DNA from: a virus
Virus record (IMG/VR): IMGVR_UViG_3300047445_000457
Location: 1-64,000 of that record
Reading direction: 5' to 3' (one strand)
Length of the DNA stretch: 64,000 nucleotides
The notes below the pieces were generated by a model. That model was given only the letters and a program-made list of their open reading frames with translations, had not been told where the DNA came from and made no database searches. Both the position numbers and the translations under genes were made by a program. Shown here piece after piece: positions 1 to 64,000 of the stretch. Every line of letters starts with the position of its first letter. Within the stretch, counting starts at the first letter, position 1.

Positions 1-3000
1 CAGGATCAGGGGACGGCCCGCTTCATCCGTTGCCTGGCTGTCACCGAACCAACGCCAGAACGCGCGGATCGCCTCATCCGTCGCCGCGATGGGGTTTCCC
101 TGGCTGTTCGTGATGTGCCGCTGCACGCCGTCGACGTCGATCATGCCAGGCTCAGAGGTCCGCGAGTGGTGCGCCTTAGCCTGGTAGTTGCTGATCGCCT
201 TCATGCGCGCGAAGTCGGCGCGGTCGCCGCCCATCGCGTCAATGACCTCGCCGGACGCCAGCAGCGCCGCATCCAGCCAGGACGGCGCGGTGCCCGATTC
301 CGGCCCCATGCCGAACAGCGAGCGCTTGACCCAATCCTTGAAGCGCTCCCACAGGGTTTGCCCCTCGTAGCGCTTGCCGGCCATGTAGTTTTGCAGCAGC
401 GGATCGGACAGCGTGCGGACGAAGAACTCGTCGGGGTTCCCGCGCGCCTCCTCTACAGCCAAGGCGAGATCGCGGTTTGCGAACTTTTCGCCCGCCGTCA
501 TCGAACGGAACTCTTCCCACACCGACGAGAACTGTTCCAGTGCTTTCGCTGCGGCCGGTGCCGACAGGCCCAGCATCTTGTCGTTGCCGCGCACCACGCC
601 CACCGAGAGCGAGCGGTAACGCGCAGCCACCACGACGTGCATCGTTTCGTGGAGCACGACTTCGTAGGTCAGGCCGCCGCGTCCCTCGGCCGTGAACAAT
701 TGCATGTGCAGCACCGGGGCCAGGCTCACCACGCCATGCACGTTCATGCGGCGGGTGTCGTCCACGGTCAGCATCAGCGAGCCGGTGGTCGGCAGCAGCT
801 TTTCCACCTGCGCGGCCAGTGCGCGCACCTCCTTCGGGCCGGTCAGGGCGATCAGCTTCATCGCCTGGCGCAGCGCCTTGATACCGTTCAGGCTGGTGGT
901 GCCGCTCTCCTGGCCATCGCGCAGCACCTTTTCGATACCTGGCGCGACGCGCTGCGACAGTACGTTCTGGTCGATCGGGCGGGCCTTGCCGATGGCGACC
1001 TCCCCGGCCTTCGCATTCGACGCGAGCGCGGCGGCAGCGGCGGCAGCAAGGAACTGGCGGCGGCTGACGTTGCGCTGTGCAGCGGAATCGCTCTCCAGCA
1101 TCGAAACCGCCGGCGCGTCGTCCAGGACCTGCGTGCCGTGGAAGGCGCGTTGCGCCATGACGTCCGGGCCTGACACTCCATCATTGTCATTCGCAGCCGG
1201 TGGCGGCGCCACAGCCGGCTGCGCCCCCGCCGGCGCCTGCACCTGCGGCGGCTCGAAATCCTTTTCCTCGTACACCGGGATGCCCTGCGAATCCTCGGCC
1301 TGCATGTACGGGATCACCACCTCACCGCGCTCGTCGGTGCCGAGCACGAACCACCCATCGTTGCTCCAGCGGTGGCCGGTCACGACGAACTCCTTGCCCT
1401 GCCAGTACACAGTGGTGTCGATCGGCGCGCCGGTGCGCAGCCAGTACGGCGGCGCCACCGGGTTCATGGTGATGTCGCGCTCCAGGTCGTCCAGTTGCTT
1501 CTGCGCGGCGGCCAGCTTGTCGCCCAGGTGGAAAGGCTCGCGCATCACGGTTTCGTTGTGGCCGAGGGCGCGCTCGTCGTCCTCGACTTCCTGTTCCCTG
1601 CGGCGCACCTGCTCGTCGCGCACCCAGCGCAGTTGCGCTTCCAGGCTCGGCAGGCTTGGGCCGTTGCTTTCCACCGTTTCGTTGCCGATGACCACGTACA
1701 GGTCCGGCTTGTCGGACCAGTTGCCCCAGCGAGCGTGCAGCGGCAGCCCGCCATACTGGCCGATCTCGACGTCCTGACCCTTGCGCAGCGTCGCCGCCAG
1801 CTTTTGCGCGATATGGTCGGAGGCCTCGCTGCGCTTGTCGAAGTGCTGGCCCTGCACCGTCATGCGGAAGGTGTCGCCGCGTTGGAGGTCGAGCACGGCC
1901 GCCGCCTGCTTTGCCGTCTCCCGCAGGTCCGGCAGCTCCCGGCGGTCACGCTCGATCTTCTGGCGCAGGCGCCTGGCCATGCTGGTGGCATCGGCCTGCG
2001 CCTGGGTGTGCAGGCGTTCGCGACTCTGCAACTGCTCCAGTTTCTTTTTCAGCTTCTCGCGCACCAGCACGCGCGGGTCGCCTGCGGCGTCGGCAAACGT
2101 CGATACCAGGTCGCTTTGCTCGTCGGAGGCGGCATCGCCCTCGATCACGCGCACCTCGCCCTTCGATTTCATGAACTCGGTAATGAAACGCTGCTTGATC
2201 GACAGCACCTGCCAGCGGCGGCCGTCCAGGCGGTCGGTCAGGTAGCGGTATTCCAGCACCGTGTTCCACTGGTTGCCCTGGCGGTGGCCGCGCCCGTTGC
2301 GCTGTTCCAGTTCGCCCGGCATCCACGGCGCGTCCATGTGGTGCATGGCGCGCAGGTTGCGCTGCATGTTCACGCCCACGCCCAGCGAGTCGGTCGAGCC
2401 GAACACGATGCGGATCTTCCCGCTGTTCATCGCGTCCGCGATTTCCTTGCGCTTGTCCTTGCTGGTCGAGCCGGTCACGGTGGCGATCTGCTCGCGCGGG
2501 ATCCCGGCCTGCACCAGACGCTCCACCATGTCCAGCATGGTCGAGAAAGCCGGATAGCTGACGGGCCGCTTCATGCCCTTGGGTCCCTCGGAGCGCGTCA
2601 CGGTCTTGGACATACCCTGTTCCATGAACACGACCTGATTGGCGTTGGGCGACCCGCGGTAGATGTCGATCAGGTTCTTCACCACGCGCGCCGGCTTGGA
2701 TGCCGGGTGCGGCTCCATTTCCGGCGTGCCTTCCAAGCCGGCATTGTTGATGGCGTCGACCAGGCGCACATCGAACGACGCTTTCTCGGCAATCGCGTCG
2801 TGGATGATCGGCACTTCCGGCGCACCGTCGCTCATCGCCTCCTTGCGCGCCTTCTTCGTCATCGCGCGCCAGGATCGTGCCAGCGCCTGCACTTGCTGGA
2901 ACACCCGCACCTGCTCGGGCGACATATCGGACGAGGTGTTCACCACCTTTTTATAGGGGCGGTCCTGCGCGTTCTCGGTGCGGCCGTCCAGCAGCTCGGC

Positions 3001-6000
3001 GCGCTCGGCGTCGGTCAGCGTCTTGTCGGCCATGGTCTTGCCATTTACGGCGCGCGGGCGCATTTCCGGCATGTCGTCGGCAAACACCACGTCCATGTAC
3101 TGGCCGATCATGCGGCGCAGTTCCGGTACATTGATGAAGGCCTGCAGGCGCGTCACGGCCTCGTATTCGCCGGTCGAGGACAGTTCGACGTCGTTCACCT
3201 CGCGGGCGAAGGAGCCGAACCAGCCGTCCCAATCCGCCAGCGCGGCGTCCGCCATTTCCTCCTGCATCATGTAGCGCATCATGTGGAACACCTCGGTCAT
3301 GGTGTTCGTGATGGGCGTACCCGTGAACAGGTGGACGTTGCCGCCGCTGTTCATGCCGCGCACATACTTGGTGAGGAAGGACATGGCGATGGATCGGTTC
3401 GAGGTCTGCGTCTGCAGCCCCTTCATCTTCATCTTGGTGGCGATCGGAGGCTTCTTGAATTCGTGCGCCTCGTCAACAAGAACCATGTCCACGCCCATGT
3501 CCTCAAAGGCCACGGAATCCTCGCGGCTGGCCTGCTGCGACAGCTTGCGGATCGTCTCCAGGATGCGCATGCGCTGCTTGACCAGTTCCTTGGCCGTGGG
3601 CGAGCGCAGTTTCTTCAGCGCGTCCTCGTCGTCCCACATATCCTCATTGATCGTGACGCCATCCTCGGCCGCCGCTTCCTTCGCAACGGTTTCCAGGTCG
3701 TTGATGTCGTCCTGGGCCATCGCCAGCAAGGTTTCTTCCTTGAAGCCGATGCGGTCGATCAGCGAGTGCGGGATCACGATCAGGTCCCAATCGTCATTGG
3801 CGATTTGCGCCATGCGGACCTTGATGTTGTCCTTCGACAGGTTATCGACGTACAGGATTTTCGCGGCTGGGTACATCATCTGGATTTCGCTGGCCACCGA
3901 CTTGCTGTTGGCGTTGTGCGCGAACATCAGCGGCTTCTTGGCGATGCCGTAGCGGCGCGACTCCACCGCGATCCCGCCCATGGTGAAGGTCTTGCCGGTG
4001 CCGACTTCGTGCGCGTTCAGGCTTTTTCTCGTCACCAGCGCGCGCCAGATCGCGTTGACCTGGTGCTCGCGCAGGTTGAACGGGCCGCGCCCGAGCGACA
4101 GGGCCATGCCCTGGAAGCCGAGGAAGGAGCCATCGAAATGCGGCGTAGCGAAGGAATTGCGCACCTCGTTGTATTCGCGCTCCAGCTCGACGCGGCGCAC
4201 CGGGTCGGCCCACAGCCATTCCCCGAATTTCAGGCGCATGTCCGCGATCTTGGCGTTGGTTTCCTTGGTCGCCGTGTCATCGACGTATGTGCCGCCAGTG
4301 ATCGGGTCCTCTTTCTTGATGGTGATGTTCTGGTTGGCGATCGCCGCGCGCACCAGGCGCTTGAACGTGACATGGCCGATGCCGAAGCCGCTGGAGGCCT
4401 CGGCGCGGTGGTTGAACGAGGCCGGGAAGCTGACCCTCCAGCGGCCAGCCTGGAAGTTCACGTCGATCTCGTCCGTGTTCTCCAGGCCCAGCATGTGCGC
4501 CACGTAGTCGGCATACACCGGCGCCGGCACCCAGGTGGCGCCCATCTGCGTCTCGATCTTGTAGTACGGAATATCGACGGGCAGCACCTTCTGCAGGGCG
4601 TCGATGTTGCGCTGCATTGCGGCGTTACCCTCTTCCAGCCCGGCCTTCGCCTGGCGCAGCTTTTCGCGCACGTTGCCCGACAAATACATATCGGAGGGGA
4701 TGAAGTCGCCCGCCGGCGTCTCGAAAGCGGCGCCGGCCTCGATCAGCTCGCGCCGCACGGTGGCCTCGTCCACCCCGGCCAGTTCCGCGATCTGCGCCGG
4801 CGACGGGTTCACCGAATCGTTACGGGCGAGCACGAAGGCATCTGCGACGCTCGGATTGGCCATCTTCCGGCTGCCGCGGATCGTGCTCTCGCTCAGGATC
4901 GCGGCCGGGCGGTAGGTGCGGGTGCCATCGCCGTTATCGACGTTCATTTCCAGCGCCGCCAGCGCCGGATAGAACGGGTCATCGATCTTGCGCAGGTAAT
5001 CCAGGCCGAACGATTCCGAGAAATGCCCGAAGTTCAGCTTGAACGCCTCGAACACATCGCGCAGGGCGGTGCGCTCGGCGCGGGCGTCGCCCTTGCGCTC
5101 GGCGTCGATCAGCGTGCCGTACAGGCGGCGCATGTCGATCAGGGCACCCAGCTGTGCCTCGCGGCGCGCGGTCGTCTTCGGGTCCTTCACGGCGTACTTG
5201 ACGACCTCGCCCGCCGGGGCCAGGTACTCACCCTGCACGATGAACAGGCCATCGTCGGTTTTCGTCAGCGCGCCGGTGCGGTCGCCCGTGTGGTTGGCCA
5301 CGTAGCTGATCTGCTTGCCGCGCGTGTCGGCCTCGTAGGCGTTCTCGGGCACCAGGTCCACGATGCGGCGCAGGTGCTCCAGCATGTTGTCGGGCCGGTT
5401 CACGACCATCGCACCGCTGGCGTACAACGAGCGGCCCTTGCCGAAGTCGATGGTGCCGATCACATGGTCCGGGTTGTTGTGGAAATACTCGTTGACGTTG
5501 ACTTCGGTGCCCTCTGGCGTGGCGTGCGGCTTGGACGTGATCCAGCCCTTGTCGGCCACGATGCCGGCCGGCTCCGCGCGCTTGCGCAGGATGATGATGT
5601 CGGTCACGACTTCCGTGCCGGCATATTCCTTGAACGCGCCGGACGGCAGGCGGAATGCGGCCAGCAGCTCGCCCTTGCGTGCCATTTCGGCGCGGATGGC
5701 GAGGTCTTTCTTGTCCATCGTGAACGCAGTGGTAATGCCCACCACCAAGCCACCGGGGCGGGTCTGATCCAGCGCCTTCAGGAAGAAATAGTCGTGCAGG
5801 GACGGCGACAGGCGGTTGTAGCGGCGGTCGGCCGGCGACACGTTCGCAAACGGCCAGTTGCCAATCACCAGGTCATAGAAGTTGTCGGGCGTCTTGGAGT
5901 GCTCGAAGCCCTTGATCTGGATGTTCGCCTGTGGATACAGCAACTGCGCCATGCTGCCCGTCACCTGGTCGAGCTCGATGCCGGCGCGCTGGCTGCGGCT

Positions 6001-9000
6001 GGCCAGGTCCGGCGGCATCATGCCGTAGAAGTTGCCGATGCCGATGGACGGCTCCAGCACGCGCCCGCCCGTGAAGCCCATGCGCTTGACCATATCCCAC
6101 ATGGCCAGCACGGTCGGCGGGTCGGTGTAGTGGGCGTTGATGATGGAGCGCTGCATGCCCTCCCACTCGGCCTGGCCGAGGTTGTTGCGCAGCCAGGCGT
6201 CGCGGTCCTCCCAGCCCTCCTTCGGCGCCGGACGCTGCCACGACCCCTGGAACAGGTCTTGGCCGAACGAACCCCAGCCGGTATAGCCGGCCAGCACTTC
6301 CTGTTCCTCGCGGGTCGGCGCGCGGCCGGCGTCGAGCAACTGGTTGCGCATCTCGAGCGCGGCGCGGTTCTTGTCGAAGCGGACCTTCTGGCCGCCGCCG
6401 ACGATTTTCAAGGGGTCGGCAATATGGAAGTCACCCGGCCCGGTGTCCGCCGGGCTGACGCTCGCCGGGTTCTTTACGACAGGGGCGGCAGCGCGCGATC
6501 CTCCACGTCCTGCTCCGGTTCCAGCATCAGGATTTCGCGCTCCGCCATTTCGCGGGCGTCCGTCACCGGCATCCCCGCTTGCAGCAGTTCCTTCTGACGG
6601 GTCCACATGCGCTGCTGGAGCACGTACGCCAGTTGCTTCGTTATTTGCAGGCGTTGCAGGTCCGCCCACAGCTTCGGGCTGTCGCGCTCCCAGGTCGCCA
6701 GGATGTGCCGGTCCAGTTCCCGGTTGTGCAGCGTCTCGTCGTTGTGGCGCAGCCGCAGGTACTCCTGCAGGATCTCCTTGCGCCATTCCTTGCTGGCTGT
6801 GTTCATCGGTCGTGGTTCCCTTGGGTTTCTGTGCGTTATCGGGCGATGCTGCACTATTTTGAGCGTTCACGCCAGCGGCCTGCGCAACGGCAGCCCGTGC
6901 GCGGTCGGCCAGCTCGGATGCCGGCAGGTTCACCGGCATCCAGCGGTTCTCGCCGCCGCTGAAACGCTGGCCCTCTTTCGTCACGCGCATCACGACACTG
7001 ACGCCGGATTTGGTGGACTTGAGGAAGCCCAGCGATTCGCCGCCAACAGTAATATAGATGCCGTGCTTCATGCCTGGGTGGAACATGGTCAGCATGGCAT
7101 CGCCGGAACCGGCTGGGCCGCCTTCGTTGACGCTGACGATCTTCGTCGGCTTGCCGTTGTGGTCCGTGTGCGGCACGAAGCCCTCGACGTCCAGCGCCTT
7201 GCCCACTGCTTTCAGGTAGGTGCTGGCGTCCTTGAGGAAAGCGTCCTTCATGCCCCCGCGCAGGCCGAAATCGGTCTGTTCGTTCTTGCCGCCGGGGATA
7301 GGCGTGTAGCCGTCGATGTACTCGACGCCCCAATCGTCGCGCAGGACCGGATCGGTGCCGGACTTTGCTGGGCGCGGTGCGGTCGGCTGCGTCGGCTTTT
7401 CGTCCTTCGCGGCCGCCACTTGCGCAGTCTTCGCGGCAGCATCCTCGGTCGCCATCGCGGTCATCTTGTCCTTGGCCCAGGCGATCGCATCTTCCAGCGG
7501 CATCAGGCCGGTTTGCCCGAGTCCGCGCCCTTCGGCGCGCCACTGGTCGCCTTCGCGGGTCAGGATGACATTGGCATACTCGTAGTCGGGCAGCCTTACC
7601 TTGATGCTGCCGTCCTTCTCGTACATCACCGCCAGGCCGGCGTCCTCGGCCAGCAGCCGTTGCCTGGACAGCGAGTTGACAATCACCTTCATGCCGGAAG
7701 GTGCGATATGCACGCTGGTTTCGCTGGCATCGCTTGCGGCTTTCGGCTCTGCCGCCTCTACCGCCGGCATTTTCATCCCGCGCCGCTGCATTTCCTTGGC
7801 GATCGGATCCGCGCGCTTCGGCAGTTCCTTATGCGCACGCAGCAGTTGCCCGTCCGTCATGGCCTTGACGGACAGATTGTTGAGTTCCTGGGTAGTCAGC
7901 TCGGCGCCGGTTTCCGCCGCCTTGACGACCCCTTGCCCCAGCGTGATCTGGCGGCTGGCGTCAATACCGGGATAGTCGCGGGTGTCGATCCCGAGTGCCT
8001 GGCTGGCGCGGTCTTCCGATGCTTCGCGCTTTTTCGGGTCGGCGTTCTTGTGCTCACGCGCCTGCTGGTAGCGGCGTGCGGCGAGCGAATCGAGCACCTG
8101 GGCGATCTCGACCAGTGCGCGCTTCGCTTCCTGAACCGCTTTCGGGTAGCGTGAGTCGATCTGGTCCTCGTACCTGAACCCGAGTTGCGCCAGCGTCGGG
8201 GCCAGTTCGTTCCAGCGCTGCACCGCCGCGTCAATGATCGGCTGCGGCAGCACAGGGGCCACGTTGGTGATCCGCGGCATGTCGGCAGCCGTGATCGGCA
8301 CAAAATCGACCGGCACGGCCGGCTTGCCCTCGCTCGCTCGCATGGCGATCGCCTGGCGCGCTTTGTCCTCGCGGAACGCCACGCCGGCCTCGTTCAGCCG
8401 GCCCTGGCCGGCGTCCATGTGTACGCCGGCCTCGATCACCCTGGCCATGTCGTCGTCGCCCGCGTCGCGCAGGTCACGCAGCATCTTCTCGATGCGTGGC
8501 GCGAACGGCGTCGACTGCCAGGCGCGCGCCGACGCTGCGGGTGCGGCCTCCGGCTCGTCTGCCGTCTCGCCCTTCTCTGCGGCCACCAGCTCGCGCAGCG
8601 CGTCATTCGCTGCGTCATCGTCCATATCACCGTAGTAAGAATCCTCCACGGCGCTGTTGATGTCGCCTTCGGTCACGCCGGCCGCCACCGCCTGTTCGAT
8701 CAGCTTGCGGTCGAGGCGGTCGTACTTGTTGGCGATCGCCATGGCCGGGTGATCGGCGGCGTTGTTGGCCATGAAGAAACCATAGCTGAAGCCTTCCGGC
8801 GTGACGGAACGGGCGTTCTTCGTCGCCTGGCTCTTGCCGCCGTACAGGCGGTGCATCTTGCTGCCCTCGGTCGGCTCGACCGGCGCCACCGGCAGGTCGC
8901 CGTTGAAGCGGCCCCAGATCAGGGTTTTCTTGGTGTACGGGTCGCCCAGGTGGTTCGGGTCGAACGACAGGCGCCACGGCGGCAGGCCACCCAGCTTCTC

Positions 9001-12000
9001 GATGCGGCCTACAGGGTTTTCCAGCGCCCAGACGGACGGCTTGAAGTATTCGATGGTGCGCAGGGTCTGGTGAACCAGGTTCACGCTGGCCACCGTGCGG
9101 CCGTCCGCGTCCTTGGCGGCGAAGTGGCGCGCGCCGGATACGGCGAAGTCAGTGCAGGGGCAGGCGGCCAGGATCGCGTACACGTCCATGCCGTCAAAGG
9201 AGCCGAACCAGTCGTTGAAGAACTCGGTCGAGAAGTTGTTGACGTCGCCCATTTCCGGGTCGTCCTGGATGTCGAAGCGGAATACCTGGTAGCCCGCTTC
9301 CTCCCACGGCTTCGACCACTCGCCCGACAGGTCGAACAGCGACAGCACGACCTTCTGGCTGTTGGCGCGGCGCGTGGCGTCATCTTCATACTGAGCCAGC
9401 GCGTGTTCTTTCCACTGCTCGATTTTTGCCTTGGCCTCGGCCGGGGTCATCCAGCCATGCCCGGCATGGTAGACCTTTGCCTTGTCGGCCAGGCGGACGA
9501 TCTCGCCATTCTTTGGCGGCTGGAAGATGTTGGTAACGACGTGCTCGCCGTCCATCATTTCCGCTTGGGCGGCGTTGAACTCGTCCACGATCTCGCCCAG
9601 CTCGCGGTCATCCACCCCTTGCAGGTGTTCCGGCGCAGTCGCGTTCGGGTGTGCTTCCGGCTTCTCGGACGGCTCGGCCAGTGGCTTCCATTCGGTAAAA
9701 CGATAGGTCGCCAGGCGCTCGGCGTTCTTGAGCGCTTCCAGCTTGTCCCAGCCGCCGGACGGCCCGGCACCGCCCTTGGTGTGGATGGTCTTGTCGCCGT
9801 CCTCCATCGACTTGACGACCCAGCCCTTGTCCGTCTTTTCGATCCACACCGTGCTGCCCGGTGCCCCGGCGTAGTCGAAGTGGGCGCGGTAGCCGGCATC
9901 GACGTCGCCAATGAATTCGTCCAGCGTGGTTGGCTCGCGCACTTCCAGCGGCTCGACCGTCTCCGCGGCGCGCGCACGCTTCTCCAGCGGACTCAGCGGC
10001 TCCACCGGATCCCGGCGCTGGTCGTCGCGCACCACGCGCGGCTGTGGCGAACCGTCTGCCATGTCCGACTGGATGATGTGCTTCATCGCCTGCGGGCGCG
10101 GGCGATCAGGCGTGATCAGCGCGCGCAGGCGGTTGGCGTCCGCCGATACGTTGCCGTCATAGTCGGCCGCCATCAAGGCGTCCAGGCGCGGCTGCAGGCG
10201 GGAGTCCGACACCGCGCCCAGGATATGCACGGCATGGATGTTGTCGCCGTACTTCCGCATCAGGTCCGTGAGCTCGTCATTCGACACCGCCTCGGCCTGC
10301 GACGGGATGCCGATGATCGGAGAAATGTCGCGCGCCGGGTCCATGCCCAGGTTGTGCATCATCTGCTCGTAAGCCTCGGTCAGCGACAGCTCACCACCTT
10401 GCAGCGGGATGATCGCCTGCAGGCCGTAGCCATTGATCGTCTCCGCATAGCGGGCGACCAGATCCAGCGAACCAGCCTGATCCCCCACGATGTCCGGCAT
10501 GACGAAGAAGGCGCGACCGTTCGCCATCCCGCCGCTGGCCTTGCTGATCGCGTGCGACAGGTCCTCGTAGCGCTGCATCAGTGCGTCGTGGTCCAGCTTT
10601 GCCGCCTCGGCCATTTCGCGCTGCTCGCGCTCCGCCACGCCCTGCTCCCGCACGTTGCGCATGAAGATCGAGAACGCGCCCGAATCAACGAACAGGTAGG
10701 CACCCGGCGCCGCTGCCAGCTGCTCGGCAATGCGCGGAACGGACACCTTCGACAGTTCCAGCATGGAAATGCCGACGTTCTTGCCGTTGCCGAACAGCTT
10801 GCTGTAGTCGCCCGGCGCACTCATGCCAGAGACGAACTTCAACGGTTGCTCCGGGGTGCCGTACACGCCCGGTTTGAACTGGCCGTTGGTGTCGACCGGG
10901 TTGCCGGCGTTGGCGTAGGTCTCCGCCAGCACACGGGCGCGCTCGCGCTCGTCCACGGCGGGCGGTTCCGGCGTCACCAGTTCGGAGGCCACCATGTCCG
11001 GCCCGCGCACGCGCGCATCTTCCTCAACCAGCCGGTTGTAGCGGTCCTGATCCATCAGCACGACCTGCTCGGACAACATATCGGGGTTCCGAGTCATGCG
11101 GATCTTGTTCTTCCCGATGTCGATGCCATTGAGGCGGTAGAGCGTGCCATCTTCCGCGTGCAGGACGTCGCCAGTCGCGGCGGATTTCAGGCTGACTTTT
11201 GCAGGCGCATGCTTCGCCTTCGCCTCGCGGTACTGTTGCAAGGTGCGCTCGGCATCCGCAATCTTGTCGTCGTACACCCATGCGTTGGCGGTCGCCTTGG
11301 CCTGCTCTTGCAGCCGCTTCAATTCCGCGACCTTCGCCTCGCCTGCGGCGATGAGTTCGTCCAGTTTAGCGAGCGCGTCGGCGCTCGGTGCCGCCGGCGC
11401 GGCCACCAGGCGCAGCACCTGGTCGTCCGGCATCGCCGCCACCACTTCCTCGCTGTCGGTGCCTTCGTGGTCCTCGGCAATCGCGTTGTAGGCCGCTTTC
11501 CAGCGGCGCGCGCTGATCTGGTCCACATGCGGGGCCACAGCCGGGTTGCCGCGCATCGCCTTGGCCGAAGCGCCGACCGCGGCGGCGAACGTGCGGAATC
11601 CCTTGCGGACCAGCAGCTCGATCACCTTCGACAGCGCCGGCAGCAAATCGCCTGTGCCGTGCTGCTTGCCGGTCATGTTCAGCTTGGAACCGAACACGTC
11701 GCCCAGCACATCGCCCAAGTGCCCCAGCGCAGCCTGCAGCTCGGCGTCCAGCAGGTCGATGGCGGGTTCGTCCGGCTTATCCGGCGCCTGCTCGGCCGCT
11801 ACTTCTGCCACGGTCGGCGGCGTCTCGCGCTTGCCGTCGATGAAGTCGTTGACCGCCTCGCTTTCCGAGCGCGGAATCGACGGATTGGGGGCGGGCTTCG
11901 TCCCGTCCTTGGTCGGGTTCAGCGCATGGCGGATTTTCGCCAGCGCTCCCTTCTTGATGTCGAAGCGGTCGAGGGCGGCGAGCAAGGACTGGCGCAGCAG

Positions 12001-15000
12001 GTCCGCCGGCACGCGGGCGTTCTCGGCCCACTGCGCGACCGCCTGCGGCAGTTCCTTTGCGTCGAAGTCGGGCTCTCTCGTCTCTTCGGCCACCTGTCCG
12101 GCCATTTCGAGGCCGAGCGCCTCGGCCCGGTCTTCGATCAACTGCTCGGGAGTCTTGCCCTCGTTGCGCCAGGCTTCCGAGTTGCGCGAGGGTCGCGCCG
12201 GTTGCGCTTCGGCCGGCGACTCGGTTTTCGCCGTTGCCCCCTCCGCCGCCTCGGCGCTCGGGAACTCCGGCACCACCTTCAGCAGCTCGCGGATCGGCGC
12301 ATCGAAGCGGATCACGCGCACCGGCTCGTCCTGCTCGTACTTGGCCAGCCACTGGTGATGGCCGTCGAGCACGTAGTCGTCGCTCGATACCAGGATCGCG
12401 CGGTCGCCGCCCTGGAAGTCCTTGGCCCGCTCGACCTTGGCGATGGAAAACTCGCGCTGGGTCGGCTTGAGCGTGTCCGGCTCCACGATGTCCTGTTCGT
12501 GCGCGATCCCGCGCCCCAGCAGGAATTGCGTCAGTGCGCCGCGGTGCTCCGCCTTGATCTGCGGCATGTCGGCGCGTGGGATGCCCAGCGTGCCGGTCTC
12601 AGGCGCGAATGCGGTCCATTCCTTGTCGATCCGGTGGCCGGCGAGGTCGTTCACCGGCTCGGCCGCCTGGCGGCGCTTTGACGGCCCGGTGTAGTCGCGC
12701 ACCTGGGCCGGCACGGTGGTATCGCCCAACTGGTTGAGCAGGAACGCGCGGTGGTGGCCGTCCTGCAAGTGCAGCGAGCCGTCCGGCAGTTCCTGGGCCT
12801 GGATCGGATGGGCGGCGGTGAAGGCGCGCAGGCGTGCTTGTGCCGCCGGGTCCGCCTTGATGGCGTCGACCAGTTCGCGCATCCCGGTGCCGGCCGGCAG
12901 ATTCAGGCCCGCCGCGTGTTCGAGCACGTCGCGGACCTGGCTTTCAGTCACGCCCTGCGTGCCGATCGCGCCGTTCGGGCGGCGGATCTCGGACAAAGCC
13001 AGGTCGATGGTGTCGGCCGGGTGCGGTGCGGTTTCGTGCGCCGCGTTCAGTGCAGCCTGTCCGGCCTCGGCATCCACTGCAGCCACAGCGCCCGCAGTAC
13101 CGGGTTCGCCAGCGGCGACAGCGGCGCCGGGTTGCGCATCCTGCGCTCCAGCGGCGTGTCCGTGCCCACCTTCATCAGTTGCCGATACTGCATGATCTGC
13201 CCCCTCGGTAGCGCCGGGAACAGGCGCGACGGCTTTCCGCCCACCTTTTACGAATGCCTTGAACGCCTCCATCAGCGGCTTGCGCTGCCCGACCGGCACA
13301 CCAGCCTTGTTCAGCGCCTTCCAGAACTCGGTGCCGTCCTTCGCCTGCTGCGCCAGCGGCAGCAGTTCCGGCGGCAGCGCCGGCGCGGCGGCGGGCTGGC
13401 CCTTGGCCACGGGCGCGGCGGCGGGCTTGCGCTCGGGCACGGCGTCCACCAGCTCGTTCGGGGCGGCGTATTCAGCCTCGGGCACGGCAAAGGCGTGGGC
13501 CAGCGCGCTGTGCCGCTCGATGTGCCCGATTTCCTCCGGGGTCGGCGCCAGGTTCCGATACCCCTCGCGGCGCAGGCGGGCCGTGAACGCCGCCAGCTTC
13601 CTTTGCGGCGGGGCTTCGCCCAGCTCGTTCAGCACATGGTCGAGCAGGTCCATGCGCGCGTTGCGCGACTGCATCGCCTGGTGCGCCTCGACGCGGCCGT
13701 GGATGGCGTCGAGCTCAGCCTGGCGTTTCAGGTGTTGCATGCGCAGGTAGGCCTGCTGTTCGGCAGCGGCGGCTTGCTCCCGCTCGGCGGCGATGCGGGC
13801 GTCGTCCTCATGGATGCGGCGTTCCTCGGACGCCTCGATGGCAGGCTCCAGCAGGCGCAGCGCATCCTGTGGCGCGGCCTTGCGCGGCGCGAGCGCGGCT
13901 TTTTCCCTCTGCAACTGCTTGTATTCCGCTTCCTCGTCGGCGGTGTAGCGGCGCGCCGGGGCGTCCGGCCCGCCGCGCCCGATCGCGCGCAACTGCTCAA
14001 GGCGGGCGTCGATCTGGGCGATGCGTCCCTCCGCGGTCGGCGTTTCCGGCGGCGGGTCCTGCGCGGTCGCAGCGGCGTCAGTGGCCGCACCGGCAGGCGC
14101 AGCGCCGGCATCCGGCGCTGCCTGGTCGCCCGGCAGCGGCGTCGGCGGGGTCTTGTCGAAGCCGTTTGTGGCATCCACCTGGCGGCGCACCTCGGCTTGC
14201 TTTGCCGCACGCACGGCGGACGGGTCTTCGCTGCCGAATGCCGCCTCGGCATCGTCGCGGCGCTGCAGGCGCGCGGCGTCGGCCACGTTCGGGTCGAGTC
14301 CCGGCGACAGCGGCGGGGCAGCAGTCGCCGCCTGGCTGGTGGCGGCTGCGTGGTGCGCGCGTTCGAGCGGCCCGGCATCCGGCGACAGCGGCGGCGGCGC
14401 GGCAGGAGCGGCCGGCGCCGTAGCGGCGGGCTGGGTCGCCGGCTGATGCGTCGCCGCCGGCTGGTGATTACCATGGAACCCAGCCATGACCCCGCCCTGC
14501 ACGCCGCCCACCACCATCCCGCTGCCGGCGGCGTTGCCGACCCCCTTCATGCGGTCCGGCTCGCCCTCGGCCACGTTGGTGAAATACTGTTCCTGGGCCG
14601 ACTGCGGCGCTTCCTCCGCCACGCCTTCGCTGAAGGCTTCCTTGCCGATCTTGGCCAGCCGGCTGCCCTTCAAGGTATGCGCGCCGGTCGCCAGGTCGGT
14701 AGCGGCATCACCGAACACGCGGCCCGCTCCCAGCCCGATCCCGGCCGTGAGTGCGCCGGCGGTGAGCGCCGGCAGCGCGTAATCCGTGTAATCGCGCCCT
14801 TTACCTTGCGCCTGGTCCGCGATCTGGCCGGCGCTCTGCGCGCCCTCCATGCCCGAGCCGGTGGCCAGCAGGCGCGTCGAATTGGCCTCGACCGCGGCGT
14901 CAGCGGCGGCCTTGCCCGCCTTGGTCTTGAGCGCCGCCGCCGCCGCCTCGGCGCTGGACTTGCCGGCGTCGGTTGCGAGCTGCGCCGCCAGCTTGCCCTC

Positions 15001-15495
15001 GGTGGTGGCCAGCGCCGCCCTGACGCCGATGCGGGCGGCGAGCGCGTTGGTCACGCCCATGCCGGCCAACATCCCCGGCGCCGATTCGGCAATCCCGCCC
15101 AGGATCGCGCGCGGGTTCTCCAGCGAGGCAATGGTGCTGTCAACGAAGCCATCGGCCTGCTGGACTTTCGCATCCGCCGCCTTCTGGCTGTCGCTCAGGT
15201 ACTCGCCCAGCGTTGCATTGGTGGCCTCGGGGTCGTAGCCGATCGCGCGCATACCCTTCCCCACCAGCCCGCCAGTCGCCAGGCTACCGAGGCCGACCAC
15301 GGATTGCCCGAGGTCGACCGCGCCCTGCGCCAGCTTGATGCCGACGTCGCCCGCCGTCCGCAGGAAGCCCGCCTGTTCCGGCTCCTTGGCTTGCGCCTCC
15401 CCCATCTGGGAGTCGAGCCATGCCTGGCCGGCATCGAAATCGAGCGTGCTGCGGTTATCGGTCAGGTAGGGGGCTTGCGGTTTCTTGGTGGCCAT
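1..15495 (-). CDS. Giant polyvalent protein, 3' end beyond the window
   Basis: Uninterrupted frame of 5165 codons from an ATG preceded by AAGGACCAAC; no stop before the edge. Visible parts: Ala/Gly-rich hydrophobic N-terminus (about 100-330) typical of phage internal virion proteins; Pro/Ala linker; two ParB-like modules (DGHHR near 911, LDGHHQ near 1043); a TGT/DpdA-like domain (DSGAF at 1604, IPLQGG near 1700, HILG near 1755); a C5-methylase-like domain (CPC 2112-2114, ENP 2159-2161); a low-complexity linker (about 2900-3005); an adenine methylase (LEPSIGIGNF from 3147, NWPF 3213-3216); an SNF2-type helicase (GTGK 3832-3835, DEAH 4008-4011, QRNGRGHR 4398); a Tat-like motif (SRRQFLA 4811); a zincin HETMH (4949-4953); and FWRWFGDS (5146), the usual opening of PolyVal ADP-ribosyltransferases. 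Known: such proteins are thought to be injected with phage DNA and counter host defence. It follows the ejection genes, which fits a virion role (inference). Confidence 0.9.
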   Translation of the reverse strand, partial: MATKKPQAPYLTDNRSTLDFDAGQAWLDSQMGEAQAKEPEQAGFLRTAGDVGIKLAQGAVDLGQSVVGLGSLATGGLVGKGMRAIGYDPEATNATLGEYLSDSQKAADAKVQQADGFVDSTIASLENPRAILGGIAESAPGMLAGMGVTNALAARIGVRAALATTEGKLAAQLATDAGKSSAEAAAAALKTKAGKAAADAAVEANSTRLLATGSGMEGAQSAGQIADQAQGKGRDYTDYALPALTAGALTAGIGLGAGRVFGDAATDLATGAHTLKGSRLAKIGKEAFSEGVAEEAPQSAQEQYFTNVAEGEPDRMKGVGNAAGSGMVVGGVQGGVMAGFHGNHQPAATHQPATQPAATAPAAPAAPPPLSPDAGPLERAHHAAATSQAATAAPPLSPGLDPNVADAARLQRRDDAEAAFGSEDPSAVRAAKQAEVRRQVDATNGFDKTPPTPLPGDQAAPDAGAAPAGAATDAAATAQDPPPETPTAEGRIAQIDARLEQLRAIGRGGPDAPARRYTADEEAEYKQLQREKAALAPRKAAPQDALRLLEPAIEASEERRIHEDDARIAAEREQAAAAEQQAYLRMQHLKRQAELDAIHGRVEAHQAMQSRNARMDLLDHVLNELGEAPPQRKLAAFTARLRREGYRNLAPTPEEIGHIERHSALAHAFAVPEAEYAAPNELVDAVPERKPAAAPVAKGQPAAAPALPPELLPLAQQAKDGTEFWKALNKAGVPVGQRKPLMEAFKAFVKGGRKAVAPVPGATEGADHAVSATDEGGHGHAAGAQDAQPGAAVAAGEPGTAGAVAAVDAEAGQAALNAAHETAPHPADTIDLALSEIRRPNGAIGTQGVTESQVRDVLEHAAGLNLPAGTGMRELVDAIKADPAAQARLRAFTAAHPIQAQELPDGSLHLQDGHHRAFLLNQLGDTTVPAQVRDYTGPSKRRQAAEPVNDLAGHRIDKEWTAFAPETGTLGIPRADMPQIKAEHRGALTQFLLGRGIAHEQDIVEPDTLKPTQREFSIAKVERAKDFQGGDRAILVSSDDYVLDGHHQWLAKYEQDEPVRVIRFDAPIRELLKVVPEFPSAEAAEGATAKTESPAEAQPARPSRNSEAWRNEGKTPEQLIEDRAEALGLEMAGQVAEETREPDFDAKELPQAVAQWAENARVPADLLRQSLLAALDRFDIKKGALAKIRHALNPTKDGTKPAPNPSIPRSESEAVNDFIDGKRETPPTVAEVAAEQAPDKPDEPAIDLLDAELQAALGHLGDVLGDVFGSKLNMTGKQHGTGDLLPALSKVIELLVRKGFRTFAAAVGASAKAMRGNPAVAPHVDQISARRWKAAYNAIAEDHEGTDSEEVVAAMPDDQVLRLVAAPAAPSADALAKLDELIAAGEAKVAELKRLQEQAKATANAWVYDDKIADAERTLQQYREAKAKHAPAKVSLKSAATGDVLHAEDGTLYRLNGIDIGKNKIRMTRNPDMLSEQVVLMDQDRYNRLVEEDARVRGPDMVASELVTPEPPAVDERERARVLAETYANAGNPVDTNGQFKPGVYGTPEQPLKFVSGMSAPGDYSKLFGNGKNVGISMLELSKVSVPRIAEQLAAAPGAYLFVDSGAFSIFMRNVREQGVAEREQREMAEAAKLDHDALMQRYEDLSHAISKASGGMANGRAFFVMPDIVGDQAGSLDLVARYAETINGYGLQAIIPLQGGELSLTEAYEQMMHNLGMDPARDISPIIGIPSQAEAVSNDELTDLMRKYGDNIHAVHILGAVSDSRLQPRLDALMAADYDGNVSADANRLRALITPDRPRPQAMKHIIQSDMADGSPQPRVVRDDQRRDPVEPLSPLEKRARAAETVEPLEVREPTTLDEFIGDVDAGYRAHFDYAGAPGSTVWIEKTDKGWVVKSMEDGDKTIHTKGGAGPSGGWDKLEALKNAERLATYRFTEWKPLAEPSEKPEAHPNATAPEHLQGVDDRELGEIVDEFNAAQAEMMDGEHVVTNIFQPPKNGEIVRLADKAKVYHAGHGWMTPAEAKAKIEQWKEHALAQYEDDATRRANSQKVVLSLFDLSGEWSKPWEEAGYQVFRFDIQDDPEMGDVNNFSTEFFNDWFGSFDGMDVYAILAACPCTDFAVSGARHFAAKDADGRTVASVNLVHQTLRTIEYFKPSVWALENPVGRIEKLGGLPPWRLSFDPNHLGDPYTKKTLIWGRFNGDLPVAPVEPTEGSKMHRLYGGKSQATKNARSVTPEGFSYGFFMANNAADHPAMAIANKYDRLDRKLIEQAVAAGVTEGDINSAVEDSYYGDMDDDAANDALRELVAAEKGETADEPEAAPAASARAWQSTPFAPRIEKMLRDLRDAGDDDMARVIEAGVHMDAGQGRLNEAGVAFREDKARQAIAMRASEGKPAVPVDFVPITAADMPRITNVAPVLPQPIIDAAVQRWNELAPTLAQLGFRYEDQIDSRYPKAVQEAKRALVEIAQVLDSLAARRYQQAREHKNADPKKREASEDRASQALGIDTRDYPGIDASRQITLGQGVVKAAETGAELTTQELNNLSVKAMTDGQLLRAHKELPKRADPIAKEMQRRGMKMPAVEAAEPKAASDASETSVHIAPSGMKVIVNSLSRQRLLAEDAGLAVMYEKDGSIKVRLPDYEYANVILTREGDQWRAEGRGLGQTGLMPLEDAIAWAKDKMTAMATEDAAAKTAQVAAAKDEKPTQPTAPRPAKSGTDPVLRDDWGVEYIDGYTPIPGGKNEQTDFGLRGGMKDAFLKDASTYLKAVGKALDVEGFVPHTDHNGKPTKIVSVNEGGPAGSGDAMLTMFHPGMKHGIYITVGGESLGFLKSTKSGVSVVMRVTKEGQRFSGGENRWMPVNLPASELADRARAAVAQAAGVNAQNSAASPDNAQKPKGTTTDEHSQQGMAQGDPAGVPAAAPQRRDAAQPGTGPAHPGDLGARQPEAVGGPATPANNEATGVRAPAAHVDPSEGTAASGDAGDGRPRNGGARNPDAGTGAGRGGSRAAAPVVKNPASVSPADTGPGDFHIADPLKIVGGGQKVRFDKNRAALEMRNQLLDAGRAPTREEQEVLAGYTGWGSFGQDLFQGSWQRPAPKEGWEDRDAWLRNNLGQAEWEGMQRSIINAHYTDPPTVLAMWDMVKRMGFTGGRVLEPSIGIGNFYGMMPPDLASRSQRAGIELDQVTGSMAQLLYPQANIQIKGFEHSKTPDNFYDLVIGNWPFANVSPADRRYNRLSPSLHDYFFLKALDQTRPGGLVVGITTAFTMDKKDLAIRAEMARKGELLAAFRLPSGAFKEYAGTEVVTDIIILRKRAEPAGIVADKGWITSKPHATPEGTEVNVNEYFHNNPDHVIGTIDFGKGRSLYASGAMVVNRPDNMLEHLRRIVDLVPENAYEADTRGKQISYVANHTGDRTGALTKTDDGLFIVQGEYLAPAGEVVKYAVKDPKTTARREAQLGALIDMRRLYGTLIDAERKGDARAERTALRDVFEAFKLNFGHFSESFGLDYLRKIDDPFYPALAALEMNVDNGDGTRTYRPAAILSESTIRGSRKMANPSVADAFVLARNDSVNPSPAQIAELAGVDEATVRRELIEAGAAFETPAGDFIPSDMYLSGNVREKLRQAKAGLEEGNAAMQRNIDALQKVLPVDIPYYKIETQMGATWVPAPVYADYVAHMLGLENTDEIDVNFQAGRWRVSFPASFNHRAEASSGFGIGHVTFKRLVRAAIANQNITIKKEDPITGGTYVDDTATKETNAKIADMRLKFGEWLWADPVRRVELEREYNEVRNSFATPHFDGSFLGFQGMALSLGRGPFNLREHQVNAIWRALVTRKSLNAHEVGTGKTFTMGGIAVESRRYGIAKKPLMFAHNANSKSVASEIQMMYPAAKILYVDNLSKDNIKVRMAQIANDDWDLIVIPHSLIDRIGFKEETLLAMAQDDINDLETVAKEAAAEDGVTINEDMWDDEDALKKLRSPTAKELVKQRMRILETIRKLSQQASREDSVAFEDMGVDMVLVDEAHEFKKPPIATKMKMKGLQTQTSNRSIAMSFLTKYVRGMNSGGNVHLFTGTPITNTMTEVFHMMRYMMQEEMADAALADWDGWFGSFAREVNDVELSSTGEYEAVTRLQAFINVPELRRMIGQYMDVVFADDMPEMRPRAVNGKTMADKTLTDAERAELLDGRTENAQDRPYKKVVNTSSDMSPEQVRVFQQVQALARSWRAMTKKARKEAMSDGAPEVPIIHDAIAEKASFDVRLVDAINNAGLEGTPEMEPHPASKPARVVKNLIDIYRGSPNANQVVFMEQGMSKTVTRSEGPKGMKRPVSYPAFSTMLDMVERLVQAGIPREQIATVTGSTSKDKRKEIADAMNSGKIRIVFGSTDSLGVGVNMQRNLRAMHHMDAPWMPGELEQRNGRGHRQGNQWNTVLEYRYLTDRLDGRRWQVLSIKQRFITEFMKSKGEVRVIEGDAASDEQSDLVSTFADAAGDPRVLVREKLKKKLEQLQSRERLHTQAQADATSMARRLRQKIERDRRELPDLRETAKQAAAVLDLQRGDTFRMTVQGQHFDKRSEASDHIAQKLAATLRKGQDVEIGQYGGLPLHARWGNWSDKPDLYVVIGNETVESNGPSLPSLEAQLRWVRDEQVRRREQEVEDDERALGHNETVMREPFHLGDKLAAAQKQLDDLERDITMNPVAPPYWLRTGAPIDTTVYWQGKEFVVTGHRWSNDGWFVLGTDERGEVVIPYMQAEDSQGIPVYEEKDFEPPQVQAPAGAQPAVAPPPAANDNDGVSGPDVMAQRAFHGTQVLDDAPAVSMLESDSAAQRNVSRRQFLAAAAAAALASNAKAGEVAIGKARPIDQNVLSQRVAPGIEKVLRDGQESGTTSLNGIKALRQAMKLIALTGPKEVRALAAQVEKLLPTTGSLMLTVDDTRRMNVHGVVSLAPVLHMQLFTAEGRGGLTYEVVLHETMHVVVAARYRSLSVGVVRGNDKMLGLSAPAAAKALEQFSSVWEEFRSMTAGEKFANRDLALAVEEARGNPDEFFVRTLSDPLLQNYMAGKRYEGQTLWERFKDWVKRSLFGMGPESGTAPSWLDAALLASGEVIDAMGGDRADFARMKAISNYQAKAHHSRTSEPGMIDVDGVQRHITNSQGNPIAATDEAIRAFWRWFGDSQATDEAGRPLIL
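6474..6806 (-). CDS. Nested gene in an alternate frame of the giant ORF; helical 110-aa protein
   Basis: Lies wholly inside the giant ORF in a different minus frame. ATG has AAGGGA 10 nt upstream; TAA stop. In this frame almost every third base is G or C, like real genes here, while in the giant frame the same stretch has A/T-rich third positions and encodes a low-complexity G/A/P/R linker. The protein has normal composition and looks all-helical (EWRKEILQEYLRLRH, then LWADLQRLQITKQLAYVLQQ), rich in W, L, R, E and Q. It loosely recalls small TnpV-type proteins of mobile elements, which I would not rely on. An upstream in-frame ATG at 6854 would add 16 residues but lacks a good ribosome site. 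Function unknown. Confidence 0.75.
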   Translation of the reverse strand: MNTASKEWRKEILQEYLRLRHNDETLHNRELDRHILATWERDSPKLWADLQRLQITKQLAYVLQQRMWTRQKELLQAGMPVTDAREMAEREILMLEPEQDVEDRALPPLS

Positions 15496-15513
15496 GTTGG
15501 TCCTTGTCGTGGG

Positions 15514-17754
15514 TCAGAGCGGCATGCTGGCGGACTCGCCAGCGTTGGCGGCTTGCTCTTTCGCCTTGGCGTACAGTCGTGCGGCGGCCTTGCGGATGGC
15601 CGGGTTCGGGTTGGTCTTGGCGATTTCCTGGTACTTGGCCGGACCGTCCAGCGGGCCGATCAGCTTTTCCTGTACCCAGGTTTCCAGGGCGGCGTCCGTC
15701 ATGCCGGTTGCGGCCGGCGCTGCAGCGCGCGGGGGCGTCTGTGCCGCATTCTTTTGCGGCGCAGGACCCGTGCCGCCTTTCCCCTGGTGCGGGGTGGATC
15801 TGGCCGCCACCGTCTTGTACGCCGCCTGCACCTTGGCGGCGTAGTCCGGGTCCTCGGCGTAGCCGCCCGTCTTCAACGCTGCGCCGAACCTGGCTGCGTC
15901 CGCACCTGCGCCGACTGCGCCGGGGTACTTGCGGCGGATCAGGTCAACATACTGGTCCGCGAACTCATCGGGGCTGGCGAAGGCGCGGTACTTGTCCACG
16001 CTGCCGGTCTGGTTGTCGGTCGCCTCGACGCCCTCGCCGGAGAAGTCCTTGATGTTGCCGAGGTTATTCGTGCCGGGGACGATGGATTGGCCCCAGCCGG
16101 TTTCCAGACCCCAATGCCCCAGCACTACGCTCGGGTCGACCCCGAGCGCTTCGCCAGCGCGCTTGGCGGCGGCACCGTAGCTGTTGGCATAGTCCGCTTG
16201 CTGCGCGTTCGGCTGGGCATCGCCCTGCTGCGGCGTGGCGCGGATCGCATGTTTCAGGTACTCGGCGCGCAGGCGGCGCAGCTCGGCCACCGGGTCCAGC
16301 ATCTTCGGGTCGTTGGCCGCTTTCGGGTCCTTGGCGGCTTTGGCGACGTTAGCGGTGGCCAGCGCCTTGAGCTGGTTGTTCACGCCCACCGCCACCCCGG
16401 CGCCGCTCATGGCGTCGCCGCCGTGCTGGCGGGCGTAGTCGATGCCGACCGTCTTGGCGAAGGTGAAGCCGTCGCCGTCGTAGACTTCGTTGCCGTCCTG
16501 GTCCTTGGCCTTGGTCGTGGCCACCAGGTAGGCGTCGGCCTCCTTGGTCCAGTTCGCGGCCTGCTCGGCGCTCTGGGCCTGCTTTACCTTGAGCGCCTCT
16601 TCCTGCAGGCGGCGCTGCTCGCGCATGTTCTTGGCCTGGTCCTCGCGGTAGCCGGCATTCGTGTCGGCGTTCTTCCTCGCCGCTTCCACCATGCCGGTCT
16701 TGTAGTCCGTTTCGCTCTTGCGCTGGGCCGCCTTATCCATCACCTCGAGGCGATCTTTCAGTGCCATCGTCTGGAACTGGTTGAGCGAGGTGTCGATGTC
16801 GGTGCGGCTGCCGTCATTGTTGGCAATTTGCAGCTTCCAGGTCGGCACTTCCATACCGTTCGGCAGCGTGGTCGTGGCCTGCTGGGGCGTGCCGACGATG
16901 CGCCCGCGATTCTCTCCGAGGCCGTTGTACAGGGCCATGCCGCCCGCGAAATCGCCATGCGCAAACGCCTCCATGGCCTGCGTCACGCCCTCGGTGCGCA
17001 TCTTGTTCAGCAGCTCGCGGGTCTGCACGTAGGCCTGCGGATTGACGTCGCCGCGCTTGGCAGCGGAGTTCAGCATGGTCTCGTACATGCCCAGCATGCT
17101 GCGCATGTCGCGCGGCTTGGGGATGCCGGCCGGCTGCTGCACCAGTGGGGCGACGTCGCCGGATGCGGGTGCGGTTGGTGCCACCTGTGCGATTGGTGCC
17201 GCCTGCGCAATCGGTGCTGCCGGTGCCGCCTGTGCAATCGGTGCTGCCGGTGCGGCTGGCGCAGCCGTCATGTCCGGTGCGATCGCGCGCTGCGGCGGCG
17301 GGCCTTCCAGTCCATCGACCAGCGGCGTCGCCAGCTTGCTTGCGGTTGCCATCGGGGCCGGGGTAATGTCCGCTGCCGGATCGGCCACCGGCAAGGTCTG
17401 CGGACCGCCATCATCCGGCGCAGTGCCGCCTGCCGCCGGGGCGGAGGGCATTGCCGGGGCGGGCGCCGCTGCGGCACTCGGCGCAGCCGGCGTGCCGGCG
17501 GTCGGTGCGGTGGCGCCGCTTGCGGGCGGATCCTGCCAGTAGTCGGCGGCGGTCTTCTTATTAGCGTCGCGCACGCGGTCGGCCTCGCTCCACTCGTAGC
17601 GCTGGCGCGAACGCAGTTCGTCCTGGTAGGCGCGGTCGGCCTTCTTCGCCTCATCCTCCACGCGGCGGCGCTCGGTGTCTTCCTGGCGGCGCTGCTCGTC
17701 GCGGTAAGCGTTGTAGCCGGCGGCGGCGCCGGTCAAGTTGATTCCAAAACCCAT
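15514..17754 (-). CDS. Internal virion protein with FlgJ-like peptidoglycan hydrolase domain
   Basis: 746 aa. Charged coiled-coil start (about 15-75), then a long Pro/Ala linker with repeated AAPIAQ units (about 150-200), a second helical charged region (330-400), and near the C-terminus (about 535-660) a glucosaminidase/lysozyme-like domain with GHWGLETGWGQS, a likely catalytic Glu in LETGWG, and the TNNLGNIK motif known from FlgJ and GH73 enzymes. Probably an ejected protein that opens the cell wall locally during DNA entry. It sits between two small virion-type genes and the giant gene, 18 bases upstream of the latter, so one late transcript is expected. The domain call is strong; the virion location is inferred from position and size. 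Confidence 0.8.
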   Translation of the reverse strand: MGFGINLTGAAAGYNAYRDEQRRQEDTERRRVEDEAKKADRAYQDELRSRQRYEWSEADRVRDANKKTAADYWQDPPASGATAPTAGTPAAPSAAAAPAPAMPSAPAAGGTAPDDGGPQTLPVADPAADITPAPMATASKLATPLVDGLEGPPPQRAIAPDMTAAPAAPAAPIAQAAPAAPIAQAAPIAQVAPTAPASGDVAPLVQQPAGIPKPRDMRSMLGMYETMLNSAAKRGDVNPQAYVQTRELLNKMRTEGVTQAMEAFAHGDFAGGMALYNGLGENRGRIVGTPQQATTTLPNGMEVPTWKLQIANNDGSRTDIDTSLNQFQTMALKDRLEVMDKAAQRKSETDYKTGMVEAARKNADTNAGYREDQAKNMREQRRLQEEALKVKQAQSAEQAANWTKEADAYLVATTKAKDQDGNEVYDGDGFTFAKTVGIDYARQHGGDAMSGAGVAVGVNNQLKALATANVAKAAKDPKAANDPKMLDPVAELRRLRAEYLKHAIRATPQQGDAQPNAQQADYANSYGAAAKRAGEALGVDPSVVLGHWGLETGWGQSIVPGTNNLGNIKDFSGEGVEATDNQTGSVDKYRAFASPDEFADQYVDLIRRKYPGAVGAGADAARFGAALKTGGYAEDPDYAAKVQAAYKTVAARSTPHQGKGGTGPAPQKNAAQTPPRAAAPAATGMTDAALETWVQEKLIGPLDGPAKYQEIAKTNPNPAIRKAAARLYAKAKEQAANAGESASMPL

Positions 17755-17763
17755 GTTGCGCTC

Positions 17764-18021
17764 CTACTCCCCGGCTGGGGTGGTTGGGACTTCGAGGCGG
17801 GGCGACACCATGAACCTCACGGACTCGATGCGGCCGATCTCCATGGTCAACAGGCGCGCGCCCCGGTAGGCATCGGCGCGGCGCTCAAAGCGCTCGCGGC
17901 TGCGGTCAAGCAGGTGTTGCCCCTGCGCCGACAGGCGATCCAGCGTGCCGCCCTTCAAGGCACGATTCGGCATGCACCACAGGCGCATGAAACCTGCGCT
18001 TCCCGGCATGGCGGGGTCCAT
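17764..18021 (-). CDS. Small hypothetical virion-region protein
   Basis: 85 aa, starts by a TGATG overlap with the preceding gene's stop, so translation is probably coupled. Arg-rich (LLDRSRERFERRADAYRGAR) without membrane segment or signal. Not recognised. Its place between two ejection-type proteins suggests a structural or chaperone role, which is inference only. Confidence 0.65.
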   Translation of the reverse strand: MDPAMPGSAGFMRLWCMPNRALKGGTLDRLSAQGQHLLDRSRERFERRADAYRGARLLTMEIGRIESVRFMVSPRLEVPTTPAGE

Positions 18022-18734
18022 CAGGTGCCGATGCTCTCGCCGCTCGGCAGCGTATAACCGTCATTGCCACCGCTATACATATTCGCGTCGGTCATGCCGT
18101 TGCCGGACGAGGACGTGAACTTGCTCCAGTCGACCTTCGACAGTCCGCCGATCGCCGCGCCGGCGAGCTGGCCGGCCGCCGCGCCCTGCGCATTGGCCTG
18201 CTGCTGCTGGCTGTTCGCCACCGCATTCGCGGTGCTGGCCGCGTTGGCGAAGCCGGTCGAGGCGTTGGCCACCAGCCCCTTGCCCATGCCGAGCATGTCG
18301 AGCTGGTGGGCGTAGGCGCTGTCCTTGACCTGTTTTCTCGCCGTGTTCTGCGCGGTCGCGCCCATCGCGGCGCCGGACAGGGCCAGGTTCGTTTGCGCCG
18401 CCTGCGCGGCAGCCGACGACGGATCGAAACCGACCTGGCGCGACAGACGATCCTGCGCCTTGCCGATCTCGCTCGAGACGTTGGCCTGCGCCTCCGCGGC
18501 GGCGGCATTGCGCGCCTCGGGGGTGTCGTAGTTCTTGGCGTCCATCACCATCTGCGTTTCGAGCGGCTGGTAGTTGGCCTTGTAGCTGTCCCACTGGTCC
18601 TGCGCGATCCGGCCCTGGTAGGCGTTGGCTTCAAGCGCCGCCTTCTGGGACTCGGCGGCGTTTTTCGACGCCTTGTTCGACGCGACCCCACCGACCACCG
18701 CCGAAGTAACTGCTGCTGCTGCTGCCCATGGCAT
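18021..18734 (-). CDS. Ala-rich internal virion (ejection) protein, T7 gp14-like in character
   Basis: 237 aa. The N-terminus (MPWAAAAAVTSAVVGGVASN) is a short hydrophobic Ala/Gly segment followed by a long Ala/Gln-rich helical region with MGATAQNTARKQV and a Gly/Ser tail. Small internal virion proteins of T7-like and Bcep22-like podoviruses have this layout: one membrane-seeking helix then coiled coil. No direct family motif can be named. It heads the ejection-protein run (this gene, an 85-aa protein, the hydrolase, the giant protein) just downstream of the cupin gene, 1 base apart. Confidence 0.6.
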   Translation of the reverse strand: MPWAAAAAVTSAVVGGVASNKASKNAAESQKAALEANAYQGRIAQDQWDSYKANYQPLETQMVMDAKNYDTPEARNAAAAEAQANVSSEIGKAQDRLSRQVGFDPSSAAAQAAQTNLALSGAAMGATAQNTARKQVKDSAYAHQLDMLGMGKGLVANASTGFANAASTANAVANSQQQQANAQGAAAGQLAGAAIGGLSKVDWSKFTSSSGNGMTDANMYSGGNDGYTLPSGESIGT

Positions 18735-18735
18735 A

Positions 18736-19044
18736 TCAGCTCTCCTTAATGAGTTCGTGGTCGATCTTGTCCGGGTCCGTCTCGCCGGTTGCGTGTATGC
18801 AGAACCAGACGATGCCGGTGACGGCCTCGATGTGGTGGACGGCGCCGGCGCGGATCGCCAGGCATTCCGGGCCGATGTGCTGCGTGGTTTCGCCGTCGAC
18901 GGTGACGCGGGCGATGCCGCTGGCCAGGATGCTCAGGTGATCGAAGTTGTGGCGGTGCGTGTCGGCCTGGTGCCCGGCGGGCAAGACCATCTTGCGGGCA
19001 TACTCGCGCCCGGAAAAATAGTGTTCAATCTGCAGGTCAAGCAT
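18736..19044 (-). CDS. Small cupin-domain protein
   Basis: 102 aa, one cupin barrel: first motif THRHNFDHLSIL (metal-binding His pattern), second motif GAVHHIEA. The start at 19044 overlaps the end of the hydroxylase gene by a few bases, so the pair is likely translated together. Cupins bind metals and do many jobs; the substrate cannot be read from sequence. The pairing with an iron/2-oxoglutarate hydroxylase suggests a shared modification step on a phage or host molecule (inference). Confidence 0.75.
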   Translation of the reverse strand: MLDLQIEHYFSGREYARKMVLPAGHQADTHRHNFDHLSILASGIARVTVDGETTQHIGPECLAIRAGAVHHIEAVTGIVWFCIHATGETDPDKIDHELIKES

Positions 19045-19615
19045 GTCGGAGCCCCTTGAAGCGGTCGGTCTTGATGCACACGATGAGCGCGAGCCGGTCG
19101 ACGCCTGACCCGTTGGTGACGCCATGCGGCACGCCGTTGTCGAACCAGAACAGATCCCCCGGCTGCGCCACCAGGTCGCCGTTCGGGAAGTGGAACAGCG
19201 CGCCCGGTTCGTTCTGGACGGCGACATAGAATTTCTCGTAGTAGCCGGCATGCCAGCCGCGGTCGACGTGCAGGGCGATTTCGCCGCCTGGCGGGAGCCT
19301 GGTAATCAGCACGCCGCCCAGGCGCTCGCCTTCCACGAAGGCCATCAGCGGGAACAGGATCGGCTTCAGTTCCGGCAACGCGGCGTAGGCCGGATACCAC
19401 ACTGCGTCGTGCTCGTCGTTGAAGTGCGGGCCGAGCCTGTCGATGTGGTTGTAGCGCACCCAGATGTCCGTCATGCCGGCGTGCGGCGACTGGTAGCTGT
19501 CGGCGCGCGCCCGGTGCTGCCCGAACAGGTGCGGCCTGGCCATGAGCGCGGCGCGCAGCGGCTCGACGTCGATGCCGGTGGCGATGTGCAGGAAGTGCGT
19601 CGAACCAGGATCCAT
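19037..19615 (-). CDS. Aspartyl/asparaginyl beta-hydroxylase-like 2OG-Fe(II) dioxygenase
   Basis: 192 aa. The facial triad is visible: HVD in IALHVDRGWH, the distal His in NGVPHGVTN, and a following Arg (VDRLALIVCIK) expected to bind 2-oxoglutarate. Length and the E-x-F-Y-V core fit the Asp/Asn beta-hydroxylase family. Known family members hydroxylate Asp/Asn side chains of proteins or free amino acids; the target here is unknown. It begins a minus-strand unit with the cupin gene, facing a plus-strand cassette across a 145-base gap. An enzyme like this among ejection genes is unusual. Confidence 0.8.
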   Translation of the reverse strand: MDPGSTHFLHIATGIDVEPLRAALMARPHLFGQHRARADSYQSPHAGMTDIWVRYNHIDRLGPHFNDEHDAVWYPAYAALPELKPILFPLMAFVEGERLGGVLITRLPPGGEIALHVDRGWHAGYYEKFYVAVQNEPGALFHFPNGDLVAQPGDLFWFDNGVPHGVTNGSGVDRLALIVCIKTDRFKGLRHA

Positions 19616-19691
19616 GTTTTCGGCCGGCGCCGTCTCGCTATAGTTGACGTCCTGAAATTCTAGGGCGCGCTACCATATCCAGAAATCATTT

Positions 19692-19721
19692 TTGAAATTT
19701 CCTGGCAGCCGGGTGTATCCT
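19692..19721 (+). promoter_or_regulatory. Candidate sigma70 promoter for the 19.76-21.2 kb cassette
   Basis: TTGAAA, an 18-base spacer and TATCCT lie in a short AT-rich gap between divergent genes, about 40 bases before the GTG at 19760. Both boxes deviate from consensus. Confidence 0.4.
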
Positions 19722-19759
19722 TTCGGTCCCTTGCCAATATTTACTAGGAGCAGCATCGC

Positions 19760-20434
19760 GTGAGTGAGCGAAACGGTCCCGAAAAGATGGACCCGGCGAC
19801 GCAGGCCATGGCCGACTGCATGGCCATGGTCCGGGGCGAGCATGCGGTGCCGCCGCTGACGTCGCAGGACGTGGCCCGGATCGAGAGCGAGTGGGTGGCG
19901 TCGCTGCCGGGTCCGGGCTACCTGGTGCTGTCGTCGCTGCATGTCGTGCGACGCCTGATCGACGCCGGCGCGACCGGCAGGGCCATCGAACACTTGGGTA
20001 ACGCGCTGCGCCTGATCGAGCACTACCGGCTCGGCATGACCGAGTGGCCGGATGAGGGGGGAGTCCCCGCCGCACCTAATCCCCCCGAATTCGAGGGAAT
20101 TAGGGCGCAGCCGGTGGCGGAACTGGTCGCCGCAGCCAATGCGGTGGTCGAGCGATGGCACTCGAAGGACTGGAAGCAGCCGCATACTGCGGAATTCATC
20201 GGCAGGCTGGCGGCGGCGGTCGGTGCCGTGAAGTTCCCCCGGCCCGAGCTGTACACCTGCATCGGCAAGGACGGGACCTACGCGCTGGTCGGCGGGGCCA
20301 AACCGGCCGGCGAGCTGCGCGATCTCGTGCAGGGCAAGGGCTTGACCGTCTACCGCGACGTGCTCAGCCAGGCCGTGTACGTGCGCATCGACAGCGACTT
20401 CGACCAGCGCATGGCGCGCATCGGAAATGACTGA
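19760..20434 (+). CDS. Hypothetical protein, first gene of a plus-strand moron-like cassette
   Basis: 224 aa from GTG, with AGGAG 9 bases upstream. Mixed helical composition; no membrane segment, signal or recognised motif. The C-terminal part (about 150-224: YTCIGKDGTYALVGGAKPAG) looks like a small beta domain. It opposes the surrounding late genes and has its own candidate promoter, so it may be expressed in the prophage. Function unknown. Confidence 0.65.
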   Translation: MSERNGPEKMDPATQAMADCMAMVRGEHAVPPLTSQDVARIESEWVASLPGPGYLVLSSLHVVRRLIDAGATGRAIEHLGNALRLIEHYRLGMTEWPDEGGVPAAPNPPEFEGIRAQPVAELVAAANAVVERWHSKDWKQPHTAEFIGRLAAAVGAVKFPRPELYTCIGKDGTYALVGGAKPAGELRDLVQGKGLTVYRDVLSQAVYVRIDSDFDQRMARIGND

Positions 20435-20570
20435 CCCGACCGCCCGCGCCGTCGCCTCGGTTGCCGCCTCTGCCGCCTGTGCCGCGATAGGCTGGGCACA
20501 GTCCATGATCAGTTTCATGGCCCTTGTCGGCGTCGTCCTGTCGGCCTATTTCATCTGGAAAGACGCATGA
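20427..20570 (+). CDS. Small membrane protein (47 aa)
   Basis: ATG overlaps the end of the upstream gene by 8 bases. The protein has two short hydrophobic stretches (ASVAASAACAAIGWA and MISFMALVGVVLSAYFIW) and a short charged end KDA, so it is probably an inner-membrane peptide. Its place in a separately transcribed cassette away from the lysis genes argues against a main holin role. Confidence 0.55.
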   Translation: MTDPTARAVASVAASAACAAIGWAQSMISFMALVGVVLSAYFIWKDA

Positions 20571-20703
20571 GCTTCCACGTCCCCGAACAATTCCGCGTTC
20601 GCAGCACCCAAGGATAGCCAGGCGTAGGCAACGGCCTTTTTCGTTGTTGATCGGCGGCACGCGGCAGGCTATGCTGTCCGTTTATCAATCCCGCGACCCC
20701 ACC

Positions 20704-21198
20704 ATGATGAGTCAGGCCCGTTTCCAGGCAATGTACAGCGGCATGTCCACGATCGCCAGGAAAGTGTACGACGCGGTGCCGATCGCGGCCCACTGGAACC
20801 CCGGCCAGGTCGTCGGCGAACTGTCGCGCACCGGCAGCAACATCGAATACCGCACCGTGGCCGGCTGCCTGAGCAGCCTGATCGACGCCGGCCTGGTGCA
20901 GGAGCCGGTCAAAGGCTATTTCTGCCGCGAGCCGGTGCGCGAAAAACTCCCCCCGCCGAAAAAGGACCCCATGAAACCGACCGCACCCGCGCCCGCCGTC
21001 ACCCCGGCGGCGCCCACCTCCCCGCTCGACCGCCTGGGCGCGCTGTCGGTGCGGGTCGCCGGCATGGCGCAAAGCCTGAAGGAACTGGCGTCTGACATCG
21101 GCGACGCCGCGATCGACATCGAAGCCCAGATCGAAACCAGCCAGGCCGACATGCACAAGCTCAAGCAGCTGCAGGCCATCCTCAAGAGCCTGAACTGA
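20704..21198 (+). CDS. Winged-helix-like protein with C-terminal coiled coil
   Basis: 164 aa from the ATG at 20704; an in-frame ATG at 20671 would add 11 residues and neither has a strong ribosome site. Residues 1-75 resemble a winged helix (WNPGQVVGELSRTGSNIEYR then LSSLIDAGLVQEPVKGYFCR). A Pro/Ala linker follows, then a helix with heptad-like spacing (IEAQIETSQADMHKLKQLQ). Possibly a DNA-binding regulator. It is the last gene before a strong terminator. Confidence 0.6.
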   Translation: MMSQARFQAMYSGMSTIARKVYDAVPIAAHWNPGQVVGELSRTGSNIEYRTVAGCLSSLIDAGLVQEPVKGYFCREPVREKLPPPKKDPMKPTAPAPAVTPAAPTSPLDRLGALSVRVAGMAQSLKELASDIGDAAIDIEAQIETSQADMHKLKQLQAILKSLN

Positions 21199-21289
21199 GC
21201 GCGGCCGGCGCATTCCCGTCGTTGACAATCCGGCATGCTTGCCGGACACTGGACCCGTCTCTTTCAGACATCCCTAGTTTTGGACTTCG

Positions 21290-21320
21290 GCCCGGCGCTT
21301 CATCGCGCCGGGCTTTTTTT
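21290..21320 (+). terminator. Rho-independent terminator
   Basis: Perfect 9-bp stem GCCCGGCGC/GCGCCGGGC, 6-base loop, then seven T. It closes the plus-strand cassette ending at 21198 and abuts the end of the minus-strand gene at 21319. Confidence 0.9.
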
Positions 21321-21903
21321 ATCCTGCCACCGGCACCACCAGCATCCCCCACAGCCCCAGCGCATAGCTGCCGCCCATGTCGTTACCCATGTGCAGCGTC
21401 AGCGCATAGGTCCCGGCCTCGAGGCGGAAGCCGTTTGAGGCCACATGCGTGCGGGTGTAGCCGCCGCGCGTGGTGTCACTCTGGGACAGCAGCACGACCC
21501 CGCTGCCGTTGTGGATCTCGGCACGGGTGCCGCCCGTCCTGATGCCGCTGGAGGTCCAGTTCACCGTCGCCTGAAAGCTGGTCGCGCGGTCGAGCACCAG
21601 GTTGATGGTGGCGAGCGGGCCGGACAGCGTGCCAAGCCCGAACGTGCCGCCGCCGGACCCTTTCACGTAGCGGGCGAGCATCCGCGGCGCGGCGCCCTGC
21701 TCGCCCACCGCACCCAGGCGCACGACTTCGAGCGCCTGGCGCGTGGTGATGAAGGCGTCGTCGCCGCTGCCCGCCAGGTTGTTGCGGACGTTGTGGGTAT
21801 CCACCAGCGCGCGCAGCACGTCGCGCACCTTGCCGTCCCCGATCGCGGCGAGTGACGCGAGCGGGATACCCGGAATGACTTTGCCGGCCTGGTCGGTCAT
21901 CAC
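21319..21903 (-). CDS. Hypothetical tail-associated protein
   Basis: 194 aa; ATGA overlap with the large tail gene upstream. The N-terminus is helical (VRDVLRALVDTHNVRNN) and the rest is Gly/Thr-rich beta (FQATVNWTSSGIRTGGT, YALTLHMGNDMGGSYAL). The C-terminal half resembles the beta-sandwich segment of its upstream neighbour (FQLSFGNDWTQGWWYLGQW there, YALTLHMGNDMGG here), so the two may share a fold. Likely a tail tip or fibre component (inference). Confidence 0.65.
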   Translation of the reverse strand: MMTDQAGKVIPGIPLASLAAIGDGKVRDVLRALVDTHNVRNNLAGSGDDAFITTRQALEVVRLGAVGEQGAAPRMLARYVKGSGGGTFGLGTLSGPLATINLVLDRATSFQATVNWTSSGIRTGGTRAEIHNGSGVVLLSQSDTTRGGYTRTHVASNGFRLEAGTYALTLHMGNDMGGSYALGLWGMLVVPVAG

Positions 21904-23975
21904 ATCGCCTTCAGGTCAGTCGTGGTTTCGGCCACGCGCAGCTCGCGGAACACGCCGGTGCCGTGGATCGCCACCTGCCAGCGGTCGGACAGGAAGCCGG
22001 ACGGCAGGCGGAAAGTCACGTTCCCATCCAGCCCGGCCTGCGTGTGGCGCAGCACGCCATCGGCGTAGAAATCCACGGTCCAGCTACCGCTGCACACGGC
22101 CTGCGCCACGCTGAAATTGCAGGGGCGTAGCATGATGAAGGTGCGGCTGATCCAGTTGGCCGTCAGCAGCGGCCCGCCCGCCACGCGCACCAGGCTCGAC
22201 CCGTTAACAACGAAACACTGGTCGGCCACCGGCGACACGAACGAGCATTGCGCGCGCAGGTTCGGCAACTCCGTCATCGCGCCGCGCGCTTCGTCCAGCC
22301 CGAGCATGAAGGGCGTAAAGGCGTCCTCCGCCGAATACACGATCAGGCGCCCGTCCCAGACCGCGAAGCGCATGCTGGCCAGCCCTGCCCCGTACTTGGC
22401 GCGCCACACGTCGCGCGTAAAATAAATCTCGGACATGGCCATGGACGGCAGGCCACCGTCGAAGGCCACGATCCCGTCATGCGAGGCGTACACGATCTGC
22501 CCGCCCAGGTCCGCCAGCGCCCACTTCGACGCGCCGGCCTGCTGCGTATTCAGTACGCTGTAGGTCATCGAGTCGGGCGACACGCCGGCCACCACGTAGG
22601 GTTTTCCGGTCGTCGTCACCAGCGCGGAGGCGCCGACCGCGATGGCGCCGACCACGTTGTAGTCGCCAAAGGTCAGCCGGTACTGCGGTGGCCACGACCA
22701 CGGCTTGTAGGCGTCCGAAAAGTGCATTTCATTGCCCTTCCAGGCCATCAAAATACCGTTCGGGAGCTGTAGCAGGCCGACCAGGGCCGGATCCGGCGGG
22801 TAGTAGTTCATCGACGCCAGCGCCTCGTTCAACTCCGCCGCCTGCACGTCGTCGTGGAAGGTCACGGTCCCGGCCCCGACACCCAACACGTCGATCTTGC
22901 CGACATAAAAATACTCGGCAATGCTCGAACTGTCCGGCGTGCGGTAAATCCGCACTTCCTTGAGCGGCGCGTAGTCGTCCGCCGGCGGCGCGTAGGGCAC
23001 GCTGACGTCGACCGCGCCGAGCGGAAAGGTGAACATGGCGGGCGGCGACGGCGGGCCTTCCTCGCCGTAGGTATTCACCTGGGTCCAGACATAGGCGCGC
23101 GTCACGTCCGGCGGCGGATCCGCTGCCGGCAGGGTTTCGCCCTCGACCTGGACCGGGATCAGGGTGATCGACCACTGCCCCAGATACCACCAGCCCTGGG
23201 TCCAGTCGTTGCCGAAGCTGAGCTGAAAGACATGCTCGCCGGCGTCCAGCGTCACGGCGCCGGTGGCGGCGCGCGACTCGTTGTACCCGGCCAGGCCGGA
23301 CGCCGACTGCGCGAGCATCACGGCGCCGTCCGCCGTCACCTCGACGCGCACATTGAAATTGTCGCCCGGATTGAACGACAGCGATTCCCAGGCCACCAGC
23401 ACGGCCACGCTGCCGGCTACGGGCAGGGTGATGTGCGCCGCAGCGACCATCGGCCCCATGCCGGCGCCGGCGTGGTATTCAAAGCCGCTGCTGTTTGTGC
23501 TCTGGGTGCCGTGCATGTAGACCGGCAGCACGCCGGCGTTGGTCGCCGCGCTCGCCGTGCCCGCGGTGCCGCCCGAGCTGGAAAGCGCGATCGACGGCGC
23601 GGCGGCGGGGCGCGGCACGCCCACGCGGTAGCTGCTTGGCGGCGGGCCACCTGCAGCGCTCATGCTATTGCGTGACGCGACACGGAAATCCGTGGTCGTG
23701 GTGTAGTACAGCCGGTTGAACAGGTCGTTCGCCATGGGCGAGCGCACCGCATTGACGTCGGTTGGCCAGGAATAGAACAGGGTGCCGTCGTCGGTGTAGA
23801 TGCTGGCCGCGCTCGCGCCCAAGGCATGTTCCGGCACGTCGGCCGCCGCGCTGCGCAGCTCGCCATAGGCGAAATCGCAGTTGTTCGCGGTCGTCGCGTT
23901 GACCGGCGGCAGCAGCGTGTCCGGCACGCGCGGCAACAGGCCGGCGAAGCGGGCGAGTTTAATACCATTTGGCAT
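21900..23975 (-). CDS. Large tail protein, beta-propeller-like
   Basis: 691 aa. Beta-rich throughout, with an inserted jelly-roll-like region (about 130-290, SGFEYHAGAGMGPMV to WWYLGQWSITLIP) and blade-like repeats (LPNGILMAWKGNEMHFSD, GGQIVYASHDGIVAFDGG, WDGRLIVYSAEDAF) as in podovirus tail-stabilising or hub proteins of the P22 gp10 / T7 gp12 type. No enzymatic motif is seen. It is separated from the other tail genes by the lysis block and a plus-strand cassette. The exact tail role is uncertain. Confidence 0.7.
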   Translation of the reverse strand: MPNGIKLARFAGLLPRVPDTLLPPVNATTANNCDFAYGELRSAAADVPEHALGASAASIYTDDGTLFYSWPTDVNAVRSPMANDLFNRLYYTTTTDFRVASRNSMSAAGGPPPSSYRVGVPRPAAAPSIALSSSGGTAGTASAATNAGVLPVYMHGTQSTNSSGFEYHAGAGMGPMVAAAHITLPVAGSVAVLVAWESLSFNPGDNFNVRVEVTADGAVMLAQSASGLAGYNESRAATGAVTLDAGEHVFQLSFGNDWTQGWWYLGQWSITLIPVQVEGETLPAADPPPDVTRAYVWTQVNTYGEEGPPSPPAMFTFPLGAVDVSVPYAPPADDYAPLKEVRIYRTPDSSSIAEYFYVGKIDVLGVGAGTVTFHDDVQAAELNEALASMNYYPPDPALVGLLQLPNGILMAWKGNEMHFSDAYKPWSWPPQYRLTFGDYNVVGAIAVGASALVTTTGKPYVVAGVSPDSMTYSVLNTQQAGASKWALADLGGQIVYASHDGIVAFDGGLPSMAMSEIYFTRDVWRAKYGAGLASMRFAVWDGRLIVYSAEDAFTPFMLGLDEARGAMTELPNLRAQCSFVSPVADQCFVVNGSSLVRVAGGPLLTANWISRTFIMLRPCNFSVAQAVCSGSWTVDFYADGVLRHTQAGLDGNVTFRLPSGFLSDRWQVAIHGTGVFRELRVAETTTDLKAM

Positions 23976-24024
23976 GGCTGAGATCCAATGCTAGGATTCC
24001 GGTTCAGTGAAATCGGGTGTTGGC

Positions 24025-24327
24025 ATGACGGAATTGGCTATAGATGAGGTGCGCGGCTGGGTGGATCAGCCAGGCGTTACGGATGTGCAGCAGAAGGGTG
24101 ATGCCGGGTTTGTCTGCATCAACCGCTTGATGTACACCCACGCCATCCTGGCGGACCTGACCCACTTGGGGTACGGGGATCGCTGGTGTTACAAGGACTA
24201 CGACGCGGCCAGGGCGGCGCTGGATGCCTGGGACGGCCAGGACGGCACCGAACCGAGCGGCTGGCACCGCCACCCCAACAGCGGAAGGCGCCGCGACGAG
24301 AACGGCCACGAAACCGTGGCGTTTTGA
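24025..24327 (+). CDS. Small hypothetical protein, paralogue of its downstream neighbour
   Basis: 100 aa from the ATG at 24025 (an in-frame GTG at 24007 would add 6). Shares DVQxKGxAG, INRLMY and AAxxALxAWDG with the next gene, so the two are a diverged tandem duplication. Transcribed against the late operon. No known domain recognised; it may be a prophage-expressed moron. Confidence 0.65.
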   Translation: MTELAIDEVRGWVDQPGVTDVQQKGDAGFVCINRLMYTHAILADLTHLGYGDRWCYKDYDAARAALDAWDGQDGTEPSGWHRHPNSGRRRDENGHETVAF

Positions 24328-24345
24328 TAACTACTGATAAGACAC

Positions 24346-24594
24346 ATGACGACGACGAATGAAGACGATTTGCACGCCAAGCTGACCCGCCAGGGCTATC
24401 TCGACGTACAGAACAAAGGTGAGGCTGGCGTGGCCGGGATCACCCGGCTTATGTATGGGTGCGCAGTGGTTGGCGGCCTGGACTCGCGCGGCGCCTATCT
24501 GGTCCGCAGGAATTACCCGAACTACGATATAGCGAAGGCCGCGCTGGAGGCCTGGGACGGCACTGGCCAACCGCGTCCAGCGATCGCGGCCTAG
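24346..24594 (+). CDS. Small hypothetical protein, paralogue of its upstream neighbour
   Basis: 82 aa. GYLDVQNKGEAGVAGITRL and AKAALEAWDG match the preceding gene's core at conserved spacing. It ends head-on against the 61-aa minus-strand gene with a 4-base overlap. Function unknown. Confidence 0.65.
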   Translation: MTTTNEDDLHAKLTRQGYLDVQNKGEAGVAGITRLMYGCAVVGGLDSRGAYLVRRNYPNYDIAKAALEAWDGTGQPRPAIAA

Positions 24595-24776
24595 TAATCC
24601 TCCAGAAACTCCCCCGGCGGGGTCTGCCATCCGTTGCGCCAGGCCCGCCACTCTCCCGCCTCTTCCTCCTTGTCATACGGGTTTCCGCCCGTATGAGCCG
24701 GGTCCGTGCGCGCGTCGCGGCCCTCATTCCACACGCGCAAATAGGTCTCGGCGTCGATCAGGCGCGGTACAGGCAT
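24591..24776 (-). CDS. Small Rmf/CrpP-like protein
   Basis: 61 aa; AGGGATATTCC precedes the ATG. The pattern NEGRDA...GGNPYDKEE...WRAWRNGW resembles the compact family of ribosome modulation factor and its phage/plasmid relatives (CrpP), which share EGxxA, NPY and W-xxGW signatures. If so, it may bind ribosomes or nucleic acid; this is similarity by eye. Placed just downstream of the spanins. Confidence 0.55.
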   Translation of the reverse strand: MPVPRLIDAETYLRVWNEGRDARTDPAHTGGNPYDKEEEAGEWRAWRNGWQTPPGEFLEDY

Positions 24777-24851
24777 GGAATATCCCTAATTGAGTACATT
24801 CAACGAAATGAGGCAACAGTCAACGTAGCACCGAGGTGCAGCACACGCACG

Positions 24852-25409
24852 CTAGGGATTGACCGCCTTCGCCGCGGCGTCATACGCCACGATGCAGGCA
24901 TTCAGCCGCACTATGGCGTTGTCGCCGGTTCCAGTGAGTTCGACAAGGCGGCCGGCAGCCTGCGGGTCAAGTTCGGCTGCAGCGGCGGGTTGCGGATCCA
25001 GTCCGGCAGCGGCGCCACCTTCACCCTGGACGGCTGGATGACTTCCGGGGCAGATGGCGGCGACTGGCAGCCGCACACGGCGGGCAGCAAGATCAGACTG
25101 CAAAGCAGCGTTGTGGCGTTGTTGCTCATGTAAATCCCTTTCACGGTCCGCAAGGGTGGCCAGCGCCGCATCGAGCGCGGTCTGTCGTTCCGCCACCTGG
25201 CTGTTGGCGAGTGTCACCGCCTTGTAGGCGGCGCGTTCGCGGGCGGCATCGGCCAGCGCATGCTTGGCGTCGGCCTGCGCCCTGCCCTGTTCAACCAGGT
25301 GATGCTGGTACGCGAGCAGCCCGCCAATGACCGCGGCAGCGGCGGCGGCGGCGGCGATCCACCTGGCCTCGGGCGGGATCAGGCCCGCCAGCAGCTCACT
25401 CGCGTTCAT
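24852..25409 (-). CDS. Rz-like i-spanin
   Basis: 185 aa. One N-terminal membrane helix (about 17-33, WIAAAAAAAAVIGGLLAY) anchors it in the inner membrane, followed by a long periplasmic coiled coil (about 40-105, ERQTALDAALATLADRERD) and an Ala/Pro-rich end. The o-spanin gene is nested in another frame within it, as in lambda Rz/Rz1. It follows endolysin, holin and a 34-aa membrane peptide. Known role: fuses inner and outer membranes in the last lysis step. Confidence 0.85.
   Translation of the reverse strand: MNASELLAGLIPPEARWIAAAAAAAAVIGGLLAYQHHLVEQGRAQADAKHALADAARERAAYKAVTLANSQVAERQTALDAALATLADRERDLHEQQRHNAALQSDLAARRVRLPVAAICPGSHPAVQGEGGAAAGLDPQPAAAAELDPQAAGRLVELTGTGDNAIVRLNACIVAYDAAAKAVNP
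24911..25129 (-). CDS. Rz1-like o-spanin lipoprotein, nested in the i-spanin gene
   Basis: 72 aa, entirely inside the i-spanin gene in another frame; AAGGGATTTAC precedes the ATG. Signal peptide LLCSLILLPAV then lipobox VCGC, with Cys 21 as the likely lipidated residue. The mature part is short and Pro-rich (SPPSAPEVIQPS, NPPLQP), typical of Rz1. It would sit in the outer membrane and pair with the i-spanin. Confidence 0.85.
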   Translation of the reverse strand: MSNNATTLLCSLILLPAVCGCQSPPSAPEVIQPSRVKVAPLPDWIRNPPLQPNLTRRLPAALSNSLEPATTP

Positions 25410-25500
25410 CGGGATGCCCCAGCGGCGAGTAGGCGAGATCCCAGGCCGCCCACGCCACGACGATGAAGGACAGGACGGCAAAACCCAGCAGGTAGATCAT
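25396..25500 (-). CDS. 34-aa single-pass membrane peptide of the lysis block
   Basis: GGAGG stands 6 bases before the ATG. The protein has one membrane helix (YLLGFAVLSFIVVAWAAW) and a short charged tail ending DERE. It lies between holin and i-spanin and overlaps the i-spanin start by 14 bases. It could be an accessory holin, an antiholin or a lysis regulator; sequence alone does not decide. Confidence 0.6.
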   Translation of the reverse strand: MIYLLGFAVLSFIVVAWAAWDLAYSPLGHPDERE

Positions 25501-25527
25501 GATTACCTCCGTGCGGTCGAAAGCGGT

Positions 25528-25749
25528 TTATTTGTCGGCCAGGCTGGTCGAGGTGCGGAAGCGGAGCACGATGTTGACCACCACCACTGCCAAACCGATG
25601 GTTCTGTAGGTGGATGGCGATAAATAGTCGGTTAGTTGCGGAAGGCTGTCGCGTGCGTACTCGGCCAGCGGCAGCGCGGCCAGCATCAGGCCGTTGAACC
25701 AGATCACGGCGGACTTGCGCATGCCGCGCAATTTCTGTTGCAGCTTCAT
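25528..25749 (-). CDS. Holin-like protein
   Basis: 73 aa from an ATG that overlaps the endolysin stop (ATGA). Basic N-terminus (KLQQKLRGMRK), two hydrophobic segments (SAVIWFNGLMLAALPLAEY and TIGLAVVVVNIVLRF) and a short polar tail: a small two-helix holin layout. Holins form inner-membrane lesions that release the endolysin. Assigned from topology plus position. Confidence 0.7.
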   Translation of the reverse strand: MKLQQKLRGMRKSAVIWFNGLMLAALPLAEYARDSLPQLTDYLSPSTYRTIGLAVVVVNIVLRFRTSTSLADK

Positions 25750-26210
25750 GCCACGGTTCCCCCTGCACGCTGGTAGGCGGCCACCAGGTCCGCCATCTTG
25801 TTTTCGCGCTGCCTGTAGCCCGCGCCAGGCAGCGAGGCCCAGCGGCTGCGGCATTTCGTGATCGCGTCCTGGATCCGGCCGGCGCCCACGTCGTCATAGG
25901 CATGGCATTCGCGGATCAGCTGGATCGCCCACTGGTCCTGGGCATCCTTGCCGAAGTCGGGCAAGTGGAGCTGGTCGCGGTAGTGCTCCCAATAGCGGCC
26001 CATGAACTGGTAGCGGCCGGCAGCGTCCGAGTCGAGCGCGTCGCAGCGGCGGCGCGGGTGTTCGGCGTAGCCGTCGAACAGGATCGGCCTGGCGGGGGTC
26101 GAGCCAACGCACACGTCGTAGCCGTTGTCGCTGGCGTTCAGGAGCCGCGGGCCGAGCTCGGACCACGCGAGCATGTCGAGGAAGGCTTTGATGTTGGACA
26201 GGCGATTCAT
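25746..26210 (-). CDS. Lambda R-type endolysin (GH104 lytic transglycosylase)
   Basis: 154 aa, near the length of lambda R. Matching signatures: FLDMLAWSELG, where the Glu aligns with the catalytic Glu of lambda R (DMIAWSEG); GYDVCVGST; the YAEHPRRR segment; and AAGRYQFMGRYWEHYRDQL. No signal peptide, so export needs the adjacent holin. The enzyme cleaves peptidoglycan between MurNAc and GlcNAc with anhydro-sugar formation. The start lies 1 base after the stop of the upstream membrane protein. Confidence 0.88.
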   Translation of the reverse strand: MNRLSNIKAFLDMLAWSELGPRLLNASDNGYDVCVGSTPARPILFDGYAEHPRRRCDALDSDAAGRYQFMGRYWEHYRDQLHLPDFGKDAQDQWAIQLIRECHAYDDVGAGRIQDAITKCRSRWASLPGAGYRQRENKMADLVAAYQRAGGTVA

Positions 26211-26211
26211 G

Positions 26212-26649
26212 TCAGTCCGCCTTCAAGCCACGCGCGGTTGCCCACAGCCCGAGCACGGCGCTGATGAAGCCGATGATCCAGGTCAGCGGTTTCAGGACCT
26301 TGCCGGTCGCTTCAATCGTCTTCATCGCGCCGCCCCAACTCGTCATCAACTCCACGATGCCGGCGGTGGATTCCTCCAGGCGCTTGGTCGCCGCCGCCTG
26401 CAGGTCGATCTTCGCCTCGATGTTGTCCATGCGGGAGGCCTGCGCGGCGAAGCGTTCGCCGGCGTACTCCCGCAAGACGCCGGCAATCTTGAGTTCAATC
26501 GCGGCGCTCAACCTGTTGTCGCCGTTGATCAGCTCGGCAACCTGGGCCACGGTCGGCGCACAGCGCTTGGTGCAGTCGATGTCGGCGCACAGCATCGCAC
26601 CGTCCGGGTCCGGCTTCGGCTGCAACTTGATGGGTTGGGAATTCGGCAT
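26212..26649 (-). CDS. Coiled-coil protein with C-terminal membrane helix, possible holin or antiholin
   Basis: 145 aa; AGGAGCCACG before the ATG. Short Cys-containing N-terminus (CADIDCTKRC), a helical middle with heptad-like pattern (MDNIEAKIDLQAAATKRLEE), and one hydrophobic segment at the end (LTWIIGFISAVLGLWATA). First gene of the lysis block, immediately before the endolysin. One terminal helix does not decide between holin, antiholin and a structural anchor. Confidence 0.55.
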   Translation of the reverse strand: MPNSQPIKLQPKPDPDGAMLCADIDCTKRCAPTVAQVAELINGDNRLSAAIELKIAGVLREYAGERFAAQASRMDNIEAKIDLQAAATKRLEESTAGIVELMTSWGGAMKTIEATGKVLKPLTWIIGFISAVLGLWATARGLKAD

Positions 26650-26674
26650 CGTGGCTCCTGTAGGGATGGCGCGG

Positions 26675-27232
26675 TTACTTGAATCGGCCCGGTCGGCGCA
26701 TCAGGTACTTGGGCGGCCGGGGTTGCGGGGTGATGACGCACTCGCAGGCACCGCCCGGCCCATCTACGCCGCCGGCGCCCTGGCCCGGCTGGGAGGATCC
26801 GGCGCTGACCACCTCGAGGATGTAGCCCTGAAGGACCACCGGATTGTTCAGCAGGGGATCGCGCCCGAGGCCGCTGCGGCTGATGACTTCGGCAGTGACT
26901 GCGCTGGTCTGCGCCGCCGGGGAAGCTGTGCTCAACACCTCGGCGGCGAAGGTCTGCACGACCGCCGCGGTGCCGTCCGGCAGCGGGGTCACGCCGAGGC
27001 CGCTGCGGCTGATCACCTCGGCCACGACCTGCGCCGACTTTGCGCGCGGCGCGACTGGCGTGCTGACCGTTTCTGCAATGAAGGTCTGGAGCACCACCGG
27101 GTTGCCGACCAATGGCGGCGCACTGGCGCCGGTAACGCTGACGACCTCGACAATGCATTGGGCGGTGCGCGCCGTGGGGCTGCGCGGTGCGACTACCTCT
27201 AGCGCGACCTGGTAGCTGCGGGCAGTGGTCAC
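26675..27232 (-). CDS. Repeat-containing structural protein
   Basis: 185 aa from GTG. About four imperfect repeats of a VxExxSxxG..PL.G.PVVLQ type, including two near-identical AEVISRSGLG segments; Pro/Gly-rich end with two Cys (CEC). Likely a small virion or tail protein built from tandem beta units. Not recognised. It overlaps nothing and precedes the lysis block. Confidence 0.6.
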   Translation of the reverse strand: MTTARSYQVALEVVAPRSPTARTAQCIVEVVSVTGASAPPLVGNPVVLQTFIAETVSTPVAPRAKSAQVVAEVISRSGLGVTPLPDGTAAVVQTFAAEVLSTASPAAQTSAVTAEVISRSGLGRDPLLNNPVVLQGYILEVVSAGSSQPGQGAGGVDGPGGACECVITPQPRPPKYLMRRPGRFK

Positions 27233-27235
27233 GGC

Positions 27236-28285
27236 TTAGGCGGCGACGACGATGCCGAATTCCGCCGCGTTGATGCCTGCCTGGGTCCAGTTCGTGCCGG
27301 TGGCCGGGTCGTGTTCGTGGATGGTGGTGTAGAACTTGCGGTCGGTCGACAGCGGGATCGCTGCCGAATACTCTTCGCTGACGCCGGACTTGACCAGGTG
27401 GCCGATGGAACGCACGCCGGCGTCGTCCTTGGTCGAGACATCCACGATCTGCACGCCGCGCACGACGCCGACGATCGACGTCAAATCCTCGAACTGGTAC
27501 GAATCCTTGGCCCCGACAGTGCTGGAGGCAACGTACGACAATTGATCGGCAACCTGCTCGTTGACCCGGCTGTAGTGGTTGACGCCGCTGTCCGGCGTAA
27601 AATTCCCGTATGTACCATCGGCGTTCGGCTTCACCGCGTCTACCCTGACATCCCCGAAGAAATCGTTGTTCGACAGGCCGCTGGTGTCACACATATACAG
27701 GTCATCGACCGATGTGGTTCCGCCATTCGCCGGGCTTATCACGCTCACGCGGGTGATCGTCTCGGTGGCAGAGAGGTAGCTGATCGTGGCGACATTCACC
27801 AGGTTCAGGACGTTGGCACCATTGACCAGAACCTTGACCGTACCGGTGCCGGTTGCGCTGATGCTGGCCTTGACCTCGAGGTAGGCGTAGACATTGGGAT
27901 CGACCACGGCACCCGTCGTCTTGCCCAGCTGCTGCCAATCAGTGCTTGCGCTGCCGTTGCGGCGGTAGACAGAGATCGAGCCATCCAGTGCAATCGCAAA
28001 ATACAAATGCACCCCGTCGCCGTTACCCAAGGTCAGACACCATGGCGAGGCGTTTGGGTCCGTGATGGTCGTGAAGGTGGAAACCTTGATGGCAAAGCCA
28101 ACGATCAGGGTCTTTGTTCCAGCGAGGTCCTTGCGCGCCGAGGTTGCGAGGGGAAGCGACATCCCGCCACCACCGCGGCGCCCGCCAGTGGCATTGATCG
28201 TAACGGCACCAGTGACAGCGCTCCACTTGAGCGGCAAGTCGCTCGTGCCGTAATGGTCGAACGAATCGAGGAAAAGCATGGTCAT
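27236..28285 (-). CDS. Tail protein with concanavalin/LamG-like fold
   Basis: 349 aa; AAGGACTACTGAC precedes the start. Beta-rich N-terminal two thirds (FLDSFDHYGTSDLPLKW, VYAYLEVKASISATGTGTV, VDDLYMCDTSG) reads like a lectin-type jelly roll found in phage tail and adhesin proteins. The C-terminal part (SEEYSAAIPLSTDRKFYTT) resembles a second small domain seen in phage receptor-recognition proteins. Probably carbohydrate or surface binding (inference). Confidence 0.6.
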   Translation of the reverse strand: MTMLFLDSFDHYGTSDLPLKWSAVTGAVTINATGGRRGGGGMSLPLATSARKDLAGTKTLIVGFAIKVSTFTTITDPNASPWCLTLGNGDGVHLYFAIALDGSISVYRRNGSASTDWQQLGKTTGAVVDPNVYAYLEVKASISATGTGTVKVLVNGANVLNLVNVATISYLSATETITRVSVISPANGGTTSVDDLYMCDTSGLSNNDFFGDVRVDAVKPNADGTYGNFTPDSGVNHYSRVNEQVADQLSYVASSTVGAKDSYQFEDLTSIVGVVRGVQIVDVSTKDDAGVRSIGHLVKSGVSEEYSAAIPLSTDRKFYTTIHEHDPATGTNWTQAGINAAEFGIVVAA

Positions 28286-28286
28286 G

Positions 28287-28589
28287 TCAGTAGTCCTTGA
28301 TTTTCAGGATGAATTCGTCCTGCAGGATGCGGCCCGAGGCCGTGGTGGCGGTCACAGTCACCTTGTAGGTCTGCCGCACCGTGCCGCCGCCGATCCACAG
28401 GCTCACGCGGGTAGTGCCGACGTCGGCCGCGTACAGCACTGGCGGGCTGGTGTCGTCCATGGAACCCTGTGCGGCGATCTGGACGTCCGGCGCCGGGGCG
28501 ATGGTGTCGCCGGCTGCCAGATCGTCCTCGTACTCGATCGCGTAGACTTCGCGCTCGGCCGGTTGCTTCGTAAATTTCCCCAAGAGCAT
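28287..28589 (-). CDS. Small structural protein
   Basis: 100 aa, AAGGACACCGC before ATG. One beta-sandwich-like domain (TRVSLWIGGGTVRQTYKVTV, ILQDEFILKI). Many phages carry such a single-domain protein among tail genes. Product name cannot be given. Its stop directly precedes the lectin-like gene. Confidence 0.6.
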   Translation of the reverse strand: MLLGKFTKQPAEREVYAIEYEDDLAAGDTIAPAPDVQIAAQGSMDDTSPPVLYAADVGTTRVSLWIGGGTVRQTYKVTVTATTASGRILQDEFILKIKDY

Positions 28590-28608
28590 TGCGGTGTCCT
28601 TCGCTCGC

Positions 28609-29091
28609 TTATTTGTGCATCACACGGTTGACGGACGGCCGCCATAGCACTTGCGTGGCGGCGATCGAGGCGGGATTGAGGCTGGTGGCAGTGCGGAGCG
28701 CGCCGAGGCGCAGGAGCAGGACCGCCGCGAGCGGGCTGGTGGCGGTCGCGTCGGACGACAGTGGTGCCAGGCCAGCGTCGACCCGCCCGGCGAGGCCGAA
28801 CGTGCCGCCGGCGTCGTCCAATAGCAGCGCCGCCAGCATGCCCAGCACCCCGGCGCCCACCGTGCGCTCGGCGCCGGCCACAACGACAGCCGGCGCGAGC
28901 GTCGCGCCCAGCTCGGCAGTGCGCCAGGCGGAACCGTCCGCATCGAGCAGCAGCGCGCCCAGCGTCACGTCCAGGTGCGCGCCGGTGCGGCCCTCCGCCT
29001 GAACCAGCAGAGGGCCGAGCAGGACCGCCAGCTCCGTGCCGGCAGAGTCGAACGCCGTACGGTCGAATGCGGCCCAGTAGAACGCGACCAT
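28609..29091 (-). CDS. Ala/Leu-rich hypothetical virion protein
   Basis: 160 aa; starts by TAATG overlap with the preceding stop. Strongly biased to A, L, G and V with repeated LLL-type stretches (LGALLLDADGSAWRTAELGA, MLAALLLDDAGG). It shows 20-30 residue repeats of the form L-L-x-D-A-x-G, suggesting a repeated beta unit. No enzymatic motif. Location implies a tail-associated role. Confidence 0.5.
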   Translation of the reverse strand: MVAFYWAAFDRTAFDSAGTELAVLLGPLLVQAEGRTGAHLDVTLGALLLDADGSAWRTAELGATLAPAVVVAGAERTVGAGVLGMLAALLLDDAGGTFGLAGRVDAGLAPLSSDATATSPLAAVLLLRLGALRTATSLNPASIAATQVLWRPSVNRVMHK

Positions 29092-29351
29092 TACAGGGTC
29101 ACGGCCAGCGGGAATACGCTGTTATTCATTTGGTTGTGGTCGACCGCGGAAACGCCGAGCTGCTGCATCGCGGCTGCGATCTGCTCCACGGTGGCAGTCG
29201 GTTCCGGTTCTGGCGGATCGGGAAGCAGGTCGGGGCCGTTGCCCGCCTGGAGCCAGAGCACGTAGGCGTCGTAGGGCGGATTGCCGTCCACCTGATCAAT
29301 CAGAACCCCATCCTCGAACAGACGGCCACTCGGATAGTAGACTGTGTACAT
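29091..29351 (-). CDS. Small hypothetical protein (86 aa)
   Basis: Start MYTVYYPSG at 29351, preceded by GGGGAA. Contains a Pro-rich middle (LPDPPEPEPTATV) and a helical end (VEQIAAAMQQLG). Similar short proteins occur beside tail fibre genes, sometimes as fibre-assembly factors. Not recognised further. Confidence 0.55.
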   Translation of the reverse strand: MYTVYYPSGRLFEDGVLIDQVDGNPPYDAYVLWLQAGNGPDLLPDPPEPEPTATVEQIAAAMQQLGVSAVDHNQMNNSVFPLAVTL

Positions 29352-29352
29352 A

Positions 29353-30279
29353 TCAATTCCCCGTTTCAAGGTAAAAGCTAAAAAAGTCGAACCGGACTTC
29401 GAGGGTGGCCGTTCCATTACATCGCAGGAAGTAGGCTGATGTGCCCGAAGTGGTGCTCGGCAGGTCGGTGGTCAGGCGCGTGCGGAACACGTCGCCAGTA
29501 TTCAGCCGCGTAACCTCGACATCCATGTAGGCGCCACTGGCGGGGCAGGCCATCGCCAGCTCGTACACGTCGACGCTGAGCGTGTGGTCGGGGAAGTTCG
29601 CCCCGAGTGAAACCTTGGTGGCGGCGCCGGTGGCGTCGTTGTAGAACAGGCTGAGCGTCGTGTCACCGCTATCGGTGCCGACCCCGACCAGGTTTAGCAT
29701 GGTCGACGGGTTAGCAGTGCCGAGGGTTTGCGCCAGGCCGACGAAGCTGCGGGCCGCACTGGCGACGGTGGCTGGATCGCTACAACCCCATCGCGCCACC
29801 ATCCGCATCGCGGTAGTGCCGCGTGCCCACGACGCGACGGTATAGATGCGTGCGTAACTGCCGGCAGCGGTCGGGGAACCATAGCCAAGACGTGGCATCA
29901 TGAGGAAGCGGCTTGTCGTGCCGGCGGTGATCGTGCGGATGTAGGTTGTGCCGCTGGAATTGACCTGCTGGCCGAGGACAGTCAGGCTGCTGCTGGCCCA
30001 GCCTGGGATCCACGCAATGACATTCCCTCGCCCCAGGAATGGCTGCAAGACGTTGGTGCTGCCGTTTGACGTGATGTAGGCGGGTAGCGGATCGCTGGCG
30101 ATGTTCTGTGCGTACAAGGCCAGGGTGCCATCGGGCGGCGCCACGGGTGCGGCGGTGCTCGCGGGCAGGTTGATTCCGCCGGCGTCAACCTGGTGATCGT
30201 CGTTCCAATCGTCACCGCCTACCTTCGCCGGATCAGTGCTCGCCCCAGCGGTCGATGCCTTCCTGTGCTTGATCGTCAT
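29353..30279 (-). CDS. Tail fibre-like protein
   Basis: 308 aa from the ATG at 30279 (AAGGATTCC upstream). The N-terminus (TIKHRKASTAGA...DWNDDHQ) matches a start motif common in phage fibre/spike proteins; the rest is Ser/Thr/Gly-rich beta with a possible jelly-roll end (SAYFLRCNGTATLEVRFDFF). Likely receptor-binding or fibre subunit. Confidence 0.6.
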   Translation of the reverse strand: MTIKHRKASTAGASTDPAKVGGDDWNDDHQVDAGGINLPASTAAPVAPPDGTLALYAQNIASDPLPAYITSNGSTNVLQPFLGRGNVIAWIPGWASSSLTVLGQQVNSSGTTYIRTITAGTTSRFLMMPRLGYGSPTAAGSYARIYTVASWARGTTAMRMVARWGCSDPATVASAARSFVGLAQTLGTANPSTMLNLVGVGTDSGDTTLSLFYNDATGAATKVSLGANFPDHTLSVDVYELAMACPASGAYMDVEVTRLNTGDVFRTRLTTDLPSTTSGTSAYFLRCNGTATLEVRFDFFSFYLETGN

Positions 30280-30302
30280 GGAATCCTTGTCTTGTCGGTG
30301 CG

Positions 30303-31718
30303 CTAGATCGGGCGCGGGTTGCGGCGCATGGTGCGGGGCTCGGACGGACGGCGCATGAGGCATTGCAGGGCGGCGGTCCGCAGCAGGGGCGGCGCCACGA
30401 ACTGGAGCGAAATCCCGCTGGCGGCGCGCACCAGGTCCAACTGGCCGGGAAAGTCGAGGCCGACGAGCGATGCGCCGGCGCCGGTCACATTGGCCGTGCC
30501 CAGCGCACCGGCCAGCACTGCCGACGCCGGGGTGCCTGCTCTCGCCGCAAGGCCTGCCGGTGCGAGCGCGCGGTTGAAAGTGGCGATGATGTTGCTCGAC
30601 ACGACGCTCGCCGTCCAGGCCGGTCCCAGCGTTGCGGCCACCTGCGCGGTAGTCAGTAGCGCCGCCGTCGTGAGCCCTTGCAACGGATCGAGGGGTGCCG
30701 CCAGCGCGCCGGCTACCTGCACGGATCCGCTGGCCGAGGTGCCGGTCGAGGCGAGCGGCGCGAGGGTGGCGGTGCTCGATCCTTCAAGCGGGACCACGCC
30801 CGCTGCCAGCAGCCCGGCGACGGCGAGCGTCGCCGTGAAGGATGCCGCAGCCAGTTCGGTGGCAGTCGTTACCAGCGGCCCATAGGTAATGATGATCGCG
30901 CCGCTGCCGCCCGCCGCCGGCACGCCCAGCCTGTTGGTGTTCGGATCGTAGCCGGGACCGCCAGCGCCGCCGCCGGGGAAGCCGCCCTTGGTGCCGGTGC
31001 CGCCCCAGCCAGCGCCGCCGCCACCGCCGCCGCCCTTGCCGGAAGCTGCGCCGGGCGATCCGGTGGCCTTGACCCCGCCGCTGCCGCCAGTGCCGCCCAG
31101 CCCGTTGTCGCCGGTGCCGCCGTCGCCGCCCGGCGCCACGAAGTTATTGCCGTTCAGGCCGCTGCCGTCCGCGCCGTTCAGGCCGTTGCCGTCCGCCCCG
31201 CCGGCACCGCCGCCGCCGCCACCCGCATTCCACGGTACGGCACCGCCACTGCCACCCGAGGACTTGAGCGTGCCGATCGAGGCCGAGGCCTGGCCACCGG
31301 GCGAGGTAAGGCCCGTCGTGACCAGGGTGCCACCCTTGGCCGCCACCAGCGCCGCCGCGAAAGTGGCGGCGCCGAACCAGGTGTCGCCGCCCGATGCGTT
31401 GCCGATGCTCTGGCCGACCGAGATCGGGATGGCGCCGCTACCGTTCCAGTTGAAGATGGCCGCATACGCACCGCCGCCACCGCCGCCGCCGCTGACTTGC
31501 GAGCCCGCGCCGGCACCCCAGCACTCGACGCTGTTGTTCGCCGGGTTGAAGTCCGCCGGCACGGTCCATGTCGTCCCGGCGGTGAGAACGATGGTCTTGG
31601 TGCCGCTGCTCGTAAAGAGCGCGCCGAGGGTTGCCGTCAGCGTGCTGACCGCCGGAAGCTGGGCGGCAGCGGCGACGGTTCCGGCGCCGAGTGTCTTGGC
31701 GAGATCGGCGGTCGTCAT
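30303..31718 (-). CDS. Glycine-rich tail/adhesin protein
   Basis: 471 aa. Middle portion (about 75-275) is dominated by Gly-rich runs (SGGGGGGGAYA, GGGGGGAGGADGNG) as in polyglycine-II adhesin tips such as those of T-even gp38. A conserved lead-in (WTVPADFNPANNSVECWGAG) marks the glycine-rich phage tail family. The C-terminal 200 residues are Ala/Leu repeats resembling the 160-aa protein downstream. Likely host-range determinant (inference). Confidence 0.65.
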   Translation of the reverse strand: MTTADLAKTLGAGTVAAAAQLPAVSTLTATLGALFTSSGTKTIVLTAGTTWTVPADFNPANNSVECWGAGAGSQVSGGGGGGGAYAAIFNWNGSGAIPISVGQSIGNASGGDTWFGAATFAAALVAAKGGTLVTTGLTSPGGQASASIGTLKSSGGSGGAVPWNAGGGGGGAGGADGNGLNGADGSGLNGNNFVAPGGDGGTGDNGLGGTGGSGGVKATGSPGAASGKGGGGGGGAGWGGTGTKGGFPGGGAGGPGYDPNTNRLGVPAAGGSGAIIITYGPLVTTATELAAASFTATLAVAGLLAAGVVPLEGSSTATLAPLASTGTSASGSVQVAGALAAPLDPLQGLTTAALLTTAQVAATLGPAWTASVVSSNIIATFNRALAPAGLAARAGTPASAVLAGALGTANVTGAGASLVGLDFPGQLDLVRAASGISLQFVAPPLLRTAALQCLMRRPSEPRTMRRNPRPI

Positions 31719-31730
31719 GGTGACTCGCGG

Positions 31731-32135
31731 TTAAGCGTTGGCGTCGGTCAGGCTGAAGGTGTTGACCGTCACTGCCTGGGTAGCAGCGATCACGGTATTG
31801 TCGAGCGTCATGTCGCCGCCGCTGCCGGTGGCCGTGACGGTGCCCTGCAGGTGGCAGGTGGTGCCGGCCGCGTCGACCACGCGGAAATAGCCGACCGTGC
31901 CGCCAGCCGCACCGGTGCCGCTCCAGGTGCCGCTCTTGATCTTGCTGCCGGCCGAAGCGTTGGCCAGCCAGTCGGCCGGCAAGGCGATCTCGCACAGCAG
32001 GGTGCCGGATTGGGCGGTCGCGCAGTCGGCCGGCGCCGCGCCGGACAGCAGGCGCAGCTTGGCGGACGCGCCCGCGGTGGTTTCGATAGCGTCGAGCCGC
32101 GCGTTACGCACGGCAACAGAGAGTTGCAGGGCCAT
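31731..32135 (-). CDS. Small virion protein
   Basis: 134 aa; AAGGATCCCC before ATG. A helical start (MALQLSVAVRNARLDAIE) followed by beta-rich Gly/Thr sequence. The opening pattern is common to uncharacterised phage structural proteins that precede Gly-rich tail genes. No specific role can be read. Confidence 0.6.
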   Translation of the reverse strand: MALQLSVAVRNARLDAIETTAGASAKLRLLSGAAPADCATAQSGTLLCEIALPADWLANASAGSKIKSGTWSGTGAAGGTVGYFRVVDAAGTTCHLQGTVTATGSGGDMTLDNTVIAATQAVTVNTFSLTDANA

Positions 32136-32167
32136 GGGGATCCTTCAGTAGTGGGTCGTTCGGGGAA

Positions 32168-32824
32168 TCAGGCGCGGGTACGGGCCGGGGATTCGGCGCG
32201 TTCGTGCGTGGTCTTGCCGTCCAGCGAAGCGGCAAACGCGGCGTAGCGGCTGGCGGCGCGCGCCGGATCGGCGGCGTACTCCGCATCCTTGGAAAACGCC
32301 CGGTACAGGACGTAATCGAGCAGCGCGTCCTGGTAGATGTCGTCCAGCGTGATGACGGCCGCTTCGCTGGACACGGGCGGCGGGTTCGCGCTGTACACCA
32401 GGTCGAGGCATCCGGTGCCGTCGTTCGGCGGGTACACCATGAAGCGGACCGGATCGAGCGGGTTGACCATGTAGTGCTGCACGGTCGTGTTCTGCGGCGC
32501 GTTGTGCCACTCTGGGTTGAACTGGTCCATCAGGTCGCGCTCGATCAGGCGCACGGCGCGCCCGGTGGCGTTGCGCAGCACCTCGATCAGCTCGATCGGA
32601 TCGACCGGCCCGGTATCGTCCGCGCTCGGCAGGGACTGCACCGTGCCCACCGCGAGCGTCATGCTGCTGCGCAGCACGTAGGCGCTTGGCTTCCTGATGA
32701 CGGTTTCGCGCTGGCCGGCGTTCAGGTAGTCCAGCAGCTCGGCGCGGGTCCAGCGCACGTTGCTGGTGTCCTGCAGGGCGGTTGCGGCCCGGTTGATGAT
32801 GGTGGCGGCGGTCACTATGGGCAT
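32168..32824 (-). CDS. Head-tail adaptor-like protein
   Basis: 218 aa from the ATG at 32824, preceded by GAGG. N-terminal helical bundle (IINRAATALQDTSNVRWTRA, LLDYLNAGQRETV) and a C-terminal helical part (LDDIYQDALLDYVLYRAFS) with a beta core between. This layout is typical of phage adaptor proteins that bridge portal and tail. It directly follows another connector-like gene. Family name uncertain (possibly DUF6682). Confidence 0.6.
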   Translation of the reverse strand: MPIVTAATIINRAATALQDTSNVRWTRAELLDYLNAGQRETVIRKPSAYVLRSSMTLAVGTVQSLPSADDTGPVDPIELIEVLRNATGRAVRLIERDLMDQFNPEWHNAPQNTTVQHYMVNPLDPVRFMVYPPNDGTGCLDLVYSANPPPVSSEAAVITLDDIYQDALLDYVLYRAFSKDAEYAADPARAASRYAAFAASLDGKTTHERAESPARTRA

Positions 32825-32831
32825 GGCCGCC

Positions 32832-33449
32832 TCACATGAAGGAACGCGGGCGGACCCGGTTGCCACTCATCCCGAATCCAGCCTCGGCGCGGATCCGCGC
32901 GTTGGTCCGTCCGACGACATAGATCGTCTGGTAGGTCGGCGCCAGTTGCGGGTTGCTGAATAGCTGGTTTGGCATCAGCATCAGGCGTGCGACCGCACCG
33001 CTGCCGATCTCGTAGGCGTAATCGGCCAGCAGCACGTCGTCCAGCGTCGCCGCCAGCATGGTCGGGCGGGTCGCCACGCGCAGGACGATCACGCCATCCT
33101 GGTCGACGGTCGGGGTCGGGTAGAGCGTAAAAGTGTTGTCGGCGGCCTGGCGCAGCGCAAACGGGGCGGTGCCGCCCTCGCGCACGTCGTCGTCCTGGCG
33201 GATCACTTGCATGCGCTGGCCGTCGTAGTAGGCCTCGAGGATCAGCGTGACATTGGCGCCGTACGGCACGTCGATGTCGTACTGTGCCTGGCCGGCGTAC
33301 ACGTCAACCGGGTCCAGCACCTGCTGCGCCACCGGGGCGTAGGTGCAGAAGTCGATCGCCACGCCGCGCAGGGTCATTTCCGCCAGCGGCGCCGGGCAGC
33401 CCGGCACCAGTGGCAGGATGTACGGCATGAAATCCGCCAGGTGCGCCAT
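32832..33449 (-). CDS. Connector/tail-tube-type structural protein
   Basis: 205 aa. Short N-terminal helix, beta-rich middle (AQYDIDVPYGANVTLILEAY) and C-terminal helical half (LADYAYEIGSGAVARLMLMP). Part of the run capsid - small proteins - connector - adaptor, where podoviruses keep tail-tube or neck genes. Only two bases separate it from the upstream stop, so translation is probably coupled. Confidence 0.6.
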   Translation of the reverse strand: MAHLADFMPYILPLVPGCPAPLAEMTLRGVAIDFCTYAPVAQQVLDPVDVYAGQAQYDIDVPYGANVTLILEAYYDGQRMQVIRQDDDVREGGTAPFALRQAADNTFTLYPTPTVDQDGVIVLRVATRPTMLAATLDDVLLADYAYEIGSGAVARLMLMPNQLFSNPQLAPTYQTIYVVGRTNARIRAEAGFGMSGNRVRPRSFM

Positions 33450-33451
33450 GT

Positions 33452-33808
33452 TTAGGCGGCCTTCGCTGCCGGACGCGCGTTGTACGAGAAGCGCTTCACC
33501 TGGCGCGCGCGCGAGGTATTGCCGTTCGCCTCGTACACGATCTGCACCGCGTTCTCAAGGATCTGCAGCAGTTCCACCGGCACCTCGACCGGGGTATCGC
33601 GCGGGACCTGGTAGCCGGTGCCGTTCAGGCCGATGAACACCGGATCGCGGCCCGAGTCGCCTTCGCCCTGGTGGATGGTCAGTTCGACGCGCTCGCCGGA
33701 CAGCACATCGCCGTCGTTGTTGACCTGCAGTTGGGCGACGGCGACCGGCTCGATGGTCTTCGGTGCGTCGTCAATGGTGGTGATGCTGGTGTCTTGTGCC
33801 TTGGCCAT
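33452..33808 (-). CDS. Small head-region structural protein
   Basis: 118 aa. Central beta segment (SGERVELTIHQGEGDSGRDP, PVFIGLNGTGYQVPRD) and a basic C-terminal tail (NTSRARQVKRFSYNARP). Proteins like this lie downstream of N4-gp56-type capsid genes; the role (cement or neck) is not established. A terminator lies just upstream. Confidence 0.6.
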   Translation of the reverse strand: MAKAQDTSITTIDDAPKTIEPVAVAQLQVNNDGDVLSGERVELTIHQGEGDSGRDPVFIGLNGTGYQVPRDTPVEVPVELLQILENAVQIVYEANGNTSRARQVKRFSYNARPAAKAA

Positions 33809-33832
33809 GATGTGCCTCGCTTGGTAGGGTCG

Positions 33833-33858
33833 AAAAAAAACCCGCCGAAGCGGGTTTT
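33833..33858 (-). terminator. Rho-independent terminator between head genes
   Basis: Stem CCCGC/GCGGG, extended by A-T pairs, around a TTCG tetraloop (minus strand), then eight T. The flanking A/T runs make it usable from both strands. It may reduce expression downstream of the capsid genes. Confidence 0.85.
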
Positions 33859-33877
33859 AGGGGGGATCGCCGGGCGC

Positions 33878-34375
33878 TTACGGGGCGACCGAGGGCAGCA
33901 CGGCCACGTCGAAGAACGTGAACGCGATGCCGGCCGCATCCAGCGCCGTGGTGCCGGGGGTGAAGGCGGCCGAGGTGGTCGTCACCTTGATCAGGCCGAT
34001 CGGGGTGACGCCGTTCGGCACGTCCGGCACCGAGCCGACCACCGAGGTGGCGGGCTGGTTGTTGGCCAGTGCCGCGGCGATCGCGTTGTTGGAGGCCGGC
34101 GCGCCCTGGTAGGTGCTGACGGTGCCGGCAGCATCCAGGCCGACCGCGTAATACATGGTCTGGCCAACCGCCTGCACGGCATGGCCGGCGGAGAAAGCCT
34201 GGGCCGCCAGCGCAACCTTCGACTTGAACACGCCGTCGCAGGTGTAGGTATAGGCGTTGGTCGACTTGAAGGTGACTGCGCCGGCGATGTTGATGGCCAG
34301 GATGCCGGCGGTGTGATTGCGGTAGCCGGTGATTTCGCGGCCGGTTTCGTCGTTGACGTCGCGGAGAGTTGCCAT
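33878..34375 (-). CDS. Head decoration-like protein
   Basis: 165 aa, AGGACAACACC before ATG. Beta-rich (ILAINIAGAVTFKSTNAYTY, QTMYYAVGLDAAGTV), ending with FFDVAVLPS. Position straight after the major capsid gene and its own terminator suggest high expression, as for a decoration or cement protein. Assigned by context only. Confidence 0.6.
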   Translation of the reverse strand: MATLRDVNDETGREITGYRNHTAGILAINIAGAVTFKSTNAYTYTCDGVFKSKVALAAQAFSAGHAVQAVGQTMYYAVGLDAAGTVSTYQGAPASNNAIAAALANNQPATSVVGSVPDVPNGVTPIGLIKVTTTSAAFTPGTTALDAAGIAFTFFDVAVLPSVAP

Positions 34376-34431
34376 GGTGTTGTCCTTGTGGGTTCGTCAG
34401 CAGGCCCGCCGAAGCAGGCCCGCCGGGGTGA

Positions 34432-35436
34432 TTAGGCGGTGACGGCGCTTTCGAGGCGGCACATCCAGGCGTCATTCAGGATGACGGCGGATTGCATGGT
34501 CTTGAAGCCGATGAAACCGCGCTGGGCCAGCGGATCGGCCGAGCTCGGCTTAGGATTGACCACCATCGGGGTCAGCGCGAACATGCCTTTCAGGGCCACG
34601 ATGCCGTAGGCGTTCTGGGCGATGTACAGGGTGCTGTACACGTCCGCGTTGGCGCCGCCGGTGGCCGAGGTCATCGCGCCCTTGGCACCGCCCGCGTTCA
34701 GGAACGGCTCGAAGATCGTGGACGACAGGTAGCGCACGTCCTCCACCTTGCCGATCTCGTTCTCGTACGGGGTCAGCGAGCCGTATTTCTCGACCGGCAC
34801 GAACACCGATTTGCCATCCGCGCCCAGCATGTTGCGGATGTCCGATTCCTGGTCCGGGTGGATCAGGCCGATGAACGATTTCGCCACCGCCTCGGTGCCG
34901 TAGGCCGGGGTCGAGCGCAGCACCTTGGTGATCTGCTCGGCGTTCTGGCGTTTCAGCGCCTTCGTCACCTTGCGCTGGGCGGTCAGCGAGATCGCCGTGT
35001 TCACCGCGTTGCGGCTGGCGCCGTTCGCGTAAATCACGTTGGTGCCGGCGCGCAGGATGCCGTTGCGCATGCGCTCGACCATCTGCGCGGCCTGCTCGCC
35101 CAGCAGCTCGACGGCCTCGTTGAGGACGTTATCCTCGTGGGTGTCCAGAACGATGTCCGAAATCTGGATCAGGCCGCCGTACTGCGTCAGCAGGCAGGGC
35201 ACGTCCGTCGCGGTCATCTGCTGGGCGCCTGGGGTCACGCCTTCCGCCAGCGCGGTCGGGGTGGTGTCCAATGCGTTGTAGCGGCGGAACACGATGGTCT
35301 TGCTGTTGTTGGCCGGCAGTGCCTTCGACTGGCCGAATTTTTCGAGAACCATGAAGGGAATGGCCCTCTTCAAGAGTTCCTTTTCTGCATACGCGGCAGT
35401 GCGCGGGCTGATATCGCCGTAGTTGGTAGCGCTCAT
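34432..35436 (-). CDS. Major capsid protein (N4-gp56 family)
   Basis: 334 aa; AAGGATACCCA before ATG. Hallmarks of the N4 gp56-type HK97-fold capsid: a start of the form AYAEKELLKRAIPFMVLEKF, the loop region with TALAEGVTPGAQQMT, YGGLIQISDIVLDTHED, and C-terminal ALTPMVVNPKPSS...GFIGFKTMQSAVILND. Assembles the icosahedral head with the scaffold encoded just upstream. Length normal for the family. Confidence 0.88.
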   Translation of the reverse strand: MSATNYGDISPRTAAYAEKELLKRAIPFMVLEKFGQSKALPANNSKTIVFRRYNALDTTPTALAEGVTPGAQQMTATDVPCLLTQYGGLIQISDIVLDTHEDNVLNEAVELLGEQAAQMVERMRNGILRAGTNVIYANGASRNAVNTAISLTAQRKVTKALKRQNAEQITKVLRSTPAYGTEAVAKSFIGLIHPDQESDIRNMLGADGKSVFVPVEKYGSLTPYENEIGKVEDVRYLSSTIFEPFLNAGGAKGAMTSATGGANADVYSTLYIAQNAYGIVALKGMFALTPMVVNPKPSSADPLAQRGFIGFKTMQSAVILNDAWMCRLESAVTA

Positions 35437-35661
35437 TGGGTATCCTTGAGTGAACGGTAAATCGGTGGGTGTGGTGGGTCAGCGATTCAGCGAACGCTCG
35501 CAAGGGGGCGGAGCCTGTCCTTCGATGCGTGCTTTCGATGCCCGCAAAGCGTTCCCGGCGCGGGTTGGCGGCGCCCGAGGGCGTGTCGCTCCCGGCCGGG
35601 GGTGGCAGTGGGGGTTGATCGGCTTGAGGTCTGTTCAGGCGCGAACAGCAGCGGCAAAATT

Positions 35662-35705
35662 CGGCGAGTAGTCGACGAGTGCTCGGCGAGTGGTCGGCGA
35701 GGCCT
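35662..35705. repeat. Four tandem 11-bp repeats (CGGCGAGTRGT)
   Basis: Four units: CGGCGAGTAGT, CGACGAGTGCT, CGGCGAGTGGT and CGGCGAGGCCT. The 11-base period puts each unit on the same DNA face. GTAGTCGA at the left and TCGACTAC at the right also form an inverted repeat around them. Confidence 0.85.
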
Positions 35706-35712
35706 CGACTAC

Positions 35713-35740
35713 GGAATGGAATGGAATGGAATGGAATGGA
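35713..35740. repeat. GGAAT pentanucleotide microsatellite
   Basis: Five perfect GGAAT copies and a partial sixth, immediately next to the 11-bp repeats, upstream of the capsid gene. Copy number could vary by slippage. Confidence 0.9.
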
Positions 35741-35786
35741 GTTAACTACAATGTCCGGTTGCCCGGACGGTTAGCAGCTGGATGGC

Positions 35787-36704
35787 TTAGGCCTCGTTCC
35801 ACGCCTTGGCAAAATCGTCGCTGGCGGCGGGCTCCTTCGGCAGCGTCAGGCCCGACGAGCGCACGCCCTCGGCGGCATCCAGCGCGTCTTCGTGGTAGTC
35901 CTGGCTGTCCGTCTTCTTGGTCGCGTTCTTGAATGCGGTCAGCATGTCGATGATCTGGCGCGCGCTGCCGCTGTCGATCACCTGCTGCAGTCGGTCCTGA
36001 TCCGGCTGCTCGCCCTTCCAGGCGGCGAATTCCGGCGACTCGACTACATCCATGAAATCGGCGTGGGTCTGCGCGATGGTGTTGAAGTGGTTGTTCAGGC
36101 GCTCGTTTTGCAGCGCCTCGATCACCTGGTCGACGCGCGGATCCATGCCGCCGCCGCACTCCTGGGCTACCTTCTTGATGAGGCGAGTGATCTGCTCCAC
36201 GAAATCCTGCCCGAAGTCGTCGGCCAGCACCGCGGCCGGGTCGTCCCCGCCGCCGCCCTCGCCTTCGCCTTCGCCGGCTTGATCGCCGCCGCCTGCACCT
36301 TCCTCGCCCATCGGCTCGCTGCCCTGCTCGCTGTTGGCGTCCGAGATGCCCATCGCTGCTTCGCGCGCATCGAGTTCGGCCTGGCGCGCCTTGAGGCGGC
36401 CTTCCCACGACTTCAGGCGCTGTTCCTGGTCGGCAGCGGAAGGCGGCGCTTCACCTTCGCCGCTCGCTTCGGCTGGAGCGGCTTCGGCAGCTTCGCCAGC
36501 CGGTCCCTCTGCGGCTTCCTCGGCGGGCGACTCTGCCGCTTCCTCGGCGGCGCTGCCTTCCGGCGCTGCGCCTTCTGCGGCGGCGGGTTCGGACAGGCCG
36601 AAAGCCTCGTCGTCGCTCATCTGGCGCGGCTGTTTGTCTGGTTGGTCGAACTCGTCCGCATAGTCAGCGGCGCGAGCATCCATTTCGTCCTTCGTTGCCT
36701 TCAT
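35787..36704 (-). CDS. Scaffold-like protein
   Basis: 305 aa, AGGAGTCACCCA before ATG. Very acidic and Ala/Glu/Gly-rich N-terminal half (repeated EEAAE, GEGEGEGGGG), then a helical C-terminal half (QDFVEQITRLIKKVAQE, RLQQVIDSGSARQIIDMLTA). Composition, size and position directly before the capsid gene fit a head scaffold. No protease motif visible. Confidence 0.75.
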   Translation of the reverse strand: MKATKDEMDARAADYADEFDQPDKQPRQMSDDEAFGLSEPAAAEGAAPEGSAAEEAAESPAEEAAEGPAGEAAEAAPAEASGEGEAPPSAADQEQRLKSWEGRLKARQAELDAREAAMGISDANSEQGSEPMGEEGAGGGDQAGEGEGEGGGGDDPAAVLADDFGQDFVEQITRLIKKVAQECGGGMDPRVDQVIEALQNERLNNHFNTIAQTHADFMDVVESPEFAAWKGEQPDQDRLQQVIDSGSARQIIDMLTAFKNATKKTDSQDYHEDALDAAEGVRSSGLTLPKEPAASDDFAKAWNEA

Positions 36705-36737
36705 TGGGTGACTCCTGTTGTGTTGAAACGCGGGAAG

Positions 36738-36760
36738 TAAAAAAACCCGCGTTCAGCGGG
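36738..36760 (-). terminator. Rho-independent terminator after the modification block
   Basis: CCCGC/GCGGG stem with a 5-base loop, then seven T on the minus strand. The stop codon of the small helix-turn-helix gene lies in the hairpin itself. Confidence 0.85.
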
Positions 36761-37076
36761 CCGGGTGCTCTTGGTTTGTGATCGGTTCCCCGAACAGGTC
36801 GGCTTGCCGGGTCGCCTCTGCGGCGTCCTGCTCTAGCTGGTAAAGCGACTTGGAGCGGTCGATGACGGTGTAGCGCACGACGCCCTTCTGGCGCAGGTCG
36901 CGCAGCACGCGGTCCGCAGACGCCGGCGCACAGCCTCCCTCCACCATGCCGTCGACATGGCGGCGCAGGTCGTCGGCGTGGAACGTGCGGCCTGCACGCT
37001 GGCGGCAATAGAGCAGGATCGCATCGGCAATCCGCGCCGACGTCGCTACCAGGTGGGCGGTATTCGGGTGGGTCAT
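36753..37076 (-). CDS. Small winged-helix DNA-binding protein
   Basis: 107 aa; ATGA overlap with the methyltransferase upstream. Pattern of a winged helix: ARIADAILLYCRQRAGRTF, then DLRRHVDGMVEGGCAPASAD and VLRDLRQKGVVRYTVID. Probably a regulator tied to the two methyltransferase genes; the operon ends right after it at a terminator. Target unknown. Confidence 0.65.
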   Translation of the reverse strand: MTHPNTAHLVATSARIADAILLYCRQRAGRTFHADDLRRHVDGMVEGGCAPASADRVLRDLRQKGVVRYTVIDRSKSLYQLEQDAAEATRQADLFGEPITNQEHPAR

Positions 37077-38389
37077 GCCTGCGCCTCCTTGAACAGGTCC
37101 AGTTGCGGCACCTCGGGCGGCGCCTGCCGGGCCACTTCGAGCACGCGCGCATGTTCGTGGGCGATGCGGCGCTGCGCGATCCCGATGTACTCGGGCGACA
37201 GTTCCGAGCCGATGAAGGCAAAGCCCTCGCGCATGCAGGCCTTGCCGGTGCTGCCCGATCCCGTGAACGGGTCGTAGACGGTGCCGCCGGGCGGCGTCAC
37301 CAGGCGCACCAGGTAGGCCATCAGGTCGGTGGGCTTGACGGTCGGGTGGAAATTCTGGCTGCTCTTGTCCGTGCCCTCGGCCTGGAACGAGCCGGGGTTC
37401 TGGGTGCCGCTCGACCATAACAGGGGCTTCTTGTCCAGATCCTCGCAGCCTTCGTTGCGGTCGGTGCGGGTCGCCTTCGGGCAGTAGAAGAACCGGGCCG
37501 CGCTGCCGCTGTCGCCCTGAAACGTGCTGCCTGCTTCGTCAACGTTGCCGGCGAAGGCGCCGTAGCTGTTGCGGAACTTGTCGGCCTTGCGTGTATGAAC
37601 CGGCGCCGCCGCCCCGGCATTGGCCGGGAACAGGGCGATCACTTCGGCGCTGCCGTCGTGGATCAGGTTGGCGGGCCAGCGTCCTTGCGCCGCACTGCCG
37701 CCTGGGCGCATGCTGGTCGCGCCAGTGTCGTCGGCTGAGCGCGTGCCGGCGTGGCCACGGTCGCCGGAACAGTTGCGCGCATAATCGTGATCCGTCACGC
37801 CAATTCGGCAAGCGTCGATGTTGAGTGCCCCGGTTCCGTAGGCGAGCAGGTTCGCAGAGACGGTGCCGACGAGCGCCTTGCGGGCCATCACCACCGGCTC
37901 ATGGGAAGGTTTCAGGGCGGTGCCCCAGCCCTCCCAGCGTGCCGCGTCATCACCCTGCAGGTCGTACTTGGCCACGTTGCGCGACTTGGGCATGCCTGAT
38001 CCGTAAACCCACATGAGCTGGTCGCGGATTTCAAAGCCCGCGTCCTCGATCGCGCAGGCCATGCGGTGGTAGGTGCGGCTCCCCGAGAACGCCAGCAGGT
38101 GCCCGCCCGGCTTCAGGATGCGCAGCGCTTCGGCCCACAGCTCGACGCTGAAGGCAATCTCGCCGCCATCCCATTTCATGCCCATGAAGCCGGTGCCGAT
38201 CCTCGCGCGCCCGTACGGGGTATCGAGGTTGACGGAGGCTTCCCCGCTGCCTCCCTTCTTCCCGGTCGTCAGGTGGTAGGGCGGATCGGTCACGATGGCA
38301 TCCACCGAGGCGTCCGGCATCGCGCGCATCACCTCGATGCAGTCGCCCAGGTGCAGCGTGTACGGCAGGTCGGTCTGCGGGTCGCTCAT
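37073..38389 (-). CDS. DNA N4/N6 methyltransferase (DPPY type)
   Basis: 438 aa. Catalytic motif IV is DPPYHLTT near residue 35, and the SAM-binding FxGxG appears late (DPFTGSGSTGKA), so the order is that of beta-class enzymes. HPTVKP before it is the usual beta-class helper motif. Modifies A-N6 or C-N4 in a specific sequence; which one cannot be read. No restriction endonuclease is adjacent, so the likely job is protection of phage DNA from host restriction. Overlaps the C5 methyltransferase by 4 bases. Confidence 0.88.
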   Translation of the reverse strand: MSDPQTDLPYTLHLGDCIEVMRAMPDASVDAIVTDPPYHLTTGKKGGSGEASVNLDTPYGRARIGTGFMGMKWDGGEIAFSVELWAEALRILKPGGHLLAFSGSRTYHRMACAIEDAGFEIRDQLMWVYGSGMPKSRNVAKYDLQGDDAARWEGWGTALKPSHEPVVMARKALVGTVSANLLAYGTGALNIDACRIGVTDHDYARNCSGDRGHAGTRSADDTGATSMRPGGSAAQGRWPANLIHDGSAEVIALFPANAGAAAPVHTRKADKFRNSYGAFAGNVDEAGSTFQGDSGSAARFFYCPKATRTDRNEGCEDLDKKPLLWSSGTQNPGSFQAEGTDKSSQNFHPTVKPTDLMAYLVRLVTPPGGTVYDPFTGSGSTGKACMREGFAFIGSELSPEYIGIAQRRIAHEHARVLEVARQAPPEVPQLDLFKEAQA

Positions 38390-40407
38390 GCCACCGCCAG
38401 GTCTTCACAAAGAACAAGACCGGCGCGTGGCCGGTCTTGGGTGTCTGCTGCGGGTGCCGGCATCGCCAGCACCGCCTCTATCCGCTCCCCTATCCAGCGC
38501 ATGTTGTTCACGCACATGGAATTGCCGAGCGCCTTGTAGCGCGGCCCGTCCGCCGCCGGCTTGCCCCGGTAGGTAATCAGGGTGTAGTCGTCGGGAAAGG
38601 CCTGCAGGCGTTCGCACTCGCGCGGGGTCAGGCGGCGCACCGCCATGCCGACCTGCGCGAATTGCTTCGGGTTCGTGCTTTCAAGTGTCGGGTGCAGGTC
38701 CCCGTGCCCAAATCCGCCGTGCGGCCCGTTGAACCGGCGCGGATCGTCAAAGCAGGCCGCTGCAACCACCTGGCTGCGCGTGACGTTGCCCGTGACGCAT
38801 ACGGCAGGAACCGCCGTCGACCCGTTGTTCTGCGCCTGTAGGGTCGGGGTGAAGTCGTCGGTGACGAAGATTCCGCCGGCCGCTTCGGATTGCCCCGGCT
38901 TGAACGCGAGGACGCCGTGAGCAATCGCGGGTATGCCCTGCCCCGGCTTGCCGCCACCAGTGGACAGCGCGCCCGTGCGGCTGCCGTCGCCGCCTTCCAG
39001 CCGCAACTCGCCGCGGCTGTTTTCCGCGAACGATACGGCGAACGGCTCGCCAATGCAGTTGTGCAGCCGGAACGTGGTGCCCTCATGGGTATAGGTCTTG
39101 GCCTCGTTCGCACTGATCGGGTCGGCCACCACGCCGTCCCCGGTGAAGATGGTCGGCGCGAGGATCAGCGTGTCCTGGTCGCCCTTGTCGGCATCTGCGG
39201 ACAGCGGCGGAGCCAGCTCGGACGGCGCGCCATCCTTGCCGCGGGTGTAGTGCGAGGCCTTGAAGCTGACCGCGATCTGCCCGCCGCCATTCGCATGACT
39301 GCCGCTGTAGCCCATGGCGCGCAGGGTCGGCGCGATCTCCACGCTGGCGTCAGCGCCGTGGTCCTTGCATGAGAAGGCCACCGCCTGCACCTCCGCGCGC
39401 GCCTCCAGCGTGTAGGCGATGGCTTCCTGCACGCCCACGCCGTCCGGGCCGCTGGTCGGGTTCTCGCGCAGCGCCCCGGCCTGGATCGCGTAGCTGATCG
39501 GTGCCAGCACATGCGGCCTGTCGCCGCCTGTCGCCGCGCGCAGGGCAACGGACAGGACATGCGGCGTGTTGTTCGGGCTGACTCCGTGCCCGCCCGACTG
39601 CAAGGCGTGTACCAGGTCGCCCGTGGACACCATGTTGCGGAAGTCAGCAGCTACAGGCTGGAGGTGCCCAGCTTGGGCATGGTCGACGTCGCAACCGCCG
39701 TCAGTGCTGCGTAGAGTGCCGGTGGCAGGATCTTGCCCCGCTTGTCGGCTCGGCGGAGTATGCCGCTGCACGCCTTCGAGCTCAAAAAGTACCTGGATGG
39801 GATCGAACCCCTCTCTAGAACTTGCGACAACGAAACAACGGCGGCGACGTTGGGCCACTCCGAAATATTGGGCGTCCGTGATCCGCCATGCGACCGCCCT
39901 TTCGGGTCCAAGCACACAACCAGCGTTTGCCCATTTGCCCCCTGGCGGGACGAGCGCATCATCTTCGCCGGCAAGTGCTCCCAAAAAGCACCCGAAGGCG
40001 TTGTCTTTAGTGCTGGTGACGCCGGGGACGTTTTCCCAGACGACGATGGCAGCGGGTTCTCCGCGAACAGCCCGAGTTGCATCAATTGCATTGGCAAGAT
40101 CCACAAAAGAGAGGGACAACTGCCCGCGCGCGTCATCCAGCGACTTGCGCAGGCCCGCGACCGAGAATGCCTGGCACGGCGTGCCGCCGACCAGCACATC
40201 CGGCGCAGCAACCTGGCCCGCGCGCACCATGGAGGCAATCTTCGTCATGTCGCCCAGGTTGGGCACGCCGGGGTAGTGGTGGGCGAGGACCGCCGCCGGG
40301 AAGGCCTCGATCTCCGCCAGCCACGCGGCGCGCCACCCGAGCGGATGCCATGCCACGCTGGCGGCCTCGATGCCGCTGCACACGCTGCCGAAGGTAAGAT
40401 CGCTCAT
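38386..40407 (-). CDS. DNA cytosine-5 methyltransferase with long target-recognition region
   Basis: 673 aa. All main C5 motifs present: I (FGSVCSGIEA, about 6), IV (GGTPCQAFS with catalytic Cys near 78), VI (WENVPGV), VIII (QRRRR, about 210), IX (RRLTPRECERLQAFPDDY, about 610) and X (YKALGNSMCVNNM). Between VIII and IX is an unusually long region of about 390 residues built of loose repeats of the form TL-x-x-x-x-G...V (TGTLRSTDGG, APTLRAMGYSG, TPTLQAQNNGS). ATGA overlap with the upstream regulator. Orphan methyltransferase, likely anti-restriction. Confidence 0.9.
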   Translation of the reverse strand: MSDLTFGSVCSGIEAASVAWHPLGWRAAWLAEIEAFPAAVLAHHYPGVPNLGDMTKIASMVRAGQVAAPDVLVGGTPCQAFSVAGLRKSLDDARGQLSLSFVDLANAIDATRAVRGEPAAIVVWENVPGVTSTKDNAFGCFLGALAGEDDALVPPGGKWANAGCVLGPERAVAWRITDAQYFGVAQRRRRCFVVASSREGFDPIQVLFELEGVQRHTPPSRQAGQDPATGTLRSTDGGCDVDHAQAGHLQPVAADFRNMVSTGDLVHALQSGGHGVSPNNTPHVLSVALRAATGGDRPHVLAPISYAIQAGALRENPTSGPDGVGVQEAIAYTLEARAEVQAVAFSCKDHGADASVEIAPTLRAMGYSGSHANGGGQIAVSFKASHYTRGKDGAPSELAPPLSADADKGDQDTLILAPTIFTGDGVVADPISANEAKTYTHEGTTFRLHNCIGEPFAVSFAENSRGELRLEGGDGSRTGALSTGGGKPGQGIPAIAHGVLAFKPGQSEAAGGIFVTDDFTPTLQAQNNGSTAVPAVCVTGNVTRSQVVAAACFDDPRRFNGPHGGFGHGDLHPTLESTNPKQFAQVGMAVRRLTPRECERLQAFPDDYTLITYRGKPAADGPRYKALGNSMCVNNMRWIGERIEAVLAMPAPAADTQDRPRAGLVLCEDLAVA

Positions 40408-40859
40408 GCGCTTGCCGGCGGCTGGGTCAGACCGAAGAAATGGGCCAGTACAGGGTCGGGGGCCGGAATGCACATGGACAGCGCGCCGGGATGGAATGAG
40501 CCGGTATCCAGGCGGTGGATCCTGTTCGGCTGCTTCGGCTTTTCCCGTAGTGCGGAGCCTGCCGCCACCGCGCGCAGATAGTCGTCCACGCGCTCCGTGT
40601 CGCGCACAAGGCGGAACATTGGATGGCCTGGCGAGCTGCGGGTGGCGTTCACGAAGCGATCGACCTCGATCACGCCATCCGCACGCAACATGAGGATGTA
40701 CTTGTTGACGCCGGACTCGCTCATGTCGATGACATTGCGGAGGTCCGCGCGCAGCATCGGGCCGTTGCGAAGTGCGCCGATGATGGCCGTCACGTTCTGG
40801 TCGCGGCGCCTGGTGTTGGCATTCGACCGGACGCGGCTGTTGGAAGGAACGAAGGACAT
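40404..40859 (-). CDS. Helix-turn-helix protein upstream of the methyltransferases
   Basis: 151 aa. Winged helix in residues 20-70 (VTAIIGALRNGPMLRADLRN, MSESGVNKYILMLRADGVI) with basic start. The C-terminus includes VDDYLRAVAAG. First gene of the modification block, overlapping the C5 enzyme gene; probably regulates it or sets DNA access. Partner to the helix-turn-helix gene at the other end of the block. Confidence 0.65.
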   Translation of the reverse strand: MSFVPSNSRVRSNANTRRRDQNVTAIIGALRNGPMLRADLRNVIDMSESGVNKYILMLRADGVIEVDRFVNATRSSPGHPMFRLVRDTERVDDYLRAVAAGSALREKPKQPNRIHRLDTGSFHPGALSMCIPAPDPVLAHFFGLTQPPASA

Positions 40860-40861
40860 GC

Positions 40862-41107
40862 TCAGGCTTTCGGGGTCTGGTGGGGGTTGTCGTCCAGCAG
40901 GGTGATGCGCAGGCACTGGAGCTGCCGGATTGCGCCTTGCTTGAATTCCAGGCGCTCGGGCAGCACCGTGATCAGGTCGGACAGGTGCGACTCGATCAGG
41001 GCGTCGATCAGGGCGATCAACTGCCGCATCGGCAGCGTGGCGCGCAGGAGCTGGAGTTCGCGCACTTCGGTGGCGACCGCAGCGCGGAGTTGGTCACTAT
41101 TGCGCAT
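40862..41107 (-). CDS. Small helical hypothetical protein
   Basis: 81 aa; GGAGGGGCG before ATG, 11-base overlap with the gene upstream. Almost wholly helical, amphipathic (QLRAAVATEVRELQLLRATL, LIALIDALIESHLSDL). Could be a dimerising regulator or a virion helper. Not recognised. Confidence 0.6.
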   Translation of the reverse strand: MRNSDQLRAAVATEVRELQLLRATLPMRQLIALIDALIESHLSDLITVLPERLEFKQGAIRQLQCLRITLLDDNPHQTPKA

Positions 41108-41663
41108 CGCCCCTCCATGCGCGGGCGTAGTCGGCCAGGTCGGAGCCGGTGCTTGCCGCCTCGGCGACGCCGCCGGTGACGACTTTCGCGGCGCCGCTAT
41201 TCTTGAGCGCCTGACCGGCCTTTTTTGACGCCGAATAGACCTCGGCGCCAGTCAGCGTGTTGCGGGCGACGTGCTGAATGTCTTCGCCAGTGCGGATTGC
41301 CTTGATGCCCTTCTTGACCAGCGCACCGCCGGGGATCAACCCCGTTGCCGCCAGTGCCATACCTGACTTGTCGCCGTGGTTGTGGGCGTCGTTGAGTTCA
41401 ATCGCGCTGGTGAGATTTCCCGTAACCGGCAGCAGGCTGGCGACCAGTGCGACGACCGGGTGCTCCTTCTTGAAATCGTTCCAGTTGCGGCTGGCGTTGT
41501 CCAGGCTGGGGCCATCGTCCAAGGGTGAGTGACGGTTCCAGGCTGCGGCGTAGTCGCTTGGCTGTGCCGTGGCGGTGTCGCTCGCCGGGGTGGCTGGCGT
41601 TGCCGGGGCGTGGGTGCCTTCGCGCCAGGCCTGGGCCATTGCTTCTTCGGGGGTACTGTCCAT
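41097..41663 (-). CDS. Hypothetical protein with pre-toxin-like hydrophobic segment
   Basis: 188 aa from the ATG at 41663 (AAGGAG upstream). Pro/Ala/Thr-rich start, then from about 65 a hydrophobic stretch (HPVVALVASLLPVTGNLTSA), an LNDAHNHGDKSGMALAATG loop and LIPGGALVKKGIKAI. This resembles the pre-toxin (TG-type) region found before C-terminal toxin domains, though no toxin domain follows. A virion-associated or injected role beside the portal is possible; low certainty. Confidence 0.5.
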   Translation of the reverse strand: MDSTPEEAMAQAWREGTHAPATPATPASDTATAQPSDYAAAWNRHSPLDDGPSLDNASRNWNDFKKEHPVVALVASLLPVTGNLTSAIELNDAHNHGDKSGMALAATGLIPGGALVKKGIKAIRTGEDIQHVARNTLTGAEVYSASKKAGQALKNSGAAKVVTGGVAEAASTGSDLADYARAWRGDAQ

Positions 41664-41682
41664 GCAGCTCCTTCCGGCCCGG

Positions 41683-41880
41683 TCAGGCCAATACCGTCTG
41701 GCTCGCAGCGGCCAGGCAGGCACGCGCACGGCGCACCTTCCACGCCACATATCCGCGTTCAACCATTTCCGCGTCGGAGATCACCACGTTGATCGCGTGG
41801 ACCTCGCCGCGTACGAGGCGGCGCATGTAATACCAGGTGCAGCCGCTGCGGTGCTCCTTGGTGTTCAGTACGCACTTCAT
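41683..41880 (-). CDS. Small basic hypothetical protein (65 aa)
   Basis: ATGA overlap with the portal stop. Contains Cys near the start (KCVLNTKEHRSGCTWYYMR) and a basic helix (VAWKVRRARACLAAA). Not recognised; coupled translation suggests it is made with portal. Confidence 0.55.
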   Translation of the reverse strand: MKCVLNTKEHRSGCTWYYMRRLVRGEVHAINVVISDAEMVERGYVAWKVRRARACLAAASQTVLA

Positions 41881-44213
41881 GCTTGCGGGTCCCCATCCAT
41901 ACGCGCCGTCTCGATGCCATGCTCCTGTCCGACGCCAGCCCCGACGACACCACCCTGCGGATCGCGGCCGGCGGTCGGCGGCTCGGGAGGCTGCACGGAT
42001 TGTTCGGGCGCGATACCGCTACCTGGTGCGGCTGGTGCGGCTGGTGCGGCTGGTGCGGCTGGTGCGATCGGCACGCCGGTTGGTTCGGGTCCGCCCGCCG
42101 GGGCATCCTTCGGCGTGCGGTCGATGTAGCCAGCCGACAGCAGCACCGCATCACCTGCCGCCGCCACTGCGCCGCTCGATGCCGCCACGCCACCCGCTTG
42201 CATGCCCGCGTAGGCAGCGTCCACGTTGGTCTTGGTGGCGATGGCCTGCAGGCGCTCGACGTCGGCAGCCAGGCGCGAAACCTCGGCCTCGGTCTTCTTG
42301 ACCGCCAGTTGCGCGTTCTCCATCTGGAGCTGCTGCATTTGCTGGGCCATTGCGGCGGCCTGCTTCGCCTGGTCGGTGTTCTGTTCGGCCTGGACTTCCT
42401 CCTCCGTCTTGATGATCGAGGACAGGTCGTGCGCTTCCGCGCGCTGGCGTAGCAATTCCTCGCGCTTGATGTAGGGCGCGTCCTCGGGTGCGAGGGTGGT
42501 GGCGAACTGGTCGAGTTGCTGGGCGCGCAGTTCCTTCGCCATCAGCGATGCCGCCCCGCGCGCCTTGATGTTGAAGTCGCCCTTGATGCTGTTGTTCGGG
42601 TTGAACTGCATGTTCCACTTGTACAAAGACTCCACGAACGTCCTCGTCACCGCGTCGTAGGCCGTCAGCAGGTCCTTCATCACGATGGAAGCGCTGGCCA
42701 GCAGCATGGACATGCCGGACGCCGTGCCGGCCGCGCCCGTGGTCGCGTTTTCGCCCTGCATGTACCTGGGGATCGCGGTCACGTCGTCGGCGTTCTTCTT
42801 GAACATTTCGACCACCGGCATCAGGTATTCGAGGCCGTTCGGGATGTTCAGGACGCGCACCGCAGGCGCCCCCGGATCCTGCCCGTTGCGCGCCCAGATT
42901 TTGAAGGGGTGCATGTCATCCGCCCTCTCGTTCGGGCCGAGCAAAGCCATGTTGACCTCGAACTGCGGTCCCGCAGTGAGCGCGCCGTTATCGAGGACCA
43001 TGCGGGTCGCCGCGTTGATCATGATCTGGTCGTCGCGCATGACCGAGGGGAAGCCATCCGCGAAGATGCTGGTCTCGTCCTTGTCCACGTAGTACAGGTG
43101 ATAGGGCCAGGTCACGCCGTTGATCGGCTGGAGTGCGACCTTGATGACGTCACCCGATGGCAGGAGCCACACGTTGCCGAAAAAGGTTTCGTGCATCCGG
43201 GCTGGCGGGACCTGGACGCCGGCGGCGGCCAACAGTTCGCCGTCCAGCCATCCCCAGCGCTCCAAGACCTCGTAGGAGCCGTCGTCCTTCTGCTGCGCGC
43301 CGGCACGCTCGCCAATGCTGCGGATTTCGTTGTCGAAGTAGCGGGACGTCTGCGCTCCCTTCGGATTGGCCAGGATGTGGTCGCGGATCAGCTGACCCTT
43401 GAAAGACTTCTTCTTGGCCAGGCTCGACAGCTTGGCGCGGGTCATCAGGTGCCGCTCGTAGACATAGCGGCATTCGTCCAGCGAGGTGGCCGACATATCG
43501 GGATACCACCGCCACACGGGCACCTGATCCACGAAGGGCACCACGTAGGTCTCCGTCTTCATGACCCATTGGCCCTGCTCGATCACGAACTTGGACCGGC
43601 TCTTGCGCTCCACCAGCGGCGCTTTCAAGATCCCGGTGCCGTACAGGTGGCCCGAGTGCAGCACGCGGCGCGCGACGCCAGCGTAGTCCGCCTCCGCGAG
43701 CTGGTCGTCAATCACCTGCACCATGCCCTTCGCGGCCTGCGCTACCAGCTTCTTGACCGCCGCATCCACTTCCTGCGGGTTGGGCTGGCGTGCGAGGGCT
43801 TGCTGCAGGGCTTGCACGATCTGGGCCTTGGTCGCGCGGTCGACGCTCGGCACCGGGGTCGGGTCCGCCGTCCAGGTGCGCTCGGTGCCGTTCGGGAAAA
43901 GCAGATCGGCCACGCGCGCATCGACCGTTTTCACTTTCACACGGGTAGCGCGGACGAATGCCTTGGACCTGTTCTTGCCGATCAGGGCCAGGACCTCGGG
44001 ATCGTAGATGCCACGGTACTGGCGCAGATCGCGCAGCCAGCGCTGCTCGGTGTCCTGCCTCGCGTTTTCCGCCTGGGCGAACTCCGCCAGCAGCACGGCC
44101 CCAAGGGAGTCGAGCTGGGTGTAAGCGGCGCTGTCGTCGCGCTCCATCCCCTCGGCGGCTGCCCGCACGTATTCCTGCTCCGCCTGTTGCGGTGCCTGGT
44201 CGTTTTGCGTCAT
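41877..44213 (-). CDS. Portal (head-to-tail connecting) protein
   Basis: 778 aa from the ATG at 44213, chosen because AATTACGTC directly precedes it and the longer reading upstream overlaps the terminase stop. Large podovirus portal pattern: acidic N-terminal helix, LLFPNGTERTWTADPTPV, FGNVWLLPSGDVIKVALQ, ADGFPSVMRDDQIMINAATR, and a long Gln/Ala-rich coiled coil at about 640-700 followed by a PAAPAAP tail encoded by five 9-bp repeats. Forms the dodecameric vertex for DNA passage. Immediately follows the large terminase. Confidence 0.85.
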   Translation of the reverse strand: MTQNDQAPQQAEQEYVRAAAEGMERDDSAAYTQLDSLGAVLLAEFAQAENARQDTEQRWLRDLRQYRGIYDPEVLALIGKNRSKAFVRATRVKVKTVDARVADLLFPNGTERTWTADPTPVPSVDRATKAQIVQALQQALARQPNPQEVDAAVKKLVAQAAKGMVQVIDDQLAEADYAGVARRVLHSGHLYGTGILKAPLVERKSRSKFVIEQGQWVMKTETYVVPFVDQVPVWRWYPDMSATSLDECRYVYERHLMTRAKLSSLAKKKSFKGQLIRDHILANPKGAQTSRYFDNEIRSIGERAGAQQKDDGSYEVLERWGWLDGELLAAAGVQVPPARMHETFFGNVWLLPSGDVIKVALQPINGVTWPYHLYYVDKDETSIFADGFPSVMRDDQIMINAATRMVLDNGALTAGPQFEVNMALLGPNERADDMHPFKIWARNGQDPGAPAVRVLNIPNGLEYLMPVVEMFKKNADDVTAIPRYMQGENATTGAAGTASGMSMLLASASIVMKDLLTAYDAVTRTFVESLYKWNMQFNPNNSIKGDFNIKARGAASLMAKELRAQQLDQFATTLAPEDAPYIKREELLRQRAEAHDLSSIIKTEEEVQAEQNTDQAKQAAAMAQQMQQLQMENAQLAVKKTEAEVSRLAADVERLQAIATKTNVDAAYAGMQAGGVAASSGAVAAAGDAVLLSAGYIDRTPKDAPAGGPEPTGVPIAPAAPAAPAAPAAPGSGIAPEQSVQPPEPPTAGRDPQGGVVGAGVGQEHGIETARMDGDPQA
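42023..42066. repeat. 9-bp tandem repeats in the portal gene tail
   Basis: About five CTGGTGCGG units in frame, giving repeated Pro-Ala-Ala in the portal C-terminal tail; length is probably variable between relatives. Confidence 0.8.
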
Positions 44214-44232
44214 GACGTAATTTGGGAGAGGG

Positions 44233-45783
44233 TCAGTAGCCGGCGCTGCTCGGGGCGACGCGGGAGGATGCCGGGCCGCGTTCGTCGCGCAGGGCACGCG
44301 GGACGACTGGCTCAGCGAAGGTCATGGCCAGCGCGTCGGCGCCGTCAGGGCTGCGCACCTGGCGTTTCTTCATGTCGTCCTTCGACTCGATCAGCCTGGA
44401 GCCGTTGGAGCTGTACTTGTAGCTGGGTGCGGACAGGTCCGCGATCAGGGCCGGATCGTTCGGCAAGCGGTTCGGCGCGTCCTCGATCCACTCCTTCATC
44501 CTGAACCAGCACTCCGCGCGCTTGTTGTAATAGCGTTCCGGGTCGGCGGCGCGCACGGCGCTGTTGACGCCAATGACCGGAATATTCAGTTCCTTCAAGC
44601 GGTCCACGATGCCCGAGCCGATGCCGATCTTGTCCACGAACAGCGCGTCCGGCTGGTACTCGCGCCAGTATTCGGCCAGCAGCCCGGCGACCTGCATCGG
44701 TCCCTTTTTGTTGTGGTACTCGATGCGGTAGGCCGTGCGGCCGTGCCGGAACACGACGGCGGTGCGGTCGTCCCCGTATTCCGCAGGGTCGCAGCCGATG
44801 ACGAAGGCGCCGCTACGCTCGCGGTAGTCGGCATTGACCGCCGCCATGACAGAGGTTGGCGAAATCAGCGGGTCCGTGGTCGCACTGCGGAATGCCAGGC
44901 TCGGTGTAGCCGGATATTCCTGGTCGAACAGCCATTCAAAGCCCTGCCCGTAGGTTTGCACCTTGTTGGCCCGCCACGCCATCTGCGCGAGGTCGAGCTG
45001 GTAGGTGTCCATGTAAAGCTGGTCGTCAGCCGACAGGATGAAACCCGGCTTGGCTACCGACCTGTATTCGTCCTGCCAGAACCAGGGCACAAAAATGGCG
45101 ATGTACTCGCCAATGCCCGCCTCCGCGTCCTGCCACATCGTGTGGAACTTGTTGCCCAAGCCGTTCGCGGTGGACTCGATCACGATCTCGGTGCCTGGAT
45201 TGTCCGAGATCGTATTGCCGAGGCCCGCCAGGTGAAACTCGGCGTTGTCCCAGAAACCGAATTCCGATGCGTGCAGCAATTGGGCCGTGTTCGAGCGTCC
45301 CACGTCCTTGCTGCCGGCGGTGGCCAGCTTGTAGCCACCATCCAGGCGGCCGAAAATCAGTTCCTTGGCGTTGGTCGCGCTGGTCGAAGGCGCGAAAGGA
45401 TTGTGTTCGTGGTAGCGCTTGACCATGCGGAACAGGTTGTCCGTGGCCTTCTGTTCGTGGGCGACGATAAAAGCGCTGCGGCCCGGCGTGGTCGATGCCT
45501 TGCAATAGAAGCGCGCACCTATATAGGTCGACGCGCCTTGCTGCCGTCCCTTGAGGATGAGCACGCGGACCTTGCCGGTGCGCTGTAGCTGGTCCTCGAT
45601 TTGGGCGTGTATGTGACGCTGTGCGCGGTTGAAGCGCAGCGGAACGAGCCGGCCGTTCTTGTCCAACACATACATGCAGGTTTCGCAGTGAAGCGCGACG
45701 TCGGCCATCAACGCGGCCAGCGTGCGGTCGATGTCTACCTGGTCAGCCAATTCGATCCCGCACGCGCCTGATGACGTCATCAA
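44233..45783 (-). CDS. Terminase large subunit
   Basis: 516 aa. ATPase: Walker A-like KGRQQGAST (about 78-86), Walker B region LLHASEFGFW, coupling VIESTANGLGNKFHTMW. Nuclease: VIGCDPAEYGDDRTAVVF with first Asp, VDKIGIGSGIVDRL, and GADALAM near the C-terminus. Pumps DNA into the prohead and cuts concatemers. Start at ATGATGACG overlaps the small subunit by 41 bases. Confidence 0.92.
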   Translation of the reverse strand: MMTSSGACGIELADQVDIDRTLAALMADVALHCETCMYVLDKNGRLVPLRFNRAQRHIHAQIEDQLQRTGKVRVLILKGRQQGASTYIGARFYCKASTTPGRSAFIVAHEQKATDNLFRMVKRYHEHNPFAPSTSATNAKELIFGRLDGGYKLATAGSKDVGRSNTAQLLHASEFGFWDNAEFHLAGLGNTISDNPGTEIVIESTANGLGNKFHTMWQDAEAGIGEYIAIFVPWFWQDEYRSVAKPGFILSADDQLYMDTYQLDLAQMAWRANKVQTYGQGFEWLFDQEYPATPSLAFRSATTDPLISPTSVMAAVNADYRERSGAFVIGCDPAEYGDDRTAVVFRHGRTAYRIEYHNKKGPMQVAGLLAEYWREYQPDALFVDKIGIGSGIVDRLKELNIPVIGVNSAVRAADPERYYNKRAECWFRMKEWIEDAPNRLPNDPALIADLSAPSYKYSSNGSRLIESKDDMKKRQVRSPDGADALAMTFAEPVVPRALRDERGPASSRVAPSSAGY

Positions 45784-46360
45784 TGCCGGCGTTGCCTTCT
45801 TCCTGGCGTGCGTCGATGCCGAATGCTTCGCGCTCCAGCGCGACCAGGACCTTGAGCGAGTCGGCCAGTTGTTTCATGGTCGTCGTGCGCGACGGCAGGC
45901 TCATCGCCTTCATGAACAGGTCGAGTCGCTTGTCTTGCCCTTTCTCGTCCGGTGCCGCCAGCAGTTCGCCCAGCTCGCGGTACAGGTCGATGTGCTCGGT
46001 CTGGTGCTCCAGCTCGTCCAGCAGCGACATGGTGAGCCTGCGCGAGCGTGAAATGTCCTTGCGCTGCGCCTGGATGATGTTGGCCTGCAGGGCTGCATTG
46101 CCCTCGATGATCTCCTGCTCGGTTACAGTCGTTTGGGCTGTAACCGGGCGTGTAACCACCGACTGTGTAACCAGCGCGTCGGCCTTGGCGCGGATTTTCT
46201 CGCCCAGGTCGCGGAGGATGCCGAGCTTGCCGAAATGCTTGTCCATGGCAGCACGCGAGACGCCGTATTCCTGCGATAGCTGCTGCTTCGATTTGATGTT
46301 CGCCCGCCAATCCGGCTCGATCAGGTCCCAATCGACCGTCCTACGCTTCGCTTCTGCCAT
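45743..46360 (-). CDS. Terminase small subunit
   Basis: 205 aa; AGAGGCAGCAC before ATG. N-terminal helix-turn-helix (WRANIKSKQQLSQEYGVSRA AMDKHFGKLG in two parts) and a helical rest with RTTTMKQLADSLKVLVALER, a pattern shared by phage small terminases. Binds the packaging site and positions the large subunit. First gene of the late operon. Confidence 0.85.
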   Translation of the reverse strand: MAEAKRRTVDWDLIEPDWRANIKSKQQLSQEYGVSRAAMDKHFGKLGILRDLGEKIRAKADALVTQSVVTRPVTAQTTVTEQEIIEGNAALQANIIQAQRKDISRSRRLTMSLLDELEHQTEHIDLYRELGELLAAPDEKGQDKRLDLFMKAMSLPSRTTTMKQLADSLKVLVALEREAFGIDARQEEGNAGIDDVIRRVRDRIG

Positions 46361-46505
46361 GTGCTGCCTCTTGTGATGCCGTCACTCGCGTCCTGACTGA
46401 GGATCATCAAGTGTCTTTAGATAGGTGTGTATATATTTGAAGTCATGGGATGCAGCAGCAACCCACCGGGCTGGCGGGACCAGCGACCACTTCACGGGTG
46501 ATGCG
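46361..46505. promoter_or_regulatory. Divergent promoter region between terminase and RadC-like gene
   Basis: AT-rich core TAGATAGGTGTGTATATATT lies between the two divergent starts. TATATA-type -10 candidates occur on both strands but no strong -35 can be fixed. The late operon and the plus-strand cassette probably both start here. Confidence 0.45.
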
Positions 46506-47003
46506 ATGAGAAACGGGGTATTTCATGCGCGGGTTGAGGATCGGCGGTCCGAATACGGTCTGGTTGACGACGATGCACTGGTGCGGCATGCCATCGCCAT
46601 CCTCGAGAAGCGCTTGAGGAAACCGGGCGCGGCCATGAATTCCCCGACTGTCGTGAAGGACTTTCTTCGTATGTCGCTCGCCGGACAGGAACACGAAAGT
46701 TTCGTCGTGCTGTTCCTCGACGTGAAGAACCGCGTATTGGCCACGAAAGAGGTGTTCCGTGGCACGCTGACGCAGACCAGCGTGCATCCGCGTGAAGTGA
46801 TGAGGGAGGCGCTGGGCCACAACGCCGCCAGCGTCCTCCTCGCCCACAATCATCCGTCCGGCTGTACGACCCCGAGTGACGCGGATTTCCTCTTGACGAA
46901 CACGCTGGTCAAGGCGCTTGCACTGGTCGATGTTCGGGTTCTTGACCACTTCATCGTCGCAGGCGTCGATGTGCATTCGTTTGCGGAGCACGGGCAGATG
47001 TAA
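46506..47003 (+). CDS. RadC-like JAB-domain protein
   Basis: 165 aa from the ATG at 46506. C-terminal two thirds carry the MPN+/JAB metalloprotease-like motif: Glu in FLRMSLAGQEHESF, then LLAHNHPSGCTTPSDADFLLT with the HxHPSG...SxxD pattern, and VLDHFIVAG. Lacks the N-terminal helix-hairpin-helix of chromosomal RadC. Such short forms are common on plasmids and phages, often in anti-restriction clusters; biochemical role unknown. Heads a five-gene plus-strand cassette. Confidence 0.85.
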   Translation: MRNGVFHARVEDRRSEYGLVDDDALVRHAIAILEKRLRKPGAAMNSPTVVKDFLRMSLAGQEHESFVVLFLDVKNRVLATKEVFRGTLTQTSVHPREVMREALGHNAASVLLAHNHPSGCTTPSDADFLLTNTLVKALALVDVRVLDHFIVAGVDVHSFAEHGQM

Positions 47004-47052
47004 TCCATGCGCGCCCACCCGCTACGGTGGGCCTTCTACTGGAGGAGATACT

Positions 47053-47556
47053 ATGATTGGCAAGAACATCTACAGGAACAACGACGACCATGGCTATCTG
47101 GTCGACGTCAAGACGGACAATGGCCACGAGGTCGAGTTTTTCCGTCAGGGTGGCGGTTTTCTCTGCAAGATGCCGAGCAAGGAATTCCATGAGTTGTTCA
47201 CCCTCGCGCCTGAGCCGACCATGCGCCGGGGCACTGTGACCGCCGACTTTCTCTCCGATCCCCTGCCCTGCTGGTCCGATGGAGGTGCGTGGAACGGCTG
47301 GGGCATGCCCTACTTCGCCCGCGCCGAGGTCGACAAGTTGATCGAAGTGTCCATGCGCGAGCAGAGCGACCCGATGCGCTGGAATGGCGACAAGGTGATC
47401 GGTTCGTCGGACGACTACAACGGGGAAGATCGTGATGAGTACGAGGCGGTGACGATGCCGGACGGCTCGCTCGCGTGGGGCATCGGCGCGGGTAGCTGGT
47501 GCTGGGACAGCGTTACATTCGATTCGGAGGCTGGCAATGAACAAGTCACTGTTTGA
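47053..47556 (+). CDS. Hypothetical acidic cassette protein
   Basis: 167 aa, GGAGGA 6-7 bases before ATG. Beta-rich start (GYLVDVKTDNGHEVEFFRQG) and an aromatic acidic end (SWCWDSVTFDSEAG). Not recognised. A hairpin GCCCACC/GGTGGGC (47014-47033) just upstream may protect or attenuate its message. Confidence 0.6.
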   Translation: MIGKNIYRNNDDHGYLVDVKTDNGHEVEFFRQGGGFLCKMPSKEFHELFTLAPEPTMRRGTVTADFLSDPLPCWSDGGAWNGWGMPYFARAEVDKLIEVSMREQSDPMRWNGDKVIGSSDDYNGEDRDEYEAVTMPDGSLAWGIGAGSWCWDSVTFDSEAGNEQVTV

Positions 47557-47806
47557 ACAGAGGGAGACACCTATGGCTCAATTCACGATTCAGGTCAGCG
47601 ACCGGCGCGGGAAGTATCCCAGCAAAACGTACACGGTCGAAGCCGAGCAGGAGTTTCTTGCCTATGGTCCGGCGACCGAGCAGTTCATCAAGGACAACGG
47701 CCATCGTGCGCGCGGCCCGAGTGAACGAATGTCGTCGTACTACTCGCGGTTCTGGAACCAGCGCGTGCCGGATACCCCGGCGGCGATCCCTTCCCTACAT
47801 GAATGA
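47537..47806 (+). CDS. Small hypothetical cassette protein
   Basis: 89 aa if it starts at 47537 (GGAGG 6 bases upstream, overlapping the previous gene by 20); an in-frame ATG at 47573 with GGGAG upstream gives 77 aa, MAQFTIQVSDRRGKYPSKTY. One small beta domain. Function unknown. Confidence 0.6.
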   Translation: MNKSLFEQRETPMAQFTIQVSDRRGKYPSKTYTVEAEQEFLAYGPATEQFIKDNGHRARGPSERMSSYYSRFWNQRVPDTPAAIPSLHE

Positions 47807-47901
47807 CACGCAGAACGCCGCCGATGCGTGGATCAAGGCGGGTGGCCACAGGACTGCCGCCTGATCGGCGCGCGGATACCAGAACCTATCAGGAGCAGAT
47901 C

Positions 47902-48369
47902 ATGGCAAACAGGACCCAGCAGATTCTCAAGCGCCTCGCCGCCTTGGGGGTGGCAGGCACATTCGTAAGCGACATTGACGAAGAAGCGGACGGCGAGATC
48001 AGGATCACGCCCACCGTCTCGGTGCAGGTAGGGTGGGAGTACCTGATCGTGAACGTGTCCGATTCCGCGACCGCGCCGACCGTCTTTCGGCACTACCCGG
48101 CGCGCAAGCTGCGGGAACTGGAGCATCTGGTTGAGGATATCAAGATGGCCGGGATTTTCGACTTCAAGGCAGAACCCGTGTTCAAGCGCGAGGACGATAC
48201 GTGGTATGTGGTGATCTACCACGGTCCCAACGGCGGCAGCATCATCGAGCGCTGGCGTGGTCCGAAAAGGACCAAGCCAGCCATGTGGCTGAACGAGCAT
48301 CCCCCCGAGCTGTGGGTGGGCATGCAGCGCGACGCGGCCAGCTACATCAAGCAAGAGGTGCCAGCGTGA
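47902..48369 (+). CDS. Hypothetical cassette protein (155 aa)
   Basis: AGGAG before ATG. Helical start (RTQQILKRLAALGVAG) and a mixed region (FKREDDTWYVVIYHGPNGGS, IIERWRGPKRTKPAMW). No membrane segment or motif known to me. It overlaps the ribbon-helix-helix gene by 4 bases (GTGA), so the two are probably made together, as in operator-partner pairs. Confidence 0.6.
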   Translation: MANRTQQILKRLAALGVAGTFVSDIDEEADGEIRITPTVSVQVGWEYLIVNVSDSATAPTVFRHYPARKLRELEHLVEDIKMAGIFDFKAEPVFKREDDTWYVVIYHGPNGGSIIERWRGPKRTKPAMWLNEHPPELWVGMQRDAASYIKQEVPA

Positions 48370-48578
48370 AAACGGATCGGAAGCCCGCGAAGGGCAACAA
48401 CCCCGATGGGCGACCGCGCGTGCTTGTTGGCGGCATTCGCAAGAACGTCTATCTGGACGCCGACACCATCAAGTACGCGACCGCCTTGGGCGGTGGCGAA
48501 TTGAGCGCGGGTCTGCGTGAAGCGGTGCGGCGGGTGCGCTGCGCGGTTTCGCAGGGCGAGCAGGGGCCGAACGAATGA
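48366..48578 (+). CDS. Ribbon-helix-helix regulator-like protein
   Basis: 70 aa, GTG start overlapping the previous stop. NVYLDADTIKYATALGGGEL followed by SAGLREAVRRV is the strand-helix-helix pattern of small RHH DNA-binding proteins of plasmids and phages. Basic, Gly/Asn/Pro-rich N-terminal arm. Likely autoregulates the cassette. Confidence 0.7.
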   Translation: MKTDRKPAKGNNPDGRPRVLVGGIRKNVYLDADTIKYATALGGGELSAGLREAVRRVRCAVSQGEQGPNE

Positions 48579-48778
48579 GGGCAATTAAGAGAGCGACTGT
48601 TCCCCTGATCGGACCCACCTCAAGGGCAGGAAGTACGCTGGGGAAGACTGTAGAGCGCCGGTTCAACCTGGCACCCGTCCCGCTGGCTGGCGGCTGGACT
48701 GTCCTATCGTGAGTTTGTCGTGATAATACGCAACAGTGTTGCCCGTGGCAATTTATGCCTGGATGTGATGCGAGGCGG

Positions 48779-49330
48779 TCACGCCGGCGGGCGGCGCATG
48801 ATGCCGGCGGCGCGCGCGTCGTGGGCCTGCACCATCCCCTCCAGGTCGCTCACCATATCGGCGATGAGCTGCTGTTCAAGCCTGGTAGCACCTGGGGCGA
48901 ACTCGGCGCGGCCGCTACCCTTGCACGCCGGGCATAGGCGGCGGTTTGGCGTCTGCCCGGCGCCGCTGCACTCGCTGCAGCGCCCGTCGATCCAGTGCGC
49001 CAGGGAGCCCATGGCCACGCGACGATACAGTGTTTCGTGTGCCTGGATGGTCCACTCGCTGCCCGCTGTCGGCACCCAATTACGCCGCCCCGACTTGATT
49101 CGGATGCAGTCCTGCCAGATCGCCAACAGGCGCACCAGGTTATTCGACCCAGGCTGGAAGTCCTTGCTGAGCGTACCGTCCGAATACTTGACGCGCGAGA
49201 GCAGCGCACCCAGCCCGGCGCCCGTCTTGCTGGCGATCGCGGCCGCAAAAAGCGCCTCGGTGGATACATGGTGCGGATCGTCGCGCAAGTCGGACGATTG
49301 CAGGGCACTGACATAGCGTTCAGAAAACAT
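48779..49330 (-). CDS. Zinc-finger protein, antiterminator Q-like by position
   Basis: 183 aa. A DnaJ-type zinc module CSECSGAG (about 118) and CPACKGSG (about 133) sits C-terminally; the rest is helical. Lambda-type Q and related late regulators also carry small zinc clusters and lie downstream of the replication genes, as here, ahead of the late operon. Two repressor-type operator copies lie 33-67 bases upstream, hinting at phage-repressor control. Q assignment is inference. Confidence 0.55.
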   Translation of the reverse strand: MFSERYVSALQSSDLRDDPHHVSTEALFAAAIASKTGAGLGALLSRVKYSDGTLSKDFQPGSNNLVRLLAIWQDCIRIKSGRRNWVPTAGSEWTIQAHETLYRRVAMGSLAHWIDGRCSECSGAGQTPNRRLCPACKGSGRAEFAPGATRLEQQLIADMVSDLEGMVQAHDARAAGIMRRPPA

Positions 49331-49362
49331 GGTAATGGTTCCTCCGAGCAGGAAACCGCAGT

Positions 49363-49397
49363 ATCCCGTAAGTGAGCCTGATACTCACATACGGGAG
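49363..49397 (-). promoter_or_regulatory. Two putative repressor operators upstream of the Q-like gene
   Basis: CTCACTTACGGGAT (minus strand, 49376-49363) and CTCACATACGGGAG (plus strand, 49384-49397) resemble the CTCACATAYGTGAG sites at 55.51, 56.44 and 61.07 kb. They lie just before the gene start at 49330. Confidence 0.55.
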
Positions 49398-49786
49398 TGC
49401 CCTGATCTATGGCAATCCACCCGCGCCGGCGGCCGTTTCGTCTCCAGTATGGTGATCCCGTACAGGTGCATCATCAGGTGCCGCTTGATCTTGTACACCG
49501 CCGTCAGCGGCGCACCCTTCACATCCTCGATGATCCTGTCCCCGGTCGCGGTATCCAGGTAGCTGAAATCGGCCCGGTAGATCAGCGCCCGCTTGGTCTT
49601 GCCGTTGATCCTCACCTTGGGCGCGAGCACGAACGAGGCCTGGCGCGTCAGCTCGCGGATTGCGCCGTCCCTTTCCATCTGCAGCAGGACCAGGTAGCGC
49701 TCGTACTCCGCGATCGAGTCGTACGTCTGCCCCTGATGCGTGACCCTGACGTTGCCATACTTGCGGCGCACAGGCCGGAAGATCAC
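49385..49786 (-). CDS. DUF1064-like nuclease-fold protein
   Basis: 133 aa, GTG start overlapping the previous stop. Shows the DUF1064 pattern: KYGNVRVTHQGQTYDSIAEY with a conserved Glu, RADFSYLDTATGDRIIEDVKG (D...ExVKG, as in PD-(D/E)XK enzymes), and VYKIKRHLMMHLYGI. Such proteins in phage nin-like regions are thought to act in DNA recombination or resolution. Confidence 0.8.
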   Translation of the reverse strand: MIFRPVRRKYGNVRVTHQGQTYDSIAEYERYLVLLQMERDGAIRELTRQASFVLAPKVRINGKTKRALIYRADFSYLDTATGDRIIEDVKGAPLTAVYKIKRHLMMHLYGITILETKRPPARVDCHRSGHSRM

Positions 49787-49962
49787 GCTTGGCCGCCCTG
49801 TACGCCGGCCTGGCCAGCCTTGGCGGCATTGATGCGCGCGACCCTCTCGCGGGCGATCGCGCGGCGCTGCTCGAGCTGCTGCGCGATTTCGGCCTGGCGC
49901 GCGGCTACCGCGGCGTCGCGTTCCCGGCGCCGCGTCCACGGCATTTTGAATAGTCCCAGCAT
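49783..49962 (-). CDS. Small helical basic protein (59 aa)
   Basis: AGGAG 7 bases before ATG. Rich in R, A and Q (RRERDAAVAARQAEIAQQLE, QRRAIARERVARINAAKAG), a single amphipathic helix. Its TGA overlaps the GTG of the DUF1064 gene. Role unknown; may bind nucleic acid. Confidence 0.6.
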   Translation of the reverse strand: MLGLFKMPWTRRRERDAAVAARQAEIAQQLEQRRAIARERVARINAAKAGQAGVQGGQA

Positions 49963-50002
49963 GCTGTTCTCCTATCCGTCATGAAAGTGCCCATCGAACC
50001 AC

Positions 50003-50749
50003 TTACACCTGGGGCGGATCCACCTCATTGCCCGCATCGGCGGCGAGCTGGCGGGCGTAGCGCAGCGACACCGCAGGCAGCAAGGCGTCACCGGCAGCAG
50101 CCCGTTCCAGCACCTTGGCGACCCATGCGCGCTGGTCGCCTGGCTGGTCGCCGCTGCGCAGGATGCCCGAAGCGCCCAGCTCCTTCAGCATCCTGGCGGC
50201 GGCCTCACGCGAGGTGAACGCCTCGCCAGGTGCCGGCAGTGCGATATGCGCCTCGGGAATCGGCTCCCACGCGCCGCGCGCCATCTGCCGCTTGAGCGCC
50301 GCCAGCCAGCGCTCGCGCACCGACCCGTAAGCCTCCTGCATCAATTCCCGCCGCAACCCCGACGCCGCCCAATACACGGCCGGATGCGTCCACTCCCCCA
50401 TTTCGCCCTTGCCGCGTGCCTCGAGGCCCGCCACCGCTTCCTGATACGCGGCGATCGGGTCGACCTCGGGCTGGCACAGCGCGAGGAATTCCCCCCAGGT
50501 GGGCGGGAATTTCAGCCGCTCGCACGCAGCCAGGCCTCGCCGCAACTGCCCGCGCGTGATCCCGTTCGCCCTGATCCGTTCCAACCAGGTGCGCTTCATG
50601 TTCTCGATACCGGTGTCGACCCCGTTCTCGACATGCCCGCTGCGGTAGGCGTCAAGGAACTTGTTGCCGAACATGCCGTGCAACTCCCCGAACAGCGAGT
50701 CGATCCCGGCGTCAGTTGAGGTCGATGATGGTGGGGTCGTCACGCGCAT
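50003..50749 (-). CDS. Lambda P-like replication protein
   Basis: 248 aa; GGAGG 6 bases before ATG, overlapping the O-like gene by 38 bases. Signature segments of the P family: SLFGELHGMFGNKFLDAYRS, RTWLERIRANGITRGQLRRG, FPPTWGEFLALCQPEVDPIA and EWTHPAVYWAA. P proteins bring the host replicative helicase to the phage origin. Presence with an O-like partner indicates theta-type lytic replication. Confidence 0.85.
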   Translation of the reverse strand: MRVTTPPSSTSTDAGIDSLFGELHGMFGNKFLDAYRSGHVENGVDTGIENMKRTWLERIRANGITRGQLRRGLAACERLKFPPTWGEFLALCQPEVDPIAAYQEAVAGLEARGKGEMGEWTHPAVYWAASGLRRELMQEAYGSVRERWLAALKRQMARGAWEPIPEAHIALPAPGEAFTSREAAARMLKELGASGILRSGDQPGDQRAWVAKVLERAAAGDALLPAVSLRYARQLAADAGNEVDPPQV

Positions 50750-51737
50750 GATTGCCTCCGAGTCCGATGGATGCCGCCGCCGCTTTCCGCGAAGCGTCGC
50801 GCACGGCTGCCGCATTGGGTGAAGCGCGCAGCGGTGGCCGCACGGCGCCGCTGACCGCGATCGCCTGGCTCTCCGCCGCCCAGCGCTTGAGGACGCCAAT
50901 CACGTAGCCCACGCTGACCGCCTCGCCTGGCTTGCTGCGCTTGGCCTCTTCGCACGCGGCCCTGACAGTCTCCGGCGTGATGCCCTGCTCTGCCAGCACG
51001 ATCAGGTGGGGCTGGCTCGGGTTCGCGTTGATGCCGTACGGACGCATTGCGGCTGACAACTGCGCGGCGCTCACGCTCCCCCCCACCCCGTCTGGCGATT
51101 GCGTTGCTGGCGGCGGTGGTGGGTCTCCTGCTGCTGCTGTTGCTATTGCTGTTCCTGTTGCTGTTCCTGATTCGAGCAAGTCTTTCGGCAAGCCTTTTCC
51201 CGAAGCGTTCGGGGAAGGCTTAGGGGAAGGCTTACGGGGAGTCGCCGCGGAAGGGTCCGGGGTAGGCTCTGGCGGGGGCTTCGGCATCAGCTTCCCTCCC
51301 GTCACCTCGTCAAAGGCGTCCACGAAGGCTGGGCCGATCTCGGCCAGCGCGGCGCGGATTTCCACCAGCGCACTGCGTTTCAGCTCGCACTCGGGCAGCA
51401 GGTCGATCTCGACGCGCCAGTGCTTGACCACGTTGGGCGACTCGGGCTTGTTGTGCTTGATCGCATTCGGCAGCCAGATCAGCCTCGCGCGGAAATCGGC
51501 CTTCGCCATGCCGAGGGTTTCCAGTTCATGGAAGGCGCCCGTGAAAGCGTCCATCTCCCAATTCAGTTCCTCGGCCATCGCGGCGCGGCCGGCGCGGTAC
51601 AGGCCTGGGATCGGTCCCGTGTGCGGCCCGGTCAAGAGGAAGAACCACAGTGCCTGCCCGGATGGCATGAGCGGGGTCAGCGCGCGGAAAGCGTCATCGG
51701 ACCAGGTGCGTACTTCGATTTTTCGGTAGCGTGTCAT
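50712..51737 (-). CDS. O-like replication initiator
   Basis: 341 aa from MTRYRKIEV at 51737. N-terminal winged-helix region like phage replication proteins (TWSDDAFRALTPLMPSGQAL, FFLLTGPHTGPIPGLYRAGR), a long low-complexity Pro/Ser/Lys linker (about 155-240), and a C-terminal helical part (PETVRAACEEAKRSKPGEAV). Lambda O has the same order, with origin repeats often in the linker-coding DNA; a short GCTGTTGCTATTG-type repeat tract is visible at about 51130-51170. Confidence 0.75.
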   Translation of the reverse strand: MTRYRKIEVRTWSDDAFRALTPLMPSGQALWFFLLTGPHTGPIPGLYRAGRAAMAEELNWEMDAFTGAFHELETLGMAKADFRARLIWLPNAIKHNKPESPNVVKHWRVEIDLLPECELKRSALVEIRAALAEIGPAFVDAFDEVTGGKLMPKPPPEPTPDPSAATPRKPSPKPSPNASGKGLPKDLLESGTATGTAIATAAAGDPPPPPATQSPDGVGGSVSAAQLSAAMRPYGINANPSQPHLIVLAEQGITPETVRAACEEAKRSKPGEAVSVGYVIGVLKRWAAESQAIAVSGAVRPPLRASPNAAAVRDASRKAAAASIGLGGNHARDDPTIIDLN

Positions 51738-51803
51738 TTCGGGCTCAGCGTCGATAGTCTCTCGGTGTGCGGGCAGATCCATGGCAGGTCCGCGCCGCTC
51801 TTG

Positions 51804-52250
51804 TTATATGGGCTTTCCGGTCTGGGTCGCCTTCTGGAACGCCTCGGCCAGCCGGCGCGCATCGTCCAGCACGCCCAGCTCGAGGTCCGGCAGCAGCGCG
51901 AAATAGCCGCGCAGCGCCGGAAGGAGTGACTTGTATTCTCCGGTCGTCAGGTCCAGCAGGCGGGTATGGCGCAGGCCGGCGCGGTTCAGGGCGAGGCCCG
52001 CTTTCATGACGTCGCATTCCAGCTGGGCCAGCCCGTAGCGCCGACCGACATAGGCCGCCATGGTGATGACCGTGGCGAGGTAGTGATAGCCCTCGCTCGG
52101 GCAACGCGAGCGCTTGGCCGCGTCAAGGCACAGGTAGGCGCGCAGCTCCAGGTCGTCGGCGTCTTCCCGCCCGACTTTTTCGCGCCTGATGGCCGCGAGG
52201 TTGGGGGCGCCGCGTTCCGGCTTGCGGAGCAGGTGCAGCGTTCGGCTCAT
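51804..52250 (-). CDS. Hypothetical early protein (148 aa)
   Basis: Mostly helical; ELRAYLCLDAAKRSRCPSEG and LATVITMAAYVGRRYGLAQL stand out. Short gaps to both neighbours indicate the same early transcript. Not recognised. Confidence 0.6.
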   Translation of the reverse strand: MSRTLHLLRKPERGAPNLAAIRREKVGREDADDLELRAYLCLDAAKRSRCPSEGYHYLATVITMAAYVGRRYGLAQLECDVMKAGLALNRAGLRHTRLLDLTTGEYKSLLPALRGYFALLPDLELGVLDDARRLAEAFQKATQTGKPI

Positions 52251-52253
52251 GGC

Positions 52254-52724
52254 CTACTCCATTTCAGCGGGCAGCACGCCCTTGGCGCGCAGCACCGCAC
52301 GGCTGAGTGCCTCGGCCAGGTCGAACCGGGCCTCGACCGCGGCGCGGGACCAGCCGGCGTTGGCATAGCCACCGTCATAAAAGGCATGGCAGGCGCTGCA
52401 CCCGATGCACCCGTGTTCGTCCTGCGCCTTCAAGCCCATCCCTTTTCCATGCTCGTAGCGGTTGGAATGGCACCAGACCGAGGTGGCCGGGTCCCGGTTG
52501 CACACACCTTGGAAGCGCAGCGTGCATTCCTCGCCGCGCGCCGCGCGCCGGATCGGCGTCATTTGCGGGCCGCGCTGCTTGAGCGGCAGCTTGCGCAAAG
52601 GGGTCTCTCGGTTCCTGGCGCGCAGGGTCGCGGTGCCGGCGCGGTTGAGCGGTGCCGTGCTTGCCCGCATCGGGGTGCGGCGCTGCAGCGGTTTGGTACC
52701 AGGCTTGAGAGGCGTGCGTTTCAT
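52254..52724 (-). CDS. DUF1364 (Nin-type) nuclease-like protein
   Basis: 156 aa. Basic N-terminal arm of repeated R-T-P-L/M units, then the DUF1364 core: GEECTLRFQGVCNRDPATSV, WCHSN, and CIGCSACHAFYDG with paired Cys and His suggesting a zinc-bound HNH-like nuclease. Common in lambdoid nin regions; proposed to act in recombination. Confidence 0.8.
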   Translation of the reverse strand: MKRTPLKPGTKPLQRRTPMRASTAPLNRAGTATLRARNRETPLRKLPLKQRGPQMTPIRRAARGEECTLRFQGVCNRDPATSVWCHSNRYEHGKGMGLKAQDEHGCIGCSACHAFYDGGYANAGWSRAAVEARFDLAEALSRAVLRAKGVLPAEME

Positions 52725-52726
52725 GG

Positions 52727-52837
52727 TCAGTTCCCACAGAAGCAGTCGGTGCCGCCCGCGTAGCCGTGCATCTGCTGGTACGGGGCGCGGTCGTTGCGGA
52801 ACAGCTTGAAATCTGTCTGGATAGGGGTGTCAGTCAT
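52727..52837 (-). CDS. 36-aa Cys-containing peptide
   Basis: ATGA overlap with the DUF1367 stop. Sequence ends GGTDCFCGN; no membrane segment. Its stop lies 2 bases before the DUF1364 start. Coupled position supports translation; function unknown. Confidence 0.5.
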   Translation of the reverse strand: MTDTPIQTDFKLFRNDRAPYQQMHGYAGGTDCFCGN

Positions 52838-53298
52838 CGAGTAAATGCCAGTGTCTGCGCGAGCACGTTATCCAGGTCGGTGCGCGTGTAGTTGGTCAGG
52901 ATGCGGGTGAGCACAACGTCCACCAGCGCGCTGAACAACGCTTCGCGTTCCGTCTGGTTCATGCGGCCGAAGTCCAGGCTGCGCGCGATCGGGCGCAGCC
53001 GCCCCTCGAGGTCCACGTAGACGTCGCCAAAACCCGCCATGATCGTCACGTCGCGGCGGAAAGCCTCAAAATTCTTGCGTACCGGCTCACCCCGGTAACG
53101 CACGTCGCGCGGCTCCCACACGTCATAAGCGTGCTGGAGCAACGCGAACAGCTTGCGGTGAAAGCCTGGATGGTTGTACTGCTTGACGGTCGCCTGAAAC
53201 CCCGCCCCCTCCGGGCAACGGTCGATGTAGTCGGCCGTCGGCTGGTCCAGCGGTTCCAGCGCGTAGGCGGTCGACCTGACCAGGTAGAGGGCGGGCAT
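52834..53298 (-). CDS. DUF1367 family protein
   Basis: 154 aa. Family pattern: LYLVRSTAYALEPLDQPTAD, NHPGFHRKLFALLQHAYDVW and a later IMAGFGDVYVD followed by RSLDFGRMNQTEREALFSAL. Widespread in phage early operons near nin genes; suggested to interact with DNA recombination. Start fits directly after the preceding gene's stop. Confidence 0.75.
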   Translation of the reverse strand: MPALYLVRSTAYALEPLDQPTADYIDRCPEGAGFQATVKQYNHPGFHRKLFALLQHAYDVWEPRDVRYRGEPVRKNFEAFRRDVTIMAGFGDVYVDLEGRLRPIARSLDFGRMNQTEREALFSALVDVVLTRILTNYTRTDLDNVLAQTLAFTR

Positions 53299-53304
53299 GG
53301 GCTG

Positions 53305-53712
53305 TCAGCCGCCCATGCTGTGACGGGTCACGCCGACGATTCCCTTGGGCAGGGTCGTGTCTTCGGGCGTGAGGCGCTGCACGTTCCCCGCGAACCCGGC
53401 GTGCCCCTGCTGCTGCGCCGGCTTCGTTTCCCGGTCCGGTTCGGCCTGGGTCGCATCCACCAGTTGCGCGGGCGCGGCGGGCCGCGCAGGCACCGGCAGC
53501 GCTTCGATCCTGCGCGGGATGAAGTCGGTGCCGACGTCGGTTTTGGTCGCCTTCGCGTAGTCGATCTCCACCTTGGCGGTGTTGATGATGGTCTGGCCGA
53601 TGTCGGACACGGCTTTTGCCGTGGCAACGTCGATCTTCCCATCCTTCAGCTTGGCCAGTGCCTCGAACAGGTGTTCGCGCAGTCCTTCGATATTGTTGGT
53701 TCCGGTGCTCAT
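53305..53712 (-). CDS. Hypothetical early protein (135 aa)
   Basis: GAGGAG 6 bases before the ATG at 53712, with ATGA overlap to the HNH gene upstream. N-terminal helix (LREHLFEALAKLKDGKIDVA), then VSDIGQTIINTAKVEIDYAK and a Pro/Ala-rich tail. The N-terminal pattern occurs in many phage early proteins of unknown role. Confidence 0.65.
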   Translation of the reverse strand: MSTGTNNIEGLREHLFEALAKLKDGKIDVATAKAVSDIGQTIINTAKVEIDYAKATKTDVGTDFIPRRIEALPVPARPAAPAQLVDATQAEPDRETKPAQQQGHAGFAGNVQRLTPEDTTLPKGIVGVTRHSMGG

Positions 53713-54374
53713 CCGGTGCTCCTCTTGTTGATTTGACGAACCAGCGCACCACGCAATTGCGTCACTTGCACGATCTCTGGCGGGTAGTTGTGGATCGTAT
53801 TGCGCTGCATGTTTTCGACCAGGCTGATGCACTCAACCCGGTCGATCACGATGTCCTGCAGCTCGGTGGTCCTCATGCCGGGCTTGAAAACGACGATGTG
53901 TTTGTCCGGCACCGGGCCGTTAAGCTCGATCCAGACCAGTTCGTGTACGCTGCGCCAGCGCTTGTCGTTGCTGCCCCTGGCGTTGCTGATCTTGCGCTGC
54001 AGATAGCCATCGGGGGACAGACGGTAGCTGCCGATCGGCATGGTGTTGTGCGCGGCCTGGCCAGGCTTGAACCGTGTCGATGCACCCGCCTTGGCGAGCG
54101 CCTTCCCCATCGCGCTGGAACCTGGTCGGCCTTTCTGGAAGCGCGTGGCGGCGCCGCGCACGCCGTCCAGCCGGCCGGATGCGCTGCTTGCCATGAACTC
54201 GGCGGTTTTCTTCAGGTCCAGGCTGTGCGCCTTGGCGTACACCTTCTTCTTCGAGTGGCCAACAATAACCGCCACGTCCTCTGTTTTATAGCGCGGGTAA
54301 AGATCCCGCAGAATGCCGATCTGTTCATCGGTCCAGACCGCACGCGGCCCCCGAATGCCTCTTGATTTTGTCAT
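53709..54374 (-). CDS. HNH endonuclease (paralogue 1)
   Basis: 221 aa. N-terminal helix-turn-helix (WTDEQIGILRDLYPRYKTED), a Gly/Lys linker (FKPGQAAHNTMPIG), then the HNH core: VHELVWIELNGPVPDKHIVV with the first His, FKPGMRTTELQDIVID, and NMQRNTIHNYP. Resembles free-standing phage HNH homing enzymes. Shares architecture, the IHNYP(P/L)E(I/L)V end and the 5' flank ATTACGTCATGAC with the gene upstream. Confidence 0.85.
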   Translation of the reverse strand: MTKSRGIRGPRAVWTDEQIGILRDLYPRYKTEDVAVIVGHSKKKVYAKAHSLDLKKTAEFMASSASGRLDGVRGAATRFQKGRPGSSAMGKALAKAGASTRFKPGQAAHNTMPIGSYRLSPDGYLQRKISNARGSNDKRWRSVHELVWIELNGPVPDKHIVVFKPGMRTTELQDIVIDRVECISLVENMQRNTIHNYPPEIVQVTQLRGALVRQINKRSTG

Positions 54375-54382
54375 GACGTAAT

Positions 54383-55042
54383 TCAGCCGTTCGGGCCATG
54401 CTTGGCCTTCCTGTTGATCGCCCTGGTCAACAGCCCGCGCATTTGCATGACCCGCACCAGTTCCAAAGGGTAATTATGCAGCGTGATGCGGCTCAGCCAC
54501 TCCTGGCGGCTGAGCAGTTCCAGATTTTCGGGGACGAGATTGAAACGGTCCTTGTCGCGGAAGCACAGCACATGCCCGAACGGGACCGGGCCGTTGGCGC
54601 GCTCCCATACGACGTGGTGTTCCGGCTTCCAGGCATCGGGCCAGGATCCTTCCCGTACCTTGACCCAACGATAACCGGCCTGCATCCTGATGCTGCCGAC
54701 CGGCTTGTAATTAGCTGGACGCTGGCCTGGGCGGAACCACCCGGCGCTACTGTAGCGCAGCCCCTTGCGACCTTTGGACCATGGCGTACAACCCGGCAAG
54801 AACCGGGTGGCGGTGCCGCGCTGCCCGTCCAGGCGACCGGATGCCGGGCTGTCGAGATAGGCCTGTGTCTTTTGCACGCCGAGGCGTCGCGCTCGGGTGT
54901 ACAGCGCTTCCACCGTGACGCCGAGGCTCGCCGCCAGCGTGGCGGTCAGTTCATGCGGATAGCGATCGCGGACCACCTGCTCCCGCTCGGAAGTCCAATC
55001 CTGGCGCGGCGTGGCCAGCTTGCGGGTTTCGTTTTTTGTCAT
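54383..55042 (-). CDS. HNH endonuclease (paralogue 2)
   Basis: 219 aa. Same plan as its neighbour: N-terminal DNA-binding helices (WTSEREQVVRDRYPHELTAT), a SGRLDGQRGTATRF hinge also found in the paralogue, and the HNH core HHVVWERANGPVPFGHVLCF, FRDKDRFNLVPENLELLS and ITLHNYPLELV. Start overlaps the stop of the 122-aa gene. Likely homing-type or packaging-related nuclease; the tandem copy suggests duplication. Confidence 0.85.
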   Translation of the reverse strand: MTKNETRKLATPRQDWTSEREQVVRDRYPHELTATLAASLGVTVEALYTRARRLGVQKTQAYLDSPASGRLDGQRGTATRFLPGCTPWSKGRKGLRYSSAGWFRPGQRPANYKPVGSIRMQAGYRWVKVREGSWPDAWKPEHHVVWERANGPVPFGHVLCFRDKDRFNLVPENLELLSRQEWLSRITLHNYPLELVRVMQMRGLLTRAINRKAKHGPNG

Positions 55043-55407
55043 GACGTAATCTTGCGGGACTGTCCGAAGAGGGCAGCTACCAGGTCCATGCGTTTCACCG
55101 GGTCTGGGCGCAGGGCACTGGACGCCCTCCGCGGCAGAATGACCGGGCGGTGGGACGGCAGAGGCTCAAGGCCGGGTGCCACCTGGTAGGTATTCGGCAG
55201 CGAGCCGTGAACGCCGATTTGGCTGGGCACGGTCCTGATGATGCGTTTCATCCTGCGCAAGTCCAGCGTGTAGCCGTTCAGGGTGGTGTGCTTGATGCAT
55301 AGGGCGACTCCGATCTGGCGTGCAGTGCAGTGCGGGTGGTCAGCGATGTATTGCTCGACACGCTGAAGCGCAACGATCCGGCCCACCGTAATGACATTCT
55401 TGCGCAT
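55039..55407 (-). CDS. Winged-helix-like leftward early protein
   Basis: 122 aa. Helix-turn-helix-like segment VEQYIADHPHCTARQIGVAL and KHTTLNGYTLDLRRMKRIIR, basic C-terminus. First gene leftward of the repressor with an operator about 100 bases upstream, so it occupies the place of an early regulator. Identity not known. Confidence 0.65.
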   Translation of the reverse strand: MRKNVITVGRIVALQRVEQYIADHPHCTARQIGVALCIKHTTLNGYTLDLRRMKRIIRTVPSQIGVHGSLPNTYQVAPGLEPLPSHRPVILPRRASSALRPDPVKRMDLVAALFGQSRKITS

Positions 55408-55509
55408 GACAAACTCACCAATCAGTGTGCGTGAAGAAAACGGGATTGCGATAGCCGGGCAACCAGTCGATGTAAAACAAGTCCTCGATGGTCATCCATA
55501 TTCCCAATC

Positions 55510-55523
55510 CTCACATATGTGTA
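55510..55523 (-). promoter_or_regulatory. Putative repressor operator (left)
   Basis: CTCACATATGTGTA, one half perfect for the CTCAC/GTGAG dyad. It lies between the repressor gene and the leftward early operon. Confidence 0.6.
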
Positions 55524-55575
55524 GATACTTTGCAATACTTGCCCACAAATCACAGAAAAATTCTTTTCCGCGGTC

Positions 55576-55581
55576 TATAAT
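55576..55581 (+). promoter_or_regulatory. Consensus -10 (TATAAT) for the repressor gene
   Basis: A perfect TATAAT stands about 38 bases before the repressor ATG. The matching -35 position (CAGAAA) is poor, as for a maintenance promoter that needs help from a bound regulator. Confidence 0.55.
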
Positions 55582-55618
55582 CCAGCGCACGATGCTTGAT
55601 GTTTTTCTGGGAAATCTT

Positions 55619-56047
55619 ATGATGACTAAATCTACTGAACAACGCTTAGCAGCCCGAAAGGCGTTGGCAGAGCGGTGTACATGGGCACGTAAGCGACTAA
55701 GAATTTCACTTATGGAAGTAGCTCGACGTGCCGGCGTAGCGGAGAGCGTCATCGGCAACGCCGAAGGCGGGCGAAACGAGACGATTCGCAGAATTACCGA
55801 GGTCGCACGCGCGCTAGAGGTGAACCCTTACTGGCTGGCGACCGGGGAGGGTGCCTACGATGATCCAGTGGAGCAGGATGCGCTGCCGCTACCTGAACAG
55901 TTCAGGGACCTTCCCAGGAACGAAATCGTCATGGCCATGGAGTGGTTATCACTCTGGCGTGGGGCCGACCCACTGACACGCGGCCTGATTGAGAGCACCT
56001 TTGCCGTGGCCGGCCGAAGGGACCAGCCAGCGCAACGCTACGCATAG
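55619..56047 (+). CDS. XRE-family phage repressor
   Basis: 142 aa from ATGATGACT. Cro/C1-type helix-turn-helix in residues 15-70 (RLRISLMEVARRAGVAESVI then NAEGGRNETIRRITEVARAL, EVNPYWLATGEGA). The C-terminal part is short and has no LexA-type Ser/Lys peptidase, so induction would not follow simple RecA-driven cleavage. Lies between two opposed early operons with similar dyads on both sides. An alternative start at 55591 would be nearly leaderless. Confidence 0.82.
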   Translation: MMTKSTEQRLAARKALAERCTWARKRLRISLMEVARRAGVAESVIGNAEGGRNETIRRITEVARALEVNPYWLATGEGAYDDPVEQDALPLPEQFRDLPRNEIVMAMEWLSLWRGADPLTRGLIESTFAVAGRRDQPAQRYA

Positions 56048-56052
56048 CACGC

Positions 56053-56247
56053 TCAGTTGCACCTTACGAGCCGCAGCCCCCGCTGCGGCTTTTTCATTCC
56101 ATGGTTCGGATATCGCGCGCCCATTTCTTGAGCGAGTGCCAGCAGCAAATGCTTGGCCTCTGGCGCGATCCGCGCCACCGCATCCGCCACCTGCGCATCC
56201 ATGTCATCCGCTTGGGAAATACGATCGGATGTGGTCACGATAATCAT
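56053..56247 (-). CDS. Small protein converging on the repressor gene
   Basis: 64 aa, MIIVTTSDRISQADDMDAQV then PEAKHLLLALAQEMGARYP. Mostly helical; weak ribosome site. It runs against the repressor and covers its terminator. Could be a small regulator or not expressed; third-base G/C bias supports coding. Confidence 0.5.
   Translation of the reverse strand: MIIVTTSDRISQADDMDAQVADAVARIAPEAKHLLLALAQEMGARYPNHGMKKPQRGLRLVRCN
56069..56094 (+). terminator. Rho-independent terminator after the repressor
   Basis: AGCCGCAG/CTGCGGCT stem, 6-base loop, then TTTT, 22 bases past the repressor stop. Confidence 0.8.
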
Positions 56248-56423
56248 AGTCGTCCAGTTATTTCTAAACAATGTTACGTCGGGAATATATAGGATATTGA
56301 CGGTCGGTATCACATCCGTCAATCCTTGTAGGATTCCTCCTACCACACGGTAAGTTTTCCGACTACAAGAGCACGACCCCAGATTGTAACGCTGATCCCT
56401 GCACCGCCGCAGGATGCCCGTTT

Positions 56424-56450
56424 TTGACATGAGTGCCTCACATACGTGAG
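56424..56450 (+). promoter_or_regulatory. Rightward early promoter with repressor operator
   Basis: Perfect -35 TTGACA (56424-56429) followed by the perfect dyad CTCACATACGTGAG (56437-56450) in the spacer/-10 area, 40 bases before the first rightward gene. A bound repressor would block RNA polymerase. The -10 is not clear. Confidence 0.7.
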
Positions 56451-56489
56451 GATCGGACGCATCCGAGGCACTCCCCAAAGGGCGCAGCA

Positions 56490-56666
56490 ATGACCGCAAA
56501 CAAGCCATCCCGGCCCGATCCCGAGCAGGTGATCGACGCGCTGCTCAACGCCGCCATCAAGGCCCGCATGGACCTGCAGGCATGGATGAAAAATTACGGA
56601 TCCGATATCGGGACCGAACTCCTGGTATCGGAGCTCGACGCCGCGATCCGCAAAGCCCGCCTCTAA
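56490..56666 (+). CDS. Small rightward early protein (58 aa)
   Basis: First gene after the operator. Helical (EQVIDALLNAAIKARMDLQA, WMKNYGSDIGTELLVSELDA). Not recognised; first-gene position suits a small regulator or a host-takeover factor. Confidence 0.6.
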   Translation: MTANKPSRPDPEQVIDALLNAAIKARMDLQAWMKNYGSDIGTELLVSELDAAIRKARL

Positions 56667-56702
56667 AGCCGGCCGCCAGGCCACCAACCTGAGAGAGCAT
56701 CT

Positions 56703-57188
56703 ATGCAAACGACCTCCCCTGATGACGGAGCGGCGCCACCGGTGCGCCCCGATCCAGCCGAACTCGCTTACCTGCGCGGCGTTCTCGAGGACGAAACCGA
56801 GCTTGCCCACCTGCTGCGCTGGGGTAACGTCGAGGCGCCAACGGTCCTGACGCCGAATATGTGGCTGTGGGGTACGCGCGCCGGCGAGCGCGGCCTGACG
56901 GCGCTGCTGGCCACCACCCCGCTACCGCGCTGGCGTCGCAAATGGGGCTGCGCCGGCGAGCTGGTGGCCAAGTGCGGCCTCATCATCTTGCAAGGCTCCA
57001 CATCGGTGACTGTGATGGCCCGCAGCGGCGCCGCAATCGTCGCCAACTTCTCCGACTTCCCAAGTGTTGACCAGGCGATTTTCTACGCCATGTGCAAGGC
57101 CTCGATCGCCTACCTGAAAGCGGCGCGCAGCGCGCAGGCGGCGTCCACGGCCTACCTGTCCCAGTACATCCGGGGGGCAGAACTGTGA
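56703..57188 (+). CDS. Hypothetical recombination-operon protein
   Basis: 161 aa; GAGAGAG-type ribosome site. Mixed domain with MWLWGTRAGERGLTALLATT and LIILQGSTSVTVMARSGAAI. Overlaps the next gene by 4 bases. It lies before a putative ssDNA-binding-like protein and the exonuclease. Function unknown. Confidence 0.65.
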   Translation: MQTTSPDDGAAPPVRPDPAELAYLRGVLEDETELAHLLRWGNVEAPTVLTPNMWLWGTRAGERGLTALLATTPLPRWRRKWGCAGELVAKCGLIILQGSTSVTVMARSGAAIVANFSDFPSVDQAIFYAMCKASIAYLKAARSAQAASTAYLSQYIRGAEL

Positions 57189-57682
57189 GCGAGCAAAAAC
57201 GCACCCACTGGAAGGAGCTGGCGGACCCGCGCTACATCGGCGCCTACGCCCTGCCGAACGGCGATGATCTGACGGTGACGATCACGCGCGTGCAGCGCGA
57301 GGAAGTGACGGTCGACGGCGGCCGCAAGGAGGAACACACCGTTGTCTACTTGCAGGATCAGAAGCCGTTAATCTTGAACGCGACCAACGGCAAGACGATC
57401 GCGCGCCTATACGGGCCGTACATCGAGGAGTGGGTTAACAAGCGGATCACGCTGTTCGGCAGCACCGCCAGGCTCGGCAACGACTTGGTGGAATGCCTGC
57501 GGATCCGCCCATCGGTGCCGGCCGCTTCAAAAAAGGGCATCAGCGCGGATCGCCTGGCGCGCGCGATCGAGCAGATCAAGGCCGGCACCTACACCCTGGC
57601 GAAGCTGCGCGCCGGCTTCGCGCTCACCGAGGCGCAGGAGCGCCAGGTGACTGAACTCGAGGGAGTGCCGGCCGATGAATAA
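57185..57682 (+). CDS. Beta-rich nucleic-acid-binding-like protein of the recombination operon
   Basis: 165 aa from GTG. N-terminal half is beta-rich (GDDLTVTITRVQREEVTVDG, HTVVYLQDQKPLILN, RITLFGSTARLGNDLVECLR), a plausible OB-like fold; C-terminal helix. Phages often keep such a protein between annealing/SSB and exonuclease genes. The fold call is visual and uncertain. Its stop overlaps the exonuclease start. Confidence 0.6.
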   Translation: MSEQKRTHWKELADPRYIGAYALPNGDDLTVTITRVQREEVTVDGGRKEEHTVVYLQDQKPLILNATNGKTIARLYGPYIEEWVNKRITLFGSTARLGNDLVECLRIRPSVPAASKKGISADRLARAIEQIKAGTYTLAKLRAGFALTEAQERQVTELEGVPADE

Positions 57683-58415
57683 CTTCCATTTTCGCTGCTC
57701 ATCGCTGGGCCTCATCATGACCGATCCGCTGTCGATCGAAGAACAGCACGTTACCGACGAAATCGCCGCGATCCAACGGAAGAAGACCCGTACCGACGAG
57801 GAAAAGGCACTGCTGCAGGCAGCGAAAGACAAAAGCCTGTCCGCCGGCGCCAAGACGTTCCTGGAAACGCTGGCCAAGGAATACGTGTACGGCTACCACG
57901 AGGTCGTTTCCACGAAATACATGGAAAAAGGGCTGATCGTGGAAGACCAGGCGATCCAGCTCTATAACTCGGTCTATTTCACCGACTACGTGAAAAACAC
58001 GGTCCGGCTGACGGACGAGCACATCACCGGCGAATGCGACATCATCGTGCCAGGCGTGAAGGGTATCGACATCAAATCCTCCTGGTCGAAACCCACGTTC
58101 CCGGCCACTGCCGAAGTCGGGGCAGACAAACTCTATGAGTGGCAGTGCCGCGGCTATATGAAGCTGTGGAACGTCCCCGAGTGGGAGGTGGCCTACTGCC
58201 TGGTCAACACGCCGGACGAGCTGATCCGGTATGAGCAGCCCGATCTGCACTACATGGACGATATTGACGAGGCGCTGCGGGTGACAGTCGTGCGCTACCA
58301 GCGCGACCTGGAACTGGAGGCCAAGATCGCCACCAAGGTGGAAGCGGCCCGCCGCTACCTGGACGAAGCGGTGGCCAGGATCTACCGGCAGCACAACATG
58401 CCAGCAGCGGCGTAG
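57675..58415 (+). CDS. YqaJ/lambda-exonuclease-type nuclease
   Basis: 246 aa. PD-(D/E)XK core: conserved Glu in MEKGLIVEDQAIQLYNS, then GECDIIVPGVKGIDIKSSWS giving D...D-x-K, and the helper helix YEWQCRGYMKLWN with Gln and Tyr typical of YqaJ. 5'-3' resection of double-stranded ends for single-strand annealing is the family role. Its 3' end is duplicated 1.15 kb downstream. Confidence 0.85.
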   Translation: MNNFHFRCSSLGLIMTDPLSIEEQHVTDEIAAIQRKKTRTDEEKALLQAAKDKSLSAGAKTFLETLAKEYVYGYHEVVSTKYMEKGLIVEDQAIQLYNSVYFTDYVKNTVRLTDEHITGECDIIVPGVKGIDIKSSWSKPTFPATAEVGADKLYEWQCRGYMKLWNVPEWEVAYCLVNTPDELIRYEQPDLHYMDDIDEALRVTVVRYQRDLELEAKIATKVEAARRYLDEAVARIYRQHNMPAAA

Positions 58416-58427
58416 GGCGTCGCCCTG

Positions 58428-58531
58428 CGGAAGCGTGGCTTCCGGGGGGGCGGAAATTCATTCCCAAATTTTCGCACTGCTTTTCCAGTTTTCGGAAAAG
58501 CGTTTCCGCAGGGGCGGAAATGGCGCTTCCG
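58428..58531. repeat. CGGAAR...YTTCCG dyad cluster, downstream side of the RepL-like gene
   Basis: Dyads at 58428-58444, 58493-58508 and 58515-58531 (CGGAA...TTCCG) plus an overlapping TTTTCC/GGAAAA dyad at 58481-58499 and a half site at 58451. G-runs follow as in the other cluster at 59265-59353. Probably protein-binding sites; hairpins could also end transcription between convergent genes. Confidence 0.75.
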
Positions 58532-58534
58532 GTG

Positions 58535-59176
58535 TCAGGTCCGCTTGCGCAGGGGTGCCGAGAAGCGTTCGATCTGCTTGACCGCCTCCTCCAGCTCGGA
58601 GTCGGCGGTCTTGGCGGGCAGGTCTGGTTCCATGCCGTCGATATGGGGCTGGCTCGGCGGATCCAGGCCCGGCCCGGTCGGCAACTGGCGTTCGTTGGAA
58701 AAGAGCAGCGGGATCTTGCGCAGGTCCGTGCGCTCGATGGTCATCCTGTCCTGGTCATCCCGGTCCGCGATCACCTGGGCCGAGAAGATCGAGAGGTGCA
58801 TCTTGTCCCGCGATTCGCCCCATGAGACCTGATCGTTGACTACATAGGCCATGACGGTGCCGGGACCATTCAGCTTCACGGTGCTGATCCATCGGTCTGC
58901 CACCAGCACCTGTACTGCCGTGCGGATTGTCCTGTCGGTGACGCCCATCATCTTGGCCAGCATTTTCTGGCCGACGACGACGGCGTTCCGCGGCCCCATG
59001 TGGGCCACCAGTAGGTGCAGCAGTGCGGCGGCGCGCGGTGCCTTCACCGACAGCAGCGCCCATGCTTCGTGCGCCTCGCGCTCAGTCATCACGAAGGTGG
59101 CAAAAGACGTGCCGGCCGGGGTGCCAAGTCTGGCAGGAACCAGCTTGTCGGATGGATTATCGGGAGATGTTTGCAT
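58535..59176 (-). CDS. RepL-like winged-helix replication/regulatory protein
   Basis: 213 aa from MQTSPDN at 59176; a longer reading back to 59449 runs through the repeat cluster and looks non-coding. Core: REAHEAWALLSVKAPRAAAL, LLVAHMGPRNAVVVGQKMLA then MMGVTDRTIRTAVQVLVADR and KLNGPGTVMAYVVNDQVSWG. This is a winged helix of the type seen in RepL-like plasmid initiators. It lies between two clusters of the same dyad, the natural binding sites for an autoregulated Rep protein. Function inferred. Confidence 0.65.
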   Translation of the reverse strand: MQTSPDNPSDKLVPARLGTPAGTSFATFVMTEREAHEAWALLSVKAPRAAALLHLLVAHMGPRNAVVVGQKMLAKMMGVTDRTIRTAVQVLVADRWISTVKLNGPGTVMAYVVNDQVSWGESRDKMHLSIFSAQVIADRDDQDRMTIERTDLRKIPLLFSNERQLPTGPGLDPPSQPHIDGMEPDLPAKTADSELEEAVKQIERFSAPLRKRT

Positions 59177-59264
59177 CTTTTCGGAAAGGGGGCACACAGA
59201 ACTTGCATGAGTATGCCGAGAATTGGCGTTAACTGCAATCAGGGATTGTTGCAATGGCCAGGTG

Positions 59265-59353
59265 CGGAAGCCGGGCTTCCGGGGGTGCGGAAATAGCTTG
59301 TTTCCGAGGGTGAAGAAACAAGCTGTTTCCGGGGGTGCGGAAGCCCTGCTTCC
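59265..59353. repeat. Four evenly spaced CGGAAR...YTTCCG dyads upstream of the RepL-like gene
   Basis: CGGAAGCCGGGCTTCCG (59265-59281), CGGAAA..TTTCCG (59288-59306), GAAACAAGCTGTTTC (59315-59329) and GGAAGCCCTGCTTCC (59339-59353). Centres are 24-25 bases apart, with GGGGGTG or GAGGGTG between. Regular phasing points to cooperative protein binding, either an operator or an origin. Confidence 0.8.
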
Positions 59354-59667
59354 TGGGGGTGGGGTGTAAGTGATTGATTTATCGAAAGTTCTTTTGCGGC
59401 TCTCTTGATCTCGGGCCGCGTGTCGCGCCGACTTCTCGATTCTTTGCAAGCTTTTAACTAACGCGCGCTGCGCGCTTGTTGCCGCACCGGTTTGCGCAGC
59501 AAACCGGCGCGGTGGGTGGAAGCGGTGGCCAGTATCTATCGGCAGAACAACATGATGCGCGTGGCATGACTCGGCGATTGTCCCGGCGGGTAGTTTCCGG
59601 CTATCATCGAATGGTTCACCGCCAAGTTAGCTACAGGATGATAAAGCAATCCACAAAGGAGACGCTT
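59354..59667 (+). other. Gap before the TrfA-like gene
   Basis: About 310 bases without a credible complete gene. Holds inverted repeats GCGCGCTGCGCGC and CCGGTTTGCGCAGCAAACCGG (59463-59508) and the exonuclease fragment. No clear promoter hexamers seen. Confidence 0.55.
59519..59569 (+). pseudogene. Duplicated 3' fragment of the exonuclease gene
   Basis: EAVASIYRQNNM then MRVA and stop; matches the exonuclease end EAVARIYRQHNM. The DNA match covers 59519-59554 versus 58365-58400 with few differences. No start or upstream homologue is present, so it is a remnant from duplication or recombination. Confidence 0.8.
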
Positions 59668-60729
59668 ATGCAGCGCACCGCCGCTGCATCCATGCGCAAG
59701 TACACGCCGGTCCAGTTAGCGTTCTGGCCGGACGAGCGCAGGGCGATCGCCAACGAACTGGCGCGCTGTGCGCTGTTCCGCTGCGGCTCCACGCGCAAGC
59801 CGCGCCAGCAATTCGACAACCATAGCCTGTTTGTGCTCGGCAGCGGCAAAGTCACCTATACCGGCGAGGAACTGCGCAGCCTCGACGAGGATTTGTTCAT
59901 GGCATTGGCCCATGCGGCGCGCCGGATGTCGGTCGACTGCCTGACAGTCAAACTGAGCAACGCCCAAATCTGCAAGCTAACCGGACGGCACCAGTCGCAG
60001 GTTTATTACAACGAGATTTTCAGGTCGATCCAGCGGATGCGGGGCGGGACCATCACCGTGTTTTCCGCGCGCCTGACGAAGGCGCTGGCCTGCGAGAAGG
60101 CACGGGAGGAGGGCGCTGCACCGGAAGTGCTGTACCGCCTGTTCGCGGAACTGGCAGAGTTCGAGCGCCGCGAAGCGCTGAAACTGCTGACGCCGAACGA
60201 CAAGATAACCGGCGTCATGATGTCCCTGATCGAAGGCGACCCGGTGTTCACCAACGTAGGCACGATAGTCGACAATATCCCGCAAGGCAATCTGCAATGG
60301 GAAATCATGCTCAACAAGAAACTGGTCATGCTTTTTGCAGAGGCCTACCTGACGCATATTGATTTTGAAGCGCGCAAGGAGCTGTCTCCGGGTGCGCGCC
60401 GCCTGCAGTCTTATTTTTCCAGCCATCGCAATCCAAACGACGTACTCGTCAGCTCCCTGGCGCAGTACGTCGGCCTTGAACTGAGTTCACGCGAAGAAGT
60501 GCGGACGATACAGCGCTACCTGGATGAGCTGGTGAAGGTCGGGATCCTGGAAACCGGCGTGATCGTGCCGGCGGCCCGGAAGGGCAGCAAGCTGGTACAA
60601 GTAACACGCCCTACTACTAAAAACGACACACAAGAGGGACAAAACGACCCACCAGCAAAGTCGGCGGAACTAAAAACCACACACAACGAGCTAAAATCGA
60701 ACACGCTTTTACTTAAAATGACACCGTGA
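59668..60729 (+). CDS. TrfA-like plasmid replication initiator
   Basis: 353 aa from MQRTAAASM at 59668 with AAGGAG 8 bases upstream. TrfA signatures: LARCALFRCGSTRKPRQQFD, VTYTGEELRSLDEDLFMAL, TGRHQSQVYYNEIFRSIQRM, LVMLFAEAYLTHIDFEARKE and LSPGARRLQSYFSSHRNP. Initiators of this family bind iterons, melt the origin and recruit DnaB. The last 35 codons overlap the iteron array, so the acidic-basic tail (TKNDTQEGQNDPPAKS) is repeat-derived. Suggests maintenance as a plasmid. Confidence 0.85.
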   Translation: MQRTAAASMRKYTPVQLAFWPDERRAIANELARCALFRCGSTRKPRQQFDNHSLFVLGSGKVTYTGEELRSLDEDLFMALAHAARRMSVDCLTVKLSNAQICKLTGRHQSQVYYNEIFRSIQRMRGGTITVFSARLTKALACEKAREEGAAPEVLYRLFAELAEFERREALKLLTPNDKITGVMMSLIEGDPVFTNVGTIVDNIPQGNLQWEIMLNKKLVMLFAEAYLTHIDFEARKELSPGARRLQSYFSSHRNPNDVLVSSLAQYVGLELSSREEVRTIQRYLDELVKVGILETGVIVPAARKGSKLVQVTRPTTKNDTQEGQNDPPAKSAELKTTHNELKSNTLLLKMTP

Positions 60730-60747
60730 TTGCTAAAAACGACACCA
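60617..60747 (+). repeat. Iteron array (CTAAAAACGACACC) over the 3' end of the initiator gene
   Basis: Six imperfect units whose cores begin at about 60621, 60642, 60674, 60694, 60716 and 60737: mostly 21 bases apart (one gap of 32). Examples: CTAAAAACGACACA, CTAAAAACCACACA and CTAAAAACGACACC. A reversed copy (CTAAAAATGACCC) lies at about 61005-61018. Two-turn spacing is typical of plasmid iterons. Confidence 0.8.
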
Positions 60748-61065
60748 GGCACATCTGGAAATAAACTTTACAATCAAAGAGTTACGTAATCCATCCACAG
60801 CGTTAACCGCTTTTAACCACTTTAACCACTTAACGCCAACAAACAATTCTAGGATTTATCACAATTTCCTAACTAACAAGTAAATGGGTGAATTGTTAGA
60901 AAGATGGATGCCACAGCGAAACTAATACGCGAAAAGTTGTCAATAAGACGCTACTAACAACAACTTTCAGTGGCAAATTGCAGGTAACGCAAGCTGTAAA
61001 GCGTGGGTCATTTTTAGCGCCAAAATTCTAGGTTCGCGGTTAAAACAATTCTACAATTCGCAGCC

Positions 61066-61079
61066 CTCACATTCGTGAG
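61066..61079. promoter_or_regulatory. Putative repressor operator in the origin region
   Basis: CTCACATTCGTGAG, a 5+5 dyad with 4-base centre, like the sites at 55.51 and 56.44 kb. Confidence 0.6.
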
Positions 61080-61319
61080 CCATCCAAGCGGCTCTACTGC
61101 CAACGACTGGCAACTTCCTTCCTCCGAGCACGCTATTCCGTAACCGAATTTCTCATCGCCCGTCCACGCTGTTTAAGAGGAGTGCGTTCTAAAAAAAAAG
61201 GGATTTTGTTAAAAAAATTTTGTTCAAACATAACTATTTGACATAATGTAAGTTATGCGCGGTCTCTGAACCTTGCTTTTCGGAAGCATGTTGTACAAAT
61301 GTTTTTTTAACTTGTGCTA

Positions 61320-61349
61320 TTGCTAAATCGCAAAAGTGACTGCTAGAAT
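61320..61349 (+). promoter_or_regulatory. Candidate promoter of the H-NS-like gene
   Basis: TTGCTA, an 18-base spacer and TAGAAT, about 50 bases before the ATG at 61400. Confidence 0.5.
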
Positions 61350-61399
61350 CACATTTGTGGGGATGAAGACCAACCGAATCAATATCACAGGAAACGCAG

Positions 61400-61807
61400 A
61401 TGACTAGCAATGTCGCGCGCCGTGGGGAGATCAACGAGTTGCGCAAGCAGCTTAAGGTCGATCTTTTCAACCTTGAAAAGAAATTTAAGGAAGAGTCCGT
61501 CGCGCTGGAGAAGAAGTGTCAGGCAGACATTTCCGCTCTCGAGCGTGAAATCAAGGAATGCGAAGCTCAGGAAGTGCGGGCGGCGCGAGAACAGATTCAA
61601 CAAATCATCGCGGCTACCGGGCTTGACCCTGCCGCCATCTTTGCAGGCCTGGCCGGGGCACGCGGCACCCAGGAAGCCCGCACCACCCGCAAACCAATGA
61701 GACCATCCACGGTCCAGCATACCGGCCCGAAAGGCCAAATCTGGAACGGGCGTGGTCGCACACCACAGTGGTTCAAGGAACGCCAAGTCGCTTCCAATGG
61801 CCACTAA
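61400..61807 (+). CDS. H-NS-like nucleoid protein
   Basis: 135 aa. N-terminal two thirds is a charged coiled coil (VDLFNLEKKFKEESVALEKK) for oligomerisation; the C-terminus holds the H-NS DNA-binding loop in the form GQIWNGRGRTPQWFKE (family core W-x-GRGR-x-P-x-W). Plasmid and phage H-NS proteins silence AT-rich DNA and lower the cost of carriage. It sits next to the only long AT-rich tract in the window. Confidence 0.88.
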   Translation: MTSNVARRGEINELRKQLKVDLFNLEKKFKEESVALEKKCQADISALEREIKECEAQEVRAAREQIQQIIAATGLDPAAIFAGLAGARGTQEARTTRKPMRPSTVQHTGPKGQIWNGRGRTPQWFKERQVASNGH

Positions 61808-61837
61808 CACCATTACCCAGATCGACCTGGTGCAGGC

Positions 61838-62125
61838 GTGACGAATCCTGTCCATTACATGGATGCGACTCCCTGCCCCGTGTGCAGGGCCGAGCTGTCA
61901 GCGGTATCGAGCGCGAACGTGGCCGAGAACATCGTCGTGCCGCAGCCTGGTGATGTCACGGTCTGCCTGCACTGCGCCGCCGCGCTGCGCTTTAACGCCA
62001 CCATGCTTCCGCAGCGGCTGACCGCCTACGATTTCTCGGACTTCGACCCTGAAACCCTGTGGGACCTTACCCGACTGCTCACGGCGGTGCGGATTGCCAA
62101 GCGCACTGGCCGGAAGCAGGCATGA
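61838..62125 (+). CDS. Small zinc-ribbon-like protein
   Basis: 95 aa from GTG. CPVC near residue 12 and CLHC near 46 form a likely four-Cys zinc site; C-terminal helix (DPETLWDLTRLLTAVRIAKR). Overlaps the next gene by 4 bases. A 14-codon ORF (61797-61841) ends on its GTG and could couple translation to the H-NS-like gene. Role unknown. Confidence 0.65.
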   Translation: MTNPVHYMDATPCPVCRAELSAVSSANVAENIVVPQPGDVTVCLHCAAALRFNATMLPQRLTAYDFSDFDPETLWDLTRLLTAVRIAKRTGRKQA

Positions 62126-62730
62126 GCGATCTCGCCAAAATCCGCCAGCGTGAAACCGACCCGGCCGTGCTTGAGCATGCGCAGCGCGTTTCAGACAAGA
62201 TCGTTGCCCGCGTGGATCAACAGCGCGTCCAGTTGTTCGGGGCAATGGCCAAGCAGATGCCACACCTGGCCGGCAAAGTCGACATGCTGCGCCGAATGTC
62301 GGGCGAGCTCGCAACGGCGGCGCGCGACCTGGTGCCGTGCTCCCGCGGCTGCTCCCACTGCTGCCACATGGCCACCATGCTGAGCCAGGAAGAGGCTGAA
62401 GTCATTGCGGCCGAGACTGGTGCGCCACTCGCCACGCCGTCAGCCTGGTTCACTGGCGCCGACGAGCGGAACCGCTACGATGGCATACCGTGCCCCTTCC
62501 TCAAAGACAGCAAGTGCAGCATCTACGAGCATCGCCCGGTGGCCTGCCGCCTGCATGTCCACCTGGACCGTGACAATACCCTCTGCCAGATCATTCCCGG
62601 TGAACCCATCCAGGTCCCGCGCCTCGACACGCTGCGTTTCGACCTGAATTACGTCAGCGCCTTCGGTGATCCGCTGAACGCAAAACTGGCGGACATCCGC
62701 GAATTCTTCCCGAATGGATTGGCAAAGTGA
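62122..62730 (+). CDS. YkgJ-type cysteine-cluster protein
   Basis: 202 aa from the ATG at 62122. Cys pattern CSRGCSHCCHMATM (about 93-106), then CPFLKDSKCSIYEHRPVACR (about 141-160), the signature of YkgJ/zinc- or iron-chelating cluster proteins. N-terminal helical region. Biochemical function of the family is unsettled. Operonic with its neighbours. Confidence 0.8.
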   Translation: MSDLAKIRQRETDPAVLEHAQRVSDKIVARVDQQRVQLFGAMAKQMPHLAGKVDMLRRMSGELATAARDLVPCSRGCSHCCHMATMLSQEEAEVIAAETGAPLATPSAWFTGADERNRYDGIPCPFLKDSKCSIYEHRPVACRLHVHLDRDNTLCQIIPGEPIQVPRLDTLRFDLNYVSAFGDPLNAKLADIREFFPNGLAK

Positions 62731-62867
62731 GCTATTCGATTCGCCATAACGGCCGAGCGATCAAGTGTGACACCTGCGGTCGCACCTCATGGAACCTGAG
62801 TGATGTGAAATACCTGTTTTGCGGCTTTTGCAACGCATTCCATAAGCCGGTCGAAGAACCGCAATGA
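62727..62867 (+). CDS. 46-aa zinc-ribbon peptide
   Basis: GTG overlaps the previous stop. CDTCGR and CGFC with 17 residues between form a compact four-Cys zinc ribbon. May bind nucleic acid or be a small adaptor; not named. Confidence 0.6.
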   Translation: MSYSIRHNGRAIKCDTCGRTSWNLSDVKYLFCGFCNAFHKPVEEPQ

Positions 62868-63015
62868 GAATTTACTACTGCACTGTGCCGGGCCGCATCG
62901 GCTCACCAGCGTAGAAACCCAGCGCGCATTTTGGCGCGAAAGCGCAGTAAGCCGGAACGAAGGCTGAGCCCCCCTTTATTTCCTTCGCTTTGCCATAATT
63001 TCACGGGAGAGAACT

Positions 63016-64000
63016 ATGGCGCAACACCTTGGATTACAACCTGTTCGCTGGGACGACGAAGAATGGGAAGATTTGGCCACGCTGCTGCATGAAGACAATC
63101 CACACCAGCACTACATGGATTCGTCCGACCTGGGCGGCCTATGCCTGCGACACTTGAACAACGCCGCCGCGCAAATGCGGCGCCCGCGTCATATGGTCGC
63201 CCTGACGGATCCGCGCAAGAACCTGCTGAAGGCATTCGCCCGCCTGCGCGCCAGCCGTCCAGGGGCTGCTTCCGGCACCGAGACGCGCACCCGCCGCGCC
63301 CCGGCGCCCTGCGAGCCAGCCAGCCCCCTCAAGCTCGACGGCAATGGTCGCCCGCTGTCGATCCCGACTGAGCAACGAGCAAAACCAGCTGAATCGACCA
63401 GTCCGTTCGCGGCCGTGGCGTGGGATCGCGGCGAATGGCTGGCGATCGCCACCGAGATCGACCGCATGTATTCGGGGGCAAACTACCCGAACCGCGAGCA
63501 CCTGAGCGGCCTGACTTCGGAAGACGTGGCATTCGCGCAGCGCATCCTGCCGCTCGAGCGCCAGATCCGCCATGTCAAGGTAGCCAGCTTCTCGACCCTG
63601 GCGCCGGCGCTGAAAGAGGCTTTCGAGGACCTGAAACGCCAGCGCCGCAGTGCTGAACTGGAGCAGGGTGTCGTGGCCGAGGCCGAACGCCACGCCAAGA
63701 ACGCGCTGGACAAGGCCGCGGCGGCGCGCCAGGTACGCCCCGCGCCCGCGCCCGCGCCCGCGCCTGCCGTGGCGCCTGAGCCGGCACCCACGCCGATCAC
63801 TGCCGGCCCGCGCGAAGCCGTGCTAACGTCGGCTGTCAGTACCGTGCTGGGGATGTTGGCCGATTACCTGCGCCCGATGATTGCAGAGCTGATCGAGCAG
63901 GCCTTGAATGCGCCCCCGGCAGCGGTGCCGCCTGCGCCCGAGACCGCGCAAGCCGCCATGCCGACGCCGACGCCGGCGACTGTGGCGAAGCCAAGAGGGC
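63016..64000 (+). CDS. Hypothetical protein, 3' end beyond the window
   Basis: At least 328 codons; GGGAGAGA 6 bases before ATG. N-terminal 75 residues contain MDSSDLGGLCLRHLNNAAAQ; a Pro/Ala/Arg linker; a helical middle (SGLTSEDVAFAQRILPLERQ); an APAPAPAPA run; and a C-terminal helix (MLADYLRPMIAELIEQALNA). No known domain recognised. Leads the next transcription unit rightward. Confidence 0.7.
   Translation, partial: MAQHLGLQPVRWDDEEWEDLATLLHEDNPHQHYMDSSDLGGLCLRHLNNAAAQMRRPRHMVALTDPRKNLLKAFARLRASRPGAASGTETRTRRAPAPCEPASPLKLDGNGRPLSIPTEQRAKPAESTSPFAAVAWDRGEWLAIATEIDRMYSGANYPNREHLSGLTSEDVAFAQRILPLERQIRHVKVASFSTLAPALKEAFEDLKRQRRSAELEQGVVAEAERHAKNALDKAAAARQVRPAPAPAPAPAVAPEPAPTPITAGPREAVLTSAVSTVLGMLADYLRPMIAELIEQALNAPPAAVPPAPETAQAAMPTPTPATVAKPRG

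What the first reader, a model, noticed from the sequence alone, without database searches (positions are those of the whole stretch)
1..15495. Polyvalent giant protein of at least 5165 residues with at least seven enzymatic or DNA-handling modules
One frame holds two ParB-like modules, a TGT/DpdA-like domain, a C5-methylase-like domain, an adenine methylase fused to an SNF2-type helicase, a metallopeptidase and the start of an ADP-ribosyltransferase-like domain. The combination and size are exceptional, and its place after the ejection proteins suggests it is delivered into the host.
Basis: partly seen in the sequence, partly recalled or inferred. Interest (0 to 1): 0.8.

Follow-up and report, generated by a model that had tools for sequence, protein, structure and literature searches.

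The report
Giant DarB-like phage protein, TGT module
A phage gene makes one enormous, probably injected protein that chains several enzymes thought to protect the incoming viral DNA; the class is known, but this version also carries a base-exchange-type (transglycosylase-like) enzyme module that I found in no description of such proteins.

Summary
The 5165-codon frame is real: no internal stop, purifying selection in every module tested (dN/dS 0.12-0.35), and homologous to single ORFs of about 4,000-7,100 aa in viral contigs, including an intact 4,947-aa gene in a complete phage genome. It is cut only by the contig end; the best match for its C-terminus suggests about 1,100 more residues. It is a DarB-like polyvalent protein. 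The adenine methylase + SNF2 helicase core (PHROG 10089, E=0) occurs in all relatives; flanking modules are mosaic and change order. A C5-methylase module is confirmed. The metallopeptidase rests on conserved HExxH only. The ART domain is confirmed in relatives, but the window holds only about 9 of its residues. The two "ParB" modules rest on motifs; profile tests failed. The TGT/DpdA idea is upheld: the top 50 structural matches are TGT-family enzymes, and profile comparison with phage DpdA scores 63 against at most 19 in 100 shuffles. This TGT lineage is absent from 50,697 phage records but occurs in an LPD1 polyvalent plasmid protein and stand-alone on Pseudomonas and other replicons. Virion delivery is inferred from P1 DarB and JC1 gp69 (51 peptides in virions).

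The parts
1..15495 (-). Giant polyvalent ORF, 5165 codons, truncated by the contig end (no stop within the window)
14446..15495 (-). N-terminal Gly/Ala-rich, alternately hydrophobic region (res 1-350), similar to N-termini of other giant virion proteins
   Evidence: PHROG 30335, 2206 (virion RNAP) and 10089 weak matches over res about 28-593; low-complexity caution
12661..13038 (-). ParB-like candidate 1 (res 820-945, QDGHHR motif)
   Evidence: Pfam ParBc_2 E=0.013, below cut-off; found in no relative
12196..12663 (-). ParB-like candidate 2 (res 945-1100, VLDGHHQW motif); a widespread phage module
   Evidence: PHROG 11358 5e-37; 186 relatives in viral contigs; ParB fold not shown
9997..10875 (-). 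TGT/DpdA-like (beta/alpha)8 module, res 1541-1833; invariant D1604 (DSGAF), D1668 (PDxxG), HxLG 1757-1760, D1786 (DAN)
8545..9678 (-). C5 cytosine-methylase-like module, res 1940-2317, with catalytic PC (ACPCTDF) and ENP motifs
   Evidence: PHROG 757 5.9e-42; alignment A2
1450..7434 (-). DarB-like methylase-helicase dyad with flanking regions (res about 2688-4682)
   Evidence: PHROG 10089; present in all 21 relatives
5476..6408 (-). LPD36-like GWGS motif region and gamma-class adenine methylase (EPSIGIGNF; motif IV as NWPF)
2056..4083 (-). SWI2/SNF2-type ATPase (GTGKT, DEAH, QRNGRGHRQG)
1000..1065 (-). Internal Tat-like segment SRRQFLAAAAAAALASNAKA at the start of the metallopeptidase module
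   Evidence: PF10518 E=0.0007, below cut-off; twin Arg conserved in L004 and L015
121..999 (-). Putative zincin metallopeptidase (HETMH, DEFF motif)
   Evidence: conserved in 3 sequences; no Pfam or PDB profile match
1..27 (-). First about 9 residues of an ART-PolyVal domain, cut by the contig end
   Evidence: ungapped alignment to L004, whose next residues match PF18760 at 8e-7
15514..17754 (-). Neighbour: 746-aa protein with a glucosaminidase domain, probable ejection/peptidoglycan-breach protein
   Evidence: PF01832 1e-20; PHROG 3513
18021..18734 (-). Neighbour: virion structural / DNA-ejection family protein
   Evidence: PHROG 8003, 21132
21900..23975 (-). Neighbour: internal virion protein
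   Evidence: PHROG 511 6e-103

Best explanation
The gene encodes a DarB-like polyvalent protein of a podovirus-like phage. It is made late, packaged into the virion, and ejected with the DNA. In the new host the methylase-helicase dyad tracks along and protects the entering DNA from restriction. The other modules (TGT-like base exchange, C5 methylation, ADP-ribosylation, a possible self-processing peptidase) add interchangeable protective or host-modifying activities. Shown here: the single reading frame, the DarB core with intact helicase motifs, the C5 module, the TGT-superfamily fold with invariant candidate catalytic Asp residues, the module shuffling, and the position beside internal virion genes. 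Inferred from homologues: virion packaging and antirestriction. Inferred only: what the TGT module acts on (I think phage or host DNA, using host-made 7-deazaguanine), and that the peptidase cuts the protein itself.
For: Core family match E=0 and conserved motifs. Intact homologues in complete or long contigs. Purifying selection in all modules. Late-gene context after internal virion/ejection genes, and the same position in MT491207 before holin and lysozyme. Homologue JC1 gp69, 4,515 aa, found in purified virions with 51 unique peptides (PMC9144972). P1 DarB is packaged by an N-terminal signal and believed to enter the cell (PMC9024508). TGT module.
Against: No direct evidence of packaging, ejection or activity for this protein. 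Motif IV is NWPF rather than NPPY/F, so methylase activity is not certain. No QueC or QueD-type genes found in the 70-kb record, so a TGT/DpdA enzyme would depend on host precursors. ParB and metallopeptidase calls are weak.
Confidence: 0.82

Rival explanations
1. The TGT-like module does not modify DNA: like Cap10 of type IV CBASS it handles a 7-deazaguanine-protein conjugate, or it edits host tRNA, so it is a counter-defence or host-takeover effector.
For: Cap10 (9ntn) is among the top structural matches, tied with tRNA TGTs (Z 12.2 vs 12.9); Cap10 binds a 7-deazaguanine-modified protein (PMC11996544). No preQ0 synthesis genes were found in the record, unlike phages in which DpdA sits with Que genes.
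Against: Profile similarity to phage DpdA (score 63 vs at most 19 shuffled); fused to DNA-acting modules, next to the C5 methylase in L015 and L033.
Confidence: 0.3
2. The giant is a polyprotein: its metallopeptidase or a phage protease cuts it before or during packaging, so the modules work as separate proteins and the length means little.
For: Conserved HExxH module near the C-terminus; precedent: P1 DdrB processing (PMC5512222); a Tat-like segment exactly at the module start.
Against: JC1 gp69 peptides came from a whole-lane digest with 15.6% coverage, which does not resolve fragments; N4 vRNAP and some plasmid polyvalent proteins travel uncut.
Confidence: 0.3
3. The long frame is an artefact: frameshift, assembly fusion, or a chance open frame in high-GC DNA.
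For: High GC gives long spurious antisense ORFs here, e.g. 1741 and 1498 aa on the + strand; the record ends inside the gene.
Against: Homology over all regions to single ORFs in independent contigs and an isolate genome; dN/dS 0.12-0.35.
Confidence: 0.02
4. Much of the protein is structural (tape-measure or ejection-tube like) and the enzyme-like domains are decayed.
For: N-terminal Gly/Ala-rich region resembles giant virion proteins; motif IV variant NWPF.
Against: Catalytic motifs of helicase, C5 and TGT modules are invariant or nearly so across relatives and under purifying selection.
Confidence: 0.06

Closest known systems
P1 DarB (archetype of the methylase-helicase dyad)
   Same: LPD36-like region, gamma adenine methylase and SNF2 ATPase in the same order; late gene; antirestriction setting
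   Different: P1 DarB is about 250 kDa; this one exceeds 5,165 residues and adds C5 methylase, TGT-like, peptidase and ART modules
DarB-like giants of Bcep22-like phages (JC1 gp69, Bcep22 gp75, BcepIL02)
   Same: 4,500-aa class, same core (about 29% identity), gene after virion genes and near the lysis module; JC1 gp69 proven virion-associated
   Different: They lack the TGT module (no phage record matches it)
MT491207 (Pseudomonas phage vB_PaeM_USP_18) gp31, 4,947 aa
   Same: 53% identity over the core, shared ParB-like candidate 2; ART-PolyVal domain
   Different: No TGT or C5 module; has LPD23
Polyvalent proteins (Iyer et al. 2017, PMC5512222)
   Same: Several unlike enzymes in one chain, phage late context, ART-PolyVal, methylase-helicase
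   Different: No tRNA-guanine transglycosylase or DpdA domain is mentioned in the main text
DpdA of phage 9g and actinophages
   Same: TGT-superfamily barrel, DSGAFS and DxxGD motifs
   Different: Free-standing, with Que genes, in actinophages beside a ParB-like gene; here fused, no Que genes found

Membership tests
Polyvalent proteins (PMC5512222) | Two or more unlike enzymatic domains in one polypeptide | tested here: met
   DarB core, C5 methylase, TGT-like in one ORF
Polyvalent proteins (PMC5512222) | Phage late/virion gene neighbourhood | tested here: met
   Internal virion protein, ejection and structural families upstream
Polyvalent proteins (PMC5512222) | Transferred into the host with the DNA | not testable with these tools
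   Inferred from JC1 gp69 and P1 DarB
DarB-like antirestriction (PHROG 10089) | Profile match over the methylase-helicase core | tested here: met
   E=0, 1584 bits
DarB-like antirestriction | NPP(Y/F) motif IV of the adenine methylase | tested here: inconclusive
   NWPF in the window and in 20 of 21 relatives, NVPF in L022
DarB-like antirestriction | Protects DNA from type I restriction | not testable with these tools
   No experiment
TGT superfamily | TGT-type (beta/alpha)8 barrel | tested here: met
   Top 50 structural matches are TGTs, with TGT-family Cap10 among them, Z 12.0-12.9; model pTM 0.72
TGT superfamily | Catalytic Asp pattern at the ends of the barrel strands | tested here: inconclusive
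   D1604, D1668, D1786 invariant in 7 diverse members; equating them with TGT D102/D156/D280 is from memory and only roughly supported by the aligned ranges
Classical tRNA TGT | C-terminal zinc site with Cys residues | tested here: not met
   The module has no Cys at all; the feature itself is from general knowledge
DpdA | Sequence-profile homology to phage DpdA | tested here: met
   hhalign Prob 94.7, score 63; shuffles max 18.9, reversed 21.6; 137 columns only
DpdA | 7-deazaguanine in DNA | not testable with these tools
   No mass spectrometry; QueC and PTPS not found in the record
C5 cytosine methylase | PC and ENV-type motifs, family profile | tested here: met
   PCTDF and ENPVGR invariant; PHROG 757 6e-42; PF00145 at cut-off
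ddrB-ParB / ParB | Match to PF18763 or PF02195 | tested here: not met
   No match
ParB fold in a broad sense | ParB/Srx fold | tested here: inconclusive
   Only the DGHH motif; hhalign Prob 1%
MPTase-PolyVal | Match to PF18818 | tested here: not met
   other clades of this peptidase exist, HExxH conserved
ART-PolyVal | Match to PF18760 | tested here: inconclusive
   Domain cut by the contig; found in five relatives, four above cut-off, L004 just below

The most novel reading that the evidence does not exclude
A virion-delivered, TGT-superfamily enzyme fused to the DarB machine exchanges bases in (or otherwise deazaguanylates) the entering phage DNA or a host defence factor at the moment of entry, using host-made 7-deazaguanine; the same lineage serves conjugative plasmids. 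This would be a base-exchange step performed by an injected polyvalent protein, which I found in no paper.
Probability: 0.35. Interest if true: 0.75.

Novelty: new variant of a known kind. Interest (0 to 1): 0.55.

Why it matters
It adds a nucleobase-exchange-type enzyme to the known tool set of injected antirestriction giants and shows that the same unrecognised TGT lineage is shared by phages and conjugative plasmids, both of which must protect DNA on entry. It also shows that these giants evolve by swapping whole modules around a fixed methylase-helicase core, which makes the function of each module testable by deletion.

Tried and rejected
Frameshift or assembly artefact: rejected. Circular closure of the contig: the last 6.7 kb has no homology to the giants, so the missing end is not there. 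The 92%-identical L003 as model for the missing C-terminus: rejected, because its C-terminal part is different; L004 matches instead. First TGT model with 5 sequences: pTM 0.53, generic TIM-barrel matches; repeated with 8 sequences. Foldseek alone ranks epimerases first even for the better model; the TGT call rests on the re-alignment plus the DpdA profile match. DpdA profile comparison with the close sequences only gave just the DSGAFS motif and failed globally; it became significant only after adding plasmid relatives. ParB by profile, PDB search, and comparison with actinophage ParB genes: not shown. Metallopeptidase by PDB or Pfam profile: nothing. Conserved partner genes of stand-alone TGT relatives: no partner common to most loci.

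Full report
OBSERVATION. The window is bases 1-64,000 of a 70,226-bp linear viral record. The minus strand has one open frame from 15,495 to base 1: 5165 codons, ATG start, no stop, open at the contig edge. Its composition is that of coding DNA throughout (GC3 0.70-0.91). High-GC antisense ORFs of 1,498-1,768 aa also exist, so length alone is not proof; homology is. A scan of viral contigs with residues 4066-4665 gave 20 loci. In them the same regions lie in single ORFs; those not cut by a contig end are about 4,000 to 7,100 aa. The complete genome of Pseudomonas phage vB_PaeM_USP_18 has an intact 4,947-aa version directly before holin and lysozyme. dN/dS against five relatives is 0.12-0.35 in every module compared (simple NG86 estimate).

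TRUNCATION. The gene's 3' end is not in the record: the last 6.7 kb of the contig has no homology to the giants. The closest overall relative, L003 (92% in the first search query), has a different C-terminal part. L004 matches residues 4811-5165 at 83% without gaps and continues for 1,137 residues, starting with an ART-PolyVal domain. The window holds about 9 residues of that domain.

WHAT IT IS. PHROG 10089 (DarB-like antirestriction) covers residues about 2690-4680 with E=0; Pfam Helicase_C gives 3e-12. The GWGS motif region, methylase motif I and the helicase Walker A, DEAH and QRxGRxxRQ motifs are conserved across 21 relatives, with small changes; methylase motif IV is NWPF in 20 of them and NVPF in the most distant one, not the NPPY/F described for the family (PMC5512222). 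The C5-methylase module (residues 1940-2317) has PHROG 757 at 6e-42 and invariant PC and ENP motifs.

TGT MODULE. Residues 1541-1833 gave no Pfam, NCBIfam or PDB sequence hit and no match in 50,697 phage records. Eight loci in viral contigs carry it, all in long ORFs. A model from 8 sequences (pLDDT 71, pTM 0.72) is an eight-stranded barrel. Re-alignment of Foldseek's candidates fills the top 50 places with tRNA-guanine transglycosylases (Z 12.0-12.9), the TGT-family protein Cap10 of CBASS among them. Foldseek's own order favours other TIM barrels, so I sought independent support. In plasmid records, 43 matches were found: a 2,206-aa LPD1 polyvalent protein of a Cupriavidus plasmid, in a region with traW, and stand-alone 260-365-aa proteins on Pseudomonas, Microvirga and Azonexus plasmids; 24 further loci lie in bacterial genomes. 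With five of these plasmid sequences added, profile comparison with 11 phage DpdA-family proteins gave probability 94.7 and score 63, against at most 18.9 in 100 column shuffles and 21.6 reversed. DSGAF, PDxxGxQ, HxLG and DANxxR are invariant in 7 diverse members. The best viral structure match is another uncharacterised ART-PolyVal-like phage protein. The module lacks any Cys, so it has no classical TGT zinc site. No QueC or PTPS gene was found in the record, so precursors would come from the host.

WEAK MODULES. The two ParB-like stretches carry DGHH motifs; the first has a sub-threshold ParBc_2 hit and no counterpart in relatives; the second is a widespread phage module, in giant ORFs and stand-alone in Ackermannviridae-type phages, but its ParB fold is not shown. 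The metallopeptidase rests on HExxH and a DEFF motif conserved in three sequences.

MODULE SHUFFLING. Only the DarB core is in all relatives. The TGT module is in five of the first 22 records; the C5 module is in six of the aligned proteins, window included. In L015 and L033 C5 precedes TGT, in the window and L004 TGT precedes C5. Other blocks also change place between the window, L004 and L037. One contig with overlapping ends shows two alleles of its giant gene that differ by an in-frame 531-bp piece; an assembly error is not excluded.

HOW IT PROBABLY WORKS. The gene follows internal virion, ejection and glucosaminidase genes. The homologous JC1 gp69 (4,515 aa) was found in purified virions with 51 unique peptides (PMC9144972). 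P1 DarB is packaged through an N-terminal signal and believed to enter the cell (PMC9024508). I infer that this protein is packaged, ejected with the DNA and protects it against restriction by the DarB dyad, with the other modules as exchangeable additions. What the TGT module modifies is open: DpdA suggests DNA (PMC6884629), Cap10 suggests protein (PMC11996544).

COMPARISON AND NOVELTY. Polyvalent proteins as a class are known (PMC5512222); its main text does not mention tRNA-guanine transglycosylase or DpdA, and a full-text search for the combination found only a BREX paper that uses the terms separately. Supplementary lists could not be read, so prior mention is possible. I rate it a new variant of a known kind.

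Noticed in passing
window 1000-1065 (-); L004 and L015 at the same module start: A Tat-signal-like segment (RRQFL + Ala-rich stretch + AxA) sits inside the giant, exactly at the start of the metallopeptidase module, and is conserved in the two relatives that share the module. Unexplained.
   Followed up: partly
L006 giant ORF, residues about 2827-3193: A 367-residue intein-like insert interrupts the Walker A motif (GTGK/...VVTHN/TFTMGG) of the helicase.
   Followed up: partly
L035 and L036 (two ends of contig IMGVR_UViG_3300037467_001303): The contig's ends overlap by 5.3 kb at 99.9% and then differ by an in-frame 531-bp insertion in the giant gene, as if two module alleles coexist.
   Followed up: partly
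window 37073-40473 (-): Two further stand-alone DNA methylases (N6/N4 type and C5 type) lie between portal and major head protein genes.
   Followed up: no
L057 5941-6978 and upstream: A stand-alone TGT-like gene on an Azonexus plasmid lies directly after a PRTRC cluster with a ThiF-family protein; a possible link to protein conjugation.
   Followed up: no
L047, L048, L049, L051, L052: In actinophages DpdA genes follow a ParB-like gene in a Que cluster, echoing the ParB-like/TGT neighbourhood in the giant.
   Followed up: partly
GQ357915 gene 75 (L163) and Ackermannviridae (L164): The ParB-like candidate 2 domain is a stand-alone protein in many large myoviruses, including PhiW-14, known for hypermodified thymine.
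   Followed up: no

Follow-up and report, generated by a model that had tools for sequence, protein, structure and literature searches.

A giant DarB-like gene and the gene nested within it

The window, which is the whole 64,000-nucleotide stretch that we analyzed (positions 1 to 64,000 of virus record IMGVR_UViG_3300047445_000457), begins inside a giant gene on the minus strand (Table 1). Base 1 of the window is also base 1 of the contig, so the gene is cut there with its frame still open. The giant protein matches PHROG 10089 (DarB-like), Helicase_C and SNF2, and the methyltransferase-SNF2 helicase half that serves as the criterion for a DarB-like giant polyvalent protein is present. The gene is thus one of the DarB-like polyvalent genes (LPD36-methyltransferase-SNF2; PMC5512222), whose products are thought to travel with DNA in phages and conjugative elements (PMC5512222). 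In Bcep22-like phages the giant gene is part of the virion module, and the DarB-like product of phage JC1, gp69, was found in virions, which does not prove that it is full length (PMC9144972). No convincing start codon for a separate methyltransferase-helicase half was found near 6470-6350.

Table 1. Features of the giant gene and of nested gene X
Feature	Position	Strand	Description
Giant DarB-like polyvalent gene	1..15495	-	At least 5165 aa, truncated where the contig ends; ATG at 15495, open to the window edge
Methyltransferase-helicase half of giant protein	1..6413	-	Profile matches
Nested gene X	6474..6806	-	110 aa, +1 frame of the giant gene; all-helical, acidic, pI 5.6
Giant-frame linker over X	6475..6807	-	A/G/P/R/D-rich, low-complexity
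Ribosome-binding site of X	6807..6825	-	aagggaa ... ATG; Shine-Dalgarno duplex energy -5.3 kcal/mol
Upstream half of giant protein	6870..15495	-	DarB-like N-terminal region, with cytosine-methyltransferase-like and ParB-like stretches

Wholly within the giant coding frame lies a second open reading frame, X, with its own start and stop (ATG at 6806, TAA at 6476-6474). The initial annotation, made from the sequence alone, had proposed an overprinted gene here, and our analysis confirms it on the minus strand at exactly that position. What it had said of the composition of the two frames also holds. Third positions of the nested frame, described as almost all G/C, have a GC content of 0.87 within a normal coding pattern (0.71/0.35/0.87 at codon positions 1/2/3), the AAGGGA site appears as aagggaa 5' of the ATG, and the supposedly ordinary helical product has an AlphaFold model with six helices (pLDDT 83.9). 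The giant frame had been called a low-complexity linker with A/T-rich third positions; its third-position GC is ~0.85 throughout and 0.33-0.42 over 6855-6496. Order-promoting residues make up 7% of this linker compared with 26% of the window's whole giant protein. Over all loci, linkers average 10% and X-type proteins 27%.

Relatives of X and constraint on the two frames

Relatives of X, 84-37% identical to it, occupy the same place and frame. They come from 18 viral contig loci, from 7 bacterial genome contigs, which are partly the same elements as the viral loci, and from two Pseudomonas phages. Among the loci identified by searching with nested proteins only, 23 are of the window's type and 66 belong to a second (LASTA) type; in the LASTA-type profile scan the gene is nested in 66 of 66 further viral loci. 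These searches all began from the nested protein, and an open giant frame was no condition of discovery. The relative frame of the giant ORF is the same in every window-type locus, and the host ORF spans 11-16 kb where the contig allows. Weaker +1 matches to the window-group profile occur at the same place in the giant genes of seven named phages (Erwinia Stean, Klebsiella LASTA, Pseudomonas Itty13, Agrobacterium Atu_ph08, Vibrio VvAW1, Ochrobactrum POI1126 and Microcystis Mwe-JY07). Burkholderia phages JC1 and BcepIL02, phage Y7 and phage 8P also carry a +1 ORF there; judged by sequence, its relationship to X is either weak or undemonstrated. No nested gene is found at this place in L048, L050, Streptococcus phage L066 or the P1-like phage D6 (L067). 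X and its relatives are small and acidic (median 107 aa, median pI 5.1).

The nested arrangement recurs in more than a hundred phage and mobile-element sequences, and the long overlap persists in phages of Pseudomonadota and of cyanobacteria as well as in Bacillota elements. Standard annotation misses X: gene callers take the region as one ORF, and X is absent from the phage annotations examined. Out-of-frame embedded phage genes (PMC6139136), polyvalent proteins (PMC5512222) and TnpV (PMC3158075) are each already known. We found no earlier report of the overlap between X and the giant gene in the open-licence literature, and the main text of the polyvalent-protein survey mentions neither TnpV nor overlapping genes (PMC5512222).

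Two loci depart from the pattern. L077 carries a giant-frame stop within tnpV. In phage PBC5, the reading frame is shifted by one base shortly before the nested start, so that the upstream half reads on into X and the downstream half forms a CDS of its own (L057 1842-2512; L148); whether this is a sequencing error or a real split is not resolved. A break between the halves of the giant gene, which the initial annotation had suggested looking for in other phages, is thus seen in this one old record. Neither outcome that it had named as refuting the nested gene was met, since relatives keep the nested frame and no frameshift error at the spot explains it. A frameshift or sequencing error behind X is ruled out by independent genomes in which stops flank X.

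Between close pairs, substitutions at nested codon positions 1/2/3 number 120/92/197 (p 4e-10). Nested third positions are giant first positions, and it is there that most substitutions over X fall; in the flanks of X they fall at giant third positions. Identity is higher for the nested than for the giant protein in 12 of 12 pairs compared. We then asked how many giant-frame stops the nested genes should contain, resampling their synonymous codons; the 119 nested genes fall into 68 clusters at 70%. Over these 68 non-redundant genes the expectation is 135 stops, the lowest of 500 simulations gave 101, and just one is seen, that of L077. The third frame matches its expectation under the same test (446 versus 436). 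L077 and PBC5, absent from an earlier version of the test, are both part of the pooled one. Two stand-alone tnpV genes contain 14 and 4 stops in the corresponding frame. Third positions of the AT-richer nested genes are G-rich and T-poor (T 6-15%) compared with three stand-alone tnpV genes (T 17-38%). Because of this T-poverty and the single stop where 135 are expected, we conclude that the giant frame is kept open, and apparently it is selected only for that. Selection had been supposed to act on the nested frame; the nested frame is indeed the better conserved, but the giant frame is selected as well. Both frames look translated, with the nested sequence conserved and the linker kept merely open and disordered, which would make the locus a clean natural case of two overlapping frames under unequal constraint. 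Conservation and the stop test together rule out X as a chance open frame in GC-rich DNA.

Initiation signals accompany the nested starts. ATG is the start codon in 116 of 120 nested genes, and the mean Shine-Dalgarno energy is -7.2 at nested starts versus -3.3 at other ATGs of the nested frame (p 2e-18). Several loci have a stop in the same frame 1-5 codons 5' of the nested ATG. The strong Shine-Dalgarno sites and these stops point to independent initiation and not frameshifting, although there are no translation data and expression is inferred. If X were instead reached by programmed +1 frameshifting out of the upstream half, an upstream half-X protein would be made beside the full giant protein. 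The single frame shared by the upstream half and X in PBC5 would suit such a mechanism, but it rests on one old record with a one-base shift, and the in-frame stops just before the ATG make it very unlikely that X extends the giant protein by frameshifting; with strong ribosome sites at the ATGs as well, we regard this mechanism as highly improbable. It could also be that the giant ORF is two genes with X between them, the linker being open by chance and untranslated. The GC-rich window has many long frames that are open by chance (one antisense frame reaches 1741 aa), the linker looks meaningless, and the DarB gene of D6 starts directly at the methyltransferase half. The near absence of giant-frame stops beside a third frame that behaves as expected argues otherwise, as does the open giant frame in genomes of only 38-53% GC; the window offers no convincing start for the downstream gene, and the virion-borne JC1 product, its full length unproven, also speaks for one gene. 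We find the two-gene account highly improbable. Almost certainly, then, the region is dual-coding and X is a real gene for a protein, embedded out of frame in the giant gene, its expression not having been shown. It would be translated from its own start on the mRNA of the giant gene: ribosomes in the giant frame would traverse the region as a disordered linker, and those starting at the internal Shine-Dalgarno site and ATG would make X. The production of both proteins, like the ancestry of X, is inferred.

Kinship with TnpV, origin and possible function

The window protein has no Pfam or PHROG match, does not reach the gathering score of TnpV (PF14198; no match at E 1) and has no direct profile match to TnpV. 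A connection emerges through intermediates. In profile comparison the window and LASTA groups connect at E 3.7e-9, and the LASTA group scores 27.9 against TnpV (shuffled maximum 18.3). TnpV is matched at E 0.1 or better by 32 of 41 LASTA-type members, any other family by two at most. We did not rely on the A2-A6 profile comparison, in which one sequence is common to both sides. TnpV matches nested ORFs of a human-gut element (1.2e-24) and a 32% GC element (2e-7), and some phage versions weakly; a single TnpV query against viral contigs found nothing. On these sequence comparisons, we describe X of the window as TnpV-like and do not file it as a member of the family. Models of the window and LASTA proteins are confident over most of their length and agree in helix layout. 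Neither has a significant match to a known fold (PDB, VIA-align), DNA-binding folds included. In a viral structure library the top match of both is Q8W6J4_2, significant just for the LASTA model, which we take by inference, the name being unchecked, to be the second half of PBC5 orf33.

In Bacillota elements the link to TnpV is strong. Nested genes there reach the gathering score (86.9 bits in L065; L070, L074 and L080 are also over the cut-off), and tnpV lies in the +1 frame of a giant ORF in gut contigs L065 and L070-L073 and in a Monoglobus plasmid (L074, L080). We assign the gut contigs to Bacillota from TnpV content and base composition, without a record. The surrounding ORFs are methyltransferase/helicase giant genes; in the gut contigs the methyltransferase part is matched 3' of tnpV, and the domain 5' of tnpV resembles ArdC-N by eye, not by profile. 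In the AT-richer elements this ArdC-N-like domain and the downstream domains share one frame across tnpV. Stand-alone tnpV genes occur in the Monoglobus plasmid too (L078) and in other elements, including elements without a recognised giant gene within ~8 kb.

Two single loci may be recorded here. The public plasmid record at L074 annotates the nested tnpV (7983-8336; WP_320690717.1) and no gene for the surrounding 6.6 kb giant ORF. At L046 (4478-4933), among the 32% GC elements, a divergent TnpV-like ORF lies +1 within a giant ORF, ~1 kb before the methyltransferase part.

X may descend from the small TnpV-like proteins of mobile elements or have a common ancestor with them, with the +1-frame linker between the upstream domains and the methyltransferase-helicase half running over X. 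The best reading is that the arrangement is old and that a mobile-element gene was overprinted by the linker of the giant gene. The initial annotation had left a choice between a gene captured between two later fused genes and a linker arising over an existing gene. The existence of TnpV-family relatives as genes on their own inclines us to the latter, but capture followed by fusion is not separated from it, nor is a beginning within the giant gene followed by escape. Birth of X de novo within the giant gene, with later escape as a stand-alone tnpV, would fit the phage copies found, all of which are nested, and the family has no root that would contradict it. Yet of the two overlapping products it is X that is structured and conserved, and the linker that is disordered, and transposons carry stand-alone TnpV genes with no giant gene nearby (PMC3158075); we consider this origin unlikely without dismissing it.

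What X does can only be guessed. Because it is small, acidic and tied to a giant protein that is reported in the virions of a relative and thought to travel with DNA, we place first, tentatively, a role alongside that protein, as a chaperone or as a factor delivered with it that helps in packaging, delivery or establishment. More doubtful still is the broader proposal that, in phages and conjugative elements alike, polyvalent proteins of the methyltransferase-helicase kind have an ancient and widespread out-of-frame partner in a small TnpV-like protein, which stays nested because it has to be produced along with the giant protein, whose packaging or delivery into the recipient cell it serves. 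An obligate partnership is spoken against because TnpV stands alone in elements without a giant gene. X could also be an excisionase-like DNA-binding or regulatory protein whose place in the giant gene is incidental; for TnpV of Tn4451, a part in excision has been postulated on the strength of homology to lambda Xis (PMC3158075). The late, virion-module setting in Bcep22-like phages (PMC9144972) suits an excisionase poorly, the failure of the models to match DNA-binding folds bears on the same point without deciding it, and we think such a function improbable. A role beside the giant protein would give the unexplained TnpV family a testable function and the giant antirestriction proteins a possible helper.

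Known systems offer partial parallels. Like the embedded lambda spanin genes Rz/Rz1, X is a complete phage gene in the +1 frame of another, with its own start and often unannotated (PMC6139136). Spanin partners, however, are both lysis proteins from short genes, whereas X is a structured protein over the disordered linker of a gene of four to five thousand residues, in an arrangement that also occurs in elements of Bacillota. TnpV of Tn4451-like transposons is likewise a small mobile-element protein, to which the LASTA-type match is weak and that of the Bacillota nested genes strong, but it is described as a stand-alone gene of Gram-positive transposons, and the window protein lacks its N-terminal part. 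VirE1 is a secretion chaperone, likewise small and acidic, for VirE2, which accompanies DNA during its transfer (PMC5389803). The analogy is only a possible one, and no homology to X is claimed. To our knowledge, VirE1 is not known as a nested gene.

Other features of the giant gene

A second, shallower dip in the third-position GC of the giant frame lies at ~13250-13050. Here a second possible nested gene of 48 aa (13193..13047, minus strand) occupies the +1 frame of the giant gene, with a G-rich ribosome site upstream. Its start and stop are kept in L009 and L010, with identities of 81% and 67%, and the pattern of substitutions is not decisive. Deep within the giant protein, at ~1092-1010 on the minus strand, is a stretch resembling a twin-arginine signal, SRRQFLAAAAAAALASNAKA (Pfam TAT_signal E 0.006, below the cut-off). 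Very long open frames run opposite the giant gene on the plus strand (1372-6597, 8185-12681 and 12751-18057), and are best explained by the GC-rich composition.

What the first reader, a model, noticed from the sequence alone, without database searches (positions are those of the whole stretch)
58428..59353. RepL-like gene bracketed by two clusters of the same phased dyad
CGGAAR...YTTCCG dyads occur at both ends of a winged-helix gene, four of them with 24-25-base phasing. This looks like a second replicon or an autoregulated Rep/operator module beside the TrfA-like one, which would make a dual-replicon phage-plasmid.
Basis: partly seen in the sequence, partly recalled or inferred. Interest (0 to 1): 0.72.

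Follow-up and report, generated by a model that had tools for sequence, protein, structure and literature searches.

The report
Second plasmid origin inside a phage
A phage that already carries one plasmid-type replication start has gained a second, of the kind used in the cloning plasmid pBBR1, and the repeats on both sides of its gene look like the landing sites of the replication protein the gene encodes.

Summary
All five CGGAAR…YTTCCG dyads of the 64-kb window lie at the two ends of the gene at 58535-59176(-), against 0.09 expected. The gene is not RepL proper. It encodes a pBBR1-type Rep, 58% identical to pBBR1's own. Homologues do carry equivalent dyads: 75 of 104 Rep loci have a pair phased 23-25 bp upstream of rep. 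Half-site sequence differs by lineage and tracks the Rep recognition helix: partial r 0.43 given the rest of the protein, 0 of 5000 permutations, and the best six of 162 protein windows lie at that helix. So the dyads are most likely Rep-binding iterons of a replication origin. A related phage contig has exonuclease and trfA adjacent with no rep. In the window the exonuclease 3' end is duplicated around a ~1.1-kb insert, so this is an acquired second replicon beside a TrfA one. The 3' dyad array is nearly unique to this phage (1 of 74); I read it as an inc-like copy-control array. Against: two forward motif scans written down beforehand failed (0 of 26), no partition genes were found, and replication itself is untested.

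The parts
58535..59176 (-). rep: pBBR1-type replication initiator (213 aa)
   Evidence: 58% identity to pBBR1 Rep over 87%; sister of the phage contig L024 Rep, support 100/96; dN 0.28, dS 2.4 (saturated) against L024
59265..59353 (.). 5' dyad array: four CGGAAR/YTTCCG dyads phased 23-25 bp with CACCCC-type spacers (rep sense); proposed origin iterons
58428..58531 (.). 3' dyad array between the convergent rep and exonuclease genes; three perfect dyads and a degenerate one; proposed inc-like array
59178..59188 (.). lone half-site (TTTCCG in rep sense) just 5' of the rep start codon; possible autoregulation site
59367..59380 (-). AAATCAATCACTTA box, conserved next to the dyads in homologues
   Evidence: TCAA-N2-5-TTR box in 41 of 72 loci, 2.6% in shuffles
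59406..59411 (-). AGATCA box of the pBBR1-type origin
   Evidence: 53 of 70 loci, 3.2% in shuffles
59482..59512 (.). inverted repeat CCGGTTTGC/GCAAACCGG at the outer edge of the module, partly shared with L024
57675..58415 (+). phage exonuclease gene; its 3' end is the left border of the insert
   Evidence: phrog_5715 E=7e-60
58365..58400 (+). left copy of the exonuclease 3' end
   Evidence: 36-nt direct repeat, 92% identical to 59519-59554
59519..59554 (+). right, remnant copy of the exonuclease 3' end; continues into sequence shared with the rep-less relative L005
59668..60729 (+). trfA-like initiator gene of the first replicon
   Evidence: PF07042 E=3e-17; 83% identical in L005
60617..60745 (+). 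TrfA-type iterons CTAAAAACGACAC, mostly ~21 bp apart; matching layout in L005

Best explanation
The stretch ~58416-59515 is a complete pBBR1-type replicon acquired by a temperate, probably extrachromosomal phage that already had a TrfA-type replicon. Rep dimers bind the CGGAAR half-sites through the recognition helix TDRTIRTA (inferred from covariation). The 5' array next to the AGATCA and AAATCA boxes is the origin. Binding there starts replication and, with the half-site at the start codon, probably represses rep (inferred). The extra 3' array is proposed to titrate Rep or pair with the 5' array and so lower copy number, as inc arrays do in P1 and F. The module came in by recombination at the 3' end of the exonuclease gene, leaving a remnant of that end on its far side.
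For: Rep identity. Dyads above chance. Same architecture with different letters in homologues: 75 of 104 loci, 60 of 96 against 2 of 1920 shuffles with a stricter rule. Half-site tracks the recognition helix. For the window's helix class, 11 of 11 loci have CGGAAR dyads against 2 of 91 others (classes set). Sister Reps L093 and L048 (support 100/96) differ in helix and half-site together. A scan of viral contigs with TTCCGCACCCCCGGAAR gave 9 contigs, each with the motif in or beside an initiator-like winged-helix gene, 7 of 9 with a [TS]DR[ST][VI]R helix. Origin boxes. Rep-less relative with both flanks adjacent. The nearest Rep sits in another phage contig (tape measure, endolysin) beside ParA. 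No integrase or resolvase in the record.
Against: My two written-down forward scans failed: 0 of 23 contigs with GTCCGCACCCCCGGAC and 0 of 3 with GACGCACCCCTGCGTC have an initiator within 700 bp. 29 of 104 loci gave no phased pair in the blind scan, the FLC5 phage homologue among them. No ParA or ParB_N was found. No sigma-70 match upstream of rep on its strand. L024 has only a degenerate 3' array, and only 1 of 74 loci has 3' dyads of its own half-site, so the inc reading rests on one genome. Replication, binding and copy number are untested.
Confidence: 0.72

Rival explanations
1. The module is an incompatibility weapon rather than a working replicon: Rep plus two arrays disturb resident pBBR1-type plasmids while the phage lives on TrfA.
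For: A TrfA replicon with conserved iterons is already present; the 3' array adds Rep sites that 73 of 74 homologues lack.
Against: The full origin, boxes included, is kept, and the nearest relative appears to use the same module with ParA and no TrfA match in its contig.
Confidence: 0.12
2. The 3' array is mainly a boundary or two-way transcription terminator between the convergent rep and exonuclease genes; only the 5' array has to do with Rep.
For: It lies between convergent genes; a terminator-like site is called on the + strand at 58450-58475.
Against: Its dyads have the same CGGAAR half-sites and C-tract spacers as the 5' array; shuffles give 1.4 terminator-like sites per region, against 3 found.
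Confidence: 0.2
3. A decaying relic of a past insertion with no present function.
For: The exonuclease remnant on the right shows that the insertion is not fresh (copies 92% identical); no partition genes found.
Against: The rep frame is intact and constrained against L024 (dN 0.28, dS 2.4 and saturated); the arrays are well kept.
Confidence: 0.1
4. An assembly chimera joined a plasmid or another phage to this one.
For: The record comes from a public virus collection and was not checked with reads.
Against: Both flanks of the insert are adjacent and in the same order in L005; two diverged copies of the exonuclease end remain, which a misjoin at a repeat would not leave.
Confidence: 0.05

Closest known systems
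pBBR1 (Bordetella bronchiseptica plasmid, NC_025015) and its Rep
   Same: Rep homologous over 87% of its length; two dyads 25 bp apart upstream of rep with C-tract spacers and a TCAA...TTA box.
   Different: Half-site CGCAAC/T instead of CGGAAR; two dyads, not four; no 3' array found; a 2.7-kb plasmid, not a phage.
Small Paracoccus plasmids pAES7, pMARC3, pMOS2 (PMC3832669, section 12 read)
   Same: Two iteron-like repeats upstream of rep, overlapped by inverted repeats in pMOS2; a partial inverted iteron over the rep start in pAES7; Rep related to pSx-Qyy Rep, which is a homologue here.
   Different: That section describes neither a helix/half-site relation nor a 3' array.
P1 and mini-F ori-rep-inc arrangement (recalled)
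   Same: An initiator gene bracketed by two arrays of its own binding sites.
   Different: Different Rep family; inc function is not shown here.
Phage contig IMGVR_UViG_3300047318_000332 (L024)
   Same: Rep 66% identical, three CGGAA dyads upstream, repeats 3' of rep, an H-NS-like gene next.
   Different: ParA beside rep; no TrfA match; 3' repeats degenerate.
Lambda-O-like phage initiators (L115-L118, L120; O-like profiles matched for L116 and L117)
   Same: Winged helix with a similar recognition helix; CGGAA dyads with G-tract spacers.
   Different: Dyads lie inside the initiator gene; a different protein family outside the winged helix.

Membership tests
pBBR1-type replicon | Rep homologous to pBBR1 Rep | tested here: met
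   58.4% identity over 87%, E=8e-57; tree
pBBR1-type replicon | phased dyads 24-25 bp apart upstream of rep | tested here: met
   window and 74 other loci of 104; feature defined here
pBBR1-type replicon | autonomous replication from rep plus origin | not testable with these tools
   needs cloning
RepL (PF05732) | match above Pfam's cut-off | tested here: not met
   no PF05732 match at E<=1 for the window protein; pBBR1 Rep 14.8 bits against 20.3
TrfA-type iteron replicon (neighbouring module) | TrfA protein and iterons | tested here: met
   PF07042 62.9 bits against 22; iterons with matching layout in L005
phage-plasmid | phage particle and packaging genes | tested here: met
   terminase, portal/adaptor, major head, internal virion protein
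phage-plasmid | plasmid replication initiator | tested here: met
   two: pBBR1-type Rep and TrfA-like
phage-plasmid | partition system | tested here: inconclusive
   no AAA_31, CbiA or ParB_N in the 70226-base record; other partition types not sought
phage-plasmid | extrachromosomal lysogen | not testable with these tools
   no integrase or resolvase found and a repressor-like gene present, which fits but does not show it
ori-rep-inc arrangement as in P1/F | initiator-binding arrays on both sides of rep | tested here: inconclusive
   same dyads on both sides; that Rep binds them is inferred
ori-rep-inc arrangement as in P1/F | the distal array lowers copy number | not testable with these tools
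   needs deletion and copy-number assay

The most novel reading that the evidence does not exclude
pBBR1-type plasmid initiators and lambda-O-like phage initiators share one modular origin language: a recognition helix paired with a half-site, set in G-tract-spaced dyads. Swapping the helix and the half-site together creates new incompatibility groups, and such ~1-kb replicon cassettes move between plasmids and phages. This phage adds a second array that turns a multicopy cassette into a low-copy one.
Probability: 0.33. Interest if true: 0.82.

Novelty: new variant of a known kind. Interest (0 to 1): 0.62.

Why it matters
pBBR1 vectors are used very widely, yet the papers that I could search describe the origin of this family only piecemeal. 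The helix/half-site relation gives a testable map of Rep-binding sites and of which replicons should exclude each other. The phage shows a natural dual replicon with a readable insertion scar, and suggests how a multicopy cassette could be adapted to a 70-kb phage.

Tried and rejected
RepL membership: rejected. Rep as a direct relative of a solved initiator: a profile search of PDB sequences gave only weak transcription-factor hits (best E=0.08). The fold comparison gave common winged helices, Z 9.2 and below; among them 'Structure of initiator' 4pt7 (Z 7.8, rmsd 5.5, 88 aligned) is not distinctive.

Terminator reading of the dyads: not favoured, kept as a rival for the 3' array. Chance: rejected. 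A first count of 3' repeats by shared 6-mers was crude and was replaced. A first pattern for the AT-rich box was wrongly written and found 1 of 70; corrected.

Forward scans with two other half-sites, predictions written before in note: failed, 0 of 23 and 0 of 3 contigs with an initiator within 700 bp. A lone 16-base palindrome therefore does not point to an initiator. In the earlier 9-contig scan there was no written prediction. Ten further plasmids were fetched as a hold-out (L123-L132): 3 have a helix that fits a class (L123, L125, L132) and all 3 show that class's half-site, but they are close kin of loci already seen. L124 has only 87 bases of upstream, with a TAGTCCC half-site. New helices with new half-sites are L128, L129, L130 and L131. 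L126 and L127 resemble earlier loci. These ten are not in the counts.

Background rate of [TS]DR[ST][VI]R helices among lambda-O-like proteins was not measured, so 7 of 9 has no formal control. Fisher values use classes set after seeing the data and related rows.

Full report
WHAT IS THERE. The window is the first 64000 bases of a 70226-base IMG/VR virus record. The gene at 58535-59176(-) encodes 213 aa. All five exact CGGAAR-N2-8-YTTCCG dyads of the window lie within 58428-59306, against 0.09 expected in dinucleotide shuffles (0 of 100 reach five). With imperfect arms, six of the seven sites of the window are here. Upstream of rep are four dyads 23-25 bp apart separated by CACCCC-type spacers; downstream are three dyads and a degenerate one, about 22 and 42 bp apart.

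WHAT THE GENE IS. tblastn finds 192 of 72,556 plasmid records with a homologue. Among the best is pBBR1 itself (58.4% identity over 87% of the protein, E=8e-57), together with small plasmids of E. coli, Klebsiella and Citrobacter. In 50,697 phage records only two, both Burkholderia phage FLC5, match, at 34%. Pfam gives only sub-threshold helix-turn-helix matches. RepL is not met for this protein; FLC5's distant homologue does pass RepL's cut-off. The AlphaFold model is confident only in the winged helix.

HOMOLOGUES HAVE THE DYADS. I examined 104 Rep loci: the window, 8 viral contigs, 80 genome contigs (of 114 confirmed, the best 80 kept) and 15 fetched plasmid or phage loci. A strict rule found a phased pair sharing a 5-nt arm in 60 of the 96 with enough upstream sequence, against 2 of 1920 mononucleotide shuffles. 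A looser blind scan found one in 75 of 104. The letters differ between lineages (pBBR1 CGCAA, E. coli pMB3176_3 CGGACAC, Paracoccus TGCGTCA, Sphingobium TGTGACTCC), while the architecture stays: two dyads 24-25 bp apart, G or C tracts between, about 100-270 bp before rep. The AGATCA box lies 5' of the dyads in 53 of 70 loci (3.2% in shuffles) and a TCAA...TTR box in 41 of 72 (2.6%); the window has both.

THE HALF-SITE FOLLOWS THE RECOGNITION HELIX. Among 45 non-redundant loci of the 75, helix similarity predicts half-site similarity after removing the similarity of the rest of Rep (partial r=0.43, 0 of 5000 permutations). Of 162 nine-residue windows of the protein, the best six all lie at this helix. 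By class, [TS]DR[ST][VI]R[TN]A goes with CGGAAR in 11 of 11 loci and 2 of 91 others have such a dyad (classes were set). L093 and L048 are sisters (100/96) yet differ in helix and half-site together, and L093 resembles the distant window in both. This is the main reason to say that Rep binds the dyads. It is inference from covariation, not a binding test.

A MOTIF SCAN AND ITS LIMITS. Scanning viral contigs for TTCCGCACCCCCGGAAR gave 9 contigs. In three the motif lies at a pBBR1-type rep (L114, L119, and L122, which is the L024 contig). In six it lies inside a winged-helix initiator-like gene (L115-L118, L120, L121; O-like profiles matched for the two tested, L116 and L117). Seven of nine have a [TS]DR[ST][VI]R helix; L116 has TARTIR and L121 SERALR. 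I then wrote down predictions for two other half-sites. Both failed: 0 of 23 and 0 of 3 contigs have an initiator within 700 bp. A single short palindrome is thus not diagnostic, and the extension to lambda-O-like initiators remains a lead.

INSERTION INTO A TRFA PHAGE. In L005/L006 (IMGVR_UViG_3300046457_000390) the exonuclease (88%) is followed directly by trfA (83%), with no rep match anywhere in the 43.6-kb contig. The window flanks align to it on both sides and overlap by about 20 bases. In the window the last 36 bases of exonuclease homology are present twice, at 58365-58400 and 59519-59554, 92% identical, and the right copy continues into L005-like sequence. The replicon therefore most likely entered at the exonuclease 3' end. 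The trfA iterons have a matching layout in L005. The window has phage head, portal, terminase and internal virion genes and a repressor-like gene, but no integrase, resolvase, AAA_31, CbiA or ParB_N match in the whole record.

THE SAME REPLICON IN OTHER PHAGES. The nearest Rep, L024 (sister, 100/96), lies in a contig with tape measure, head-tail adaptor, endolysin, and ParA beside rep. It has the same upstream dyads and degenerate repeats 3' of rep. All eight Rep-bearing viral loci L024-L031 have at least one phage structural or packaging match, L030's being weak. On the tree the label 'viral' needs at least seven changes, so phages have probably taken up such replicons repeatedly; the collection is selected for viruses.

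THE 3' ARRAY. Of 74 loci with a known half-site and enough downstream sequence, only the window has dyads of its own half-site within 300 bp 3' of rep. P1 and mini-F (recalled) bracket their rep genes with arrays, the distal one controlling copy number. In PMC6090056 (passages seen) extra initiator sites beside an origin lower copy number by titration and handcuffing. By analogy I propose an inc-like role; the rivals are a terminator or boundary element and an incompatibility weapon.

LITERATURE. PMC3832669 (passages and section 12 read) reports two iteron-like repeats upstream of related Paracoccus reps. PMC5304414, PMC10879196, PMC11652158 and PMC6312765 were seen as passages. Searches listed no paper that from its title or abstract describes a pBBR1-type replicon in a phage-plasmid or a helix/half-site relation for this family; only the open-licence PMC library was searched.

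Noticed in passing
L115-L118, L120, L121 (IMG/VR contigs): Winged-helix phage initiator-like genes (lambda-O-like profiles matched for L116 and L117) carry CGGAA...TTCCG dyads with G-tract spacers inside the gene, and most have a recognition helix like the window Rep.
   Followed up: partly
window 61400-61804; L005:7719-8144; L024:5924-6262: A small H-NS-like gene (sub-threshold Pfam match in window and L024; by eye in L005) sits near the replicon in all three phages.
   Followed up: partly
window 1372-18057: Four very long ORFs on the + strand (1741, 515, 1498, 1768 aa) without any PHROG match, opposite to the strand of the identified phage structural genes.
   Followed up: no
window 37076-40473: Two adjacent DNA methyltransferase-like genes in the phage.
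   Followed up: no
window 50006-51782: Lambda-P-like and DnaD-like helicase-loader genes, i.e. possibly a third, lytic-type replication module.
   Followed up: no
L022 (Pseudomonas savastanoi plasmid NZ_CP032457): A pBBR1-type Rep next to a RepA gene on a 112-kb plasmid: another possible dual replicon.
   Followed up: no
window 59482-59512 and L024:4704-4727: A partly shared inverted repeat around TTTGCGCAGCAAA at the outer edge of both modules; role unknown.
   Followed up: no
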